A DNA stretch of 64,000 bases from Bryum argenteum (Eukaryota > Streptophyta > Bryopsida > Bryales > Bryaceae): positions 7,522,001 through 7,586,000 of the forward strand of contig CM073321.1 in NCBI GenBank assembly GCA_037043015.1, given 5' to 3'. The notes below the pieces were generated by a model. It had not been told where the DNA came from, did no database searches, and saw only the letters and a list, made by a program, of their open reading frames with translations. The translations under genes and the position numbers were made by a program. This document shows, in pieces, positions 1 to 64,000 of this stretch. The first letter of the stretch is position 1. Each line of letters begins with the position of its first letter.

Positions 1-50
1 ACCAAGCTAGCACATGATGGGCTAAAGGGCTCACTCAAGAACAAGAAGCC

Positions 51-1190
51 TTGGTGTTCCACGCCGACCCAGATCTGGTCCCGTTAGGAGAGATTCACTT
101 GGCCAGCCTTGTCTCCCAGGAAAAGACACTTGATATCCTGCCAAAGTTTTACACGGAAGTTTCTGAGGGAGTCACCATTGATAACACTCCGGCAGCCAAG
201 GCCTTGAGTCAACAGGTGGTGACAAGATGGACGCATGGATATAAACAACAGATACAGCTGGTTAACCTTGGTACCGAACAAGAGCCGAAGAATGTAAAGA
301 TTTATGTCAACGCACCCAGCGCTATCAAACAAGCTACTATAGCTCTTTTCAAAGAATACCAAAATATCTTCGCGTCGACGCATGAAGATTTGAAAGGGGT
401 ACCGAGGACTATAGCCGAACATACCATCGACTTGATACCAAACGCACACCCAATACAGCAGCGCAGATACCGAATGAACCCTCACTACGTTGCTACAGTC
501 AAAACTGAGTTGGACAAACTGCTTAGTGCCAAATTCATATCCCCGGTTGACTCGGCACCATGGTTGTCTCCGATGGTGATCATCCCCAAAAAGAACAGCG
601 CACTACAAATTTGTGTGGACCTTCGCATATTAAATGCGGCAACTAAAAAGGATCACTATCCTTTACAATACATGGAGGAAATCATTGATGAAGTAGTTGG
701 ACATGAAATGTACTCTTTCCTAGACTGTTTTTTAATGTTACTACCAAGTTGCCGTGGGAGACCAAGACAAGAACAAAACCCTTTTTCTACAGAGTGGGGG
801 CCCTAGCAATTCAAAAGAATGCCAATTGGCGCTAAAAATGCACCCATGACATTTCAACGCATCATGGAATTGACTTTTTGCCCGTAATTGAAGAAATTCT
901 TTCGTATCTATCTCGATGATGGAATGGTATAGAGCCGCATGCAGGACCATGTTGGCCACCTACGACAGATATTCCAGGCCTGCCGAGAACACCGAGTAAG
1001 TTTGAATGCAGACAAATGCATGTTCTTATTTTTCTTTGGGGTTATCTTGGGGTATATTTTTTGCAAGTATGGCAAGCTCTCAGACCCATCTAAGATCCAA
1101 GGTATCCTTGACATGACCTTACCCACGGATGAAAAGGGTGACAAAGGCTGCTTGGCATTTCGCAATTCAATCGGATGTATATTGAGAAGC
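51..1190 (+). pseudogene. Gypsy reverse transcriptase, broken (copy 1)
   Basis: Reverse transcriptase copies element RNA into DNA. The frame 51-806 gives a pre-RT linker and then fingers and palm motifs, including WLSPMVIIPKK, CVDLRILNAATKKDHY and MYSFLDCF. The expected continuation after SFLDCF is shifted near 733, the next part ends at a stop near 804, and the catalytic YLDDG appears in another frame near 910-922, followed by a stop. The later motif LNADKCMFL lies at about 1003-1030. The catalytic YxDD is intact, unlike copy 2, but the gene cannot make one protein. Confidence 0.88.
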
Positions 1191-1251
1191 TAGCACATCT
1201 CACTGCCCCGATAGCCGCCCTAAATCACGCGGGGTACTCCTATCCAAGGGA

Positions 1252-2013
1252 TTGGACATCGGCCTCGCAAACCGCCTTGGACAAAATCAAACAGGCTTAT
1301 TTAGAAGCCCCGATATTACTTGCTACAAAGTAGACCAAGCCATTCCACGTTCACACAGATGTCTCCAAGTCAAGAAATTTTGGCATTACATGCTAGGAAA
1401 CAAGTTTTGTTTCATGGTTGACCACCATAGCTTATCTTACTTAGTGAACCAACCATTGTTCAGCGGACATGTAGCTCAGTGGATTATGATTCTCATGGAA
1501 TATGACTTCGAGGTGGTCTTTGTACCAGAAAAGCGGCACATAGTGGCAAATTACTTATCCAGGGACACCACTACCACCGAAGAAGGCATAGAGGATTCCT
1601 TTCAAGAACCATATATCCAACCTTGGGACTCCAGCCTTGCCACCACGGAAACCCAAAATGATTGGAGACAAGATACCATGGCCTACTTAGTTCATGGCAT
1701 CATCTCAACAGAATTAACCGGCACACAGAAGTTCAATTGTGCGAACTATGTTGCCATACACTGTGGTAACAGCAAACTGTATTGCAAAAGGCCTGATTTT
1801 GAAATCAGACTCTGTGTACCCACAGAGGAGCAACAACAGATCATCGCTAGCCTCCACGCTCGCCTTGCAGGCGGACACCAGGGACCCAATACTACTATTA
1901 AAAAGATACTTGTTGCCAAATATTGGTGGCCCACGGTACACTTTGATGTCTTGACATATATCAAAAATTGCCACGCTTGTCAAGTTGCCACCACCAATTT
2001 CCAACATCATTGA
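1252..2013 (+). pseudogene. Gypsy RNase H end and integrase zinc-binding domain (copy 1)
   Basis: The first part of this frame is out of register with the RNase H start. From about 1400 it reads MVDHHSLSYLVNQPL and then RHIVANYLSRD, the conserved C-terminal end of gypsy RNase H. Further on it has an HHCC integrase zinc-binding module: two His in LHARLAGGH and two Cys in CHAC at about 1972-1983. These domains degrade RNA in the RNA:DNA hybrid and help integrase multimerise. The integrase core follows after a stop. Confidence 0.85.
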
Positions 2014-2073
2014 AAGGTACCACTTAAACCCATAGCTCCATTGGGACCATTTTAGCGGTGGGGACTAGATTTT

Positions 2074-2703
2074 GTGGGGCCAATCAAACCAGCAACCAAA
2101 CAAGGATACAAATACATCCTTGTTGCCATGGATTACACCACCATGTGGGTAGAGGCAAAGCCATTACGCAACAACATCGCCATGGTAACAGCCACATTCC
2201 TCTACGAGAACATTATTACTTGTTATGGATGTCCCTTGGAAATTGTCTCAAATCAAGGTACGCATTTTGTCAATGCAGTCATCGAGGATCTCATGGATAA
2301 CCATCTCATGATGCATAGAACAAGCACGGTATATTACCCCCAAGGGAACAACCAGGCGGAATCCACAAACAAAACCATCCTTACAATGCTTCGCAAGTTT
2401 GTAATAACTAACCAGGTGGACTCGGATGACTGCTTGCCCGCAGCATTCTGGGCTTACAGGGTGGCCACTAAAGCAGCCACCCAATTCAGTCCTTTCGAGT
2501 TACTTTATGGGACCCAACCCTTGTTACCAACAGAATACATTGTTCCCACATTTAAATCCATGCAGCCACGGGACTACCAACTTCATTGCATAGTAGCAGC
2601 CCGCGTGGAAGATATTCACACGCTGGAGGAATTCCGAGGAGACGCAAAGATGAACATGTCACGAAGACAAATACCTCAATGCAAAATATTTCCAAGGCTC
2701 TAA
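2074..2703 (+). pseudogene. Gypsy integrase catalytic core (copy 1)
   Basis: Integrase inserts the cDNA into the host genome using a D,D35E triad. Here MDYTTMWVEAKP gives the first Asp and QAESTNKTI the Glu. The middle motif reads VSNQGTHF, where most relatives have SDQGTHF, so the second catalytic Asp is replaced by Asn. FSPFELLYG is the typical end of the core. The frame stops at 2701-2703 and no chromodomain is visible. It follows the zinc-binding module after a stop and a short gap. Confidence 0.88.
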
Positions 2704-2990
2704 ACCCCTTGTGAATATTGCAAAATGGTTATCAAGTACTGTGGTGCCTAAGAGATCCAAAAATCCGGAAATCCAAATTTGGAACGATTTGGCATGGACC
2801 ATACTAGGTGCAACTGGCTTTGCCGAACAACAGGATTTTCTTCATAAACAGCGATAACTACGATGCCGATGCAACCATCATTAACATAGCAAAACTCAAG
2901 CACTATCATACGAATACTCCCAACAACGGATATTTAACTAATTATGGACATTGTGATGAATTATGGACATTTAATTTCCAAAAATCACTT

Positions 2991-3265
2991 TAAAAATACT
3001 AAAAAGGCAACAAATATTGGGTAAAATTGAATTCCAAAGAACAAAACTAGCAAGTATATAAGCAATATACTTATGAATTTTAAATGGTATGGACAAGAAT
3101 TAAAAATACATAGTTAAATATATAGAAACACACACATATTTAAAAGCATTCGTAATAATTATAACAAATAAATGCAAAGTTATTAACAAAAGAGATTTAA
3201 TATAAAAGTAAAGATATATGGGCTACAAGCCTATACCAATACATGCTCCACAAGTAACAACATAC
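2991..3265. other. AT-rich stretch without recognisable gene
   Basis: AT-rich sequence between the gypsy remnant and the telomere-like block. No LTR end, RNA gene or coding frame could be supported. Confidence 0.5.
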
Positions 3266-3405
3266 CATGAACCCTAAACCCTAAACCCTAAACTCTAAAC
3301 CCTAAATCCTAAATCCTAAACCTTAAATCCTAAACCCTAGATCCTAGACCTTAGACCCTAGACCCTTAATCCTATACCCTAGACCCTAAACCCTAGACCC
3401 TGTGG
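3266..3405 (+). repeat. Interstitial telomere-like CCCTAAA repeat, degenerate
   Basis: About twenty imperfect copies of CCCTAAA with variants such as CCTAAAT and CCCTAGA. This is the plant telomere repeat in the C-rich orientation. Decay and internal position point to an old interstitial block rather than a chromosome end. Confidence 0.85.
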
Positions 3406-3934
3406 CTCATAGACTCCATAATCTTAAAGCGCAGTTTTATTTTGTAAATGGTTATTCAAGTAGAAAGTATTAGAGGGCAGCCGATATGAGGAAATCATGA
3501 AATCAAGAAGCGACAGGAATTGAATATACGAGGGGTGCACAAAAGCATATCGAACACAGTGCCTTACTAAAAGAAATGATGATTGTATTCATACTCAATT
3601 ATGATAGAGTAAAAATGTACAAGTTTGAGAAATTCCAAAGAACAAGGATACTAGCATGCTAAGTTAGTGGTGTATCGGCAGGCAGCCGATAAGAAGGGTA
3701 GACGAGGATTACAAGCATGAGAGCAGTGCGTAAACACGAATAAGGGGGAACGATATTGAATTGCATGAGCTGGACAGAGCCATCCCGACTCAATCCCCGA
3801 CAGGCGTGACTGCTGCCAAATCGTGCCTGTGCAGTACACCGCAGGCCTTGCCTACTACTGTGACAGTTGTCATGCCTGCCAAAAATACGAAATCTAGAAG
3901 TGGTCCGCCTGTCAATGATCTAGAAGAATGCCTA

Positions 3935-4560
3935 TGGAGACTACGTCGGCCGACAGCCGATAACTGCTGCCAGGCAGCAGTGATTGATGACCTTCAGTGG
4001 CACAAAGTAATACACCATCATCTGCATCTCCATATCGCAAAGAATATGTTGGCCGGGAACCGATAACGGCTTAGAGGCAGCTGTAAGTCACCATCTCCAT
4101 TGCCACGACGCAGTACACCATCACCAACATCTCCATGTAGAAATACAGCCGAAGAAGAATCTAAGATGAAAATTAAAGGAACGACGGCTGGGAGTCAATA
4201 TTGGCCAATAGGCAGCTGTAAGTCACCATCTCCATCAAAATGATGCAGTACACCATGACAAGCATCTCGCAGTAGCAAGACAGCGGAACAAGAACCGAAG
4301 ATGAACAATGAAAATATGTCGGCCGGCAGCCGATACGGGGCGTAGGCACCTGGAAGTCGAGATCACCATTGGCATGACGCAGTACACCATCACCAGCATC
4401 TCCATGTAGCAATACAATGGTTTTAGAACCGAAGATGAACAATGAAAATATATCGGCCGACAGCCGATACCGATGCCACATCTCTGTAAAGCAATGGCGC
4501 AGAATCGAAACAGTAGATGAACGTCGACTATATATCAGCCGGCAACCGATATTACTAGGT
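3935..4560 (+). repeat. Tandem repeat of about 135 bp carrying the C palindrome
   Basis: Three to four diverged units share GCAGTACACCATCACCA and CATCTCCATGTAG (near 4020, 4110, 4245 and 4380). Most units end near a copy of the region C palindrome. Reading frames across it are short and shadow-like, so I regard it as non-coding leader or tail DNA of region C. Confidence 0.7.
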
Positions 4561-5040
4561 AGAAAGCAGTTTAATCCTCAGCATCATCTTCATACTCCAT
4601 TACAACACCTGCGGCTTCAAGGTTTGCAAGTGCTGCAGCGACAGATGCATAAGGAATGACATGAGTAGCGGGTGGCCCATTCTTGGCATAGGAGGGCTTC
4701 GATGTGAGAATAGAACAATGCTGACGTTGACAACTTAAAGGAGACAGGGCTGATCGAGGAGATCCAGAGAATGAGTCCAGACGAGTATGATCACGGGACC
4801 AGTCAAAGTCTAAACTCATTCGGCATCTGGTTAGCGTTTTCGTCAATAATCTTCTTCAATGTTGCACGAGTTTGAATGGTTTGGGGTCGCCATCGAAGCG
4901 TTCAATCATTACCATAGGACTTGCTAATGGACCCCGAGATAGTGGCTGCTTTGTAGACATGGTAAGCAGATCGAGAGACACCGTGAATGATGTACCAGAC
5001 ATTCTCGCAGACATCAACGCATTCGAGAGTAATGAACCTC

Positions 5041-6087
5041 CTACCCCCGGGGTGCGCACATTAAGCTGTTTCGGGACTGCGTAAGCGATCTCCCTTCTAG
5101 CTTCGAAAGAGTAAACAAAGAATTTGCGGCGGAGGGTCCTCGTGGACTCTCAAGGGAATGTTTGACAGCATCTATCCTTGCAGCACTTTCGAGAAGTAAC
5201 CTTTCGAACCCGTCGTCGGAGGTCTTAAGTTTTGATTTGGACCCCGCATTCTGATCTTTGGATAGGATCCTCCGACGCACAGACTTGTGAGGATTCCGAG
5301 GGACGCCTTGGACGCCAGTGCATTTGGGGGTATCTTTCTGATTAGGAGCTGAGCAGAGAATAACAATATCAGAGAGAAGTCGGCCGCAGTCAAGCCTCGT
5401 CCGGGATAAGAGCCAACGCAATATAGTCATTTGCAGGGCAGCATCATCCGACAATAACATGACACCAACACCAGTATCTTCAAGAAAATTCTCATCGCAT
5501 GCTTCGTCCGGAAGGCAGACCTGAATCATTGCCCTACCAAAGAAGGATAGATCTTCATTCAACAGGTCACACCACTTGATTCTCCATAGGGGTCGGTCGA
5601 GCCACGGAAGACGGGATTCAGGACCCGCATCGTCATCACTGTTGCTTGACGGTGGGGCTGTGTACTCAACTGCATCCGACGTTCCACCTCTTTCTGATCC
5701 AATGCTGGGGCAAGAAGAAAGATGTTGGGGTGGTAAGGAGCTGTAGTCGATGTCGGGACATGTAGGAAAAGGAGGATTTTGATTCCGCACACGAGAGTTG
5801 GTGGAGGACCCACCAACATCGTTGCGCTCCAAATAACCTTGCTCTAGAAACGGGTGGTCGGAACTCCTACGGAATTCGGTAGATGGCGGAGAGTCAAAGT
5901 GCTCCGCACTGTGATCCTCCACCTTGACCTTCTTCGAAGATGGGGGTGTCGGCTGGAGACCGATAGGTGTAACAGTCGCCGATGTGAGTTGGATGGGTCG
6001 AACCTTGTATCCACTCCGTAGGATGTTATGCCCAAGACAGTCACCTAGGGTAGTGAAGGTTGGCTCCTCGCAGTAAGCAATAATCCC
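5041..6087 (-). pseudogene. Region C unrecognised reading frame (long 3' exon)
   Basis: On the minus strand an acceptor-like TTTGTAG precedes an exon that opens GIIAYCEEPTFTTLGDCLG and stays open for about 345 codons to the stop at 5041-5043. The protein is Ser/Pro-rich in its first half (TPPSSKKVKVEDH), has a hydrophobic middle (LDRPLWRIKWCDLL), and ends in a basic stretch (HKSVRRRILSKDQ). A degenerate C palindrome lies inside the coding part near 5949-5968. I do not recognise the family. The start resembles the Gly-x-Lys-Val segment that follows the active site in some DNA methyltransferases, but that alone is too weak for a call. Confidence 0.45.
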
Positions 6088-6330
6088 TACAAAGTTACTA
6101 TATATTATTAAAAGTTGAACAACGACAAAAAAGTTGTGGTAGACGCGGAATCCCTTCTAAGTTCTTTTCGGTGAGCACTCGACAATCAGTCTAACACCAG
6201 CGCAATGATGTGCAGACTAATCTACGTGAAGAAGCGCAACCTCCATGTTCACACTAAGTGTAAGGAACTCATCGATGGGTTTCTCTTCGATACTTTCAAG
6301 TGTCGGCTGCCAACCGATAGGTTTTGGGAC

Positions 6331-6660
6331 TCAATCTAATTCATCAATAAGACGCCTCACATATCGCTCCTCCCTCATAATTCTTTTACCAACGTACTGA
6401 CTAAGAAGCCTTACGTTGTTTGTGGGGAATGGTATAATCATCTTGATATAACTTGCGATATCCAGAATGTGCACCTCAAGAAGGGACGGGTCATGACGCG
6501 CATTTTTTTTAATAACAGCGCGATCGGCGTAATACAGTCCCGAGTGGATTAACGCGACAACGAAGCCTTTAGCAAGTGTCCATCTACCAGATCCACCATT
6601 TCTAGTGAAAGAGTCAATAAGTTCAGTTTCCAGAACTAATGGCAGCAGACGCTTCATTTC
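6331..6660 (-). pseudogene. Region C unrecognised reading frame (upstream exon)
   Basis: A 108-codon minus-strand frame with normal-looking composition: LIDSFTRNGGSGRWTLAKG, then LIHSGLYYADRAVI, then a Leu/Arg-rich end. It lies upstream of the exon at 5041-6087 and is separated from it by DNA with stops and a degenerate palindrome near 6302-6320, as an intron of this family would be. The stop at its end and the unclear splice sites suggest a broken gene. No family recognised. Confidence 0.4.
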
Positions 6661-6722
6661 TTAGCAGTTAAAAGTACTGCACAGCAAAAGTGCAAGGATA
6701 GTATTGGCTGGCAGCCCATACA

Positions 6723-7042
6723 CAAGGTTGTCATATCGGGCGTGTTGGGGTAATTGGGCGGGCAAAATGTGCGTACGAGTTGTCCCGAACGGGCCTGCCC
6801 GCCCACCTTGATTGTAGAGGGTGGATAACAAACTTTGCAGTAAAAAGTGTGTGTGGCGTTCCACGCGGCCCGTACGCGGCGGCCAAGTGGCTTAGTATTC
6901 ACCTAAACCCTTGCCACGTCGTTTTGTTTACCTAAACTAAAAGTCAACAGCCGTTTGACCCTATCGGGCGAGCTACAACTCAATCGGACGGACAAGGCGG
7001 ACGGACGGGCGAGCGACGTGCCCGCCCGGTATGACAACCTTG
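6723..7042. mobile_element. MITE, hAT-like, copy 1 (320 bp, 8-bp target duplication)
   Basis: The ends are inverted repeats CAAGGTTGTCATAYCGGGCG. Flanks CCCATACA (6715-6722) and CCCATAGA (7043-7050) match at 7 of 8 positions. A second copy lies inverted at 57006-57345. Eight-base duplications and CA-starting terminal repeats fit hAT transposons; there is no transposase. It inserted into one of the region C palindromes. Confidence 0.85.
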
Positions 7043-7344
7043 CCCATAGAGTTACAAGAACTGGAATGTGGAAGTACAATGATAGTATCGGCTGGCAGCT
7101 CATACTGCTGCGAGTTCTGCAAAGCGAGAGTGCAAGGATAGTATCGGCCGGCAGCCGATACAATTACAACTACGGTAGTGGGTGACTGCGAAGACAGTAT
7201 CGGCTGGCAGCCGATACAGTTGATTTAGCAGTCTTTATCGGCTGGTCATAGAAGTATCTTGGCTGGTCAGATATACGAACCTAGGGTTCAAGTGGTTATG
7301 ACCGGATTTATATTGGCTTATGGACGGACGTTATTGGCTGGCGT

Positions 7345-8070
7345 CGAACAACGGACTCAATGACTGCAGAGGTAAAAGCTACTGCTTCGAATTTTAAAAT
7401 TAACCAGTAAAACAAACAAATATAAAGTGTAAAGATAGCTAAGCTGTCCAGGGAAAAAGGCATATGCTCGAATATTCTACGTGAAAACAATGTAGAAATG
7501 TAAATAACAGAGAAATTAGAAGAGACAATATAAGAATGTCAGAGCATGAGGAGGAGAGCGAGACGACAAGACAGCAGCAATGCGAGAGAGAAATGAGAAA
7601 AATGGAAGTGAATGGGTACCCTAGGCCTGCCCCACTCTGCAATTGGCGCCCAAATGAAGAAATTTTCGAAAACCAAGAAACCAGAAATTTGAGAGCGGGA
7701 CGAGTAAGCATTGATTCGTGACGTTTTGGCGGCAGGCAGGCGAATCTTTCAGCGGGCAGCTCCGCAAGCAAGAGGGCAGTGCCGCGAGCAGCACGACAGG
7801 GTCGCGAGCAAGAGCGCCGTCATTATGACAGCGACCCAAGCTGTCATGTTGGAGAGAGGGGGTAACACTCCAAAAAAAATTCTAAAAATAATATGTTTTA
7901 AAATATTGTCTTAAAATAACGGCTCCTTATTCCGTAGATTTTTTTTTTTAAATCTTAGTATTCATAAGATAGTTACTAAATTAGGGCTGATGTGATCAAT
8001 TAAATAAAGACAAACATAAACTAAATTTTCATAAATTCTTCAAACCTCTTCCCAATTAACTAAAATCATC
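7345..8070. other. No recognisable gene
   Basis: Mixed sequence between region C and the next exon. Several short frames on both strands overlap one another and none has a recognisable domain. A poly-A/T-rich part lies at 7870-7990. Confidence 0.4.
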
Positions 8071-8294
8071 TCAGCTAACTTCGGGAGCATCGAAAAACTC
8101 GTCACATTGGTCCGCTTTGAAATCAAGGTAGCGAAGAACGCCGCGTGGAATAGGTGGAGCATCGGCTAACGCCCGATGAGGCGATGGAGCTGCTACGAAC
8201 CTCTCAGCTAGACGCTCAGCATACGAAGGTAGTGCAAATGCGACCGGAGGACTTCAGACAACATTGGCGTGGCGATGAACATGTTCATCTAATC
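8071..8294 (-). pseudogene. Second C-terminal exon related to the end of pseudogene D
   Basis: After an acceptor-like ACGCAG on the minus strand, one frame runs LDEHVHRHANVV, a TGA stop, then FALPSYAERLAERFVAAPS and VLRYLDFKADQCDEFF to a stop at 8071-8073. It resembles the exon at 8666-8821 (LPCYVEQLANELAVASS, LRMLRFIDDEAEISD) in order and spacing. It is therefore a duplicated last exon or the tail of another copy of the same family. Function unknown. Confidence 0.5.
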
Positions 8295-8978
8295 CTGCGT
8301 TACTAAAAACCAAATTGAAGAACACATATACACATACAAGTGAAGTACTAGATCCTATGGTTTCAGACTAAAACATTCGTTAAAATTTGAAACTTTTACT
8401 TTGCATCAAAAGAAGATATTATTTGCCAGTTTGGAGAATTTTTGGCAGTTTTGGGGATAGTCCACTTTAAAGTTTTATTCACTTTAAGCTACGTAATCAA
8501 AATATGATTATAAAAGCTTTGAAAATTTTATTCCAAAATACCAAAAGCAATGAAATGTATAATATAATCAATCCAAATCCACACAATAATATGGTTAGAC
8601 AAATAGTTTAGAAACTAAGTGTCTCAACCTAAACATATCAAACTCAAAATACTAGGGCGTTAGCACTAGTAACTATCGATGAATCTATTGTCACTAATCT
8701 CGGCCTCGTCGTCTATAAATCTAAGCATACGAAGATTATACTGCTGCTTATTACTACGCTTTGCAATAGGCGACGACGCGACTGCAAGCTCGTTGGCAAG
8801 TTGCTCTACGTAGCAAGGTAACTATAAGACCGAGCAAGAGTAAGTAGAAAGCTTGGAGTCCTTTCGTTTTTGCACTTTAATTCTTCTAGTCTGTCAACAC
8901 AAAGTACAAAACATAAAAAATTAATACAATCACTTCAACCAAAAAGAGTACGAATAATTAGTCACTTCACAACTTACG

Positions 8979-9504
8979 CACTATTGATTTCCATGAAGGT
9001 AGATTTCTTTCGTGGCTCTCCACAAGATGGAGGAACTACGGCAGAGTTTGTGATTGAAACTGTTGGTACAACAATCTCCATAGGCTTCAAAAGAGCATCA
9101 AAAATCAAGTGTTGTCAAGTGGCGATTGCTCTCCTTACAAGCAATTATAGATGCACCTGGAATTGAAATTATAATATTGTTAAGAACAACAAACAACAAT
9201 AACTGCAGTATATGTTCAAAAATTACAATAAAACATTACATACCGGTGGATGTTGTATAATCTATGACAATGTCTCCTGGTTCAATAAGGCAATCTATGA
9301 AGCATTCTATATATGACGGATGTTTTTCACGAGCGCCACGCCAAGGGATCTCTCCGCTCATTTGTTGATTTTCTTCGTTAGTGTAATTGGTGGGGAAACC
9401 GTTGTCATCAAGTCGGACTCCAACTTCGAACCAATCAGCTAAATCCTTTGTGTCCCAACCTGAGCCGAGACGAGTGTAGACCTTAACACTAAAGATCATA
9501 TTCT
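8979..9504 (-). pseudogene. D: AdoMet-binding motif I-II exons
   Basis: The exon 9504-9244 reads WFEVGVRLDDNGF, then GEIPWRGAREKHPSYIECF, then DCLIEPGDIVIDYTTST, and ends at a consensus donor GTATGT. The next exon starts at 9156 after TTCCAG and completes the glycine, followed by ASIIACKESNRHLTTLDF. This is the FxGxG-type motif I and acidic motif II of DNA N4/N6 methyltransferases, here with DYTTSTG for the usual DPFxGSG. A single extra T shifts the frame just after LDF; the other frame continues DALLKPMEIVVPTVS. This is the best evidence that the family has a methyltransferase fold. Confidence 0.75.
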
Positions 9505-10192
9505 ACACAAAAAGACATATATGCATTAGACTATTGGAATGCACGAAGCAAATCATAAAAGGTGAACTAGATATAAGTTACATGAGAAAAGAAATTTAAT
9601 ATACAAAGTAGTAAGCAAAGTGAGATTTTTTCATATATTAAAAAGAATTAAATTACAAAACAAAATGTTTTGAGAAAATAAACAAATTTTCATTCCAAAC
9701 ATTCATACAATTAGATCAATTAAAATTGAACCAATGTCCATACAATATGAAAGATTCATTTAAACCATTCAAGCCAAATTATTAATCTTAAAACAAACTT
9801 GTCTAATTATAATAATCAATCTTAAACAGATTCACGCACTAAACACAAAAGATTTCATCTCAATTCACATTTCATCACATACTCATGCTTATCAGGCATA
9901 CCTTACACTTGGATGAAATAATGACAATCATAATCCTAATTAACACGATACATATTGAATTAAAAAGCAAATCAGATATAACTAATTTGACAAAAAAAAA
10001 AAAGTATTACCCGCTTATTCTTTGTAGTTGTGGAAGAAAGGAGAGGCGATTGATTTCATACCAATTGCGTACGCATTGAAAACGTGCAGCCTCTGCAAAA
10101 TCTTCCAATTCTTCAAGTCCGGCTCATTAAGAAGGAAGAAAAAAAAAGACAGCATCATCGTGAACAATTCATGTGTGCAAATATGAACAACC

Positions 10193-10349
10193 TGCCAAAG
10201 TATTCTTCACTTCAAGAATTCCATGAAGGAATTGAGTGAGGAGAAATTATAGGCACAAGTAGGTTCTGGGGAACATCGGCAATGAGAAGGTCAACGCCAC
10301 CATGACGCCCATTCAAGTGGGATGTGCGCCGCGTACGAGTATAGTCAAT
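10193..10349 (-). pseudogene. D: methyltransferase motif IV exon, degenerate
   Basis: After an AACAG acceptor the exon reads IDYTRTRRTSHLNGRHGG and then VDLLIADVPQNLLVP, a hydrophobic strand ending in Asp-Val-Pro where active N6A/N4C enzymes have (N/D)PP(Y/F/W). A stop follows at WNS. The exon lies 5' of the motif I exons, as expected for the beta class. Confidence 0.6.
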
Positions 10350-12415
10350 CTGTTAATTACACAAGATTTAGATTAGACTTGTGAGATTTAACTTAAATCA
10401 AAAGATGCTAAAATTTAGTGATGAGGTGAGCAAGAAAAGTCTAACCTGTTGAAGAAAAATTTGAATACGTAGATAGGGAGCTTCCCATTCTTTTTGAAGA
10501 TCATTACACTTGCGAGTAATAATTTCCTCCATATTGCAATTCAGAAGAAGTAGTGACATAGGAAGTGATCGAGAAGCACTTGAGGTTCTTATAGGATTTG
10601 CGGCTCACGAAAGAAAGCATCTCGAGGCAAATCTGAAGCAATACTAACATGTGAGGTAGAAGGGGCAACCTGAGATGGTGTTTGATTGCGTCGAGCTAAA
10701 ATCTGTGCAACATCATAGGCGGTATTAAGGAGGTCAGGATCAGAGGAGTGAGTCTGCTTATCAGGGGATATTGACACTTGAGAAGTTCTTTGACTAGCAT
10801 TTGCAGTTCTTGTAAATGAATGAGCAGCAAGAAATGGGGTTGGCAGTGCCTCTTCTTGGGCATGCTTGCGCTTCCTTGATTGCTTAGAGTTGGAAGTTTT
10901 GGCAAGAACCTTTGTAATTTGAGTATCATCATCATCATCAAACGTAATTGGGGTTTGTTCGACTACAAATGTTCCTTCAAGAGAGACAAATACATCTCGC
11001 CCATCCAAAGGCAAAAAATTCTCGACACAATGCATGTACCACCCAGCAGGTCCCAGGTGGTCTACTATGAAGCGTGCACGATGAGCATCAGTAAACATGT
11101 AGTCTGCATTGGTTGAATTAAACCAATTGTCGAAGTAGTAGAGATGATCAATTGCGCCTTTTTATGAAGCTCATATGCGAAATACCTACAAAAAAACAAC
11201 AAAGAAGGTGAGCGATACGCATGATGAATCACAATAAAAAGTATAATTATTAGTAGTACTTAAAAAATAGAGACCTAAAAGTTGCACGTCGAATCACTTT
11301 ACAACCCTCCTCAAGAGAACCAAGAATTGATCCTTTTGCAAATTTAATAGGCGATCTACGAAGGAAAAATACATCAAATGCTTTATGCCAAACAATTCTT
11401 CTCCACTTCTCAATGTACGCCCTTGGTAGCATAAGTCCTTCGTCGACTACACGAGTGACCTAAACATCATTCATTTGAATGATCTTTGTATAAAGTTTGT
11501 CAACGGCGACCTCAAGCTGCATACAAAACGGTATCAGAAACAGAATCATGTAAAAATATACGCAATCTAAAATATTAGGTTTAATGAATTACCTCGGCCC
11601 AAAAGGATGCTTTGATAAGCCAAGCATCAAGTGTCGTATTACAAAAAGGTTTCTCCATAGGAAAGTGATTATCCTTCCTTACGGATAATGACGAATTTTA
11701 CCACCGTAGCCATGTGGCTTTGAATTCTTTCTCGACTGGCGTAGAAGCAATCTTTTGAAACTTTTCAATGCTCATTTCTGGAGGCGTACATATTTCGTAA
11801 TGAGTATTAATCTGCACATGATAGTTCAAAAATTAAATAAAAATACAATCGACTTACAAGTAATGCATAAATTACATATTATACATGAAAAATAATATAT
11901 AACCTCATGGACAAACGACTGGCCCAGCCGTGGATCTGCAAGTGCAAGCAACTTCTCAAAACCTTTTCCCTTAAGCTGCTTGATCTTAGTAGCTGCAGCT
12001 TTTTCCATCTGTTTCCAAACCCTGGTTCCAGTACGTAAGGCTACGGGAGTGGTTTCGTTGTACACAGTGAGGGATGCATCTGCAGCAGCAGCAATATCAC
12101 GCTGTACTGTAAGTAATGTCAAATGTTGAAATTTATTTGAAAATATAAAAGCAAATATATAGATAAACATATAGGTGAGGAGAGAATAAACTTACCCGAT
12201 AGAGAAAGGCAATGAAGACATCAACAGTCAATGTGAACCACTTGTTTGGATTTCTATCACGCTCTTTAACACATGCTGCCATCTCTTCTTTGGTAGTTAA
12301 TTGTTTGAACTCTTCAAGCTTCATCTCTCCAAATGTGCGCATTCGAGTTAACGTGGCAGACAAACTAGTTTTAACATGGTCATGCTCAGTAGAACGCCCA
12401 ATTGAACCACTAGCA

Positions 12416-13360
12416 TCCGTTGGAACCGATATCACACGTATGACCGCTGTTCTTGAGACTAAAGTGAATGAGAAGCTATGGCACATTGCTCGTCTCAATG
12501 AGTCTTCATCCAAGGCTTGTTGGGCAATTGTGGCCGGGAGCAAGAAAAATTGCAAGTCCAGCAGTGTCCACCATGGGAAGGCTACCCTAGCTCCAACCTA
12601 CACCGGGATATGGCATCCCCCTGGAAAAAACAAAGTGGAAGAACATTTCTTTTTCTGTGCTGACGATATTGAGCGGTGTCTGAAGGGCCACCGTCGAAGG
12701 TGAGTTGAGCAGTTCTCCCGTAACCAAGATAAACCGCTTATTCCTTCAATTTGGTCTGTCAAGATAGGAAAAAAGCTCACACGTACTGAGATAGCTGCTT
12801 TGGAGAATGCGGGATTTCAACTCCCTCAAAAGGAACAACTTCCTATCAACCGCACGTTTTCTAAAACTGCACTGCTAAAGGATTTGTCTCACATTCCAGT
12901 GCCAGACGATGCTGATGTTTTTCCTAAAAGGCGAAACTCTAAGACCCTTCCTCGTCTCATCCATAGTGCTAGCTCAAAGTATATGAAGAACGTTTATTCT
13001 ACCCAGGCTATGGAAGCAACCATTCTGAAGGTGACCATGATACCTCAACTCGCTCTTGGATGCATTTTGAAGTTGCAGTCTAAATCGGCGCCCACCGAGT
13101 CAGTTTACCATATCACAATTATTTCAAACCCAGCATGCACATGCCTAGCGTTCAAGGATACTTTAGTCACTTTAGAGAGAAAAGGACATCCATATAAAAA
13201 TTGTAAGCACATGTACCACATCCTGATGTTGATGTGCAATCTAGATGTTGACGTAGACCTCTTTATGCATGCCCCTACCCTCAGTTTCAACGAGGTGAAG
13301 AAGATCATTGAGAGCGGACTTCTAGACCATGTTACATCTTGGGTCACTACACTTACATAA
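12416..13360 (+). pseudogene. SWIM zinc-finger protein fragment
   Basis: One frame is open from about 12416 to 13360 except for a TGA at 12701-12703. The N-terminal half has regularly spaced Cys/His (KACWAIVAG, NCKSSSVHHGKATL, HFFFCADDIERC) that could be a first zinc module. The C-terminal half has ACTC followed by NCKHMYHIL, the CxC...CxH pattern of SWIM zinc fingers (about 13132-13225). SWIM domains bind DNA or protein and occur in MULE-type transposases and plant FAR1-like proteins. No transposase core is visible, so the origin is uncertain. It is head-to-head with pseudogene D and the join at about 12415 looks like a rearrangement breakpoint. Confidence 0.6.
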
Positions 13361-16120
13361 TTACTATATATATATATATATATAATATTGTAGTATATGA
13401 GTTCTTACCACCCAATATGGCTATATTCGTTACATTGAGACAATAGGAGCACTTTGAGGCTATGAGGATATTTTAGGTCTGTTGGATTTATCTCCACGTC
13501 GTGGATAGTACTTTAATGCAACTTTTGGGAAACAAAGGTATTCATGTATATTGATATGTAAAAGCCTCAAATCATTAAAACATGCAGAACAATTTTTTTT
13601 AGTTTGCGGATAAAATATGAGTCTTCAAAACGTCTCAATGTAACAAATATCGCCATCAATCTTTAATAATACTATCCTAAATCCCACGGTAATAGGTACC
13701 AAGTTCCATGGTCATGGGTCAAGAATAGAGTGGGTAATACAAATATTCTCAAGAATATTCCTACTTTATAATTTTATTTTTATTTTTAGTTTTTTTTACT
13801 AATAATAAAAATTCTCCGCTCGCAATTCTGAAAATGTACGCTCACTGCTCTCCGCTCTACGCTCTACGCTCGCATACTAGCAAGGTCCCTCGGAATTGCT
13901 ACTCGCCACCACATCTAGAGATCGGGTATGCGAATTTTCTCTTTCGACTACTCCCCGCTCTTTGTCCGGCGATTGTTGAGTCAGCAAGACGAGGTTGTGC
14001 TCCATATTTGCTGCCCTTCTACGTTGCTCGTCTATCACTCGTCTCTTCACTCGTCCTTGGCTTTTGGGATTGTGCGCGGCCGCTCTTGCCGCAGCTGCTG
14101 CCCTCCCAGCCTCCTTCAAGCTCAATTACGATGACATCGTAAGGCCACAAGAGCACCCTCAATAACTTGTCAATGTGCACCCGAAATGTATGCCTATCTC
14201 TCCATCTAAGGATGTGTGGAACTTGTGCTCGGAAGTGAAAGCGGAAGTTCCTATCCTTAGGATTTACTCGCCATGGCCGGCTCTTCCCAACAAGCGGTAG
14301 ACGTCTCAAATGGTTCACGTCCAGGCAACTTATGGCACGCTTCCTTTGTCTCGCAATGAACTTCAAAGTTTGGAGCTACTAGTCTATGATCACCGCCTGC
14401 GCAAGCCTATCAACAACATTTGTGTTCTCCATACTCTCCATAGTCATCCACGGTGAATCTGTTTGACGGTGGAAATCCTATATTGCACTTGTCTCCCTCT
14501 TGCAATACTCATTACAAACCAAATTCTCCCAAATCTCTCAAGTACTGCCAATACTTCCAATGAAAACTTTGGTCACTTTCATCATGATAGGAGGACAAAG
14601 AAGAGGGTGGAGCATGGTAACTGTCGCGGTTGAGCTCTACAACACTCGACACCTGCATCCTTGCGCCGAGAAACGACATTCCTCTCTTTCTAATCATTTT
14701 GCAGGCAGTCCTCGCACTACCACACTTGCAATCTTGCTATGGCCATTGCCCCACTACTTCGCCCATAATGATTGAGAGAATAAGAATCCAAGGCAAGAGC
14801 TGCATTCTACTCTGCAAACCGAGAGCTTCAAAACATTGGCGCCAAAACCCCACTGCGCGCACTCTCCACCTAATATGACAAGTCATTGAGCTAGACACAC
14901 TCCCAACGGTATTTCATCAGGTCAAAGCAGCAGGTGACGTCATGATTTGCTGCTAGTTTGTTGGTATACTTGGCTATTTGCCGAAGTCCAAAAAACTTAA
15001 AATTGAGTATAAAATCGATACATTGTCCGATGACATTAGGTTTGGTCTTGTTGGAAAGATCTCGTCATTTCCTACAATACTACTTTGGGAGTTTTTGCAT
15101 TAGACCCTCACAACCCATTCAAAATGCATCCAAAAAACAAATTGGACACTTTTTGTCCTCCGCAAGACTTTGGGGATAATGCACTACATTCCAATTGCTC
15201 ATCTTATCTTCTAGATAGAACTACGAGTAGGAGGCTCATTAAGGATACTGCAAAGCTTGTGAGATATATCAAAGTGATACTAGAGTTCGATTAACATTAT
15301 CACTTCGCTACGGTTTTGCTATACAAATGATTAAGAGCCTCACAAGATGTGCAATTCTCCAATTTTGATGATAACAAGCACGGATTGAGTGTAGCAAACT
15401 TCAACCACGTGAATAGTAGAATGCATTTGGAGTTGTTTGCATTCCCCTTGCAGTGCCAACAAATTTCTATCTTCAATGACTCGGCGAGATGCAGATAGAA
15501 GATTACGTGCCAAATATTTGTTAGAGGTCGGTGTGCAGCAATACAACGCCGACAACCTGTGGCGAATTGCAATCAATAACAACACGAATTTCCAAGGCTT
15601 ACAATAATAGATCTTGGAGACATGGCTAATTGAAAGTTGGATACATGGGAAGGTGCAATGTTATAGATGCAAAAAATAAATATAATTATGTTGAAATAGA
15701 AGACAAGTAGTTACACATAATTTCTTTATATATTGGGCTTTGCGGTATCGAACACATAGAAGGATGTCGTCCTATATATTTTTATAGACATCCCTTTTAA
15801 TGTCTACAAAGATATTTTCACGTAACTCTAGGTATAGTAAGTTGGATGTCTATAGAGACATTGGCCTAGATATAGTATAACGTATAAACACGTCCGACAT
15901 GAAGTTTTCTTTACTCAATTAAATGATGACCTATAAATTACGAAATGAATTATATGTCCACATGTATTTTTTATAACTTAAATATAAAAAAATGGACTCA
16001 TACAATGAACAAGTTACTGGTCAATTGCCTTCAAATCAAAACTTTAGTAGATTGTAATCCTTCAAAAATTTGATGTAATAGATTATGGATTCAATATTAC
16101 TTCGTTAAATAATTAATATC
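13361..16120. other. No recognisable gene
   Basis: A TA dinucleotide run lies at 13363-13385, AT-rich sequence follows to about 13820, then mixed sequence. Frames of 60-115 codons occur on both strands but overlap antisense, lack domains and show no convincing splice structure. I see nothing else I can support. Confidence 0.4.
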
Positions 16121-16215
16121 CTTGGCAGGATTGAACCTGGTAGCCCATCATCCACTTGATGGCTAAGGATTCTCACCTCCAACATACCATCTCTTACAAC
16201 GAAAGAAAATCTTAT
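16121..16215 (-). repeat. tRNA-related SINE fragment, possible
   Basis: On the minus strand an A-box-like TTAGCCATCAAGTGG is followed about 15 bp later by a B-box-like GGTTCAATCC, the internal RNA polymerase III promoter of tRNA-derived SINEs. It does not fold as a tRNA (no acceptor stem pairing or CCA context seen). No tail or target duplication was defined. Confidence 0.4.
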
Positions 16216-18000
16216 GTTGGAGGGATTTTCTATCTAAACTCACAAAGCAGCTCCACTGCAATTTGCAATACCACCCACAACGTCATTTCCTTTTTTTTTT
16301 TTTTGTTAAGCCAGACAATGTATTGATTGTCCAAGGAATACATCAAGAACCAGGGCGGTTTTACAACGTCATTTCTACAGTGAAAGACATCGAGAACAAA
16401 AGCACCACATGCATACAATGAACTCAAATGATACTGCAGCTAGCACAATAAGATGCACAAGAAAGACTGGCTTCAAAGACATGTCCGAAAACCTCATGGA
16501 CATCGACTATCTACAAACTGTATTTGTCGTGAATTTAGTAAAGGTGGAGCACCACCGACCAGCCATAAAAGCCCCACCGTCCACATCTATATGACAATCT
16601 AGTGCATTCGACAGGAACCTGCAACCTCTCCTGCAGGATAGCATGCCAGGAAAACCACTCTTACAAATGGTCTTGCCATCTTGAATTCGTAGGCCCTCCG
16701 ATATTCTCACTAACGTACAAAACGAGAGACCACATTGAGTATCGACTACTGAAAAAGCACAGGGAGCTCAAATGCCGACTTCAATGTGAAAGATCAAAGT
16801 GATCGTACATCACAGCGTAGTCCTTGAAAAGCAATACGAACTTGCTTTTGTTTGATCCACTAGTGCGCTGTGCACGATGATATCGGCACTGCCCACCACA
16901 CACACGTGGATATCGAGAATGCGATAAGTCAAGAACAATTTGCAAGATCGCGGCTGAAACAAGCGGGACTGCGGGAGAAGGAAGCTGGCGGGGAGGACGA
17001 AGATAGGGCAACGCTGTTGCAAGTTACCATGGGCAGGTTGTTTGGGTTTCTAGTTATTAGGGTTTCATTGGTATTGATGTATGTGGCAAATCCCAATAGC
17101 CCCAGGTATGAGCCTAGGGATCCATATTTGAACAAGTTGATTTCCTACATTGGAGAATTATGATTGGCTAAAATCCTCTCTTTTGTAATATTTATAGGCA
17201 AAAAATCCTACATTTCTTTTATTGGAGAGGCTAAAATCCAATGCTTCTAAATTTCCTTAGGTTTTACGTCCTACACTTTCAAAATTTTGTAGGCTATTTC
17301 ACAATTTTCATAGGCTGCAATTGTATTAGCCTTAGGTTCTTCCCGGACGCTGAGCTGGGGGATTGTGCAGTTGGATCTTTGTGGTTTGTACCACAGAAGC
17401 CGATCGTATTTTGAAGTTAATGACTGTATACAGTAGTGCTGGACGTGCTCTGGTCCGTCTGATGAGAGTGAACGAGAGGCAGAGATTCTTGAGAATAGTG
17501 TGTATACTTCTTGGAGCTGGTGTAGGCGAAATCACGGCAGTGTCAAAGAGTGTCTAGGTTTTCGGCTGCGGACGAAGCGGAAGAGTGCGGGATGATGGAT
17601 GTGGATCCTCGCCTTTTTGAAAATGTGGTACGATGACAGGCTTTCGTTGCTACCTCCTGCGCTAGTAGATGCTTAGTGGGTTGTAGGTACTGAAAGCCAG
17701 GTGATGAGAGTGATGTCAATGGCTGATTCGGGTTAACAAGTTGATCAGTGTCGGTGGAGGTATCCAGACAACTGTGTGGCGGGAAGTGTGAGTTGATATT
17801 ATTTTGTAATTGCTTCTTTACATTTGTTTCTTTGTGGGTCACAGTAGCAAATGGTTAGAATAGCATGTGGGATCCATCATTCTTCGTAAGGAAATTGTCA
17901 TCGAGGCAATTGGACCTGTTCATTTTCAAGCCTGCTGGAATATTTCCCATCTCGAGTTAGATGTTTCGTCAATGGTCATGACATTTCACTTACGCCTCGA
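16216..18000. other. Upstream region of the RanBPM-like gene, no supported exons
   Basis: This interval should hold a promoter and 5' exons if the gene is complete. Short plus-strand frames exist, for example SAADEAEECGMMDVDPRLF near 17562-17620, which is plausible as an N-terminus. I could not find the conserved motifs of a SPRY domain, which precedes LisH in most RanBPM proteins. Confidence 0.35.
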
Positions 18001-20012
18001 TTCAAAGTGAATGTCACTAGTGCTGAAGCAATTCTTGAGTCGTGTATGGTTCAGAAATCTCAAGATTGTTGTGGGATTGAGCAGAGGATTTGTGACAACG
18101 AGGTGCGCAAGATTGTGTTGTCGTACCTTGTTCACAACTGTTTCAAAGAGACTGCTGAGACGTTCATTGGCTGCTCGGACATGAAACGCACTGCTGATTG
18201 TGCCGTTGATATCGACAAGAGAAAACGTGTGTTCCTTGCCAGTCTATATTTCTTGTCTTGAGCTACGGCTTCGGACTGCTTGTTTGTTTCGATTTTTAGA
18301 GGATACGTATCGGGTATCGCATCGTATTGTTGAAATCAGTCAGTTATATCCCACCCGATGCTGGGCGGATCCGCTGATGCTGGGCTTACAGCTGCAGCGA
18401 GGTCACAATTCCAATTAACGTTTCATGCAGAACATGCGTTGGATTTGTCGTCGGGTGTTACTTTTCATTTTCTTATGTCTTGCTTCTGCGTCAAAGATAT
18501 TGTACGTTAAATGAATTCTTTAGTAAGCAAAGTGCTGCAATTGGCCAGTCAGTCTGGCTTTCAGGGTATTTGTAGCTATTTTCTTGAAGGGATTCTACTC
18601 TTATGTTGCTATACTTTGCTCTATTTTGTTGCATGCTTCAATTTTTCACTATGTAGCTTACAGGTTGCACCATCTGAGTCTTACTATCTTACCTGATGTA
18701 GCAGCTAGTGTCCTCCTCTCGCATGTCGTACCCAGCACATTAGCAATTGTCTTGCCCTCCACGTGCTAAACATGTAGTGAGTGGCGTGGGATGCAGCTAT
18801 CTACAACTATGTACTGGAAGGCAACGTTCTAAAAGCTATTGAGCTTACTAACCAGCTTGCTGGGGATCTCCTGTCCTCCCATTCGGATGTACATTTTGAG
18901 CTTCTGACCCTTCACTTTGTTGAACTTGTTCGAGCCAAGGCATGGTACGATTTCACATCATGCAGATATTGAGGTTGAATACCTCTTTCGGTCTTTTATT
19001 TTCATGGAGATACTAACTGTTGTCATCAGTTTCTTTCAAACGGATTGGATGATCGACACGTGCATAGCTTTTCCAAATAGTGATGTTTTTCTACAAAAAG
19101 CCCAGGTGTGCGTAGAGGGCGGTATAAAGCAACTCTTGACGGTATTCTGAAGGGGTTTCTGAATGCAGTGCTAGTGCATTAGATTTTGCCCAGGATGAGC
19201 TAAGACCTTTTGGCAAGCAAGATCGGTTTCGAGAAAAGCTCCAGGTCCGTTTCTCTTAGTTGGGACTCTCGACTTCGCACCTTCGAAGGGGTTGTTTGAG
19301 ACGTTTGTAGTATGTAATCTCCAAGTGATAGATCATCGGCCCTTTTTGAGTTTGTTTAGTCAACTATATGTGTTTGTAAACATCACTTCCAGTGCATCTC
19401 CTGCAGAGTTGGTAAACGTAGAGAACTTGCACAGAATTGCAAGTTTCCGACTTAGTATCCAAGATTGTGTGCAGGATTGCATGGCATTGCTAGCATACGA
19501 GGAGCCTGGTAGTTCGCCTTTGTTCCGGTATCTGAGCGATGAATATCGTCAATCTGTCGCAGATGCTTTGAACAGTGCTGTTCTAGGTACGTTTCTATCT
19601 AATCTGGTCAAATATCGGCAAGGCGTTCCTCTTGTTATATACATTTTGGTGCGATCTTAATGCAGCACATGCCAATCTACCAAGCTATACGTCAATGGAG
19701 AGATTGCTGCAACACACCACTGTTGTAAGGCAGCGGCTTCATCAAGAACTTGGCAAGGTAGGATGTGCATTCTGAAATAGCAACTATGTCGGCCTTCATT
19801 ACTAAAAGGCTTGGATAAGTGGAATGTTGTAAATGTACGTGGAGTTCATTCAATTGATACAGATAAGATCATTTTTCACTCAATATTATTCATTTTGTCT
19901 GTTAAGTGTTGTCTATGTGGAGTATTTTATTGAGTATTTTATGAAGTGTGCACTCGTTTTGCAGGATGGACCACCAACCTTCACCCTGAAGGCTTTCCTG
20001 AAAGCTAATTGA
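18001..20012 (+). CDS. RanBPM-like LisH-CTLH-CRA protein (3' exons)
   Basis: Host-type gene. The exons are about 18001-18226, 18797-18944, 19169-19244, 19475-19586, 19666-19757 and 19965-20012, all joined in frame by GT/AG sites. LisH: VRKIVLSYLVHNCFKETAETF. CTLH: YVLEGNVLKAIELTNQLA and HFELLTLHFVELVRAK. CRA: ALDFAQDELRPFGK, MALLAYEEPGSSPLFRYLSD, then NLPSYTSMERLLQHTTVVRQ and a TGA stop. RanBPM proteins are scaffolds of the CTLH/GID E3 ubiquitin ligase complex. No frameshift or stop occurs in these exons, so this part could be functional. The usual upstream SPRY domain was not found, so the gene may be truncated, or its 5' exons may be small and diverged. Confidence 0.8.
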
Positions 20013-21480
20013 CGTGCAGGCGCCCTATGAACTTGTGAAGTTAATCACACGGATGATCACAAGATGTGTTCTTGACAATTTTGTATCCTCGTATGACCAC
20101 AAAGTTGCTAGTAATGATTGCTACAACCAGGTTTTGAATTATCTCAAAACCCATAACAATTGGTTTTATGCCGCTTTTTGATGCTGATGCCTGAGGGTTG
20201 AAGATGCATTCTGGCAAGTGGTCAGTTGCATGTTATGATGAAAAGCATGTTATGTTGACCACTCGCCAGCATGATATGTTGCACATTTTCAGCAAGAGAA
20301 AAGTGGAAGTCTAATCATTGATGATTACCGTACTACAAGGGCCGATTTGGCCGATTTGGCAGGAGGCTGCTGATTAATCATTAAAACTGAAAAAAAATGT
20401 CTTCGGCACCCAAGGCCGTAAGTAATCAGAAACTTGACGGTAGATGAAATGTATCACAAGCAGTTCTCACAAACATGTGGAAAAGCACCAGTAAGACGAG
20501 GACACGCTGAGAGACGTCACTCAAATTCGGTGCAGCATGTTGACCTAAGTCTCACATATAATTATCACGAGAAGGGCATTCCCAAGGGATTGGTCAATGG
20601 ATTGATTGAATGTAGAGGCTATGATGAACTTGCTGTGTTCTCCCTTCCATACATTGACAAAAGTTCCAAATCTCCCAAAAGTGAAATCTCCCAAAAGTTT
20701 CTCAAAAGGTAACTTGAAGCAAATGGCGTGTTTGAATTGGATGGCGCTCAGATTAATGTAGGTCGCTACTTTTGCCAATCCACAGCCTTCCATTGGCCAG
20801 TCCTGTGAGGAAGGTCAAATAGTTCGTTTTCGCTGAAGTGAATGTAGCTAGTCACTGGTAAAACGACTAGAAGTTAGCACTCGTTGTCGAGTTGTCTCAG
20901 AAAACGTAGGATATAAGAAACCAAGGATAAGGCAAATCAGTTAACACCCTAAAAGAAACAAAGGTATAAAGTAATGGTCATTGACGTATCCACCTGGAAC
21001 TTTGCTTTTCTTGCTAGCGCAAGTCGTGTTTATCTACAATAGGAGATGTTCCAAACATATTTTTGTGCGCTCCAGAACGTTGCTTACCGATTAATCGTTC
21101 GATGAAACCTCGAAAATCTCATGATTTTTCTCATGTGGTACTAGATGGCAACAAGATATTTTGGAAGCTTGTATAGGAGCACTCGCGATAGAAAATATTA
21201 CCAAATAAAAAAAAAAAAAAAACACATGTGATGTGGATAATGTCTACTTGACCTACCCTTCAAGATATGCCTATAGGACTTACAACAAGGGAATTACAAC
21301 ATATAACAAATGTTTCTAGTATGATATACACCTGAGATGCGTTACAGAATGTTCTTATTGAGGCACTCGATGAGATTTTGGAGGAATTGGATGTCTTTAT
21401 TTCTAGCTCTCTTCGAAGGCACAACGCTAGGCTTTGCCTTCTTGTCCACATCTGTGTAATTTGACGACAACAAAAGCCCT
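20013..21480. other. Downstream of the RanBPM-like gene; no supported gene
   Basis: A 92-codon plus-strand frame at 20434-20712 (LSLTYNYHEKGIPKGLVNGL, then YDELAVFSLPYID) has a plausible composition but no recognised family and no clear splice partners. The rest shows nothing I can support. Confidence 0.3.
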
Positions 21481-22118
21481 GGGCAATGGTAAGCTTGGGG
21501 TATCACTTTTTGGACACACTAACTAGGTTATTTTTATTGGAAGCCTCCAAAGTTGGTCTAATTTGTCCATTTTAGTTAAGTAAAAAGACCCTAAAATGGA
21601 AAATAAAATATCATGCACCTCAGTGAAATCAAAGTATATATGCCTAAAGAGTTTCTCTTAGGTTTTTTATTTTTAATTTTGAATCCATTTATAGATGAGG
21701 GAAAAAATGCTGAATTTTGGGATTTGCAGGCATTACAGTGCACAATATATTAAATTTTTAAAATAAAATAGATTATTTTGTATTCTATACAAGAAGATGT
21801 AGGTCATATTCAAAAATTATATTAAAATAAAAATGGTTGATATTCCATTTGCTTGAATCTATGGATTTTAGGTTAGTGAGACATAGCTTACTTTTTCAAC
21901 TAAAAAATCAAATAAACTTACTTCAATTTATCTATTTTTTATTTTATTTTTTGTTTCTATTTTTTTTTCTTGATACATTATAAGTATAGACATCTAAAAG
22001 CACATCTTATGAAGTCTTACTGTATCACAGTTTAAAAATGAATATGTTTGACACACCAGTATAGAATGCAATTGTTCATGAGACAACCTTTTTGGGTACC
22101 CCAACCATACCATCACCC
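21481..22118. mobile_element. MITE with 4-bp target duplication, copy 1 (638 bp)
   Basis: The ends are imperfect inverted repeats starting GGGCAATGGTAAGCTTGGGG and, reverse-complemented from the right end, GGGTGATGGTATGGTTGGGG. Flanks are CCCT (21477-21480) and CCCT (22119-22122). A second full copy lies inverted at 36646-37268 with its own CATA duplication. No coding capacity. Four-base duplications occur in Sola and Chapaev transposons; the superfamily is not determined. Confidence 0.85.
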
Positions 22119-22122
22119 CCCT

Positions 22123-25100
22123 CTATAACTAAGTTTTATGACTCTATCAAGGAGAAAATGTGAGTGACTCCCAATAATTTATTCTTAGTGACTTTGGAAA
22201 TTTTGAATAAGGTTCATATTGAACACCCTGCTCTTTCCAAAATTGCTTTCTCAAGTCAAATTGGGTAAATCCATTAGGCCCGGATGAATGTCTTCTAGAT
22301 TTATACCTATACATAGACTAGTGATAAGATCATGACTCTATTAAGACGTTTTCACTTATGTCCCAAAATATAGCAACCATTGGCAATCGCATGATTTACA
22401 ACTCTTTAGTAATCTTTGTAATACGTACAAAGGTCTACTACAAAGGATTTTTGAATATACGACGCTTTGTAGTTTGAATTATTAATTGTGACTTTAGTAA
22501 GATACTATGCTATCTATTATTATTCTATTTAAATAATTTTGTGGTTTTGATGTGACTATAGGTAGTTACTTTGGTAAGACTTCATACTTAAAGCATTCAT
22601 ATAGGGCTTGCAGTATAGTCACACTTGACAAATTTATGATTACAAAATTACAAATTTCAAATTTTAGCAAGTGCACTTTGTTATGTTGGTGCGTCGGATA
22701 ATTGTAGCAAGTAATATCACGAGTAAAATCTAACTCTGAAGATATCATAGTAAATATGATTGCAACCACTGACATAGATTTAGAAATCTACACTACAACT
22801 AACTACATTCCACAAATATGACTCTAATGAGTCATGTCAGTATGACAGATATAACCATAGTTAGTCATACTGTACCACGCTACCCTACTTATACCACTCA
22901 AATTGATCCAAGGTAAAGATTTAGCTATAAAATAATTGGCTGATATTATTGATCCTTACGCGCATCGTTACATGATCATTATATATGTACAACCACTAAT
23001 ATTGGAGTACTAACTAACTAGTCATTGCTAACCTCATCTATTCATCTAATGCTTCTATTGATTGTATTTGTCAAATTCCAACTCTTGTCTACGGCTCCTA
23101 CTTCAAAATTCATTGCAACCCTAAAAAACACACCAATTACTAATTACCATTTAATTGGTATAGTCATTGCGACTCTATATCCATTCTATATATGGAGAGT
23201 TTGCTGAGAACCACTTTTGAGCATTATAAGTATTCTAAAACAATAGAATAGAATTCCTTAGAAACCAAATCCGTACTAATATTCGATGCCCTTAGGGTTT
23301 GGATTAGGGCTAGGCTGTATACTAATAATTTCTACTTCCATTGTTACTTTTTATGGTCTGTTACCCGCCACAGCACCCGCGGGTATCAAGACCAAGGACG
23401 ATAACGACCACGGGGATCAAGACCGATGACCACAGCGACCACGGGGATCAAGACCAAAGATCGCAGTTAAAGAGGAACGCCATGGCAAGATTAGGTTTTA
23501 TTACAATATAAATAGAGAACAAATTACATAGTTTACACTTCCATGTTTCGCACGAGTGTAGTAGTAGATCCACCTGCGCATTATCGCACATTTCTGTAGC
23601 CATTCGGATTCTACTCATTCAATGCAAACACGGACCAACTTTCCTCACTCTTGATCCTCTTGCTAAAACCCTCCGCCTCTCCCTGCCTCTAAAACTCTGA
23701 ATGCGCTCATCTCTTTGTGGGCTGTGGAGTCATCAATCTTTACAAGCCAAGGTCTTAGTGTCTCAGTCCGCGGGCCACCTCAGAACACAGCATTGTCACA
23801 GTGAACTTGCACTCAGGCTTTCCGCCGCGCCGAGGCCATAGCGGCGATGCACGTACAGCGCCCTCGCCGTGCAAGACAAACGAGAAGTAGAGCTACATGA
23901 GAATAATCCTGGGGTGGCTGATTGTTTGAATCCACGCCCAAACACTCTCCTGAGTTGACATGGCCACGACACTGTTAATCACCCTATGATTAAGCACGAT
24001 AAGTCAGACCACGCCCGGTCATCGATATTGCCTCTTTACCTTGGCAACCCTGAGATATCCGTGGTTTCAGAACCACAATTCCTGTTCAGCTGTTCTTCTC
24101 CAACCCCCCCCCCCCACTGCTCTTATCCCTCTCCTCGTACCTCAGACAACTCCATACCCCTATCATGGCTAACATTTTGGCGACCATGCTGGGAATGGAA
24201 TACTGAGATTGATTGGAAAAGTCGATAAAAAGATCCCTGGATACGAGCCTATAGGAAGAAAAATGCCCCCAAAAAAAAACGCCGCAGACAAAGCCGCGGA
24301 AAATATAGTTGCAGACGTAGAGGAAAACGTTGTCGGGTATGAGAGGAGCACGCTTTGGGAACACACGGGGTGTCTGGCTGCAACTAGGAATGACTCGGTG
24401 AGAGGATGTGAGATAAACAGTCTTCTATCTTCAATCTTCGTTCTTCAATCTTCTGTCTCGAGTCTCGAATCTTCAAACACGGGTCCGTTGGCCTATCCTG
24501 TGGCTGGCTCTACAAGGTAAGGGTTTCGGTCGGGTAGGTAATAAGAAACCACATGTCCTCGGACGGGTAGAACGGGACAGCAGACACAAGCTGCCGTCCG
24601 TAAGATGGACTCTAAACTTCAAACCCACGGTGACCAGGGAGCGCCCTCACCAGCGGGAACAACATATAAGATCAACCATGTGGGCCGTTAACCCCACTTC
24701 GTTGCCACAACACAAAATGAAGCTAAGTGTAAACACAAAGCTCGCAACGGGTTTACAATGCAAGAAAGGAAATGCAACTAGCCTCCAAAGCCGGCTGGGA
24801 ATAACAAGAAGGAAATCGGACCACAAGCCACAACACAAAGAAGAGCCTAAAGGCTCTTCAGATCTTCAAGTCTTGGTGTGATTTTCTTCTCCAACTTTCA
24901 ACCTTCACTCCCACCTCAAAGGAAGCCTTTGAAGGAGCAAGCTCGAAACTCCAAGGAAAGCTTCTCAACTTCAAATGGCTCTCACGAACAGCTCACGAGT
25001 CCAATGAACAAGTGTGATAGCTTTTTGGAAAGCTAACAACACCTTCTGACTTCCCTCAAAATCTCAAAACAATCTAAACTACTGTCCACAAACTATGGGC

Positions 25101-25795
25101 CTCTAAAGATGTAGGCCGAGAATAAGTCTGCAGCAGACCTCTCTTTCTTCAAATCACTATAAAACTCTCTAAAATGCTTCAAATCGTGAGTGCAAGGTCC
25201 TTTTGGATAGAAGACTTCAAGAACTACAAGACCTTGAAAGATTTGAGCAAAAACAAGCTATTAGTTGAGAATTAAGAACCTCGAAAAGTTGACTCCTCAA
25301 TCGGGTAGTCACAAATTCCTTGAATTCTCAAAAACTTCTAACTCTCATAACTTTTTGCTCACAAGTCCAAATCATTCATGAAAGATGTCTATAGAAAGGT
25401 AATTGCACAAGGAACAACATCACAAACTTTATTTTTCATAAGTTTCTCCCCACTCAACATCAGCACACTCCAAAAAGTCTCTCCTCCTACACACCAAAAA
25501 CTCCACCTTGACACGAACTCCAAAAAGAATCTACTTTCCCCTTTCTTCCTCCTTTCTTTCCTCTCCACCTAAGGGATAAGAGTGACCATACATTAGCCCA
25601 TACCCCTAGTTTAGGTTCCCTATAGGAGTCTAATAACACAATAAAAGTCAACTACACTACCAAATGCCTAGCAGTTTTTACTTAACTCGCTTTTTATTTA
25701 CTACAAGGCAATTATCAAAGCCTTGTAAACAAAGAAATTCTAATGTACTAAATAGAAAATAGAAATCACATGAAGAAATCTAAGAGGTATAAGGA
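22123..25795. other. No recognisable gene
   Basis: AT-rich to about 23.3 kb, then mixed. Short direct repeats of ACCACGGGGATCAAGACC lie at 23409-23460. A run of C lies at 24104-24115. Frames of up to about 100 codons occur but overlap on both strands without domains. Parts of 23.3-25.8 kb may be leader or LTR of the gypsy copy that follows, but no repeated LTR was seen. Confidence 0.35.
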
Positions 25796-25799
25796 CTAT

Positions 25800-26060
25800 T
25801 GATTGCCGATTCCAGTCGCTAAGCCGTGGACTTGGTGGGTTGGAATCAGTGGTCAATTGCTGTCCCGACGGTCCGGGGTTCAATCCCGTTGAGCGCGATC
25901 GGGCGGCGCGACTTGCACGCGCTAGTGAAGCGGAAACCCAACCATCGGCCTACCTACCCCCGGCTATATACATGTGACAAGAGTTTAGCACCAAAGGTGT
26001 TAAACCCAAACCACCGTGATTCTAATCACGATATAAGTGGTTTTGTTTTATTAATTAACA
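25800..26060 (+). repeat. tRNA-related SINE-like sequence, possible
   Basis: Plus-strand GGTGGGTTGGAATCAGTGG (A-box-like) is followed by a good B-box GGTTCAATCCC at about 25878-25888, then a GC-rich body and a T-rich end with ATTAATTAA. This is the layout of a tRNA-derived SINE. It sits just upstream of the gypsy gag, so it could instead be part of that element's leader. Confidence 0.35.
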
Positions 26061-26122
26061 TTACGATAAAACCTACTGTACACTAAAGGTGTACACGTTG
26101 GAAGCAATTCCAACACGACAAC

Positions 26123-27240
26123 GTGCAGCAGGAAGATGTAACCAGGGAACTACTTCAGTGGATGAAGCAACAGATGACAGATCTGGTTGCTAAGAATGAT
26201 GCCAGGACTGCTAAGCTAGAATTGCTCAGCATAAATTACCAAGACATCCAAGACAATGTTTCCCTCCAGGCAATCGCTTCCACGCCACGAAGTGCGGAAG
26301 AACCAACAAATGCGATACGGTCTGCAACAATATCACGGGGAAACAATACCGCGGCCAGTTCAAGCACCTCAGGAATGCCACCATCGGCACCAGTTGCAGT
26401 ACCCGCGGGAGTCCCTAATGAGTCACACACCTCCGGAAACCATGATGCTCAGGCCAGATTACCCAAGATACCTTACCTCGTGTTTAATCACTTTGGGGAA
26501 TCGGACTGGCTCATTAGGAGGTTTAAGGTGATAGCACGCATGAACGGTGTTGTCCATGCCACAAATACAAAATATATTCGGCACCACACTCCAGAGGAAT
26601 CATATTAACTGGTACATTGACTACAAAACCGAACATAGCAATACCACTTGAGAAGATATGGAGCGTAGTTTTTTAGAAAAGTTTAAGAAGCTGAAAACAA
26701 GTTCGGAAGTTCTACTAGGGGCGTTGGGATCGATCACCCAAATTGCGAACAAGCCTGTAAATAATTTTTACGAGGAATTCAAACAATTGGCGGATAAGCT
26801 TAGCCAACGACCCGAGGAGGAATACATATGTGAATGGTTTAAGAAAGGATTACTTCCGTGGATACAATAGGGTATTGTTATCCGCGGCGTAAAGACTTTA
26901 CCTAAGATTCTCTTTGCAGCAAATGACATCAGTCGGATGCTCACGGCCCTAAAACAGATTCAAGCCCCAATATTGCCGCTACCCTCGACACGGCAAGACA
27001 CTCAGATGGCACACTCGTTGTGTGAGACTTGCAGGAAAACACACCATGGAAGGTGTTGGTACTCTACCAACGCACCCCCGTCCCAGGACCACAGACGATC
27101 TAGAAATACCATGGCAGCTGTATATATATCCCGAGGAAGTAATCGCGGATGCTTTCCAATCGGGGCGAAATGATGCGTGTTGGGAATGTGGAGCCGTGGA
27201 GCATAGACGGAGATAGTGCCCCATATTGAAACAGAAGTGG
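26123..27240 (+). pseudogene. Gypsy gag, broken (copy 2)
   Basis: Gag forms the virus-like particle. It starts with a coiled-coil-like MQQEDVTRELLQWMKQQMTD, then a Ser/Ala/Pro linker, then the conserved KIPYLVFNHFGESDWLIRRF block. The second block FLEKFKKLKTSSEVLLGALG lies at 26658-26870. The zinc knuckle at about 27175-27220 reads CWEC, then His, then Cys in CX2CX4HX4C spacing, but a stop codon stands just before the last Cys. At least three stops separate the blocks. Confidence 0.8.
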
Positions 27241-27483
27241 GCACAAAACAGACCCCATACAACCTCGGGACCGCCAAGCACCAATCCCACGACCCACAGG
27301 AGGGTTGGGGTGACACTTACCAAAGTCCATGGGCCTGAAACAAATGTCTCCACGATTTCAGCCTCCGCAGTGACCACGAAGTCAAAAGCAGTCCCCTCTA
27401 ACCACGTTGTGAGAATTAGGAAACCATTTCCAAAACACCACTGGGAATGACTGCATAACCTACGGACCGATTTACAGAGAGAC

Positions 27484-28766
27484 TTGGAGATCGCATCCAT
27501 GGACCAAGGGCGCGCCACGGACGAAGCCCTGCAAGAGATGCTCGACACTACCAACGTAACGATCACCTTGGCAAAACTTTTACAAATCAGCCCCAAATTA
27601 CTGCAGTACCTACATCGGGCTGTGATAACAGAAGCAAAGCCAAACTCCACGTTCGTTGAAGTCAACGCCACAACGTTAGATCCCGACGATGCAGTAATAC
27701 ATGTGCAATTAGGAGGACATACTTTGACAAATGTCCTCGTCGATGGGGGATCTGGCGAAAATGTCATGAGCAATCACGTGCGCAAAGTGTTGGGGTTACC
27801 CTAGCCTTGGAGTGCCCCGTTCATCTTGCGCATGGCTAACGACGGCCCCTTACTCCCTCGGGGATCCTTACCATAGTCGGCATCACTATCGACGGGGTAT
27901 CCACTCCGGCGACATTCGTGATAACTGAAATGCCTCACAACAGTAGTTTCCCAGTCATCCTAGGAAGACCATGGTTACGAGACATGCAAGCAATTCACAA
28001 CATGACAAGAAACTAGATACACATCTAACGCCAAGGAAGAACCGTAGTGATACCCGTGGATAGTTGCGTCACTCGGGCCAAGATGAACCAAATCAGGACC
28101 TCGGCAGGGACAGATTGGCCCCCAGAACTGACCAGCGAACAAGAAGCCCTCGTACTCCAAGTCCACCCGAGTTTAGTACCAGTAGCAGAAATACACTTAG
28201 CAAGTTTGATATTGGATGAAAAAAACCTAGACGTTCCCGACCACTTTACCAACGAGATAAAAGAGTCAGTTGTGGTAAATGCCATTCTCGCAAAGGAGGC
28301 GTTGCACCACGAAACTAGCACAGGGTGGAGACACGAGGCGAAGGAAAGAGTGCAGCTGGTCAACCTCGATACAACGGACGAGCCCAAGTACATCAAAAGC
28401 AATGCCAATGCACCCCCGACCATTAAACAGGCGGCCATCGCCCTATTTCATGAGTATCGAGACATATTTGCATGGGACCACGAGGATTTGAAGGGCAAAC
28501 CCAACCCCTTGGCTGAGCAGACCATCGACCTTGTTCCCAATGCCACCTCGGTGCAACAACGGTGGTACTGAATAAACTTGAACTACGCTGCTTGAGTCAA
28601 AGCTGAACTCGATAAGTTGCTCCTCACTAAATTCATTTCATCCGTGGATGCAGCACCGTGGCTATCTCCCATGGTTATTATTCCCAAGAAGACCGACACA
28701 TTACGCATCTGCGTGGATTTTCGGAAACTCAACGCCGCAACAAAAAAGGACCATTACTTGTTACCA
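27484..28766 (+). pseudogene. Gypsy protease and N-terminal reverse transcriptase (copy 2)
   Basis: The frame 27484-27804 holds the aspartic protease active site LVDGGSGENVMS (DGG variant). Its C-terminal part continues in other frames with FPVILGRPWLRDM (about 27950). The pre-RT linker at 28047-28571 parallels copy 1 (ALFHEYRDIFAWDHEDLKG). RT then begins (APWLSPMVIIPKK, RICVDFRKLNAATKKDHY) and is cut by the MITE at 28767. Frameshifts lie at 27800-28050 and near 28570. Confidence 0.85.
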
Positions 28767-29590
28767 GGGTAGAAGCATACTAGGGTGGATCACTTTTGGA
28801 CAAGAACTTGTACTCAAGAAGTACCAAAAGTCAACGCCCAATTTTGATGGGTACTTTAGGTACTAGAAATCTTAATTTGCAAATAAACAAGGTTTACAAG
28901 AAGCATTGAGTGTTAGAAATCATAGTGAATTAAAGAGTATTAAGGGGACTACTTGACTTGGTTGTGGGCCAGTGATAAAAGTCACAATAATGACAACTAT
29001 CCCCATCAAAAGTTTTTAATATTGTACAAAGAGTATATGGTAAGTACTATATCTTGATTCCTAGAAATAGCCTTAGGTGCCAAAAACAATAAGTTGGTAC
29101 AAATGCCCCACGTGGAGATTGTATGAATATGCTGGAATGCACAAAAATCCACCTAAAAATTTTAATTTTTGACTAAACTACATCATGTCAAAATTTTTGT
29201 CCTTTGACCGCTAAAAATTGTAAGGAAAGGATGAGTTTTGGAAAGTAATGATACAACATATGTTACCTTAGAAGGTGCTCTCTCTAACCATATAATTATT
29301 TTTGTACTTTGCAACTTAAATTTTACCAAATTGGAGTACTTTGTAACATTTTTGACTGCTGTAACGTACTTTTCTGAAAAGCAAGAAGTGCAAATTACAA
29401 TATGTTCCTAATATTTTTGAAAAAATTTGTCAAGTGATTTGCACACTCCATCACTCTTTTTACCTAAATCCAAATTTTTTTTTAGTACTTTAAGATGTAG
29501 AGGGGTCCAAGAAAGGCCATTGAACAAGCAAATTTACAGGATTTAGAGGGCGTAACGTACTTTTTGATACACCTTAGTGTGCTTCCACCC
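28767..29590. mobile_element. MITE with 4-bp target duplication inside gypsy RT (824 bp)
   Basis: The terminal inverted repeats are GGGTAGAAGCATACTAGGGT and, from the right end, GGGTGGAAGCACACTAAGGT, continuing for about 26 bp. The duplication ACCA flanks it at 28763-28766 and 29591-29594. Taking out the MITE and one ACCA makes the RT reading frame continuous, which proves the borders. Its ends resemble those of the 0.63-kb MITEs (GGG start, GGGGTAtCactttttGGaC-like interior), so all three probably belong to one superfamily. Confidence 0.92.
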
Positions 29591-29594
29591 ACCA

Positions 29595-30360
29595 TACATG
29601 GAAGAAATCATTGACGAAGTTGCCGGACACAAGATGTATTCATTTCTGGACTGCTTTTCAAGATATTACCAAGTGGCCATGGCGAAACAAGACAAAGGCA
29701 AAACCGCCTTTTCCACGGAATGGGGACCATACCATTTTGAGCGAATGCCCTTTTGGGGCCAAAAACGCACCTATGACATTTCAAGGCGTTATGGAACTAA
29801 TTTTCAGGCCATACCTTGAACAATTCTTCAAGATTTACTTGGACAATGGGACTATCTATAGGAAAACAAAAGACTACATTTCGCACCTCAGGTAGATCTT
29901 CCACACATTTAGAATCAACAGGGTAGGACTCAACGCGGACAAATGCATGTTCTTGTACTTTGCAGGGGTCATACTTGGATACATTGTTTGCACATACGGC
30001 AAACTCCCCGACCCCGAGAAGATCAAAGACATTGTAGAGATGACACCACCAACGAATCAAAAAGGTATAGAGAGGCTCCTCAGCCTGGCACAATTCAACC
30101 GCATTTAAATTGAAAAACTGGCCCACATCACCGCCCTGATCACCGCGTTGAACCATGCCATGTACACATACCCCCGAGATTGGACACTGGAGGCACATGC
30201 AACATTAGAGAAAATTAAATATGCCTACTCCAACGCCCCCATCCTAATCGCCTCGGACTGGTCCAACCCTTCCACGTCTATACTAATGCATCAAACCTTG
30301 TAGTTGGGGTAATCTTGGCCCAGAATATAAATGACTAACAGAATGAGCATGTGGCCTACG
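29595..30360 (+). pseudogene. Gypsy reverse transcriptase C-terminal part and RNase H start (copy 2)
   Basis: RT resumes with YMEEIIDEVAGHKMYSFLDC, then YYQVAMAKQDKGKTAF. The polymerase box reads IYLDNG instead of YLDDG, so a catalytic Asp has become Asn. One base extra near 29752 shifts the frame. Later blocks NADKCMFLYFAGVILGY and FNRI are followed by stops. The start of RNase H (tether and the PILIASDW block) is still readable up to about 30.3 kb. Confidence 0.85.
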
Positions 30361-30911
30361 CTAGTCAATTACTCAACCAAGCCAAGCGTAACTACTCCAC
30401 AACACGTAATTCATTATAATCATCAAATTACATATTTCATTCAAATGAGAATATTTCTATTATCATCAACCTAAATCCGCCAAAAAGAACTTCATTTAGA
30501 GCTAAAGTCCAAACCAAGAAAGTCAAAACTCTGAAATATAAAAAAAACATCACACTAAAACAAAAAACTCAACTATATTGAGAAGAAATATTTGGAACGG
30601 TCAAAATACATTCAATATCCAATCTAAAAGGAATAGCACATTAAAACGGTAACCATATTTAAATGAAAAACTATCACAATGTCAAAACTATATATAGTTT
30701 TAAACATACAATTCTATTTAAAGTAACAGTTACAATAGGGTGCTACTTTAAAAAAACTACATCAATCTACTATTGCGCGTATAACGAGAAAAATTGTAAA
30801 CAACTTCAATATGAATTAAGCTCTAAACAACCTCAAATCCAATGCGAGAAAAGATCTGGAAGAGCTCTTGTCCACTTTGTCCTCTATAACAACTAAAGCC
30901 AAGATAGACTA
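30361..30911. other. AT-rich junction without recognisable gene
   Basis: AT-rich sequence between the end of the gypsy remnant and the first palindrome of element A. No coding or structural signal found. Confidence 0.4.
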
Positions 30912-30932
30912 TTTAGCTCGACGTGAGCTAAA
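30912..30932. repeat. A palindrome at the 3' end of gene 1
   Basis: TTTAGCTCG, three bases, TGAGCTAAA: a near-perfect copy lying 26 bp beyond the gene 1 stop codon. Confidence 0.85.
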
Positions 30933-30957
30933 AAGCAATGTCTTGAATGATCTCAAA

Positions 30958-33895
30958 CTTTATTCCTCCTCGGTCTCAAGACGCAGAATACCTTGTTTGA
31001 TGATAGTAACTTGTTGCTCAGATATTGAGATTGTTGGACGTTGAAAACCAACTTTGGCACTAGAGTTCCATGACGTAAAAATAGCACCTGAATGAAGCCA
31101 AACCGGGTCCTGGCTGTCATCAAACACCCATTTGAAATTCTTCTGCGTGTCCCAACCAACATAGGTATCTTGAACAACAGCGCGCTTGCTAGAAGGTTTA
31201 AAAAATTGGATTCGAATACATCTCGGGTTGTTGCGATCAACATCAAAATCGGTCAAAGCCCTCGCAATCCAAAAGGGTCGAGCATCTCCATCTGTAGGAC
31301 GTAAAGCCAAAAAGTAGCCAGCATAAACATCTTGACCAACGCGAAATGACTCTCTTGGTTTATTACACAAGCGGCCGATAAAATGGGGATCTTGCCCATA
31401 TTCCTCGCGTAATTCACCCGTGTTAAGAAATTCTCGAGTCAAAGGTACCCGGGTCAAAGGCCAACATCCATTCTTCAAAACAGAAGAAACCTCCATAGGC
31501 GCCACCAATCAAACATTGACTGCACGCCAATAGCGTAAAACAGAATCGTGACGTCAACGATATTCTCCAGACAAGTCTTGGGCACATGAAGTTTCCCACA
31601 ACTTAATGAAACCAGATATACCTTTCACAATTTCATCCAAATTCTTTATAGGAATTGACGCTAGAGGCTTCATTTCTCCCGTGGGCAATATAGGCAAACC
31701 AGTAATTGCATTTTCTTTCCATAATTTTATTCCTTCGCTGGTCGATGGAAGCCACTCATTGTCAGAACATAACATCTTGTACTTCATCATAGGCCACCCA
31801 TTGTCATGCTTGAAAAACTTAAATTGTTGCCCTTCCAAATGACCGACAAGAATTTTGTCTTTAGAAGCAATTAAATCCTTGATATAGCCCTTAAAATCAG
31901 GAATTTCCTCAATCAAATGAGGAATAACTGGAAGTGCCTCAGCATCCATGAATGACTTCATCAAAAGAGGAATCGTCAAATAGTCATTCTCTTTTAAAAT
32001 CATACTCCAACGTCCAAAAAGAGCGTCAATATCTTCATGAGTATGTCTAACTAAAAGAAAATTGACATAAATTTCACTGAAAACGCCCATATGTACCAGA
32101 AGGGACCAAAAGCAAAACATGAACCGGTTCTTGTTATCAGAGGCGGCGTTGCCAAGTTGAACATGTAAAACCGGTGGTAAGGATTCCGAAGCTCCTATTG
32201 ACTCACTCTCCGGTAGAAGAGAGTTCAAACAAGCATCTCTTCCGATAAGCAATGCCTCAAGCAAAGGATGCGTTCCCGATCCAGCAAACAAGGACTAAGA
32301 ATGCGATATCGGAACTTGCTCTAGATCTTGCAGAAGCTTCAGAATAGAACCAACAGTGTGATTGCAATCACTCGGATAAATGTCAAGCCCGTAATGAGCA
32401 TAACGAACATCGCAATGCCCATGAGCAATCATTCCAGTTACAGCAATAGGAAGTTTCATCAGCGTATCATTAGTTTTTGTTTTATGAGAAAACAAAGGAC
32501 AAGCGGTCTTCGCATGATCCATTTTGTCGTGGATAATGCAAAGAACATCTTTGGGCCTTTGAATAGATAAAGAGCGGGTTGTATAATAATACTCACGATG
32601 TGTTTGCTCATGGTCCAAGTGGAGTTTAAGCTTCTTGATCCACATATTCTTTTCAGTTGAATTTGGCACCATAGACTTGATCATAGTCTCAAGTTTATCA
32701 CATGTTGCGCATCGCGTAAAATTATCTCCGGGTGCTTTCTTGGAATACTCAGAGAATATTGTTCGCCTGATGTTGCTGAGAGTGCTTTGGGCGATGAATT
32801 TCAGCCCCAACCTCTCATTGATGAGATTGATATCTGGGATCGTATCTTTCCATTTGCAAGACGAAGGCAATGACCCTGAAACTACTTTGAGCCCATTACT
32901 GAGCATCTTGGCTTTGTGCGGCATATGATCACTTGCGTTTTCGATTAACACCTTCAACGTTGCAGCAGCTTGCTTCACATGAAGTCTTGGTTTCTTGGAT
33001 CCGACATTCCCGTGATGTCGAGCACGTAAACCAGCAGCCGCCTCTGCTTGCTTCCTGTAGAACTTAGCAGGAGGAACTCCAGTAATATTCTACCAAGCTC
33101 GAGCACAAATATCAATACCTTCCGTTGTGACCATCATACTCTCGTCCGCAGTTTTATGAAATAGATGATGTACATCAATCTTAAAGTGCGCCTTGAACTT
33201 AAAATCCGAAGACTCTTACATTTGCTTTTGCAAGGCCAGAATCTTTTGGCGGGGAAATGGCTGACAAAAATTCTTATTGCAACACTTCATACTTGCAACC
33301 ATATTGACAGACTCCATCGTTAATAATCAATCTTCCCTCCTAGTTCTCAAGATCTAAGGATGCCTTTGTCCCAAAGTATACGGACGAACTCCTTTCCTCT
33401 TCGGCTGATGACGAGCATAAACCGCAGTATTGTATTGCTCGCGATGCAAATAATCAAGTAAAGACCAACCGTCATGAATGGCGTGGTTGAGATCCCATTT
33501 CAATGACTCGAATATAGTATCAAAAGGTGCAAACTCTAAATCCAAGCACTTGACGATCTGAACAACTACTTGATCATCTCGCAAAGGCTCGTCATCGGAA
33601 TCCAATACACAATCAGACCCCACACTTTGACAAATACCCTCTGCAACAATGGCCCCTCGAGGATTCAATAGTGTCACAAATTTAGCTATCCATTTGCATC
33701 TCGGAAGTCCAGGACAAACCTTCAAACCATCCGGCAATACGAGCTCAACAACTTCCAAATCCTAATGACCAGAAAACAATTATGTTAAAGACGGAACGAC
33801 CATAAACGACGAAAGCAACAAAGTCGTAAAAATTATAATACCTCTGAAGAAATACTTCGATTGACCCAATCATCATCGCACGTACTAGTCACCAT
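30958..33895 (-). pseudogene. Element A gene 1: DUF7869-type transposase-like protein
   Basis: The proposed start is an ATG at 33895 in a short exon (MVTSTCDDDWVNRSISSE, donor GTATTA). The next exon begins near 33762 with DLEVVELVLPDGL. A domain with CPGLPRCKWIAKFV follows, then KCCNKNFCQPFP and VCARAW-type motifs. The DUF7869 core holds LCIIHDKMDHAK, HVQLGNAASDNKNRFMF and VNFLLVRHTHEDIDALF. This core has an Asp / Asn / His-x-His-Glu-Asp pattern that looks like an RNase H-fold nuclease. The C-terminus (SFRVGQDVYAGYFLALRPTD, PFWIARAL) looks like a chromatin- or SH3-like fold. Stops lie near 33350, 33220, 33090, 32292, 31551 and 31512. DUF7869 proteins are widespread in plants, fungi and animals, usually uncharacterised; the transposase role is inferred. 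Confidence 0.65.
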
Positions 33896-34062
33896 ATAGA
33901 ATGGTCACAACTCGAGTATAGCCGGTAATGAGCTCTGTGAATATCCTACACAACAAAAGAAAAAAATTGAACATCTATGATTGGAAAACAAATTTAGAAT
34001 AAATTATAAATAAAAATCAACTGGAATCAAAACAACGATGTGGATGCCACTACACAAGGACA

Positions 34063-35125
34063 TTTAGCTCGACTCGAGCTAAACTAATGTTCAAAATCAA
34101 CTTGAAAGCATAAGACTCAACAGGTGTTACTGTCCTGGACTATTTAGCTCGAGTAGAGCTAAATAAACGTTCGAAATCATCTCGCATTACTATAACTATG
34201 TGGATTATACTACGAGGATGTTACTATAATTTATCTCGCAACGAGATAAATTGGGCTAGACCGAGTACTTTATTTACCTTCACTCGATTTAACTGCCTCA
34301 GAAAGTTCTGAAACATCAAGAGCTAATAGCGAAGGAACTGCGCTATTTTAGTAAAACATTTAGTAAAATATTTAGCTCGACTCGTGCTAAACACCCAGCG
34401 TGAAATAGTGAACAAGCTGTGGACTTTGCACGAGTCGAGCTAAATCCCTCCGTAAAGTCATGAATCAACCGTGCAGTTATCTTAAGTCAAGCTAAGTATC
34501 TACGCAGATTATGACACAGCTGGGGATTTAGCTCGAGTTGAGCTAATTGCCCCATTGAGTTCTCGAACATTCAAAGAAAATAGTAAAGGAATTGCGTAGA
34601 TTCAATACTATATTTAGTTACTCTTGCATAGTAGAATAATGAACTAATTTTGGGTTTAGCTCGACTCAAGCTAAATCCTTGCGTATGGTCGTGAAGGAGC
34701 CGTGCACATAGCTCGACTCGAGCCAAATACCTACGCAGATTATGTCACAGTTGGGAATTTACCTCGAGTCGAGCTAATTGCTCCATACAGTTCTGGAAAA
34801 GAGCAGAGGAATTTGCGCAGATTCAGTATATTATATAGTTAATCCACCATAGTAGAATAATGAAGTAACTGTGGGTTCAGCTCGACTCGAGCTAAATCCC
34901 TGTGTGTGGTCGTGAAATATACGTGCACTTAGCTCGACTCGAGCTAAATCCCTACGCCGATTTTGTCACATCCGGGGATTTAGCTCGACTCGAGCTAAAT
35001 GCCCATTTAAGCGTTGTGCTGAACTATAAGCTAGTTTAGCTCGCATCGAGCTAAAATCTGTGCGTTTAGCTCGTAAAACTGAAGAAACCTGTTTTTGCGA
35101 CTTAAATGCACATTGTATGCGAGCT
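34063..35125. repeat. A palindrome array upstream of gene 1
   Basis: About fourteen copies of the A palindrome lie in 1.06 kb, for example 34063-34083, 34143-34163, 34371-34391, 34527-34547 and 34655-34675, with good ones near 34928 and 34980. Some sit in repeats that share ATCCCTRCGCAGATTATG and GTCACAG..GGGGATTTAGCTCG. Arms vary slightly, and single-arm copies occur. One copy (34230-34250) has matching changes in both arms. Confidence 0.9.
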
Positions 35126-35149
35126 AAATGTACACTGTAAACCTACTTT

Positions 35150-35330
35150 CGAAAATTACAGCGCGCGGAAGGAGGTCGCAAAATTCAAGTTGAACTGCGA
35201 ATGAAATGGCATACTTGATGCAAATGTGAGATCACAACAAAACCCTACGCCGCAATCAAGCAACAGAAGCTGAAAACCTTGCCAAAAACCCCAATCACAA
35301 TGACTTGAAATGCCAAATGTAAAAGCAAAC
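35150..35330 (-). repeat. Inverted leader repeat, gene 1 side
   Basis: Read on the minus strand this contains TGATTGGGGTTTTTGGC, GATTGCGGCGTAGGGTTTTG, TGAATTTTGCGACCTCCTT and GTAGGTTTACAGTGTACATT. The same blocks in the same order occur on the plus strand at 39835-40045 upstream of gene 2. It lies 5' of gene 1, before the palindrome array, and is probably promoter and leader DNA of the element. Confidence 0.75.
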
Positions 35331-35339
35331 GTGGGAGCA

Positions 35340-35800
35340 AATGGCGGAGCTTCCTCATGAACAAACGCGAGTCAAATGCAGGAGTGAGCAGGAGCGCAGG
35401 ATTGTGCGGGGAACAACGAGGGAGGCGGGGAGGCCGGAGCGGAGGAGCGCGGGAGGGGGGACGGAGGAGGAGGCGAGAGGCGGGATGCGGGAGGCGGGAC
35501 ACGAGAGGGAGCGTGAGGCTCCAACGGTTGGCAGCCCTACTGGCTGGGTGGCTAGCTTGCCATGGCCATGGCCCTGGCACATGCGCCAGGCTGGCTCGGC
35601 TGCCATGGCCCGCGCACATGCGCCAGGCTGGCTGGCTGGCTGGCCAGGGCCTCCTATTAATGGGAGGGGCCTGGCAACTTCCTCGGGCCCTCAGGGCAGC
35701 CACCGCCCCTGCGCTCAGCCCAGCCCCCCCCATTAAATACCCCCCCCCCCTCACCCCCATCATTACCCCCCCCCCTCACCCCCACGACCTCCAATTAGCT
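35340..35800. other. GC-rich CpG-dense block with poly-C runs
   Basis: Purine-rich (GGAGGCGGGAGGC-like), then CCATGGCCATGG / GCCAGGCTGGCT repeats, then poly-C runs up to about 35790. Frames on both strands are open because of base composition and are not believed. A comparable GC-rich block (39425-39810) precedes the other leader, so both may be promoter-proximal parts of element A. Confidence 0.5.
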
Positions 35801-38800
35801 TATCCTTAATTAATACTTATTATTTTTTTTAATTTTGCATCAAAGTTTATTGAATGAAATGACAAAAATATTACTTTAGAGTGGTTCATTCATTGGGTCT
35901 TTTTTAGTTAGTCCAAGTGTTAAAATCATATTATCCTCACTTCTATCTATTCTTTCCCTATTTTTCAAGTTTTTGGTGGTTCCGAATACTTGCAACTAAA
36001 ATCTACCATATGGATCTGTCACTCGTATGATTTTTTTTACTATTTTATCATGTTCATGAGGTACTTTTTAGCTAATCCATTATTTAAAATTATTTTCCCT
36101 ATATCTTTCAAAGTTTTGGTCACTTCGACCATTGTATAGTAATTCGGGGAAAATTGTTGTGATTTTTTAAAATTTTTTTTGATGGATCTCACATTTTTAT
36201 ATGGTCCTTATTAGCTTATCTAAACATAAACCAATTTTCTCTCTTTTCCAGCTTATACATCTGCACACAGTCACCACCAATTTGAAAATGTCTAATTAGA
36301 TTTAGGTAATTCGAGAAAAATACTTCCCTTCTTCATGTGGCCTTACAATTTTTACCATGTTTTTTATATGATATGAATTACTTAGGAAAATTGTCAAGAC
36401 TCCTTTTACTCCGTTCTTGTTTATATATTTGCATACGCTTCCTTATTTCAAACTCTGCCGATTTAAATATTCCCATGTAAGCTCAAGCACATAGTTGCCA
36501 TTCTCCTATAATTTCCTTAACACTTCCATCACATTCATAGGGTCCCTATTAGCTAATTCATGTGTTTTTATCACCTCTTTTACCCTTTCATTCTTTATCT
36601 CCTTATTATTCAAAGTTCTCGTGGGTGCACCTATATTATGACATAGGGTGATGGTCTGGTTGGGGTACCCAAAAAGGTTGTCCCATGAACAATTGCACTC
36701 TATGCTGGTGTGACAAACATATCCATTTTTAAACTGTAATACAATAAGACTACATTAGATGTGGTTTTAGTTGTCTATACTTATAATGTATCAAGAAAAA
36801 AAATTGAAAATTAAAAAAAATATTTTGAAGTAATTTTATTTGATTTTTTAGTTGAAAAAGTAAGTCATGTCCCAATAACCTAAAATCCATAGAATCAAGC
36901 AAATGGAATATCAACCATTTTTATTTTAATATGATTTTTGAATATGACCTACATCTTCTTGTATAGAATACAAAATAATTTATTTAATAATAAAAAAATT
37001 AATTCATTGTGCACTATAATGCCTGCAAATCCCCAAATTCAACACTTTTTCCCTCATCTATGAATGGATCCAAAAAAAATAAAAAATCTAAAAAAAAATC
37101 TATAGGCATATATACTTTGATTTCAGTGAGGTGCATGATATTTTATTTTCTATTTTAGGGTCTTTTTACTTGATTAAAATGACTAAATTAGACAAACTTT
37201 GGAGGTTTTCAATAAAAATAACCTAATTAGTGTGTCCAAAAAGTGATACCCCAAGCTTACCATTGCCCCATATAGATGCGATTCTCCCATGATTTTTTCA
37301 TTTTATTCCATCATTATCATAGGGTTATAATTAGCTATACCTTGTATTAAAATCATATTATCCCGCATATAGATGCGTTACTCGTATGATTTCTTTTATT
37401 GCTCCATCATGTTTATAAGGTAAATAATGTTTAGCTAATCCAAGATTAAGAATTATTTTTACTCCCTTTTTTACTATTTTGCCTCTATTTCTCAAAGTTG
37501 TCTTCACTTGGACTATTCTAAAGTAATTCGAGAAAAATAGCTTCGATTTCTTTAAAAAAAATTGTGATGGTTCCAATATTTGTATGTGGTCCTTATTAGC
37601 TTATCTTCACACTAAAACCAAATTTCTAAATTCTAATCTTAGATTACTGCACCTCAAATAACACAATTATTATCTTGGAATATTTTTCTTAAAATATCTT
37701 AATTTTAAATTTTAATTACTAACTAATTATAGAAATCTAAAATATTATACTTAGATTATTGAATTTAATTTTCAAAACACTTATGTTAGAGTATTTTGTC
37801 GAAAATAACTCAATTAATATCATAGAGTATTTTGTTTCAGTAATCCTAATTTTAGAACACCAATTAGTTTTACAATTCATGAATACTATGTTTAGAATAT
37901 TGGACTTAATTTACTCAATACTTATGATATAGTATTTTGTTTAAACAACTCAACTTGTATCTTTGAATACAACTTTTGGATTATTTGAGTACTATAGTTA
38001 GAATATCAGACCTAATTTAGTAAATAATCAAGTTAGAGTAGCTTACCTTATTTACTAGTAAGATACTAAACTTTGAGTATTTCACTTAAAAAAATACAAT
38101 TTTAATCTTAAAATTACACATTTAGAATTCTTGAATTACACTATATTCAGAATACTAGACATACTTTATCAAATACTTATTTTGAATAATTTCCCTTAGT
38201 TAACATAACTCGATACTAAACATAGAATACTACTTTAAGTATATATTGGTATTGTAGTCAGAACACCACACCAAATCTAGTAAATAATCAAATTATAATA
38301 TCTTATCTTATGTACTAGTAAGATATTAAACTTAGGGTATTTCATTCAAAATAATACAATTTTAAGCTTAAAATTCGACATATAGAATTTCTGAGTACCA
38401 TACCCAGAATACTAGACATAAGGTATTAAGTACTTATGTTAAATAATTTTGCTTAATTTAACCCAATACTAAAGTTAGAATGCACGAGGGGTTTCAAAAT
38501 AAACTTGGATGTTTTATAAAATATGGATACGATAACCCTTATGAAGTAGTGCTTCAAAGACAGTTAGTATAAAAATCTTAATTCCTAAACTAGATCTGTA
38601 CGCTTAAATTTCCTAAAATAAGTAAGATTAGTTTAATAATTAATTAAAGAGAGTATAACTTTGAAAATCAGTCTAAAATGTAATTTTTGTAATTAGTATT
38701 TGGAAATTGTTATGATTGGTCAAAATCACATATTATATGATTAATCAGATAGGGGGCACAAGTAACCTATGGAGAACCTTATCATTTTTCTAAAATAGAA

Positions 38801-39400
38801 AAATTTCTTATACTAAGAAAACTTTGGACTGTTTGTTTTTCAAGGCTAATTCTGAACAATCTATCAAACCAAATAAGGTACTGTAAATTGAAAGTGGATG
38901 CGAATCTTACCAAACTCATAGAATGTTTAAAAGAAGTTAAAAAAATCTTTTATTTATTTAGATAGAGCTCCTTCAAATTCGGGAACGACAATAAAATGGT
39001 TGATCTAGCTCTTAGGAATTAAATAAGACGAAAATAGTGCAGAAGAGTGTTGTGGAGGAGATTCTAACGCTTAGGGTAGCTTAAAAGGTCGTTATGAAGG
39101 TAATGGGAGTGCAAAAAGAATAATACGAAAATTGAATCTATGTGTTGGAGTGTTTAGAATTTGTTGTGATGAGCGACCTCGGAATCTTCTAGAATCTTCT
39201 AACCGATCTTATCATCTAGTTAGTTCAAGTTAAGTAAAAGTCTAAAGTAAAAGTATCTAAAATTAGTGCCCTAACAGGGGTATATACATATAAATGAACC
39301 ATATACAGATCTATCAATCTTTTTCAATACCATTTTATTGCTTTCACTTTCTTCTTGCTCTCAGCAGTATGTACCAAAATCTAGCATAACTTAAAAAGAA
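35800..39400. other. AT-rich DNA without genes; contains one MITE
   Basis: Apart from the MITE at 36646-37268 there is only decayed AT-rich sequence. From 37.6 to 38.5 kb it is a diffuse repeat built on phrases such as AGAATACCACACTTAATTTA and ACTAAATACTAATCTTAGAA, related to sequence at 50.9-51.6 kb. No coding frame above 75 codons is convincing. Confidence 0.5.
36646..37268. mobile_element. MITE with 4-bp target duplication, copy 2 (623 bp, inverted)
   Basis: Near-full-length inverted relative of 21481-22118, starting GGGTGATGGTCTGGTTGGGG and ending CCATTGCCC. Flanks are CATA at 36642-36645 and 37269-37272. Non-coding. Confidence 0.88.
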
Positions 39401-39834
39401 TACATTAGGAAGCAGCCGTTTGAAGCCATGGACCTAGCGCACCTTGGGACAGCCGGGCAGCGGCCAAAGGCCATTAACTTATCACAGGGTAGCCCGGGCA
39501 GCCGGGGCAGCCGGGCAGCGGCCACGTGCAAAGAAACCTTTGCAGGCAGCCCTGGCAGCGGAGGGCAGCTGCGACATGTGCCGCGCGAGCTGCATGCCGG
39601 CAGCACCTGCTCTCCGACCCTGACAGCGCTGTGCTTCCGGTGTTCACCCTGTTCGCTTCTGCTGTGCTGCCGCTTTGCTCTAGTTTTGTACCTTCGCTGT
39701 TCCTCCGCTCTGCTTGCAGAATAGCTGCCTATTCCGCTCCGCTCCCGCACCTCCTGTTCCGCCGCTATCGTGCCGCTGTCCCGCCGGACCTTCCTATTCC
39801 GCTCCGCTCTTAGATTTGCTCAGTTTTTGTGTTT

Positions 39835-40045
39835 CAGCTCCTCATTTTGATTGGGGTTTTTTGCACGGGGTGAACGATTGCCGCGTAGGGTTCGTTTTGA
39901 CATCACTTGCAAACACACGCCTCTAGTACGCAGTTGTTAACGCATTTGCATTTGGAATTGAATTTGAATTGTGCGAGATCCTTCGCGCGAGAATAGGTTT
40001 ACGGTGTGCATTTTCTGTAACTTGGTTTAAAAGGTGCATTTAGTT
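39835..40045 (+). repeat. Inverted leader repeat, gene 2 side
   Basis: TGATTGGGGTTTTTTGC, GATTGCCGCGTAGGGTT, TTGAATTGTGCGAGATCCTT and ATAGGTTTACGGTGTGCATT correspond block by block to the minus strand of 35150-35330. It lies before the minisatellite that leads into gene 2. Confidence 0.75.
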
Positions 40046-40049
40046 TGAC

Positions 40050-40880
40050 GCCTGTGCATTTAGGTCCCAAAAACAGGTAATTTCATTTTGACGAGCTAAA
40101 CGCACAGTATTTAGGTGGCTGCCACCTAAACGCACAGTATTGAGGTCCCTGATTCCAGACGCACAGGTTTGAGGTTCCTGCATGCTAGACGAACTGTATT
40201 GAGGATTTAGGTGGCTGCCTGCTAGACGCGGGGCATTTAGGTGGCTGCCTGCTAGACGCGGGGCATTTAGGTAGCTGCCTGTTAAACGCACAGTTTGACG
40301 TCCCTACATGCTAGACGCATAGTATTGAGGATTTTGGTGGTCGAGCTAAACGCGGGGCATTTTAGAGGCTGTCTGCTAATCGCGGGGCATTTAGGTGGCT
40401 GCCTTCTAAACGCACAGTATTGGGGTCTCGCATTATAGACACACAGTTCGAGGTCCCTACATGCTAGACGCACAATAATGAGGATTTAGGTGGCTGCCTG
40501 CTAAACGCACAGGTTGAGTTCCCTACATGCTGGACGCACCTTATTTAGGATTTAGATGGCTGCCTGCTAAACGCATAGGTTGAGGTCCCTACATGCATGA
40601 CGCATAATTTGAGTTCCCTACATGTTGGACGCACCGATTCAAGATTTAGATGGCTGCTTGCTAAACCGGGGCATTTAGGTGGCTGCTTGCTAAAGGCAGA
40701 GTTTCATGTCACTATATGCTAGACGCATAGTTTGAGGTCCCTACCTGATTGGCGCATAGTTTGAAATCCCTACATGCTAGACGTACGAATCGAGGTCCCT
40801 ACACGCTAAACAAACAGTTTGAGGTCCCTACATGCTAGACGCACAGAATTTAGGTGGCAGCGTGCTAAACGCATAGTATC
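40050..40880 (+). repeat. Minisatellite in the gene 2 leader (about 28-33 bp units)
   Basis: Two alternating unit types: GAGGTCCCTACATGCTAGAC followed by GCACAGTTT, and TTTAGGTGGCTGCCTGCTAA followed by ACGC. About 25-28 units in all. At 40110-40130 one unit is a perfect 21-bp palindrome with arms TTTAGGTGG / CCACCTAAA and centre CTG, suggesting the array grew from palindromes of the same design as the A motif. Half copies of the A motif (GAGCTAAACGC) occur near 40091 and 40345. Confidence 0.8.
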
Positions 40881-41061
40881 TATTTACAAACTGAAGCTTG
40901 TAGTCCAGCAATACGCTTGGACAATAAGCTTGATTCGAGATAAGTCCAGTGCAGTATTAAAACCTAAATGCAAGGTTGTTTCGTGACGATACGAGCTAAG
41001 TAGCGGATGTGCATTCTTAAGGTACCGTTGGCACTTATAGTTTTTGCATTGAATTGCAGAC

Positions 41062-41154
41062 ATGGCTCGCATTAAGAGCACTGCTAGAATCGTTCCCGCC
41101 AACTCAGGGATACCCATTGGATCTCCGAGTCAGGATGAACCTCCTGATCATGAG
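41062..41154 (+). CDS. A gene 2 exon 1: histone H3-tail-like N-terminus
   Basis: The 31-codon exon starts MARIKSTARIV. Histone H3 begins (M)ARTKQTARK, so six of the first eight residues after Met agree, including Lys4 and Arg2/Arg8 in register. The exon ends PPDHE at a GTATGT donor. The first exon of B ends DHAE at the same place and contains ARTKCTAR. Confidence 0.7.
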
Positions 41155-41230
41155 GTATGTTTACTTTGTGTAAACTCCACTGGTTTGTTTTAAATTCATA
41201 AATTCTGTACGATACATTCCTGGTTAGGAA

Positions 41231-41250
41231 TTTAGCTCAGTTTGAGCTAA
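41231..41250. repeat. A palindrome in intron 1 of gene 2
   Basis: TTTAGCTCAG-TTTGAGCTAA, slightly degenerate, 33 bp before the acceptor. Confidence 0.85.
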
Positions 41251-41282
41251 TTCCTCTTATGTTCTATTTATCTCAAGTGCAG

Positions 41283-42632
41283 TTCAACACAAGTTCTATC
41301 GAAGAATACATAGAGCCCCTAGACGTGGAGCACTCAGATGTACTCGCTGCTGCTACCGAGGACGTCCAACAATACGGAATGTTGTGGGCTCCAAAGCCGC
41401 ATTCGATCGTATCCTGGTCCTTATACCTGAAAGAGAATGGAATTTTCCACCTTTTCCAACAGTCTGGAACTAATTCCGCGCATCTCCCCATCTGCAACGA
41501 CACATTCATAAACTGTGTCAACTATGAGGGGTCCCACCTCTTGATCACACTTAAGGTGACCTACGTGCGTGAGTTCGTGTTCACTATAGTCTTTCCTGAG
41601 AACGAAGTGCGATACTCGCACGACACTATCACGAATTACATGGTGGGGAAGACAGAGACGGGACTCGTAGACCACATTGTCATAGGGCTACTGAATGTAA
41701 GCCTTCCCATGAAATTCGTTCAGACCTACCAGTAGTATTGCATGAATATCTGGAGTGCCTTGAATGATCACGAGTTAAACAAGGCCAAAGGTAAAGCACC
41801 CGCACGGACAACACTTGTGGCTGCGTTTGAAGAGGGTAGCGGGTTTGGAACAGCTCGATCGGGTATGGCCTCCATTGAAGCAACTCCTTCGGCTTCGAAG
41901 AAACGCCGCAATTCAAACGTACCCCGAGTTAAGAAGGGGAAGAGATCCAAGAGTAATTTGGGGTGCAGTACTCTTACTTACTTGAATCCTACTATAAAGC
42001 ACGCCTCAACCGAGAAAGATATCGATTACGAAGCACCAAGTAAGACCTTGAAGGATTTCTAGGAGAAGTGCGAGCCTTGTTACGTTTTTGGGAAGGATTC
42101 TCTTCTATTCAACGTGTCTATCGATCTCCTCGTGAATGCTGATGCGCGGTATATCATCCGGAAGCTGGAGACCGCTGGAATTGTGCATTACAAAAACATA
42201 TTGACAAACGCAATCGATTTGAACTCGAGGCAGACCATCATCATTATGTCGGTGATGGATGAGGCCCCTGAGACATGGAACTGGGATGAACTACTCACTT
42301 CAAAGTGCAACTTCCGTGTCATCGATGGGCAGCATCATGTGCAAGCCGCGAAGGAGCTGATCGAGGAGGCTAGAATTGCAGCTGATAAGATTACCGCCTT
42401 GAAGACTTGGCGGGCACAGATTGTTTGGCACATCTGACGCGAAAATGATCATGGACGTGTCCATCATGGCAAACAAGACCAACAACGCCGGGACGTTCAC
42501 ACCTTCGTGGGCACGAATATCTTGGGCACGAGGAGTGTTTGGTTGGAATACGGGTCGCCCGCGAAGTGTGGTCCGAAGCCCAAGTCCGGTCGTGAAACAA
42601 TCGAACAAACTATCGCCCGACAGAAGTATGAG
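41283..42632 (+). pseudogene. A gene 2 exon 2: unrecognised domain plus ParB-like domain
   Basis: First part (41283-41735): an unrecognised domain, YEGSHLLITLKVTYVREFVF and RYSHDTITNYMVGKTET, that aligns with B at about 59065-59245. After a TAG comes a Lys/Arg/Ser linker (SASKKRRNSN, KKGKRSKSN). From about 42100 a ParB/sulfiredoxin-like fold follows: SIDLLVNADARYIIRKL near the start and NFRVIDGQHHVQAAKEL at about 42310-42360, the GxHRxxAA-type signature of ParB and ParB-like nuclease domains. In bacteria and phages this domain is often joined to a DNA methyltransferase. A TGA and frameshift near 42435 break the frame. It is recovered near 42515 and runs to the donor at 42633. Confidence 0.65.
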
Positions 42633-42694
42633 GTATATCTTGCAACATAGTTTATCTCTATCTGCAACAACGTTTTCTTAGTAGCAGTGCACCT

Positions 42695-42837
42695 TTTAGC
42701 TTGACTCAAACTAAATGTTTGCAGAGAACCATTCTTACGTCTGAATCTGTGGCATTTAGCTCGATCCGAGCTAAATTCAGGGCGTTTAGCTCGAATCGAG
42801 CTAAAATCGCATAGAATTTAGCTCGAGTCGAGCTAAA
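42695..42837. repeat. Four A palindromes in intron 2 of gene 2
   Basis: Copies at 42695-42715, 42755-42775, 42785-42805 and 42817-42837 fill half of the 258-bp intron. The last two are perfect or nearly perfect in both arms. Confidence 0.92.
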
Positions 42838-42890
42838 CGATCATTATCATCACTTCATGTTTTTTAATGAAATTGCTCTTTCTTCTTCAA

Positions 42891-44225
42891 GATTTTGAGG
42901 AGGCTATGGTGAAACGCTTCATGAGCATCAACACCAAATCACTCGACAAGCTCTTAAAGCCATCAGACCTCCTCAACGAATTGGAACTCATCACTGCTTA
43001 TGAGGAAGTATACCAACTGTGGTCCAACGTTATCATTGCAAACGGGCTAGGAGAATTGATTGACCCCGACACTTGCGAGCCTTTCAACCGGACGCAAGAC
43101 TGGGCCTCGAAATCCAAGGAGACTGTCTTGTCTCGCGATACCTTCAAGTGCATGTCAAGATTGGAGGAGCACAATTTAAAGATTCTTGCGGAATATCTTC
43201 TGAATAAGACTTCCAATTGGGACCTACCGTATCCTAAGGTGTCCTTCAAGAAGCCAAAGGTCAACTACTGGGAGTGCGTTTTGATAAAGATGTGGATGGA
43301 GAAGCGCAAGAGGAAAAAGTGTGTTGCCAGAGAGTTCCACAACATCAAGCCTGCACTCGGGTTATTTGATAGTGCCGACAACTTTGTTGTTGACAAGTAG
43401 AATCAGTTTAAGTGCGATTACAACGTCAACCGGCAGACTATGTCCATGCTCCTTTCCGTTCCTGGTGACAACTTCTTTAGCGACTACCGCCAGAAGAAGA
43501 CGAAGAACAAGAATTCAGAGGAGATTTCCGAGTACGCTGCACAGTTCTTTAAGAAGTTCTTCGATGTCAAGGGGGAATTTTCGCTGCCAACTCCGGCTCT
43601 TCGCACAAGCATGTTTGATGTTGAAACATTCCAATTTGGGGGCTGGGATAATGGGTACAGTGGGGCTGATGGTAGATGCGCGTTGAACATCATCGACCTC
43701 AGATGCGTTCCAGGCCACAGTACTAGAGTGGACGATACGTCCAATGTCTACTTCAATGACTTCTTGAATGCTTGGAGGGATTCGGTGTTTGATCCCTCCA
43801 TTACAAATCCTGACGTCTGACTTATTATCACGGAGACCACCGATCGGAATTGCCAGGCCCTTCTGTATTTCAATGCATTCAAGGATGAGTACAAGTTGAA
43901 GACTGTGCAGTACGCTCATGCGAGCAATGAGCGTTTCAACGGTATCCAGGAGGGAAAAGTCGTGGACAAACACCTCATTACGCTCTTGTTTCTTGTGAAG
44001 AGGAGCGACCAGGTAGCCGATCTTATTGAATCTATTCCGGACACGTTCTATGCTCCAGAATTGCCCCTTTATCAAAGACCGAGAGCGTACAGGGAGTTCG
44101 ATTTCAGCATCAACGAGAACAAGTTGCGTTTAGAGTTCTACATTCGCATATTGCGAATATTTACCATTACAGGCAACAGATTCCTGTCGATTATGGCAGG
44201 CACAAAGCCCATGCTTGCAGGAATA
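42891..44225 (+). pseudogene. A gene 2 exon 3: middle domain and methyltransferase-like domain
   Basis: The middle domain (DFEEAMVKRFMSIN, then WSNVIIANGLGELIDPDTCE and KKCVAREFHNIKPALGLFDS) aligns with B at 63025-63520. The methyltransferase-like part has ALNIIDLRCVPG at about 43680-43715 where motif IV, (N/D)PP(Y/F/W), is expected. This is followed by VYFNDFLNAWRDSVFDP, typical of the helix after motif IV. Then LRLEFYIRILRIFTITGNRF and LSIMAGTKPMLAGI form motif I (FxGxGT-like) at the exon end. The order IV then I is beta class. D has the same motif I before an intron at the same point. Stops at 43398 (TAG) and 43818 (TGA). With Asp-Leu-Arg in place of DPPY, catalysis is doubtful even in an intact relative. 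Confidence 0.6.
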
Positions 44226-44242
44226 GTAAGTTCACCTAGGCG

Positions 44243-44334
44243 TTTAGCTCGATCCCAGCTAAATGTCTTTTTTTTGTAGCTTAGCCATCTGCTTTTTCTG
44301 TTTTACTTGTTAATACAGCTCAGCTCGAGCTAAG
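44243..44334. repeat. A palindromes in intron 3 of gene 2
   Basis: One copy with one weak arm at 44243-44263 and a compressed copy (CAGCTCAGCTCGAGCTAAG) at 44316-44334, within the 169-bp intron. Confidence 0.8.
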
Positions 44335-44394
44335 ATACCATAGCTTCACTGTACGTTCTTCTTACTTTACTTACTTAGTGTTTTCATTTGTCAG

Positions 44395-46551
44395 ATGCTT
44401 AATCTTCAGACTCATATTGTCTACAAAGATGAAGATGAGTTGGAGAAATACATAGCCGTCCTGACAAATAGTTTTAATCTTGATCCCAACGACTTTTGTG
44501 TGGAAGCCTATGTGAATCCAGCTTGGGTTCATGGTCCGAAGCCTGGGTGTTTGTCTGAGGCTACGTTTACCCATTCTGCTCGTCGTAGGCGTGATGAAGC
44601 ATCGTCATCTGGAGGTCGTGCTCGTCATGGTGAGACATCGTCTGCTGCTGTGGCTCGTGGTGGCGAACCATCATCTGTTGGTCGTGGCGATCTATTGTCT
44701 GGTGGTGGTGCTCGTGGTGGTGGTGCTCGTGGTGGTTGTACTCGTAGTGGTCATCCATCGTCGGGCGGTCGTACTCGGGGTAATCATCCATCGTCCGGTG
44801 GTAGTGGAGGCGCTCCTTCATCCGCTGTTCCCAGTCGTGGAGGCGCTCCTTCATCCGGTGGTCGTGGTCGTGGTGTGCGTGCTCGTCCTTGACCATCCAG
44901 GGGAACTTCTGGTGGGCGGGCTTTAAGTGTTGAGCCCGTTCAGAATATCGATGACGTTCAGAGGAATTTGATGGTAAATCTGTCCGCCATTGACGACGAT
45001 AATGATGTTGTTCCAGTGGTCGACCGACGACGATCTCTGACTTGCGGTGGTGATTTAGATCGAGTCGAGCTAAATCCCCCTACGCTCCTTGAGGAGACAC
45101 TCGCTTCCACCGGCCTCCCTGGTACTCTTAGCGAAGACGATGATAATGAAGATGATAATTCTCACTATCGTCGAGAGACCCGCACGAAGGCGGTAAATGA
45201 TGTTTTTGGGTCTCAGTCGGATGAGGAGGTCATTCTCGGACAAGAGAGGATGCCCAGGGATGCGGCTACCTCTGATAGTTCTGACGAAGAGAACGCCGAT
45301 GATGGTTGTGAAGGTTCTGACGAGGATGACACTATTGATCCCTTGCCCATGAATTTGGGTGATGATGTCGTCTCCTCTCCGGCTTCTATGTTGGCCCCAT
45401 CGCCGGCAGCAGCACTAACCAGGGTATCATCGCCGCCTCCCGCAGTTACGAGGGAGTCATCGCCGCCTCTGCCAGTTGCAATGGTGTCATCACCGCCTCC
45501 GCCGCCTGTGGTGCATCCTTTACCTGCTCCTGCCCCTGTAAGCGGACTGTACCTTCTTTTGTTGAAGAAGGGTGTTTGGAATACTCACGCGGATGACCCC
45601 GATGAGAATGTGGAGACTACATTTTTCGATTTTTCGAGTGAGCCGGATTCTCCCACGCCTGCAGAGGGTGCTACTGATTCCCTCATAAGTCTCGGTCTAG
45701 GTCCGCAGGAGGAAGGGGAACCTTCACAACCGCGAGTGAAAATTGAGACGAACATTGCCCTTCCACTCTCAAAGGATTTCAAGCGAGCACAGCGTGAGAA
45801 GGAAAAGGAGGAGAGAAGGACCGCCAAACCAGCTGAAGAGGAAGCTGTAAATGCAAGACGCGAGGCGCTTAGGCTTGCAGATCTTGCTAGGTTGGAGGAG
45901 CAACGACGGGCAAATCATGCTAGGTTGGAGGAGCAACGGCGGGCAGATCAACTTGCCGTCCAATCCAAATTGTCGAGTTCGGTGAGCTCAAATTCCACAG
46001 TTCTGGGCGATTTGAGCGATTTGAGGATCTTGATGACCCAGATAGCACAGGTGGCTCTTTCCCTTGTCTCCTACAACCCCGCCAATCAGCCTACTTTAGC
46101 TATCTGTGGGCCTTCGACTTCCACCACCCAAACTCCACCCGAACGCTCAGCACCTCCGATTCCTTCAGTTCCTACGTGCATTCTTCCTGCTCCTTCTACC
46201 TCACTACCCGACGTTGTTATTGAGGAGATTATTGTTGACGCATCTCCTTCCGAAGCTGATATCGCCAATCAAGGAGAAAACGATGGCGTTCATCCGCTCG
46301 AGGCGCCAGACCGCCGAAACGACAATGTGGACTATGAAGCCAGCAACTCCGGGCCAGCGGATGAAGATGTTCGTGACGGCGCATCCTCGCTCTTGGTGAC
46401 CCCCGTCTCGATTGGTGCGGCGTCTGCGCATGAGGCTTCTGAGGGTGGTTGAGAGTTGCAAGAAGATGCAGAGAGAGCCGTTCATGGTGTCCCAATCTCC
46501 TTAGACTTTGCCAATGATGAATCTGACTCAGTACCTGCGACTAATCCCACG
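44395..46551 (+). pseudogene. A gene 2 exon 4: motif II, Gly/Arg-rich and acidic/Pro-rich tail
   Basis: The exon begins MLNLQTHIVYKDEDELEKYI, the strand and acidic turn expected after methyltransferase motif I. A low-complexity stretch at about 44574-44889 is rich in RGG/GGR/SSGG, of the kind found in RNA-binding, phase-separating proteins. After a TGA (44890) the frame stays open for over 500 codons: Asp/Glu-rich (SEDDDNEDDN), Pro/Ser/Val repeats (VSSPPPAVTRESSPP), then a charged coiled coil (RLEEQRRANHARLEEQRRAD) and an acidic end. The A palindrome at 45054-45074 is inside this coding exon. Confidence 0.6.
45054..45074. repeat. A palindrome inside the coding exon of gene 2
   Basis: TTTAGATCGAGTCGAGCTAA plus A: one mismatch between the arms, read as DLDRVELNP in the protein frame. 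Confidence 0.88.
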
Positions 46552-46583
46552 GTGAGGTTCTGACTCAACTGAAGGAAAGTTTG

Positions 46584-46604
46584 TTTAGCTCGGGTCGAGC
46601 TAAA
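46584..46604. repeat. A palindrome in intron 4 of gene 2
   Basis: TTTAGCTCGG-G-TCGAGCTAAA, in the last intron, just after the donor at 46552. It is the rightmost copy found. Confidence 0.9.
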
Positions 46605-46748
46605 TTTCTGTACATGTCTGCGTGTTTGACTGGTTGATGAGCATTTGCTTATACTTTTGCTCGGCTTGTATGCTGTTTGATCTTTGTAGGAATCTTAAAG
46701 CCGGCGCTCCTTGTTTTACAGGAGTCCGGCATTGAAGGCGGCGAGTAG

Positions 46749-48320
46749 GTCTTGCGAGTTAGTCTTCGAATTATTGGATGGTGTGCGACGTTTTGTTGAT
46801 AGTACCATTTAATCACATCATTAATTAAAATGAAGACTTTTTATTATATCACTTGCGTCTGGACTGCGTCCGCGTCATTCTCCTCACCAACTGGCGCAAA
46901 ATATCGTCATTTCTCTATCAGGCCGCGCCTAATGAGTACCTTATTCCGTCCTTTTGAGAGCTTGATTTGGCTCTCTTATTTCATTGTAAGGTTTTTCATT
47001 GGTTTTGTGAGTGAATTGGTAATGAACAATGCAATCTTGGGGTAATTTGACAAAATCAAAATAATTAAGTTGTGAACATAATATACATGTTCAAAGATAA
47101 TTTTCGTAAGGCCTTGGGTAGATTATTTAGCATTGATTTTGAGTTTTGATTAGATTAGGAGTGAATGGTTTGATAAGGAAGGACTAGAGGAGGTAAAAGG
47201 CCCCCTAGTGGATCCTTAATGCGATGAGAAAGGCATAGAGGAGGTAAAAATCCCCCTAGTGGATCCTTAATTAGCGTAGGATTAGTTGCTTGACTTTGGA
47301 TTAGATATTTACCGTTAGCCTTGCGTAATTAACTTTTGATATTCATGTTTGTGTTTGTGATTTGATTGTATTGGTTTTGTTCATCTAACTTCGTGGTGGC
47401 ATTGGTAAGTTACATTCATTCATAGAGCCGATGGAGTAGTTGGTGTGTTTGAAGAACGGAGCGTCATGGAGTTGGGGCAACATTCATCCACAAGGATCTT
47501 AGATTAGGGCTTTGAGCCTTGGTAGGGTTAGGGTGAGCCGCCTCTACGGCGGCTCCTTATGTTGTATTTAAAAGCTTGTTTCCAAGCTTCTTACAATCAC
47601 CTCCATCTAGTTAGAGGCCATGGGCCTCCTCCTCCATCTTCTTCACCTTCTTTGTCTCTTGATCTTCTTGTTCACATTGATCTTCCTCTTGAATTGTTTG
47701 TTGATAGGAGAAGGAGAGCCCTTCTTCCTTTTGAATTGTTAGTTGATAGAAGAAGGAGAGCCCTTCTCAAGTGAATGTCTTCTCGATTTGCTTAATTGTT
47801 GAGAGAAGGAGGCCGTGGGTCCTTTCTCTCAATTCTCTCAATCCCCATCAAATGTCTCTCGGACTTTCCCCATCAGTCGCTCAATTCTTCTTCAAATTGA
47901 TTGAGATTTTTGTGGTAGGTCGCTTGTAAGTAGAGCTTTCCAACCGTAGTAAGCATGCTCAAATCCGAGTCGTAGAAAGGGAGAAATTGGCTCCCAAAGT
48001 CAGGGTGTCGAAAACGGTTTCCCCCCCGGCAGTGAGCAAATCAGCTGTGTTCAAACAGCAATCAGTCACGGAGTTTTTTTCCTATGCTGTTGAGATTTCC
48101 AGGGTAGATAGAGCTCCAAAAGAGCTTTCCAGGGGTATATGGTATGCCCCAATCCGATCTTTAGAGAGGGAGAAATCGGCTCACAAAGTCGGAGTATTGA
48201 AACGGTTTTCCCCTCGGCATCCGGCCGGTGGTACTTTTCTTCTTCTTTTCTTTCTCCCTCATTCTCTACTTTTCTCCTCTTCGCTCTTCTTTTTCCCTTC
48301 ATGTAATCTTGTTTCCTAAA
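46749..48320. other. No recognisable gene; short direct repeats
   Basis: A 36-bp sequence (TAGAGGAGGTAAAA...CCCCCTAGTGGATCCTTAAT) is repeated directly at about 47185-47221 and 47235-47271. A 40-bp GAAGGAGAGCCCTTCT-containing unit is repeated at about 47690-47770. A longer diverged direct repeat (GGGAGAAATYGGCTCMCAAA) lies near 47975 and 48165. A TATTTAAAAG box at 47565 after a GC-rich hairpin (GCCGCCTCTACGGCGGC) could belong to an LTR or promoter. Confidence 0.4.
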
Positions 48321-50045
48321 ATCCCTTGTGACCAAAGGCCACTCCATGGTGGGTTTGTTTTTGGTTCACAGTTCACTTGCCACAAGAACCTCCACCGACC
48401 TCCTTGTAGTGTGCGTCGTTGTGGTGGTCCGGTCCTCAATCACTCCAAGCAGTCATTTGCATGCTTCAGCATTTCACAAGGTAACACTCTTGTTTTAATA
48501 TCGTTCGCAATTGTCACTTGTCGTGCTGCAGGCTAGATTGTCCAAATCTTCAAGCAGGACTTTCACTACATCCCTCGGTCAACCCCTACCGCCTGTGCCA
48601 TCACTCAATGGACACCGGTCCATGCCCAAGTGGTTGAATGTGGTGTTGGAGTTGAACGGGGTCCTTTCTTCCACTACCCCTATGTCTCAGGCGCCATCTC
48701 AGTACCTTTTCTTTCCCGATCCCATACACCCTCCTGTTCTTTCCTCCACTATTCCCATCGTAGTTGCTGACACGGTAGTATACTGTCGCCCTAGACTTAT
48801 CCCCTTCCTTAATGTGTTAGACCGTTTTTGCCACATCCATGTTCGGAGTACCCTTCATCCTGGGGTTGTCCACGGTCTTTGCACCTTTCTTTTCTCTAGA
48901 ACTTCTCCCGTCCCCCAAATTATATTAGCTTCAAACTCCAGCGATGGACTTTTGTTGAAGAACTACTCGTAGGCCATGTATCCTCGCACGACTAATCCCA
49001 TCCTACTTAAATATCCTCGTCGACGTCTCTTCACTAGAAGGGATGCTAATTTCAACGCTGAGAACTTTATTATGGTTGACAGCAATCACGGCGCTTGTAT
49101 GGGTGTTCCCCCATTGAACACTCTCTTTCCCGATCCTTGGGTCCATTCACACTAGTGTCCACCCTCAGACTCATATCCACTTAAATTAATCCACGAGTTT
49201 TGTTTTGCTGTACATTTGAGAGGTCCTCAGAACGTCCGTCAAGTTATAAGTGGTAGACCCTCTGACAATGAGCTCTCCAAGGACTCCGAGTTGTACGGCA
49301 TAATGTCCCGGAATCTGCCCTATGTTTGGAACCAGCTCCTTGTGAATGGGAAAACAATGTCGTGATTCCTTTCTTTTACGGTATTAGTTTAAATTTTTGT
49401 TTTGCATTTTGCCTCAGTATAGCTTAATTGCGATGGTTTCGTTCTAATCGCTCGTCAGATTATTACTATTTGCTAGTCACGAATTTGCAAATTGCAAATT
49501 GTTCAAACTGCCAGTCGTACCATAAGAATGAGTTTTACTGATTGAGTGTTTGTTTATATGATATTCAGGTTTTCAGCGATTGACAACAAAGTGCTTCGCT
49601 CGATGATATTCCCCCTGTTGGTCCCTCTACGGTTTTGGATGCCTCTTTCAATAGTGAGGGGTCCAGGACACTCTCGGAGTTGCAGCGAGGGCGGTACATA
49701 TATCCTGCTCGAGAGGAAGCATCCGCTGTGGAGTACACCAAAGAGGTCCTGGATGATGATGATGTCGTTGATAGTTATGTCAATGTACGGAATCGAATTG
49801 TGGTGGCTTCATGTGATGACATCCCGTTGAGGACGACAGGTACCGTGGCACGGATTAGTGACACCCCGATTCATTCCACAGACTTGGATGTACCTTGCGA
49901 TTTAGCTCCTGTCAACCTAAATGATCCTTTGCGAACTACAATCGCCCGTGTGGAACTCTCCTCTGCAGCAGACTATCGCCAAGCTCTTGGAAAGCGAGAC
50001 AGAAATGACGCTTTTGGTGATGCATGTCCTCGTAGTACAATTTAG
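48320..50045 (+). pseudogene. HAD-superfamily NIF/FCP1-like phosphatase, broken
   Basis: An upstream exon candidate has spaced Cys (FTCHKNLHRPPCSVRRCGG). The main exon from 48535 reads KWLNVVLELNGVLSSTT, equivalent to HAD motif I of NIF/FCP1-like phosphatases but with Glu-Leu-Asn in place of DxD. VVYCRPRLIPFLNVLDRFCH and IHVRSTL follow (motif II region), and after a TAG at 48970, FNAENFIMVDSNHGACMGVP (motif III/IV region). Another TAG lies at about 49153. A downstream frame, 49635-50045, is acidic and ends at a TAG. This class of Cys-rich HAD-like proteins is multi-copy in some non-flowering plants (recollection, not checked). Loss of DxD suggests no phosphatase activity. Whether it belongs to element A is unknown; no A palindrome lies in it. 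Confidence 0.6.
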
Positions 50046-50221
50046 ATTTTACTAAGCATGCAATCACAAAATGTTCTTTTCAGAGGAGATTTTTTTAATT
50101 GATCCTAATAAAAGCAATGTTTCTATAATTTGTGATCATTGGTATTTGTGCATACGGTCTGAAGTTCAATGTAACTTGTAAAAGTTTAGTGTATCATATA
50201 GTATAGGATTTATATATTAAG

Positions 50222-50320
50222 GATTTAAGATTTAGAGTTTAGGGTTTAGGGTTTAGAGTTTAGGGTTTAGGGTTTTTCTTTAGGATTTAGGTAGTTTAGG
50301 AGTTCAAGATTTAGGGTTCA
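50222..50320 (+). repeat. Short telomere-like TTTAGGG block
   Basis: About seven imperfect TTTAGGG / TTTAGAG units in the G-rich orientation, opposite to the block at 3266-3405. Confidence 0.75.
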
Positions 50321-51384
50321 AGGATAAATGCACTTTTCAATTTGAAGTCTATAGGGTTTTGAAGAGTATTATTGTAGCAAATGATAAGGATAATCACAAA
50401 GTGTTAATATACAAAAGTTTTATACCCAAAACTTGTCATTAGAATAGAGTAGTCATGACGTGATATTCAGTTAACATGTACAAAAAAGAACTTGATTATA
50501 TAGATAGTACAGTTTCAATAGATGGTGAATTTATGTTGTCTTGCGATTCTAATGGACATTAGAAGAGGTTAGAGTATGCCCTAATAGTGTTTTCAAACTT
50601 TGACCATAAAATATCTTCTTAAGTATGAGAAATATTGAAGCACAAAATTAAATTTAAAAAGTAGGTATAAGCTTTACACTTACAAAGCATTATATTTTCA
50701 TGCAATCTATATTTGAAAAATATATGCTTACCAAATCCAAATCAACCTATTTAGAGCTTTTTCCTATTATAGGGGTTAACCCTATGGGCGTTTAAGGGTT
50801 AAGTATGTTGATCCTTGACTTTGTCGCTAACCTCGCTACCATCCCCCTCTCTCTTTTTACTACCCTCCAAAATTTTGAATAACACATTTAGAAAAACTAA
50901 ATAATATTCTTAGAATATCACACATAATTTACTGAGTATTCATATTAGAATACCACACTTAAAATAACTCAATTTTACACTACGAACACCATATTTAGAA
51001 TAATTGCATACTATACGTAGGATATCATATCAAATTTACTAGTTAATAATATTATAATACCACACCTCATTTACCAAATACTATTCATAGAATACTACAT
51101 TTAGAATATTGAGTAGTATATTTTGAATACCATATCAAATTTATTAAATAATCATGTTAGAATACCACACTTTATTTATTAAATTCTAATCATACAATAC
51201 CTCACTTAAATTAATTGAATGTTATACCTACTTTACACAGTAAATTTACTAGAATACATTATTTAAAATAACTCAATTTGAATTCTCGAAAACCACATTT
51301 AGAATAATTATATACTATACTTAGAATACAAGACCTAATTTACTCAATACTAATCTTAGTATAGTACTCTAAAATTAATTGAAT

Positions 51385-51870
51385 ATTATACTTATAATTA
51401 CACACTTAATTTACTAAATAATAATATAAGATAATCACACCACATTGACTAAATACTAATTTTAGATTACCTCACTTGAAATAAATGAATCCCAATCTTA
51501 AAATACCACATTCAGAAGGATTTAATACTATACTTAAAATTACTACAACTAATTTACTAAATACTAATCTTAGTATACCTTTAATAAAATGAGAAAATTA
51601 GATTTCTAAAATTCAGTTGGAATTCCAAGTTAGTACTTGGGAGTCCCTAGTTCGTACTAGTGGATCCCAAGTTCGTACTTGCGGGTCCCAAGTTTGTACT
51701 TGCGGATCCCAAGTTCGTACTTGCGGATCCCAAGTTCGTACTTGCGGAAATTGATTGAATATTATACTTATAATTATACACTTAATTTACTAAATAATAA
51801 TATAAGATAACGGGACCACATTGACTAAATACTAATCATAGAATACCTCAATTAAAATAAATTAATCAAT
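51385..51870 (+). repeat. Direct repeat of about 95 bp around a 21-bp tandem array
   Basis: The sequence TTGAATATTATACTTATAAT... at 51385-51480 recurs at about 51763-51860 with few changes. Between the copies, at 51625-51750, lie about six units of CCAAGTTCGTACTTGCGGAT plus C. The layout suggests local duplication with expansion of a 21-bp minisatellite. Confidence 0.8.
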
Positions 51871-53399
51871 TCTTATCTTAATACCTAAAAATCCAAGTGT
51901 TTTTTGGACTTCCAAAACCAAAAACTGCGATTTTCTACCACCTTGTTCGAATTGAGACATGGTCAAGAATTTGATTGTTAAACTGTACTTTCAACCGTAA
52001 GTTCTCAAACCTACGTACTATCACTACTACCATTTGAAATTTCAATCGTTGGATCTTTATCAATTGTGAGATCATAACATTCAAAGTTGGTGCAAAAGTT
52101 TTTTCGAGTATTGCTTGTGAGACATTGTTTCCATGGAGCAAAGAGAAAATTGAAGATTGTTACCCCAAACATAATCCCCATATTTTTTTTCATATGGGTA
52201 ATCAAGTTGGATATGCTCATGCAAAATTTTGGAAACTCATTCCATTTTTGTGACCTTCATGCAATTTATTTCGTAAAAGAAGGTCCAAAAACAACGATAT
52301 AGTAAAACATGCATTTCATTCGATATATTTGGCTTAATTAAAGATCCCAATGGCAAGTAGGTGCCTTTATGAGTTTGTGAAATTGGAGAAAAAAAATTTG
52401 GGAAAATTCCAAAACCTTAAATTTTGACAAATTTTGTAAGAGTTAATTTAGAAATTACTAGAAATTGTGAAGGTTGTTTTTGTAATTTTTGAGGGCTGCC
52501 CTTGTGAAATTGACAAACTTTTTGACTTGGGTCACTTTGGAACTCAAGTAGTGATTTGTTCATGAAAATATTTCCAAAATTTTTTTTTAAAAAAAGACTA
52601 AAATTAAACTGCCCTTTATGGACTTCAAACCTAAAATTTTTAGATGAAGGTCCCAAAATTGGAATTTGGATTTGTAAATTTTACCACATGCACTTTGCGG
52701 TGTAAGGGGAACCCAACATAAATTTTATGAAAAAATATTACTTTTAACCCCTTCATCTAGGCTGCCCGAAATAGGAAACCTCCACTTTGGTGGCCGTGGA
52801 TCTTTAGGGGTTAAAATACCACATTTAGAATTATTGAATACTTTACTTAGAATATCATATCAAATTTAGAAACTCCATGTTAGAACTCCTCACCTTATTT
52901 TCTAAATACTAATCTTACAATACTTCATTTGAAAGAACTCAATTCTAATCTAAGAATACTAATATTAGAATATATTTGAGTCCTGGTGTCCTAAAATAAC
53001 GCCCTAAATTCCTCATTGCTCGTACATGTCAAATTTGGCTTCAAAGCTATAATGTACCTGTGGGTTAAGAAGCCATTCCTGATTGTGCTTCGTTATCGAG
53101 CAGTGTGCCTTACCTTGGTGAAGCAAGTGCGAGGGGCTTTTGTCAACAGAATTCTCCTCCGTAGCTCTCACATGTCAAAGTGGTCACCTCATTATGATGC
53201 ATTCAAAGAGTGAAATTTTACTACTCATATCATAGTTTGTATGAGTGATTTTGTGCTTTGAAAGGTTTGTGGTAGGTAGGTTGGGGTTGTACATAACCTT
53301 GTAGGAGGTTGCAAACTCATTATTAAATAGTTCATTTATGGTGCCAAAGTCAAAAAGATGCTGTGATCCAATTTTGGGCTGTCCGCGGGCGTCTACTGA

Positions 53400-56300
53400 A
53401 AAAAGAATGATCTTTGCGTGGACGACTTGAATCGGAGCGCAGATTCTAGAGAACTCTACATAGTAGCTCGACGCTCGGCGTCCTTGCCTTTCCCTGCAAC
53501 AGATCCGCCGGTTTGGTCTGATCGTACGGTCCTCGTCTCTTGTACAGAGAGCGTAAGCGTAGAGACCACCTCCTTAGGGTTTCTCGAGCTTCACCATAGC
53601 TTGTGAGTGAAACCCTTGGAAGGTGGAAGGTTGTTCCATTGGAGATCTTTCATGCTCCTCGCTGTCTAGCACTTGTTGGTTGAGGTGCTTTGTATGTGCG
53701 ATTTGTGCGCAGGACAGGAGTTGGTCCGCTACAAGGCCGCCGAGTGTAGGTTCAAGGTCCTCAGAAGGTGGGTTTGGGATGTTCTCTTTGTCCTTGACAG
53801 CCTCTCATGTCTGTATCTGAGGCATGTCATGTTGAATGTTTGATGAGATGTGAGAGAAAGTTCTGGGTCTTTCCCTGCACACGAGCTGCTGTGATGCTTG
53901 GTATTTGTGGAGGAGCTATCTAATCTTTGTGAGCGTGATAACTTGCTGCCAATGATTCGAGGAAGTAAGTTTTTCGAGAACATTGTGCTCTATTAGGATG
54001 ATTTCTTTGTTTACTTGGGCGGCCAATTCTGAAAGGTTTTAGGTTCTGAAAGTTTTCAAGTGATCACTTTGGAGTACGGCAGCAGTATCTTCTATTCATG
54101 TTCTTTGAACTTGCATATCAAATATGATCATCGAGCACACTAATCTTAGTTCTCGATGAATAATTATATCACTATAGTAACTTAGTGTCGGTAAGCAAGG
54201 TCTTTCACAAACTGTGTAAGTTATGATGAGATGTGAGCGAGTTTTGGGTTTTTGCATTATGAGCAATTGTGATGTTTGTGGGCGCTTGGTATTCGTGGAT
54301 TAGTACTTGTGAATATGACAAATAAGGCTGCCAGTATTATTAAGAACCAAGAATGATGTGATCGATGAGGATGTTGTTACCGATTACTGCGGTGATTGTT
54401 TTTGTAATGGTTCAGGTGACTGTTTCAAAAGTTCATTAGCATCATCCCGTGTCTATGTTCTGTTGACTTTCATGTTGACATGATCAATAAAACATGGTGA
54501 ATAGCTATATTACTATCTAGATGTATCTAACCGAGGACTGGTCTTTTATAAACTGTGTGGGTGAGTGATTGGTGAGATGTGAGAGCAAGTTCTGGGTCTT
54601 CTATTCCGAGCTACTTGTGATGCTTGTGGGGGCTTGAAATGTTTAGAAGTGCTATCTGATTAGAACTTGCGAGCATGTTGAAGAATTGCCGCCTGTATCA
54701 TCGAGAACTCTGATTAGTGTGCTCGATAAGGATGTTGTAAATGCCTACATGGGCGACCATTTCTGATAACTTTTCGGTGAATATTTGAAGTTACTTCCCT
54801 CGACCATGTGCTTCAGGATTGCATGTTCAACACGATCAATAGGACTTGATGAATAGCTATGTCACCAACTTGGTGTTGGTATTTGAGGTCTTTCATGAAG
54901 TGTATGAATGAATGTCTGATGAGATGTGAAAGCAGATTCTGGGTGTTCCATCACGAGCTACTGTGATGCTTGTGGGCGCTTGGAATCCGTGGGTTGTTAT
55001 TTGATTAGTACTTGTGAGCATCATATTCACGGCTGCCAGTATCGATACGAACTAAGTTCGTCAAGAATAACGTGCTTGATGAGGATGTTGTTACTGTCTA
55101 CGTCGATGGCTGTTTCTAAATAGTTTTGGGTTTCAAGAGTTCAGCAGCAGCATTCTGTGTCCCGTATTCATTTGAACATGTTAGATGGAACTTGAGAATA
55201 GCTATGTCACTAACTTGATGTCAGTAACAAAGGCTCTTCACAAAAGTGTGTGAGTGACTGCTTGCTTAAATACAAGAGCAAGCTCTTGGTCTCTTTACGA
55301 GCTACTGTGATGCTTGTGGTCGCTTGAGATTTGTGGATTTTCTTTCTGAATGTTACTTCTGAGTTCGATAATTTATCGTCGGCAGTACCATCGAAAATTA
55401 AGTTCGTAGTGTACGATATGTGCGATGAGGATGTTGCCACTGTTTGCATGCGCAGCCATTTTTGAAAGGTCACACTTGAAGAGCACATCTCTTAAAAAGT
55501 ACAGCAGCATCAACCCGTGTCCACGTTCTTTTCAGTCGCATGTTAGACATGATCAATAGAAGTGTATTAATAACCGTGGCCATGTTGTCAATACTCGCAT
55601 GCATGTTGGACATGATGAAGAAAACATGATCTAGAGGTGTCGACAGATGTGGAATTGGGATATACCAAGAGACTTTCATCGAGCATGTGGATGCAAGCTG
55701 AATTCTAAGATTTGCAGTAGCTGCAATCAAGTCTGTTTGTGAGCACTGAGAGGACGTGTTTACATGATGGAATCAACAAAGTTTTGATGAATTGGATCTT
55801 GCATGTTGGCAGGTTTTGACACTTATCTATTTTCACACACTTAGAGCTGTTGCTTGGTTACCTCGAGTGGACTGTGCCTGAAAGGTAATGCTCAATCTCG
55901 TGCTTGTTCATTCTTCAGACTCTTTGTATGCAGAAATTGACACAAATGTTTCATGGGATCTGGTCGATTGTCAAGGATTTTGGCTGTCATGTGCTGCCTA
56001 CTGAGTGTGCTTCTTGATCATGGTCGAAGGTCTTTTGGCTCAACCGATGTATTGTATCTTGTCAATCACTTCATTCTGGTGACATCCCTGGGTACAACAA
56101 AGTTCAGATGGCCAGCTTTTGTGCTGAAGTAAGTTCTTTACCTACCACCTCTGTCATTTCAAAAAATCTTGTGCAGTATGTTCTTAGCGTTGAGAGTATT
56201 TCAGTCGCAGTTTGACTTTATTATACTGATATGAGCGTTATCGATCACTAAGATGTATTTGGTGACATTTATAACATTTAATGGCGAGCAAAATTTTTCC

Positions 56301-56960
56301 ATAATTTTGTTCTCACATTTGATTTGTACGTGCTTTGGCAGCTTGTTTTGAGGCGTTCTGATTTGGAGAGCTAAAGCTGAGAAGGCTCTTAAGGAGAGCG
56401 GTTTGCCTTACATTGTGAGTGCCGCACACCTGGTTTCTAGCTGTAATGTAAACAAATTTCGCAACATTCAATCTCTTTTCATAGTCTTTCTAATTTTAGA
56501 TCTGCCTAGAGGAAGTTAACCTGAAAGTTAGTGCAATTCTTACTTGGTTCTAGGTGGATAATCTAAAAAGTAAAAATTAGCATGGATTTGACCGTAATGT
56601 TTGTTCCCGACTGTCTACACCCAAAAAATCACCATTCTTAAGTGCTGCCACAGATTGTGAGGACTGGAGGACAATTGCAGAAGTCTTTAAACAATCAGCA
56701 GCTCGCTCCAGAGCTTTGAATAGGGAGGGGAAACTATTTGTTACGTGCAGTTTGGTGTTTCGAGCGTGTCATCATAGTGAGGCCTCAGTTGTACCCATTG
56801 TTCGACGTCTTGTCAAAGTAGAAGAATGTAGAATGATGGTCTTTGTGTTGGAAGTGCTCTTCTTCCCAAGACTTCTTGTCTTCATTTACAAGAATGCTTT
56901 GGTGATTGCAGGTAGCGTATCTGTAAGTTGCAGATGTTGGTGTCAGCGTTGACATTGAAG
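53400..56960 (+). other. Possible host transcript region with internal tandem repeat
   Basis: From 53400 the base composition rises and there is a plant leader-like TTAGGGTTTCTCGAGCTTCA (about 53573). The longest frames are 65-90 codons and share no domain. One piece near 56650-56715 (DCEDWRTIAEVFKQSAARSR) looks protein-like, but I could not link it to other exons. This may be a non-coding transcript or a badly decayed gene. Confidence 0.3.
53830..55480 (+). repeat. Tandem repeat of about 345 bp, five units
   Basis: Each unit has TGATGAGATGTGAGAGCAAG, then TTCTGGGTCTT, GAGCTACTGTGATGCTTGTG and, later, GATGAGGATGTTGTTAC. Anchors lie near 53841, 54224, 54571, 54918 and 55258. The units are diverged and carry stops in all frames, so they are non-coding. 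Confidence 0.75.
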
Positions 56961-57005
56961 TGTGGGTGGAGTTTGCTAAAGTTGGATCTGAATTGCTGAT
57001 GTCTA

Positions 57006-57345
57006 CAAGGTTGTCATACCGGGCGGGCACGCCGCCCGCCCCACAGTCCGCCTTGTCCGTCCAATTGAATTGTGGCTGGCCCGATAGGGTCAAAGGACTG
57101 TTGACTTTTAGTTTAGGTAAAAAAATAACGACGTGGCAAGGGTTTAGGTGAAAATTAAGCCACTTGGCCGCCGCGTATGGGCCGTGTGGAACGCCACACA
57201 CGCTTTTTACCGCAAAGTTTGTTACCCACGAAAAATTACACATCCCCTACAATGAAGGTGGGCGGGCACCCCCGTCCGTCCGGGACAACTCGTACGCCCG
57301 TTTTGCCTCCCCAATTACCTCAACACGCCCAATATGACAACCTTG
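57006..57345. mobile_element. MITE, hAT-like, copy 2 (340 bp, 8-bp target duplication)
   Basis: Inverted relative of 6723-7042 with ends CAAGGTTGTCATACCGGGCG and CAACCTTG. Flanks GATGTCTA (56998-57005) and GCTGTCTA (57346-57353) match at 7 of 8 positions. Non-coding. Confidence 0.87.
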
Positions 57346-57590
57346 GCTGTCTAGCTTCTAAGAGCAGGGAGCGGCGTTTCCAGTTTGTTGCGAACGTGTG
57401 AGGTATGAATATGTGCCAGAATGTCTTTTATTGATGGCTTCACATCACTTCGCATGCCAGTTTTTATGTTCACAAAAGTAAGGTTGTGAAAGTAGTCGGT
57501 CTAGATTAGATCATATGGAAATTAAGGTTTTAGTTTGTAAAGAGGTACTTTCATAAATAGTGATAAATTTTTAAATAAAAGTAAACACAG

Positions 57591-58340
57591 TTATTGTTGA
57601 CCCGACAATAACTATCGACATATTTTAAAATAAAAGTAAACATAGTTATCGTCGACCCGACGATAACAATCGAAATATATTAAAATAAAAGTAAACACAA
57701 TTATCGTCGGCCCGACAATAACTTTCAACATTTCATTAAACAAAAGATAGAACAGGATTCGAGTAAATTTAACCATGAATTTTGTAATATGTATGTCAGT
57801 ACCTTTGTTTATCGTCAATCCGACGATATCGGTTGTATTTTGTGCTGTCACACGAAAATGTTTGATAACTAGAGCTAATTTGAACATCGTATTACATATC
57901 GTCGGGTCGACGATAAGGAACATTCTGTAGGTCTAACGGATCGAATAGTAAGGTATAGCATGATAAATCATGGAATGCGAACAACATGTCGATATCGTTG
58001 ACAAGACGATAAGTAAGAATTATTTCACACCCTGAATAACGCTAAACAGTACTTATCGTCGAGGCAACGAAATAGTCTGATTGTAGATTCTAAATCGTGT
58101 AAATTTATCATCAAGATTCAGAACATTTCGATACGTAATCTCAGAAATAGGTAATCATAAAGAAGTTAAAACAGATTTTGAAGAAATATTACCAAGCATG
58201 TAGTAATATGTAAGTGAGTGTATGTACTTATCGTCGAGACAACGATATCGATTGTAATTTCTGTTGTCTCACAAAAATCTGAGAAAGCATAAATAGAGCT
58301 AATTAGAACATCGTAGTACATATCGCCGGGTCGACGATAA
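57591..58340. repeat. B palindrome array in the leader
   Basis: Copies at 57591-57611, 57646-57666 (perfect), 57701-57721, 57809-57828, 57897-57916, 57992-58012, 58053-58072, 58228-58247 and 58320-58340. The first three are spaced 55 bp apart in a tandem unit that also holds ATTTTAAAATAAAAGTAAAC. The three-base centre is ACC or GGT, that is, either orientation. Confidence 0.92.
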
Positions 58341-58396
58341 CGAACTTTCCGTAGGACTAGCATCAAATCCGAAGGTATGACATGATATATCTTGGA

Positions 58397-58498
58397 ATGC
58401 CTACAGCAAAGGCGAGGACAAAATGCACCGCTAGAATTGTCCGGGACGAAAACATGGAAGTTGATCACTTGTCTGGTAAGACATCAGATCACGCAGAG
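58397..58498 (+). CDS. B gene exon 1: H3-tail-like N-terminus
   Basis: 34 codons: MPTAKARTKCTARIVRDEN, ending in SDHAE at a GTACGA donor. Residues 6-13, ARTKCTAR, differ from the H3 N-terminus ARTKQTAR at one position. The exon ends at the same phase and motif (DH(A)E) as exon 1 of A gene 2, which is why this ATG was chosen. Confidence 0.7.
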
Positions 58499-58609
58499 GT
58501 ACGAGTTCCCTAAATTACGTTTTTGAAATCCGCGTGCATCGTTCTAATTGATCAGAAGGGTTTGACGAAGGTCCTTGTTTTCCTCTGTCTCTCAAATAGT
58601 TGTAACCTC

Positions 58610-58630
58610 TTATTGTCTGGTCGACGATAA
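58610..58630. repeat. B palindrome in intron 1
   Basis: TTATTGTCT-GG-TCGACGATAA with one imperfect arm, in the 320-bp intron 58499-58818. A remnant (ATATCGTCATGTC) lies near 58717. Confidence 0.85.
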
Positions 58631-58818
58631 GAATTAAACTTCTGGACCCCAGAAAACTTGCTCATCTTTTTATGTGCTTAAACCCATGGTAATTTAGTGC
58701 TAGACATGGACATAGGATATCGTCATGTCAACTATTTATTAAGAGGTAGAGTCATGCTGTACAATGTCATTTCGTTCCTTGAGTCAGTTCCTAAGGTTGC
58801 TTCTTTTGTTCTGTTTAG

Positions 58819-59576
58819 ACGGCAACAATGACGTCCGTAGATACATACAACTACGATGTCACTCGTCATCACCATGTACCGTTCGAGAATCCCCTGGAGC
58901 CGGAAGCATTCGGCGACATGGAAGGCCCATACGGCAGGCTCTTCCAATTCCGAGAGAACATAATACAGTGGTGATTCACAGTAAACAAGTTCAAGAATTT
59001 CGTCTTCGTGCGCATTCAGGTCAGCGCCTCGGGGAATTTCAGTATCTGGAACCTAAACAAAAAAGTCTCAATCATCGAGAATGTCCGGGATCACTTTATA
59101 GTGATCGTACTTAGAGCGGTAGATGACCACGGGAAGGAGCTCGACCACCAGCACTCAATTATCCTAGATTGTAGAAATAAACATGTGAGGTTCAATCTAG
59201 AGAACCTCATGTCTTTCATCCAGGGGACAAAATGGGAACCCCTCAACGAGGAATTCACAAAATCAAATTATATTCCCTGGAAGGACAATACTGGAAATAG
59301 TATTGCGAATCAATTGAATAGAATCTTTGCCTCTCTCTACCGGTACGCCACCGAATCCGTCTCTAAAACGTCGAATATTGGGGGCAAATCAAAGAAAAAG
59401 AGCGCGGTCCCACGAAGTTAATGACAAATCTTACTTCCACGGTTGCTGGATCCGGGAGCCGTGCTACGAAGCCAATCAGCCCAGACCGGCGGCCAAGAAG
59501 AGGGTAGTCCCTGCTCAAGCACCTGCAGGCTCAAGCAGAAAGCAAAGGAAGAGCGCATGTTGTCGAACCATGTTCT
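58819..59576 (+). pseudogene. B gene exon 2, 5' part: unrecognised domain
   Basis: Opens after a TTTAG acceptor with TATMTSVDTYNYDVTRHHHV. It has a TGA at 58972 and then runs to 59421: NFSIWNLNKKVSIIENVRDH, FIVIVLRAVDDHG and VRFNLENLMSFIQGTKWEP. The last two blocks align with A (HLLITLKVTYVREFVF, NEVRYSHDTITNYMVGKTET). A basic Lys/Ser linker follows (GGKSKKKSAVPRS). Beyond the TAA a shifted frame continues a basic, Pro/Ala-rich linker (RPAAKKRVVPAQAP) until the insertion at about 59577. Confidence 0.65.
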
Positions 59577-62203
59577 CCAATATTTTTGTTTTTAGCAATT
59601 AATTAGGAGTAAAAGGGTAATTTTAGCAAGTGGAAATAAAAATCGGTCTGCTTAAACCGGTTTGTAGGTAGTAATTTTGTGTTAGGATTCCTCCGGCTAA
59701 CCTTAGGGGATTTTAGAGCCTACCGGATACCCGTATTGATATCCGGCTGATACCCTGAGATGCCCGGATGGGCCGGTTCTCCTACCGGATTGATGACCGG
59801 GGCCGCGGTCGACCGACCGGAGAAAGGGCGGAAAAAACTTCGCGTCGCGCCGGCAGAACCACCGGCGGCTCAATGATGACCGGGGTAATTCCCGGTGTAC
59901 GTCTCGAAAAGGGGTGATGATGTCTCGGAAGGAGAACTCCGGTTTGTTGTTATTAGGAGCCGCGCCTCCATTCTCAGCCATTCCAGTCCGCGCGTTTTGA
60001 GAGATCGAGCAATCTTGAGCGCTCAGCAATCCGCGAGAGTTGGAAAAGCGAAGTTCTGTGAGGTTAGGGTTTCGGGAAGTAGGGTTTCTACCGGAGTCAG
60101 TCCGGGAAGGCAAGGAGAGAGTATTTCCGGGCAGCTGCAGGAGAGTAGAACCGGAGCAATGCCGAAGAGGAGGGAAGTCGTCCCATGGCGACCCGGGATG
60201 CCGATCCCCCTCAAGTCGGTGAAGCCGCAGGTGCCCGAACTTCCGCCGCACTGTGCGAGCCGAGGAGGACCTCCTCCGGATGAGGTGCGCCGGGCTGTAC
60301 GATGCCCCGTGGGATTTGGCGGATTAGGCCATCATCGAGGAGACCGTCACCCACCGCTTCCCCGAGATGTACGTATCGCACCCCCAGAGGTGCCCACGGA
60401 GGGGCCGGTGCCCATGAAGGTCGAGGAAGTGTCCCTGCCCGTTTCGGAAGAGCAGGGGATCCCAGTTGATGGTGGCGTTCCGGAGGACAGAGGGGAAGAC
60501 CGAGATGTAACTCCCCCTCGGGGAGGTGACATCCCAAGTGAAGTAGGGCTACCTGGTCCCTCCGAGGTGGAAGAGGCGGTAGAAGGAGAGGTTAACCCCT
60601 CTCAACAACCGGATGAGAATCCGGTGGACGGTGTCACGGGAGAAGAGGCAGGACTCCCCGAGCAGGTTGAGGAGGTAGTACCTCACCCGGAGGCCCAAGT
60701 CAACGAGGTGGGAGATCCGGGCGAACAGGACCAGCAGAATGAACCCGTGGCCCCTCGGGAATGCAAGAGAGAGCCCGTGGTCCCTCAGGAAGAAGTGGAA
60801 GCCCAACCCGTGCCCCCTCCATCGAAGTTGAAGGCACTCCGGGACAGGTGGAAGAGCCGGAGGACACAGTAAAACCCGAGGTTTTACATCGACACTCGGG
60901 TCGATCAAAGAGGCAGGTTCCCCTCCCCGCGAGTGGAAAGGCACTCCCAGGGGGAATACCCCCGCCGCCAGACCCCTCGAGCCGCCCCACGCCGCCGGAA
61001 GAAGATATTAATTAATAAATTAGTTAGGTTAGAGGTAGCTAGAAATAGTAGATGCCCTTTTGGCCACTCACCCGGGAATCTCGGAGGCCCGGGAATTCCG
61101 GATCTGATAGGGTTTCCGGGAAATCCAGAACCCTCTGTACTTACCGAAGACTCTGCGGAGTCCTTCGGGTCTTTTCTGCGATCCACCTCTGTGAGTAAAG
61201 GTTCAATTTGCATCTGAAACCTTGCGTCCTTGCTGTGCATGTGTGAGTGATTTGCTTGGTATTTTGTGTAAAGTGAGGATTGAAAACCGGTTGTGGAGTG
61301 AAGTCCCTTGTTGGTCCGGTAGTTACGAGTCTGAGATATCCGAGGAGGGGATAGCCGGAGGAGTAACGCCGTCAGTAAGAGGTCCCAGTGAGAGGAGTCC
61401 GAGCGTCCTGGAGGTGTTTAGCGAGTGCCAAGGGGGGTTGTGATTCCAACCGGACTGGACAGAGGAGTTGGGATTGGCGAGTAAAGCCACCCTGCATAAC
61501 CACCCCCCGGATGGGATATTCGGGTGAGGAAAGTCCACGACGGGAGTTGCACGTAACCCCGGTGCCGGCTAACCCCGGATACGTTAGTAGAAATCTCGTG
61601 GGGGGGTAGTGGGATGCTACTCACCGCAGACCGGATCACAAGTTGTGTCGCCCAGAGAGAAGGAGAGAACCGGACAGCTGCCGGTGTGACCTACCGTCTA
61701 AACAAATCACCCGACGGTAGCGACAGTTGTAAGGGAGGAACCCCGGGTAGAGAGAGAGAGAGAAGGATACGAGTATAGGTGAAACTCCAGTCACCCTAAT
61801 CAACCGGAGGAGAGTGCCCATTCCGTGCTCCGTTAAAAACTTACAGGAGAACCCCTCCGGGACTTACGGAGGTTAAATTAAATCATCACTCACTAACATG
61901 CCCTAACCGGTCAAAGTAATAGTTTAGTTGGGGAGAGCAACCGGATCGAAATCAACCGGTCACCCCGGGGTTTTGGGTTAAGGAACCAATCAGTCTAAAC
62001 TCTTGCGTTCCCTGATCCGGTACACTAGACCGTGTTGGTCGTTGTAGCGTCAACCCGGTGATCAATCCGGATTTCGTCTTGTCTTCACACTTCACAGAAT
62101 CTCCGTGGAACGTTACCCGGAAGGTGGACCATCTTGCTAGGTTGTAAGGGTAAATTGAGTTAATTTTGGTCTCCTCGGTTCGGTAACTCACGACACATGT
62201 TCT
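59577..62203 (+). mobile_element. 2.6-kb CCGG-rich insertion in element B
   Basis: Interrupts the B gene between its linker and ParB-like domain, which are contiguous in A. CATGTTCT occurs at 59569-59576 and 62196-62203 and may be an 8-bp target duplication. The sequence is unlike its surroundings: many CCGG, CCGGT and CCGGAT words and higher GC. It holds one long frame (next entry) but no recognisable transposase or polymerase. It could be a non-autonomous retroelement or a captured gene. Confidence 0.55.
60156..60872 (+). CDS. Acidic Pro/Glu-rich protein in the insertion, unrecognised
   Basis: The start at MPKRREVVPWRPGMPIPL is preferred over the upstream open codons because the leader is stop-poor but low in coding character. 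The last 170 residues are a Pro/Glu/Val-rich linker (EVEEAVEGEVNPSQQPDENP) ending in a basic tail (SKLKALRDRWKSRRTQ). Between about 60250 and 60420 another frame reads more protein-like (LLRMRCAGLYDAPWDLAD, then IIEETVTHRFPEMYVSHP), so a frameshifted small domain probably lies there. The layout (basic start, small hydrophobic domain, charged linker) would suit a gag-like protein, but this is a guess. Confidence 0.4.
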   Translation, partial: AMPKRREVVPWRPGMPIPLKSVKPQVPELPPHCASRGGPPPDEVRRAVRCPVGFGGLGHHRGDRHPPLPRDVRIAPPEVPTEGPVPMKVEEVSLPVSEEQGIPVDGGVPEDRGEDRDVTPPRGGDIPSEVGLPGPSEVEEAVEGEVNPSQQPDENPVDGVTGEEAGLPEQVEEVVPHPEAQVNEVGDPGEQDQQNEPVAPRECKREPVVPQEEVEAQPVPPPSKLKALRDRWKSRRTQ

Positions 62204-62329
62204 TCTTGTTTGGTCATTCTTTGACGATCCAATCTATTTGAGCGGTATTACACTATAACAATCAGAATATGTGATCGCTGCACATCGTCCAAAGATGAAG
62301 TGCCCGATTTTGAGAAGATTGCGACCACG

Positions 62330-62908
62330 CAGAAGGAATTTGGAATAACCACGCAAAATGCTTCCTCTTCGATTTGGAGCCTCTAGATGTGAACATCAAT
62401 GAATGCATCCTTGCGAATGATTAATACATCATTCAAACCTTTCAAAAGGACATCATGGAGAGCGTTAAGGTTAGTCGTGTCTATATGATTGACGTTTGGC
62501 AGAGACAAAAGGCTTGCTTGACGCCTGTTGATAAGAATAATCAACTTCTTAAAAGGAAGCCTTCGAAGTGGGAAGATATCAAGGATGGAAATTTCATGAT
62601 CATAAACGGCCAGCACAGCATCTTCGCTTCGAAGGCACTTCAGACTGAAGGTTGCCGAGCAAATTGCTGTGAGAGACTTTGCACATGGAGTGCATTCATC
62701 GTGTGGTAACTCGATCCATCTCGGCTGAGGGCTATTTCCAAATTCTATAACATCACAAACCATCTAGACCATGGCTGCCAAGCCAACATGGGACAACCAG
62801 ATTGTGAGTTGTAGAAACATTTGGACCTCGCTCGATCGTCCCTCCGAGTACAGCCTTTAAGACAAAGAGAGGGGTAACGGCGCTGTCTTCAACAAGGCAA
62901 ATTACAAA
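62330..62908 (+). pseudogene. B gene: ParB-like domain and linker to exon end
   Basis: A frame aligned to A resumes after the insertion: CFLFDLEPLDVNINECILAN, a TAA, then SKVSRVYMIDVW-type sequence, PSKWEDIKDGNFMIINGQHS and IFASKALQ. INGQHSIFASKAL matches IDGQHHVQAAKEL of A, the ParB-like signature. Further blocks (LRAISKFYNITNHLD, CRNIWTSLDRPSEYSL, FNKANYK) align with A to the donor GTTAGT at 62909. Stops at 62423 (TAA), 62707 (TAA) and near 62860 and at least one frameshift show it is dead. Confidence 0.65.
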
Positions 62909-62929
62909 GTTAGTTTGCATTCCCGCTTG

Positions 62930-62950
62930 TTATTGTCGGGTCAAAGATAA
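62930..62950. repeat. B palindrome in intron 2
   Basis: TTATTGTCG-GGT-CAAAGATAA, degenerate in the right arm, inside the 116-bp intron 62909-63024. Confidence 0.8.
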
Positions 62951-63024
62951 GGTTTTTCTACTACTTGATCGATTCTTGTAATCTAGCTTGTGTTGACTTA
63001 CTTGAACTTTCTGGTAAAATTCAG

Positions 63025-64000
63025 TGTTTCACGGACGCTGTCATGGAAAGATTCCAGAACATCAACCCCGACGGTGAAGGAGCTAAGATTCAATCCTTGA
63101 AAGATTTGAAGAACGAGCTCCAAATGATCACTTTGCCGGATAATATCTGGAAGCACTGGCAGAACTTCCTTACCTTGCACCACGACGGGGAAATATTGAC
63201 CCAACCACGATGGAGCCCTACAAGCTCGCCAAGGGGTACAAGAGGCACGTTCTGAAGCGCGAGTTCTTCAAACGCTTCGGTTGGTTCACGGACAAGGACT
63301 TTCAAACCGTGGTTCAGCATCTGCTTATGTTGACCCCCGGTCGAAATGCACAGTATCCCAAGATCTCAGTGCACCGAACAAAATTTCTCGTTTCCGACAA
63401 CATGTTGAGCACCGATTGGGTTGAGCGGCATAAGCGCAAGAAGGTGGTGATGCAGGAAATTGTGGATCTCAAGCCTTCACTCAAATTCGTGGACAGTGGC
63501 GGTGATGTAATAAAGTCAATGTGGTGGGTCTGGAAAGCTAGGCACAAGTTTACGTTGATTACATGGGATCATCTTAACGCACATATACATGCGGATTTCT
63601 TCACAAAAAGACTCCGCAATGAGGCAAGACATAAGCATGCAAAAGGTATGGTCGACGTTCATTTTGTAGTACAGTTTATGATGAAAAGGTTTATGGCCTT
63701 GAAATACCGATTACCCGGGAGTGCAGGAGGAGTACAAATGAGAGAAATAGACTGGGCCAACAGGGCGTTTGTTCACAGATCTATTTATACTTACACTAGT
63801 CGGCCAGTAAACCTCGCTGTATTGGATGTTCGGAACATTCCACGTTGCCCCGCGTCCGACACACGAAGCGCCATCGATCTATTATTGAACTTCATGCAAC
63901 ACGAGTTCGAGCCAAAGATCGATACTCCAAAGATTTGGCTCTTCATCATTCTCAGCAAGGACAACATATGGGTCGCCTCAACATTTGCTGCTCGGGAGCT
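63025..64000 (+). pseudogene. B gene: middle and methyltransferase-like domain (runs off window)
   Basis: After the TTCAG acceptor the exon reads CFTDAVMERFQNINPDG, parallel to DFEEAMVKRFMSIN in A. One extra base near 63197 shifts the frame. From the ATG at 63209 the new frame is open for 264 codons to the window end: KREFFKRFGWFTDKDF, DWVERHKRKKVVMQEIVDLK, MREIDWANRAFVHRS. LAVLDVRNIPRC at 63815-63850 is the altered motif IV (Asp-Val-Arg in place of DPPY), followed by the expected strand TPKIWLFIILSKDNIW. Motif I should lie beyond the window. Codon use and openness suggest this copy is younger than A or D. Confidence 0.62.

Follow-up and report, generated by a model that had tools for sequence, protein, structure and literature searches.

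We report here that a 21-bp palindrome recurs through the gene leaders and introns of a DNA transposon of the moss Bryum argenteum. Our leading interpretation, which we hold tentatively, is that a dimeric protein, probably the product of gene 2 of the element, uses these palindromes as operator sites and would regulate or de-silence the element by a logic similar to that of VANC. The window, by which we mean the whole analyzed stretch of 64,000 nucleotides, contains one copy of the element.

Structure and classification of the element

The element is a DNA transposon of roughly 22 kb with 28-bp inverted ends. It carries a DUF7869 gene (gene 1), a divergently oriented multi-exon gene (gene 2) and a phosphatase-like gene (gene 3). 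The copy in the window, at positions 30401..50057, is dead. Its left end is present, its right part is lost past 50057, and it holds one extra stretch (46952..48375) that is missing from copy L093, reflecting either an insertion in the window copy or a loss in L093. The first part of the left terminal inverted repeat (TIR) is at 30401..30420 on the forward strand and is followed by a short deletion; in other copies the full left TIR comprises 28 nt, AACACGTAATTCATTATAATGGGAATAT. Genome-wide, 151 ends match this 28-mer with T or A permitted at one position. The left end is common to 25 of 29 other gene 1 loci examined, with differing flanks. On the right side, the sequence continues beyond the point matching 50057 in 8/8 stretches from other copies, and the inverted terminus was reached in 4/4 longer stretches. 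A target duplication of 4 bp was present in seven of the eight end pairs examined. Matching inverted termini and a target duplication identify the element as a TIR DNA transposon.

Gene 1 (30960..33760, reverse strand) is transposase-like and broken by stops and frame shifts in the window copy, and open frames in other copies reach up to 958 aa. It matches PF25273 (DUF7869) with an E value of 2.8e-33 (115.6 bits, cut-off 26), and the clade B homologue does so with 151.3 bits; the latter also gave a sub-threshold match to an Xre-like helix-turn-helix (E 0.15). Gene 2 (41062..46812, forward strand) is degenerate in the window and has homologues in other copies. Its exons, at 41062-41154, 41283-42632, 42892-44225, 44395-46551 and 46722-about 46812, are based on splice sites read by eye from the window sequence and from copy L093. 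Gene 3, encoding a NIF (CTD small phosphatase-like) protein, was placed by DNA similarity at 48531..50050 on the forward strand, with approximate limits, and is degenerate in the window. Its clade B homologue matches PF03031 (E 8e-06, 26.1 bits, cut-off 21.8).

CACTA (En/Spm) transposons are marked by CACTA termini and a 3-bp target duplication. The ends of the element read AACACGTAATT and its duplication is 4 bp in 7/8 pairs, and we thus rejected membership in this group. VANDAL elements are Mutator-like, with a MULE/MURA transposase domain; they have a 9-bp target duplication and are not known to have a long TIR, and the VANC protein carries DUF1985. By comparison, the element described here has 28-bp TIRs with 4-bp duplications in 7/8 pairs, DUF7869 was the sole Pfam match above cut-off among gene 1 pieces, and gene 2 pieces from A2 and B, scanned at E up to 10, gave no DUF1985 match. 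We therefore do not assign it to VANDAL/MULE.

Distribution of the palindromes in the window

At up to three mismatches the window contains 20 palindromes, four of them exact, all located between 30912 and 46604, and 100 shuffled sequences contained none. Up to five mismatches yielded 27 matches, of which 25 lie within 30800-46700. This agrees with the sequence-only reading, which had counted about 25 copies in 15.7 kb and none outside the element. The latter statement holds at up to three mismatches; at up to five, a match at 10680 (five mismatches) falls outside. The other match beyond 30800-46700, at 49901..49921, has four mismatches and is a degenerate palindrome inside the element, in an exon of gene 3. 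At clade B gene 3 there is a palindrome with one mismatch, and in L093 the two introns that gene 3 appears to have contain no palindrome.

Of the 20 palindromes, one follows the gene 1 stop at a distance of 27 bp (30912..30932; 32 bp in a clade B copy), 12 form an array in the gene 1 leader (34063..35055), four are in intron 2 of gene 2 (42695..42837, with homologous sites in other copies), and introns 3 and 4 and coding exon 4 contain one each. The upstream array, the site past the stop and the single coding-exon site had all been noted by the sequence-only reading. Intron 3 holds two palindromes, with two and five mismatches (44243..44334), and the intron 4 palindrome (46584..46604) coincides with an A2 site at the same place. 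The place matching the exon 4 palindrome (45054..45074) is also occupied in A2 copy L093 and B copy L069. Intron 1 has a weak palindrome with four mismatches (41231..41251), so that the proposed presence of sites in all four introns of gene 2 is true at the looser cut-off and reduces to three of four at up to three mismatches. In total, exonic palindromes account for 1/20 in the window and 2/46 in a clade B copy on C6, in an element of which about 47% is coding; the suggested enrichment in non-coding DNA was thus borne out.

Beyond the sites already listed by the sequence-only reading, we observed seven sites in the gene 2 leader (40110..40869), which share the arms and spacing, TTTAG-N11-CTAAA, and differ in their inner bases (e.g. 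TTTAGGTGGCTGCCACCTAAA). The element limits at 30401 and 50057 are likewise additional to that list. The leaders of genes 1 and 2 hold similar stretches in inverted orientation.

Arms separated by a fixed gap

The strict two-fold symmetry noted initially corresponds to a rigid geometry, and in its exact form the site makes a perfect inverted repeat. When gaps of 5-17 between the arms TTTAG and CTAAA were scanned, only a gap of 11 was present in the window copy (22 pairs), clade A2 (35) and clade C (7). Clade B had 41 pairs at 11 and the only two exceptions, one at 14 and one at 16. The 44 kb of the window outside the element contained no arm pair at gap 11. Helical phasing between successive sites was not found (R 0.20, n=53 spacings).

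Genome-wide association with element copies

Genome-wide there are 5878 exact copies of the palindrome and none of its reversed control. Among the matches listed (100 of 5878, from the first 1.3 Mb of C1), 98 were no farther than 11 kb from a copy of gene 1 or gene 2, as were 100/100 listed core sites, compared with 21% of positions; the test of exact palindromes used seven gene 1 and eight gene 2 places. The clustering on element copies that had been proposed was therefore recovered among the matches listed. The A2 intron-3 site occurs 85 times genome-wide. Relative to 80 of 150 gene 2 matches (A clade, picked by identity) and nine gene 1 places, 71 of the 85 lie downstream of a listed match to gene 2, at a distance of 618-1344 bp, and the remaining 14 lie 12-36 kb from a gene 1 copy. 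The association of this site with gene 2 is partly trivial because copies inherit the site.

Insertion targeted to palindromes was considered on the basis of two nested cases, L010 in an intron-3-like site and L013 beside a site. Genome-wide the exact sequence GAGCTAAA lies within 30 bp of just three element ends, compared with 151 ends matching the full 28-mer, which does not support such targeting.

Conservation and turnover between clades

The clade B copy at C6:18.15 Mb contains 46 palindromes, 38 of them exact. In clade B, 20 sites follow one another in the leader of gene 2. Many clade B array units extend to GCCCA-palindrome-TGGGC. Arrays with a period of 30 to 80 bp turn over between copies, and spacers of clade B arrays, compared only for units between exact palindromes, are about 62% alike (46% when shuffled). 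Clades C and B share about 31% identity in gene 2 and 49% in gene 1. In clade C, exact palindromes are present upstream of both genes and directly behind the regions matching exons 2 and 3; the palindrome is thus common to gene leaders and introns 2 and 3 of clades in which gene 2 is only about 31% identical. Around gene 2 of clade D, at about 50% to C, exact palindromes are present too.

The expectation that relatives keep the palindrome was correct for exact sites in B, C and D, but not for A2, where a shifted palindrome with other inner bases at homologous sites replaces the exact one and the inner part of the gene 1 leader sites is unsymmetric. Clade A1 carries C-type sites in introns and the gene 1 leader and G-type sites in the gene 2 leader, and therefore either one protein reads both or two proteins exist. 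Of five homologous sites compared between A1 and A2, three show differences on both sides (the first site of intron 2 and the sites of exon 4 and intron 4) and two on one side (the second site of intron 2 and that of intron 3); two-sided change between A1 and A2 is thus not general. This comparison of sites comprised 30 gene 2 loci, including the window's own copy; one survey, of sites at up to three mismatches, comprised 24 loci, with A2 loci left out.

Across 31 A-clade copies, uniformity was higher in the outer arms (0.963) than in exons (0.900) and other intron DNA (0.860), and the inner bases (0.864 over all A copies) were no more uniform than other intron DNA. Within clades, whole palindromes differed little from other intron DNA (0.946 vs 0.924 in A1, 0.954 vs 0.959 in A2), and our argument for conservation consequently rests on the comparison between clades.

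Interpretation of the palindromes and alternatives

We favor operator sites because the palindromes are, among the matches listed, tied to element copies, are deep across clades, have a rigid gap and are non-coding, and because VANDAL elements provide a precedent. A dimeric protein would bind both arms, TTTAG...CTAAA, kept 11 bases apart, and the leader arrays of the two divergent genes, together with one to several sites in introns of gene 2, could concentrate this binder over the transcription units of the element. Once bound, the protein would most likely keep the element's genes expressed and unsilenced, in the manner of VANC in VANDAL; we infer such a role in preference to plain activation or autorepression. 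The gene 2 protein is probably the likeliest binder. Counting against operator sites are the within-clade uniformity of palindromes, barely above that of intron DNA, and the unsymmetric A2 leader sites, as well as the lack of a general two-sided change, the presence of both site types in A1 and the empty gene 3 introns of L093.

According to the available part of the VANDAL study, VANDAL target arrays are positioned upstream of the transposase and in introns, are tandem and differ between subfamilies (PMC5735166). VANDAL21/VANC21 resembles the element in its short, mainly non-coding tandem motif, its occurrence in companion-gene introns, its turnover and its subfamily differences (same part of PMC5735166, in which DUF1985 is mentioned once). 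The VANDAL21 motif is the 9-base YAGTATTAY in one orientation, whereas that of the element is 21 bp, two-fold symmetric and with a fixed gap; the two also differ in the DUF7869 gene, the 28-bp TIRs, the 4-bp duplications and the absence of a DUF1985 match described above. The VANC precedent invoked by the sequence-only reading is therefore apt for the closely similar layout of own-motif arrays in non-coding DNA, and does not extend to VANDAL membership by domain, ends or DUF1985.

A conserved host transcription factor could instead bind the sites, in which case the element would have borrowed them as enhancers acting on its introns and its two promoters. We consider this unlikely, though a serious contender. 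The motif is the same in B and C despite the divergence of gene 2, in which exon 3 has no strongly conserved block. This speaks against operator sites of an element protein, and a host factor explains it equally; the GCCCA...TGGGC extension in clade B, which we take to resemble plant site II promoter elements, also points to a host factor. By contrast, the proximity of listed exact and core sites to element copies in the first 1.3 Mb of C1 argues against it, and the different inner bases at homologous A2 sites are not favored for a fixed host factor.

Autorepression, in which an element protein on the sites would keep expression and copy number down, much as DndB represses its own operon, appears rather improbable. 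It would agree with sites in both gene leaders and their inverted similar stretches, with a weakly DndB-like segment of gene 2, and with DndB binding of palindromic operators whose two arms stand a fixed distance apart (TACG-N10-CGTA; PMC4507180, available part). The run of 20 sites in the clade B gene 2 leader and the intronic sites exceed what repression would need, and the likeness to DndB is under the Pfam cut-off. The segment in question, in exon 2 (42063..42434, forward strand), contains IDGQHHVQAAK, in which IDGQHHV resembles the DGQHR motif of DndB/ParB-fold regulators, and matches PF14072 with E 0.032 (13.7 bits, below the cut-off of 29.1). With E up to 10, PF14072 matched three of five distinct gene 2 sequences, i.e. 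two A-clade copies and the window piece, and none of the clade B or C gene 2 copies scanned. The single candidate from a whole-genome scan (12.4 bits, E 5.3) is located in a copy of gene 2. Sequence searches of gene 2 against the PDB and against NCBIfam gave no match. The known regulators are bacterial, unlike this eukaryotic transposon, and we regard the segment as a weak lead. There is a small chance that gene 2 encodes a eukaryotic transposon-borne clamp of ParB/DndB fold that loads at palindromes like ParB at parS, spreads and holds off silencing chromatin, in a manner independent of VANC and old enough to be shared among mosses, as the related Physcomitrium patens repeats discussed below might suggest.

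It is quite improbable that the sites serve transposition itself as transposase-binding subterminal repeats. En/Spm TnpA binds such repeats near element ends, and the gene 1 end of the element has one site near it, at a distance of 511 bp in the window and 419 bp in clade B; the remaining sites are kilobases away, in leaders and introns, and by eye the TIR bears no likeness to the motif. TnpA is also an activator of its own transposon, with demethylation, according to the part of the source available (PMC10398659). In being element-encoded and self-activating it may thus be analogous to the proposed binder, although the element lacks CACTA ends.

Functionless tandem repeats spread by slippage and unequal exchange would account for the turnover of the arrays between copies, and are very improbable given that 38/46 clade B palindromes are exact while spacers are about 62% alike, that sites across clades occupy separate introns, an exon and leaders, and that there is essentially one gap length. 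Least probable is a role at the RNA level, with hairpins acting in splicing or export, which would fit the placement in introns and leaders and the perfect inverted repeat of the exact site, but a one-base central loop would make a poor hairpin, and recognition of the arms in DNA is favored by a gap that stays at 11 while inner bases change, as well as by the asymmetry inside A2 leader sites.

If a protein of the element reads these sites, sequence-specific self-regulation or anti-silencing would have arisen here independently; we found no description of it for this kind of transposon in the part of the literature surveyed. Because the genome harbors many copies from several clades, and the sites of A2 differ from those that B and C have in common, co-evolution of protein and sites is directly testable. 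Two palindromic tandem repeats of P. patens, presented as plain repeats in the available part of a survey, might likewise be accounted for by an operator system. These repeats, Pp01_31 and Pp08_44, have units of 31 and 44 bp with ATCAGCTCGAGTCGAGCTGAT (PMC6302065, in part). Their outer arms are ATCAG...CTGAT and no link to a transposon is made in that part of the survey, whereas their 15-bp core and 21-bp layout are the same as in the palindrome of the element; in Pp08_44, ATCAGCTCGAGTCGAGCTGAT spans the junction between units.

Palindromic sites are concentrated in the element

Twenty matches to TTTAGCTCGANTCGAGCTAAA with up to three mismatches were found in the window, all of them at 30912-46604, and 100 shuffles gave none. 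This confirms and widens the clustering claimed in the sequence-only reading; at up to five mismatches, 25 of 27 window matches lie inside 30800-46700. Twelve of the 20 are in the gene 1 leader and one is directly past the gene 1 stop; gene 2 has the remaining seven, four in intron 2 and one each in intron 3, intron 4 and a coding exon. The placement upstream of gene 1, past its stop and once in a coding exon was thus found as described earlier. Palindromes had also been claimed for all four introns, which holds at up to three mismatches for introns 2, 3 and 4; in intron 1 there is nothing better than one four-mismatch match. Seven further sites in the gene 2 leader have arms identical to those of the palindrome and different inner bases. 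A 134-bp stretch past gene 1 (30864-30997), palindrome-bearing in the window, is a tandem duplicate in many other copies. Between the two gene leaders there are inverted similar stretches, 35034-35112 versus 40053-40131 (79 nt, 82%) and 35241-35278 versus 39855-39892 (38 nt, 71%), as if one leader had been copied from the other.

Genome-wide, the exact palindrome occurs 5878 times (reversed control, 0) and its 15-bp core 6985 times (control, 0). Proximity was assessed for the first 100 of each, all on contig C1. Of the exact palindromes (C1:1-1.31 Mb), 98 had a listed copy of gene 1 or gene 2 no more than 11 kb away, as had all 100 core sites (C1:1-1.06 Mb), against a background of 21% of positions; in this sample the palindromes are tied to the element. 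For the other two exact palindromes, at C1:1119773 and C1:1120007, none of the listed copies is that close. The intron 3 site of clade A2 occurs 85 times genome-wide: 71 of these follow a listed gene 2 match on their own strand by 618-1344 bp, and the remaining 14 are separated from a gene 1 copy by a raw distance of 12-36 kb. This association is partly trivial because copies inherit the site. Most of the clade A gene 2 copies used (67 of 80) and of the A2 intron 3 sites (68 of 85) are on contig C1, which makes up 17% of the assembly (44.09 Mb) and is perhaps a sex chromosome or another low-recombination chromosome.

Structure of the element and its copies

Gene 1 matches DUF7869 (PF25273, E 2.8e-33). 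The moss's own genome (259 Mb, 25 contigs) was searched with a piece of gene 1 and a piece of gene 2, and the best 150 of 1574 and the best 150 of 807 candidates, respectively, were scored. The pairs inspected have the two genes in head-to-head orientation, with some 11-20 kb between them. Of the 29 other gene 1 loci fetched, 25 share a left end that matches window position 30401, and in copies L082-L085 the opposite end is the inverse of the left end, AACACGTAATTCATTATAATGGGAATAT. Seven of the eight two-ended copies examined have a 4-bp target duplication (GATT, TTAA, AAAA, TTGC, CGAC, TTGC and TTTA), and one has none. The terminal 28-mer, with T or A permitted at one position, occurs 151 times genome-wide; among the ends listed there are 16 facing pairs, separated by 18.9-24.7 kb.

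Judged by its sequence, the window copy is dead, since gene 1 carries stops and frame shifts, a 1.4-kb stretch is present that is missing from the A2 copy L093, and the right part is lost past 50057. Its gene 1 reads QLGN at the position of QLDN in clade B. A different repeat (50061-51881) adjoins the broken right side, with similar stretches on C1 near 15.78, 14.95 and 2.13 Mb. Downstream of gene 2 lies the NIF-like (CTD phosphatase-like) gene 3 (48531-50050; also in clade B loci L071 and L069), whose clade B version matches NIF phosphatases over the cut-off (E 8e-06). In such proteins DLD is the usual motif; gene 3 reads ELDGVL at this site.

Arms and spacing across clades

Clades were split by gene 2 identity into A1 (the window copy), A2 (about 78%), B (about 54%), C (about 31%) and D (about 50%, measured against C alone). 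A clade B copy on contig C6 has 46 sites, 38 of them exact, in the same compartments as the window copy: a run of 20 in the gene 2 leader (spacing mostly 50-53 bp), 13 in the gene 1 leader (52-56, then 76-80 bp), eight in intron 3 (35-70 bp), and single sites in intron 1, in intron 2, beyond the gene 1 stop, at the corresponding codons of gene 2 exon 4 and in a gene 3 exon. Clade C has exact palindromes ahead of a gene 1 copy, ahead of gene 2 and directly after the exon 2 and exon 3 matches, the positions of introns 2 and 3 in A and B; its gene 1 and gene 2 matches are likely parts of one copy. Spacers of the clade B arrays are 62% alike, or 69% with either orientation (shuffled, 46%). In the clade B gene 2 leader at L069 6249-7296, many units extend to GCCCA-palindrome-TGGGC and certain spacers match others in reverse complement, as though inverted by recombination between palindromes.

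We scanned the window copy, pieces of A2, B and C, and 44 kb outside the element for TTTAG-N(5 to 17)-CTAAA. A gap of 11 was matched 22 times in the window copy, 35 times in A2, seven times in C and 41 times in B; other gaps occurred in clade B alone (one at 14, one at 16), and the 44 kb outside contained no arms at gap 11. All 30 fetched gene 2 loci, the window's among them, contain one or more sites with such arms. The inner bases of A2 differ at five homologous sites compared with A1: both sides are changed at three (the first site of intron 2 and the intron 4 site, C..G in A1 and G..C in A2, and the exon 4 site) and one side at two (the second site of intron 2 and the intron 3 site). In A2 the leader of gene 1 forms a 30-bp array of TTTAGCAGACAGCGACCTAAA, in which the arms are retained and the interior is asymmetric. 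Across all 31 A copies, uniformity was 0.963 in outer arms, 0.900 in exons, 0.864 in inner bases and 0.860 in other intron DNA; within A1 and A2 separately, whole palindromes are scarcely above other intron DNA. Among 132 C-type sites, 27 of the 113 changes tallied inside sites are transitions at CpG, a share that would be compatible with earlier methylation of silent copies.

Candidate reader of the sites and related systems

A palindrome-based mechanism for the element is plausible. By eye the terminal inverted repeat has no likeness to the motif, so a protein other than the transposase could read the sites. A clade B gene 1 (L070 4238-6472) gives a sub-threshold Xre-like helix-turn-helix match (E 0.15), by which the transposase might itself have a DNA-binding domain. 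A gene 2 segment with IDGQHHVEAAK (IINGQHSVAAS in clade C) has a partial, weak likeness to DndB, under the cut-off, in three of five sequences (best E 0.03); genome-wide, the DndB profile has a single candidate, located in a gene 2 copy (12.4 bits, E 5.3). DndB binds palindromes of the form TACG-N10-CGTA and contains the motif DGQHR (PMC4507180); it is termed ParB-like (PMC12704722; PMC10853773). This likeness to DndB is a lead and does not identify the gene 2 protein. Alternatively, a host protein rather than an element protein would read the sites. In favour of a host reader, the strongest argument is the constancy of the motif across B and C, where gene 2 identity is down to 31%; against it, the strongest is that the A2 sites differ.

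The precedent proposed earlier, the VANC proteins of VANDAL elements, holds for the array layout but not for membership. The target arrays of VANC are found ahead of VANA and within VANB and VANC introns, expand by tandem repetition and vary among subfamilies (PMC5735166; PMC10398659), a layout like that of our sites. The element itself failed the VANDAL tests. DUF7869 is named nowhere in the literature searched, and searches with the motif letters and related terms gave nothing else relevant among the matches listed. The published Physcomitrium patens repeats Pp01_31 and Pp08_44 both contain ATCAGCTCGAGTCGAGCTGAT, in Pp08_44 across the unit junction (PMC6302065). These tandem repeats share the 15-bp palindromic core and the layout seen here but differ in their arms, and the system may therefore be one that mosses share.
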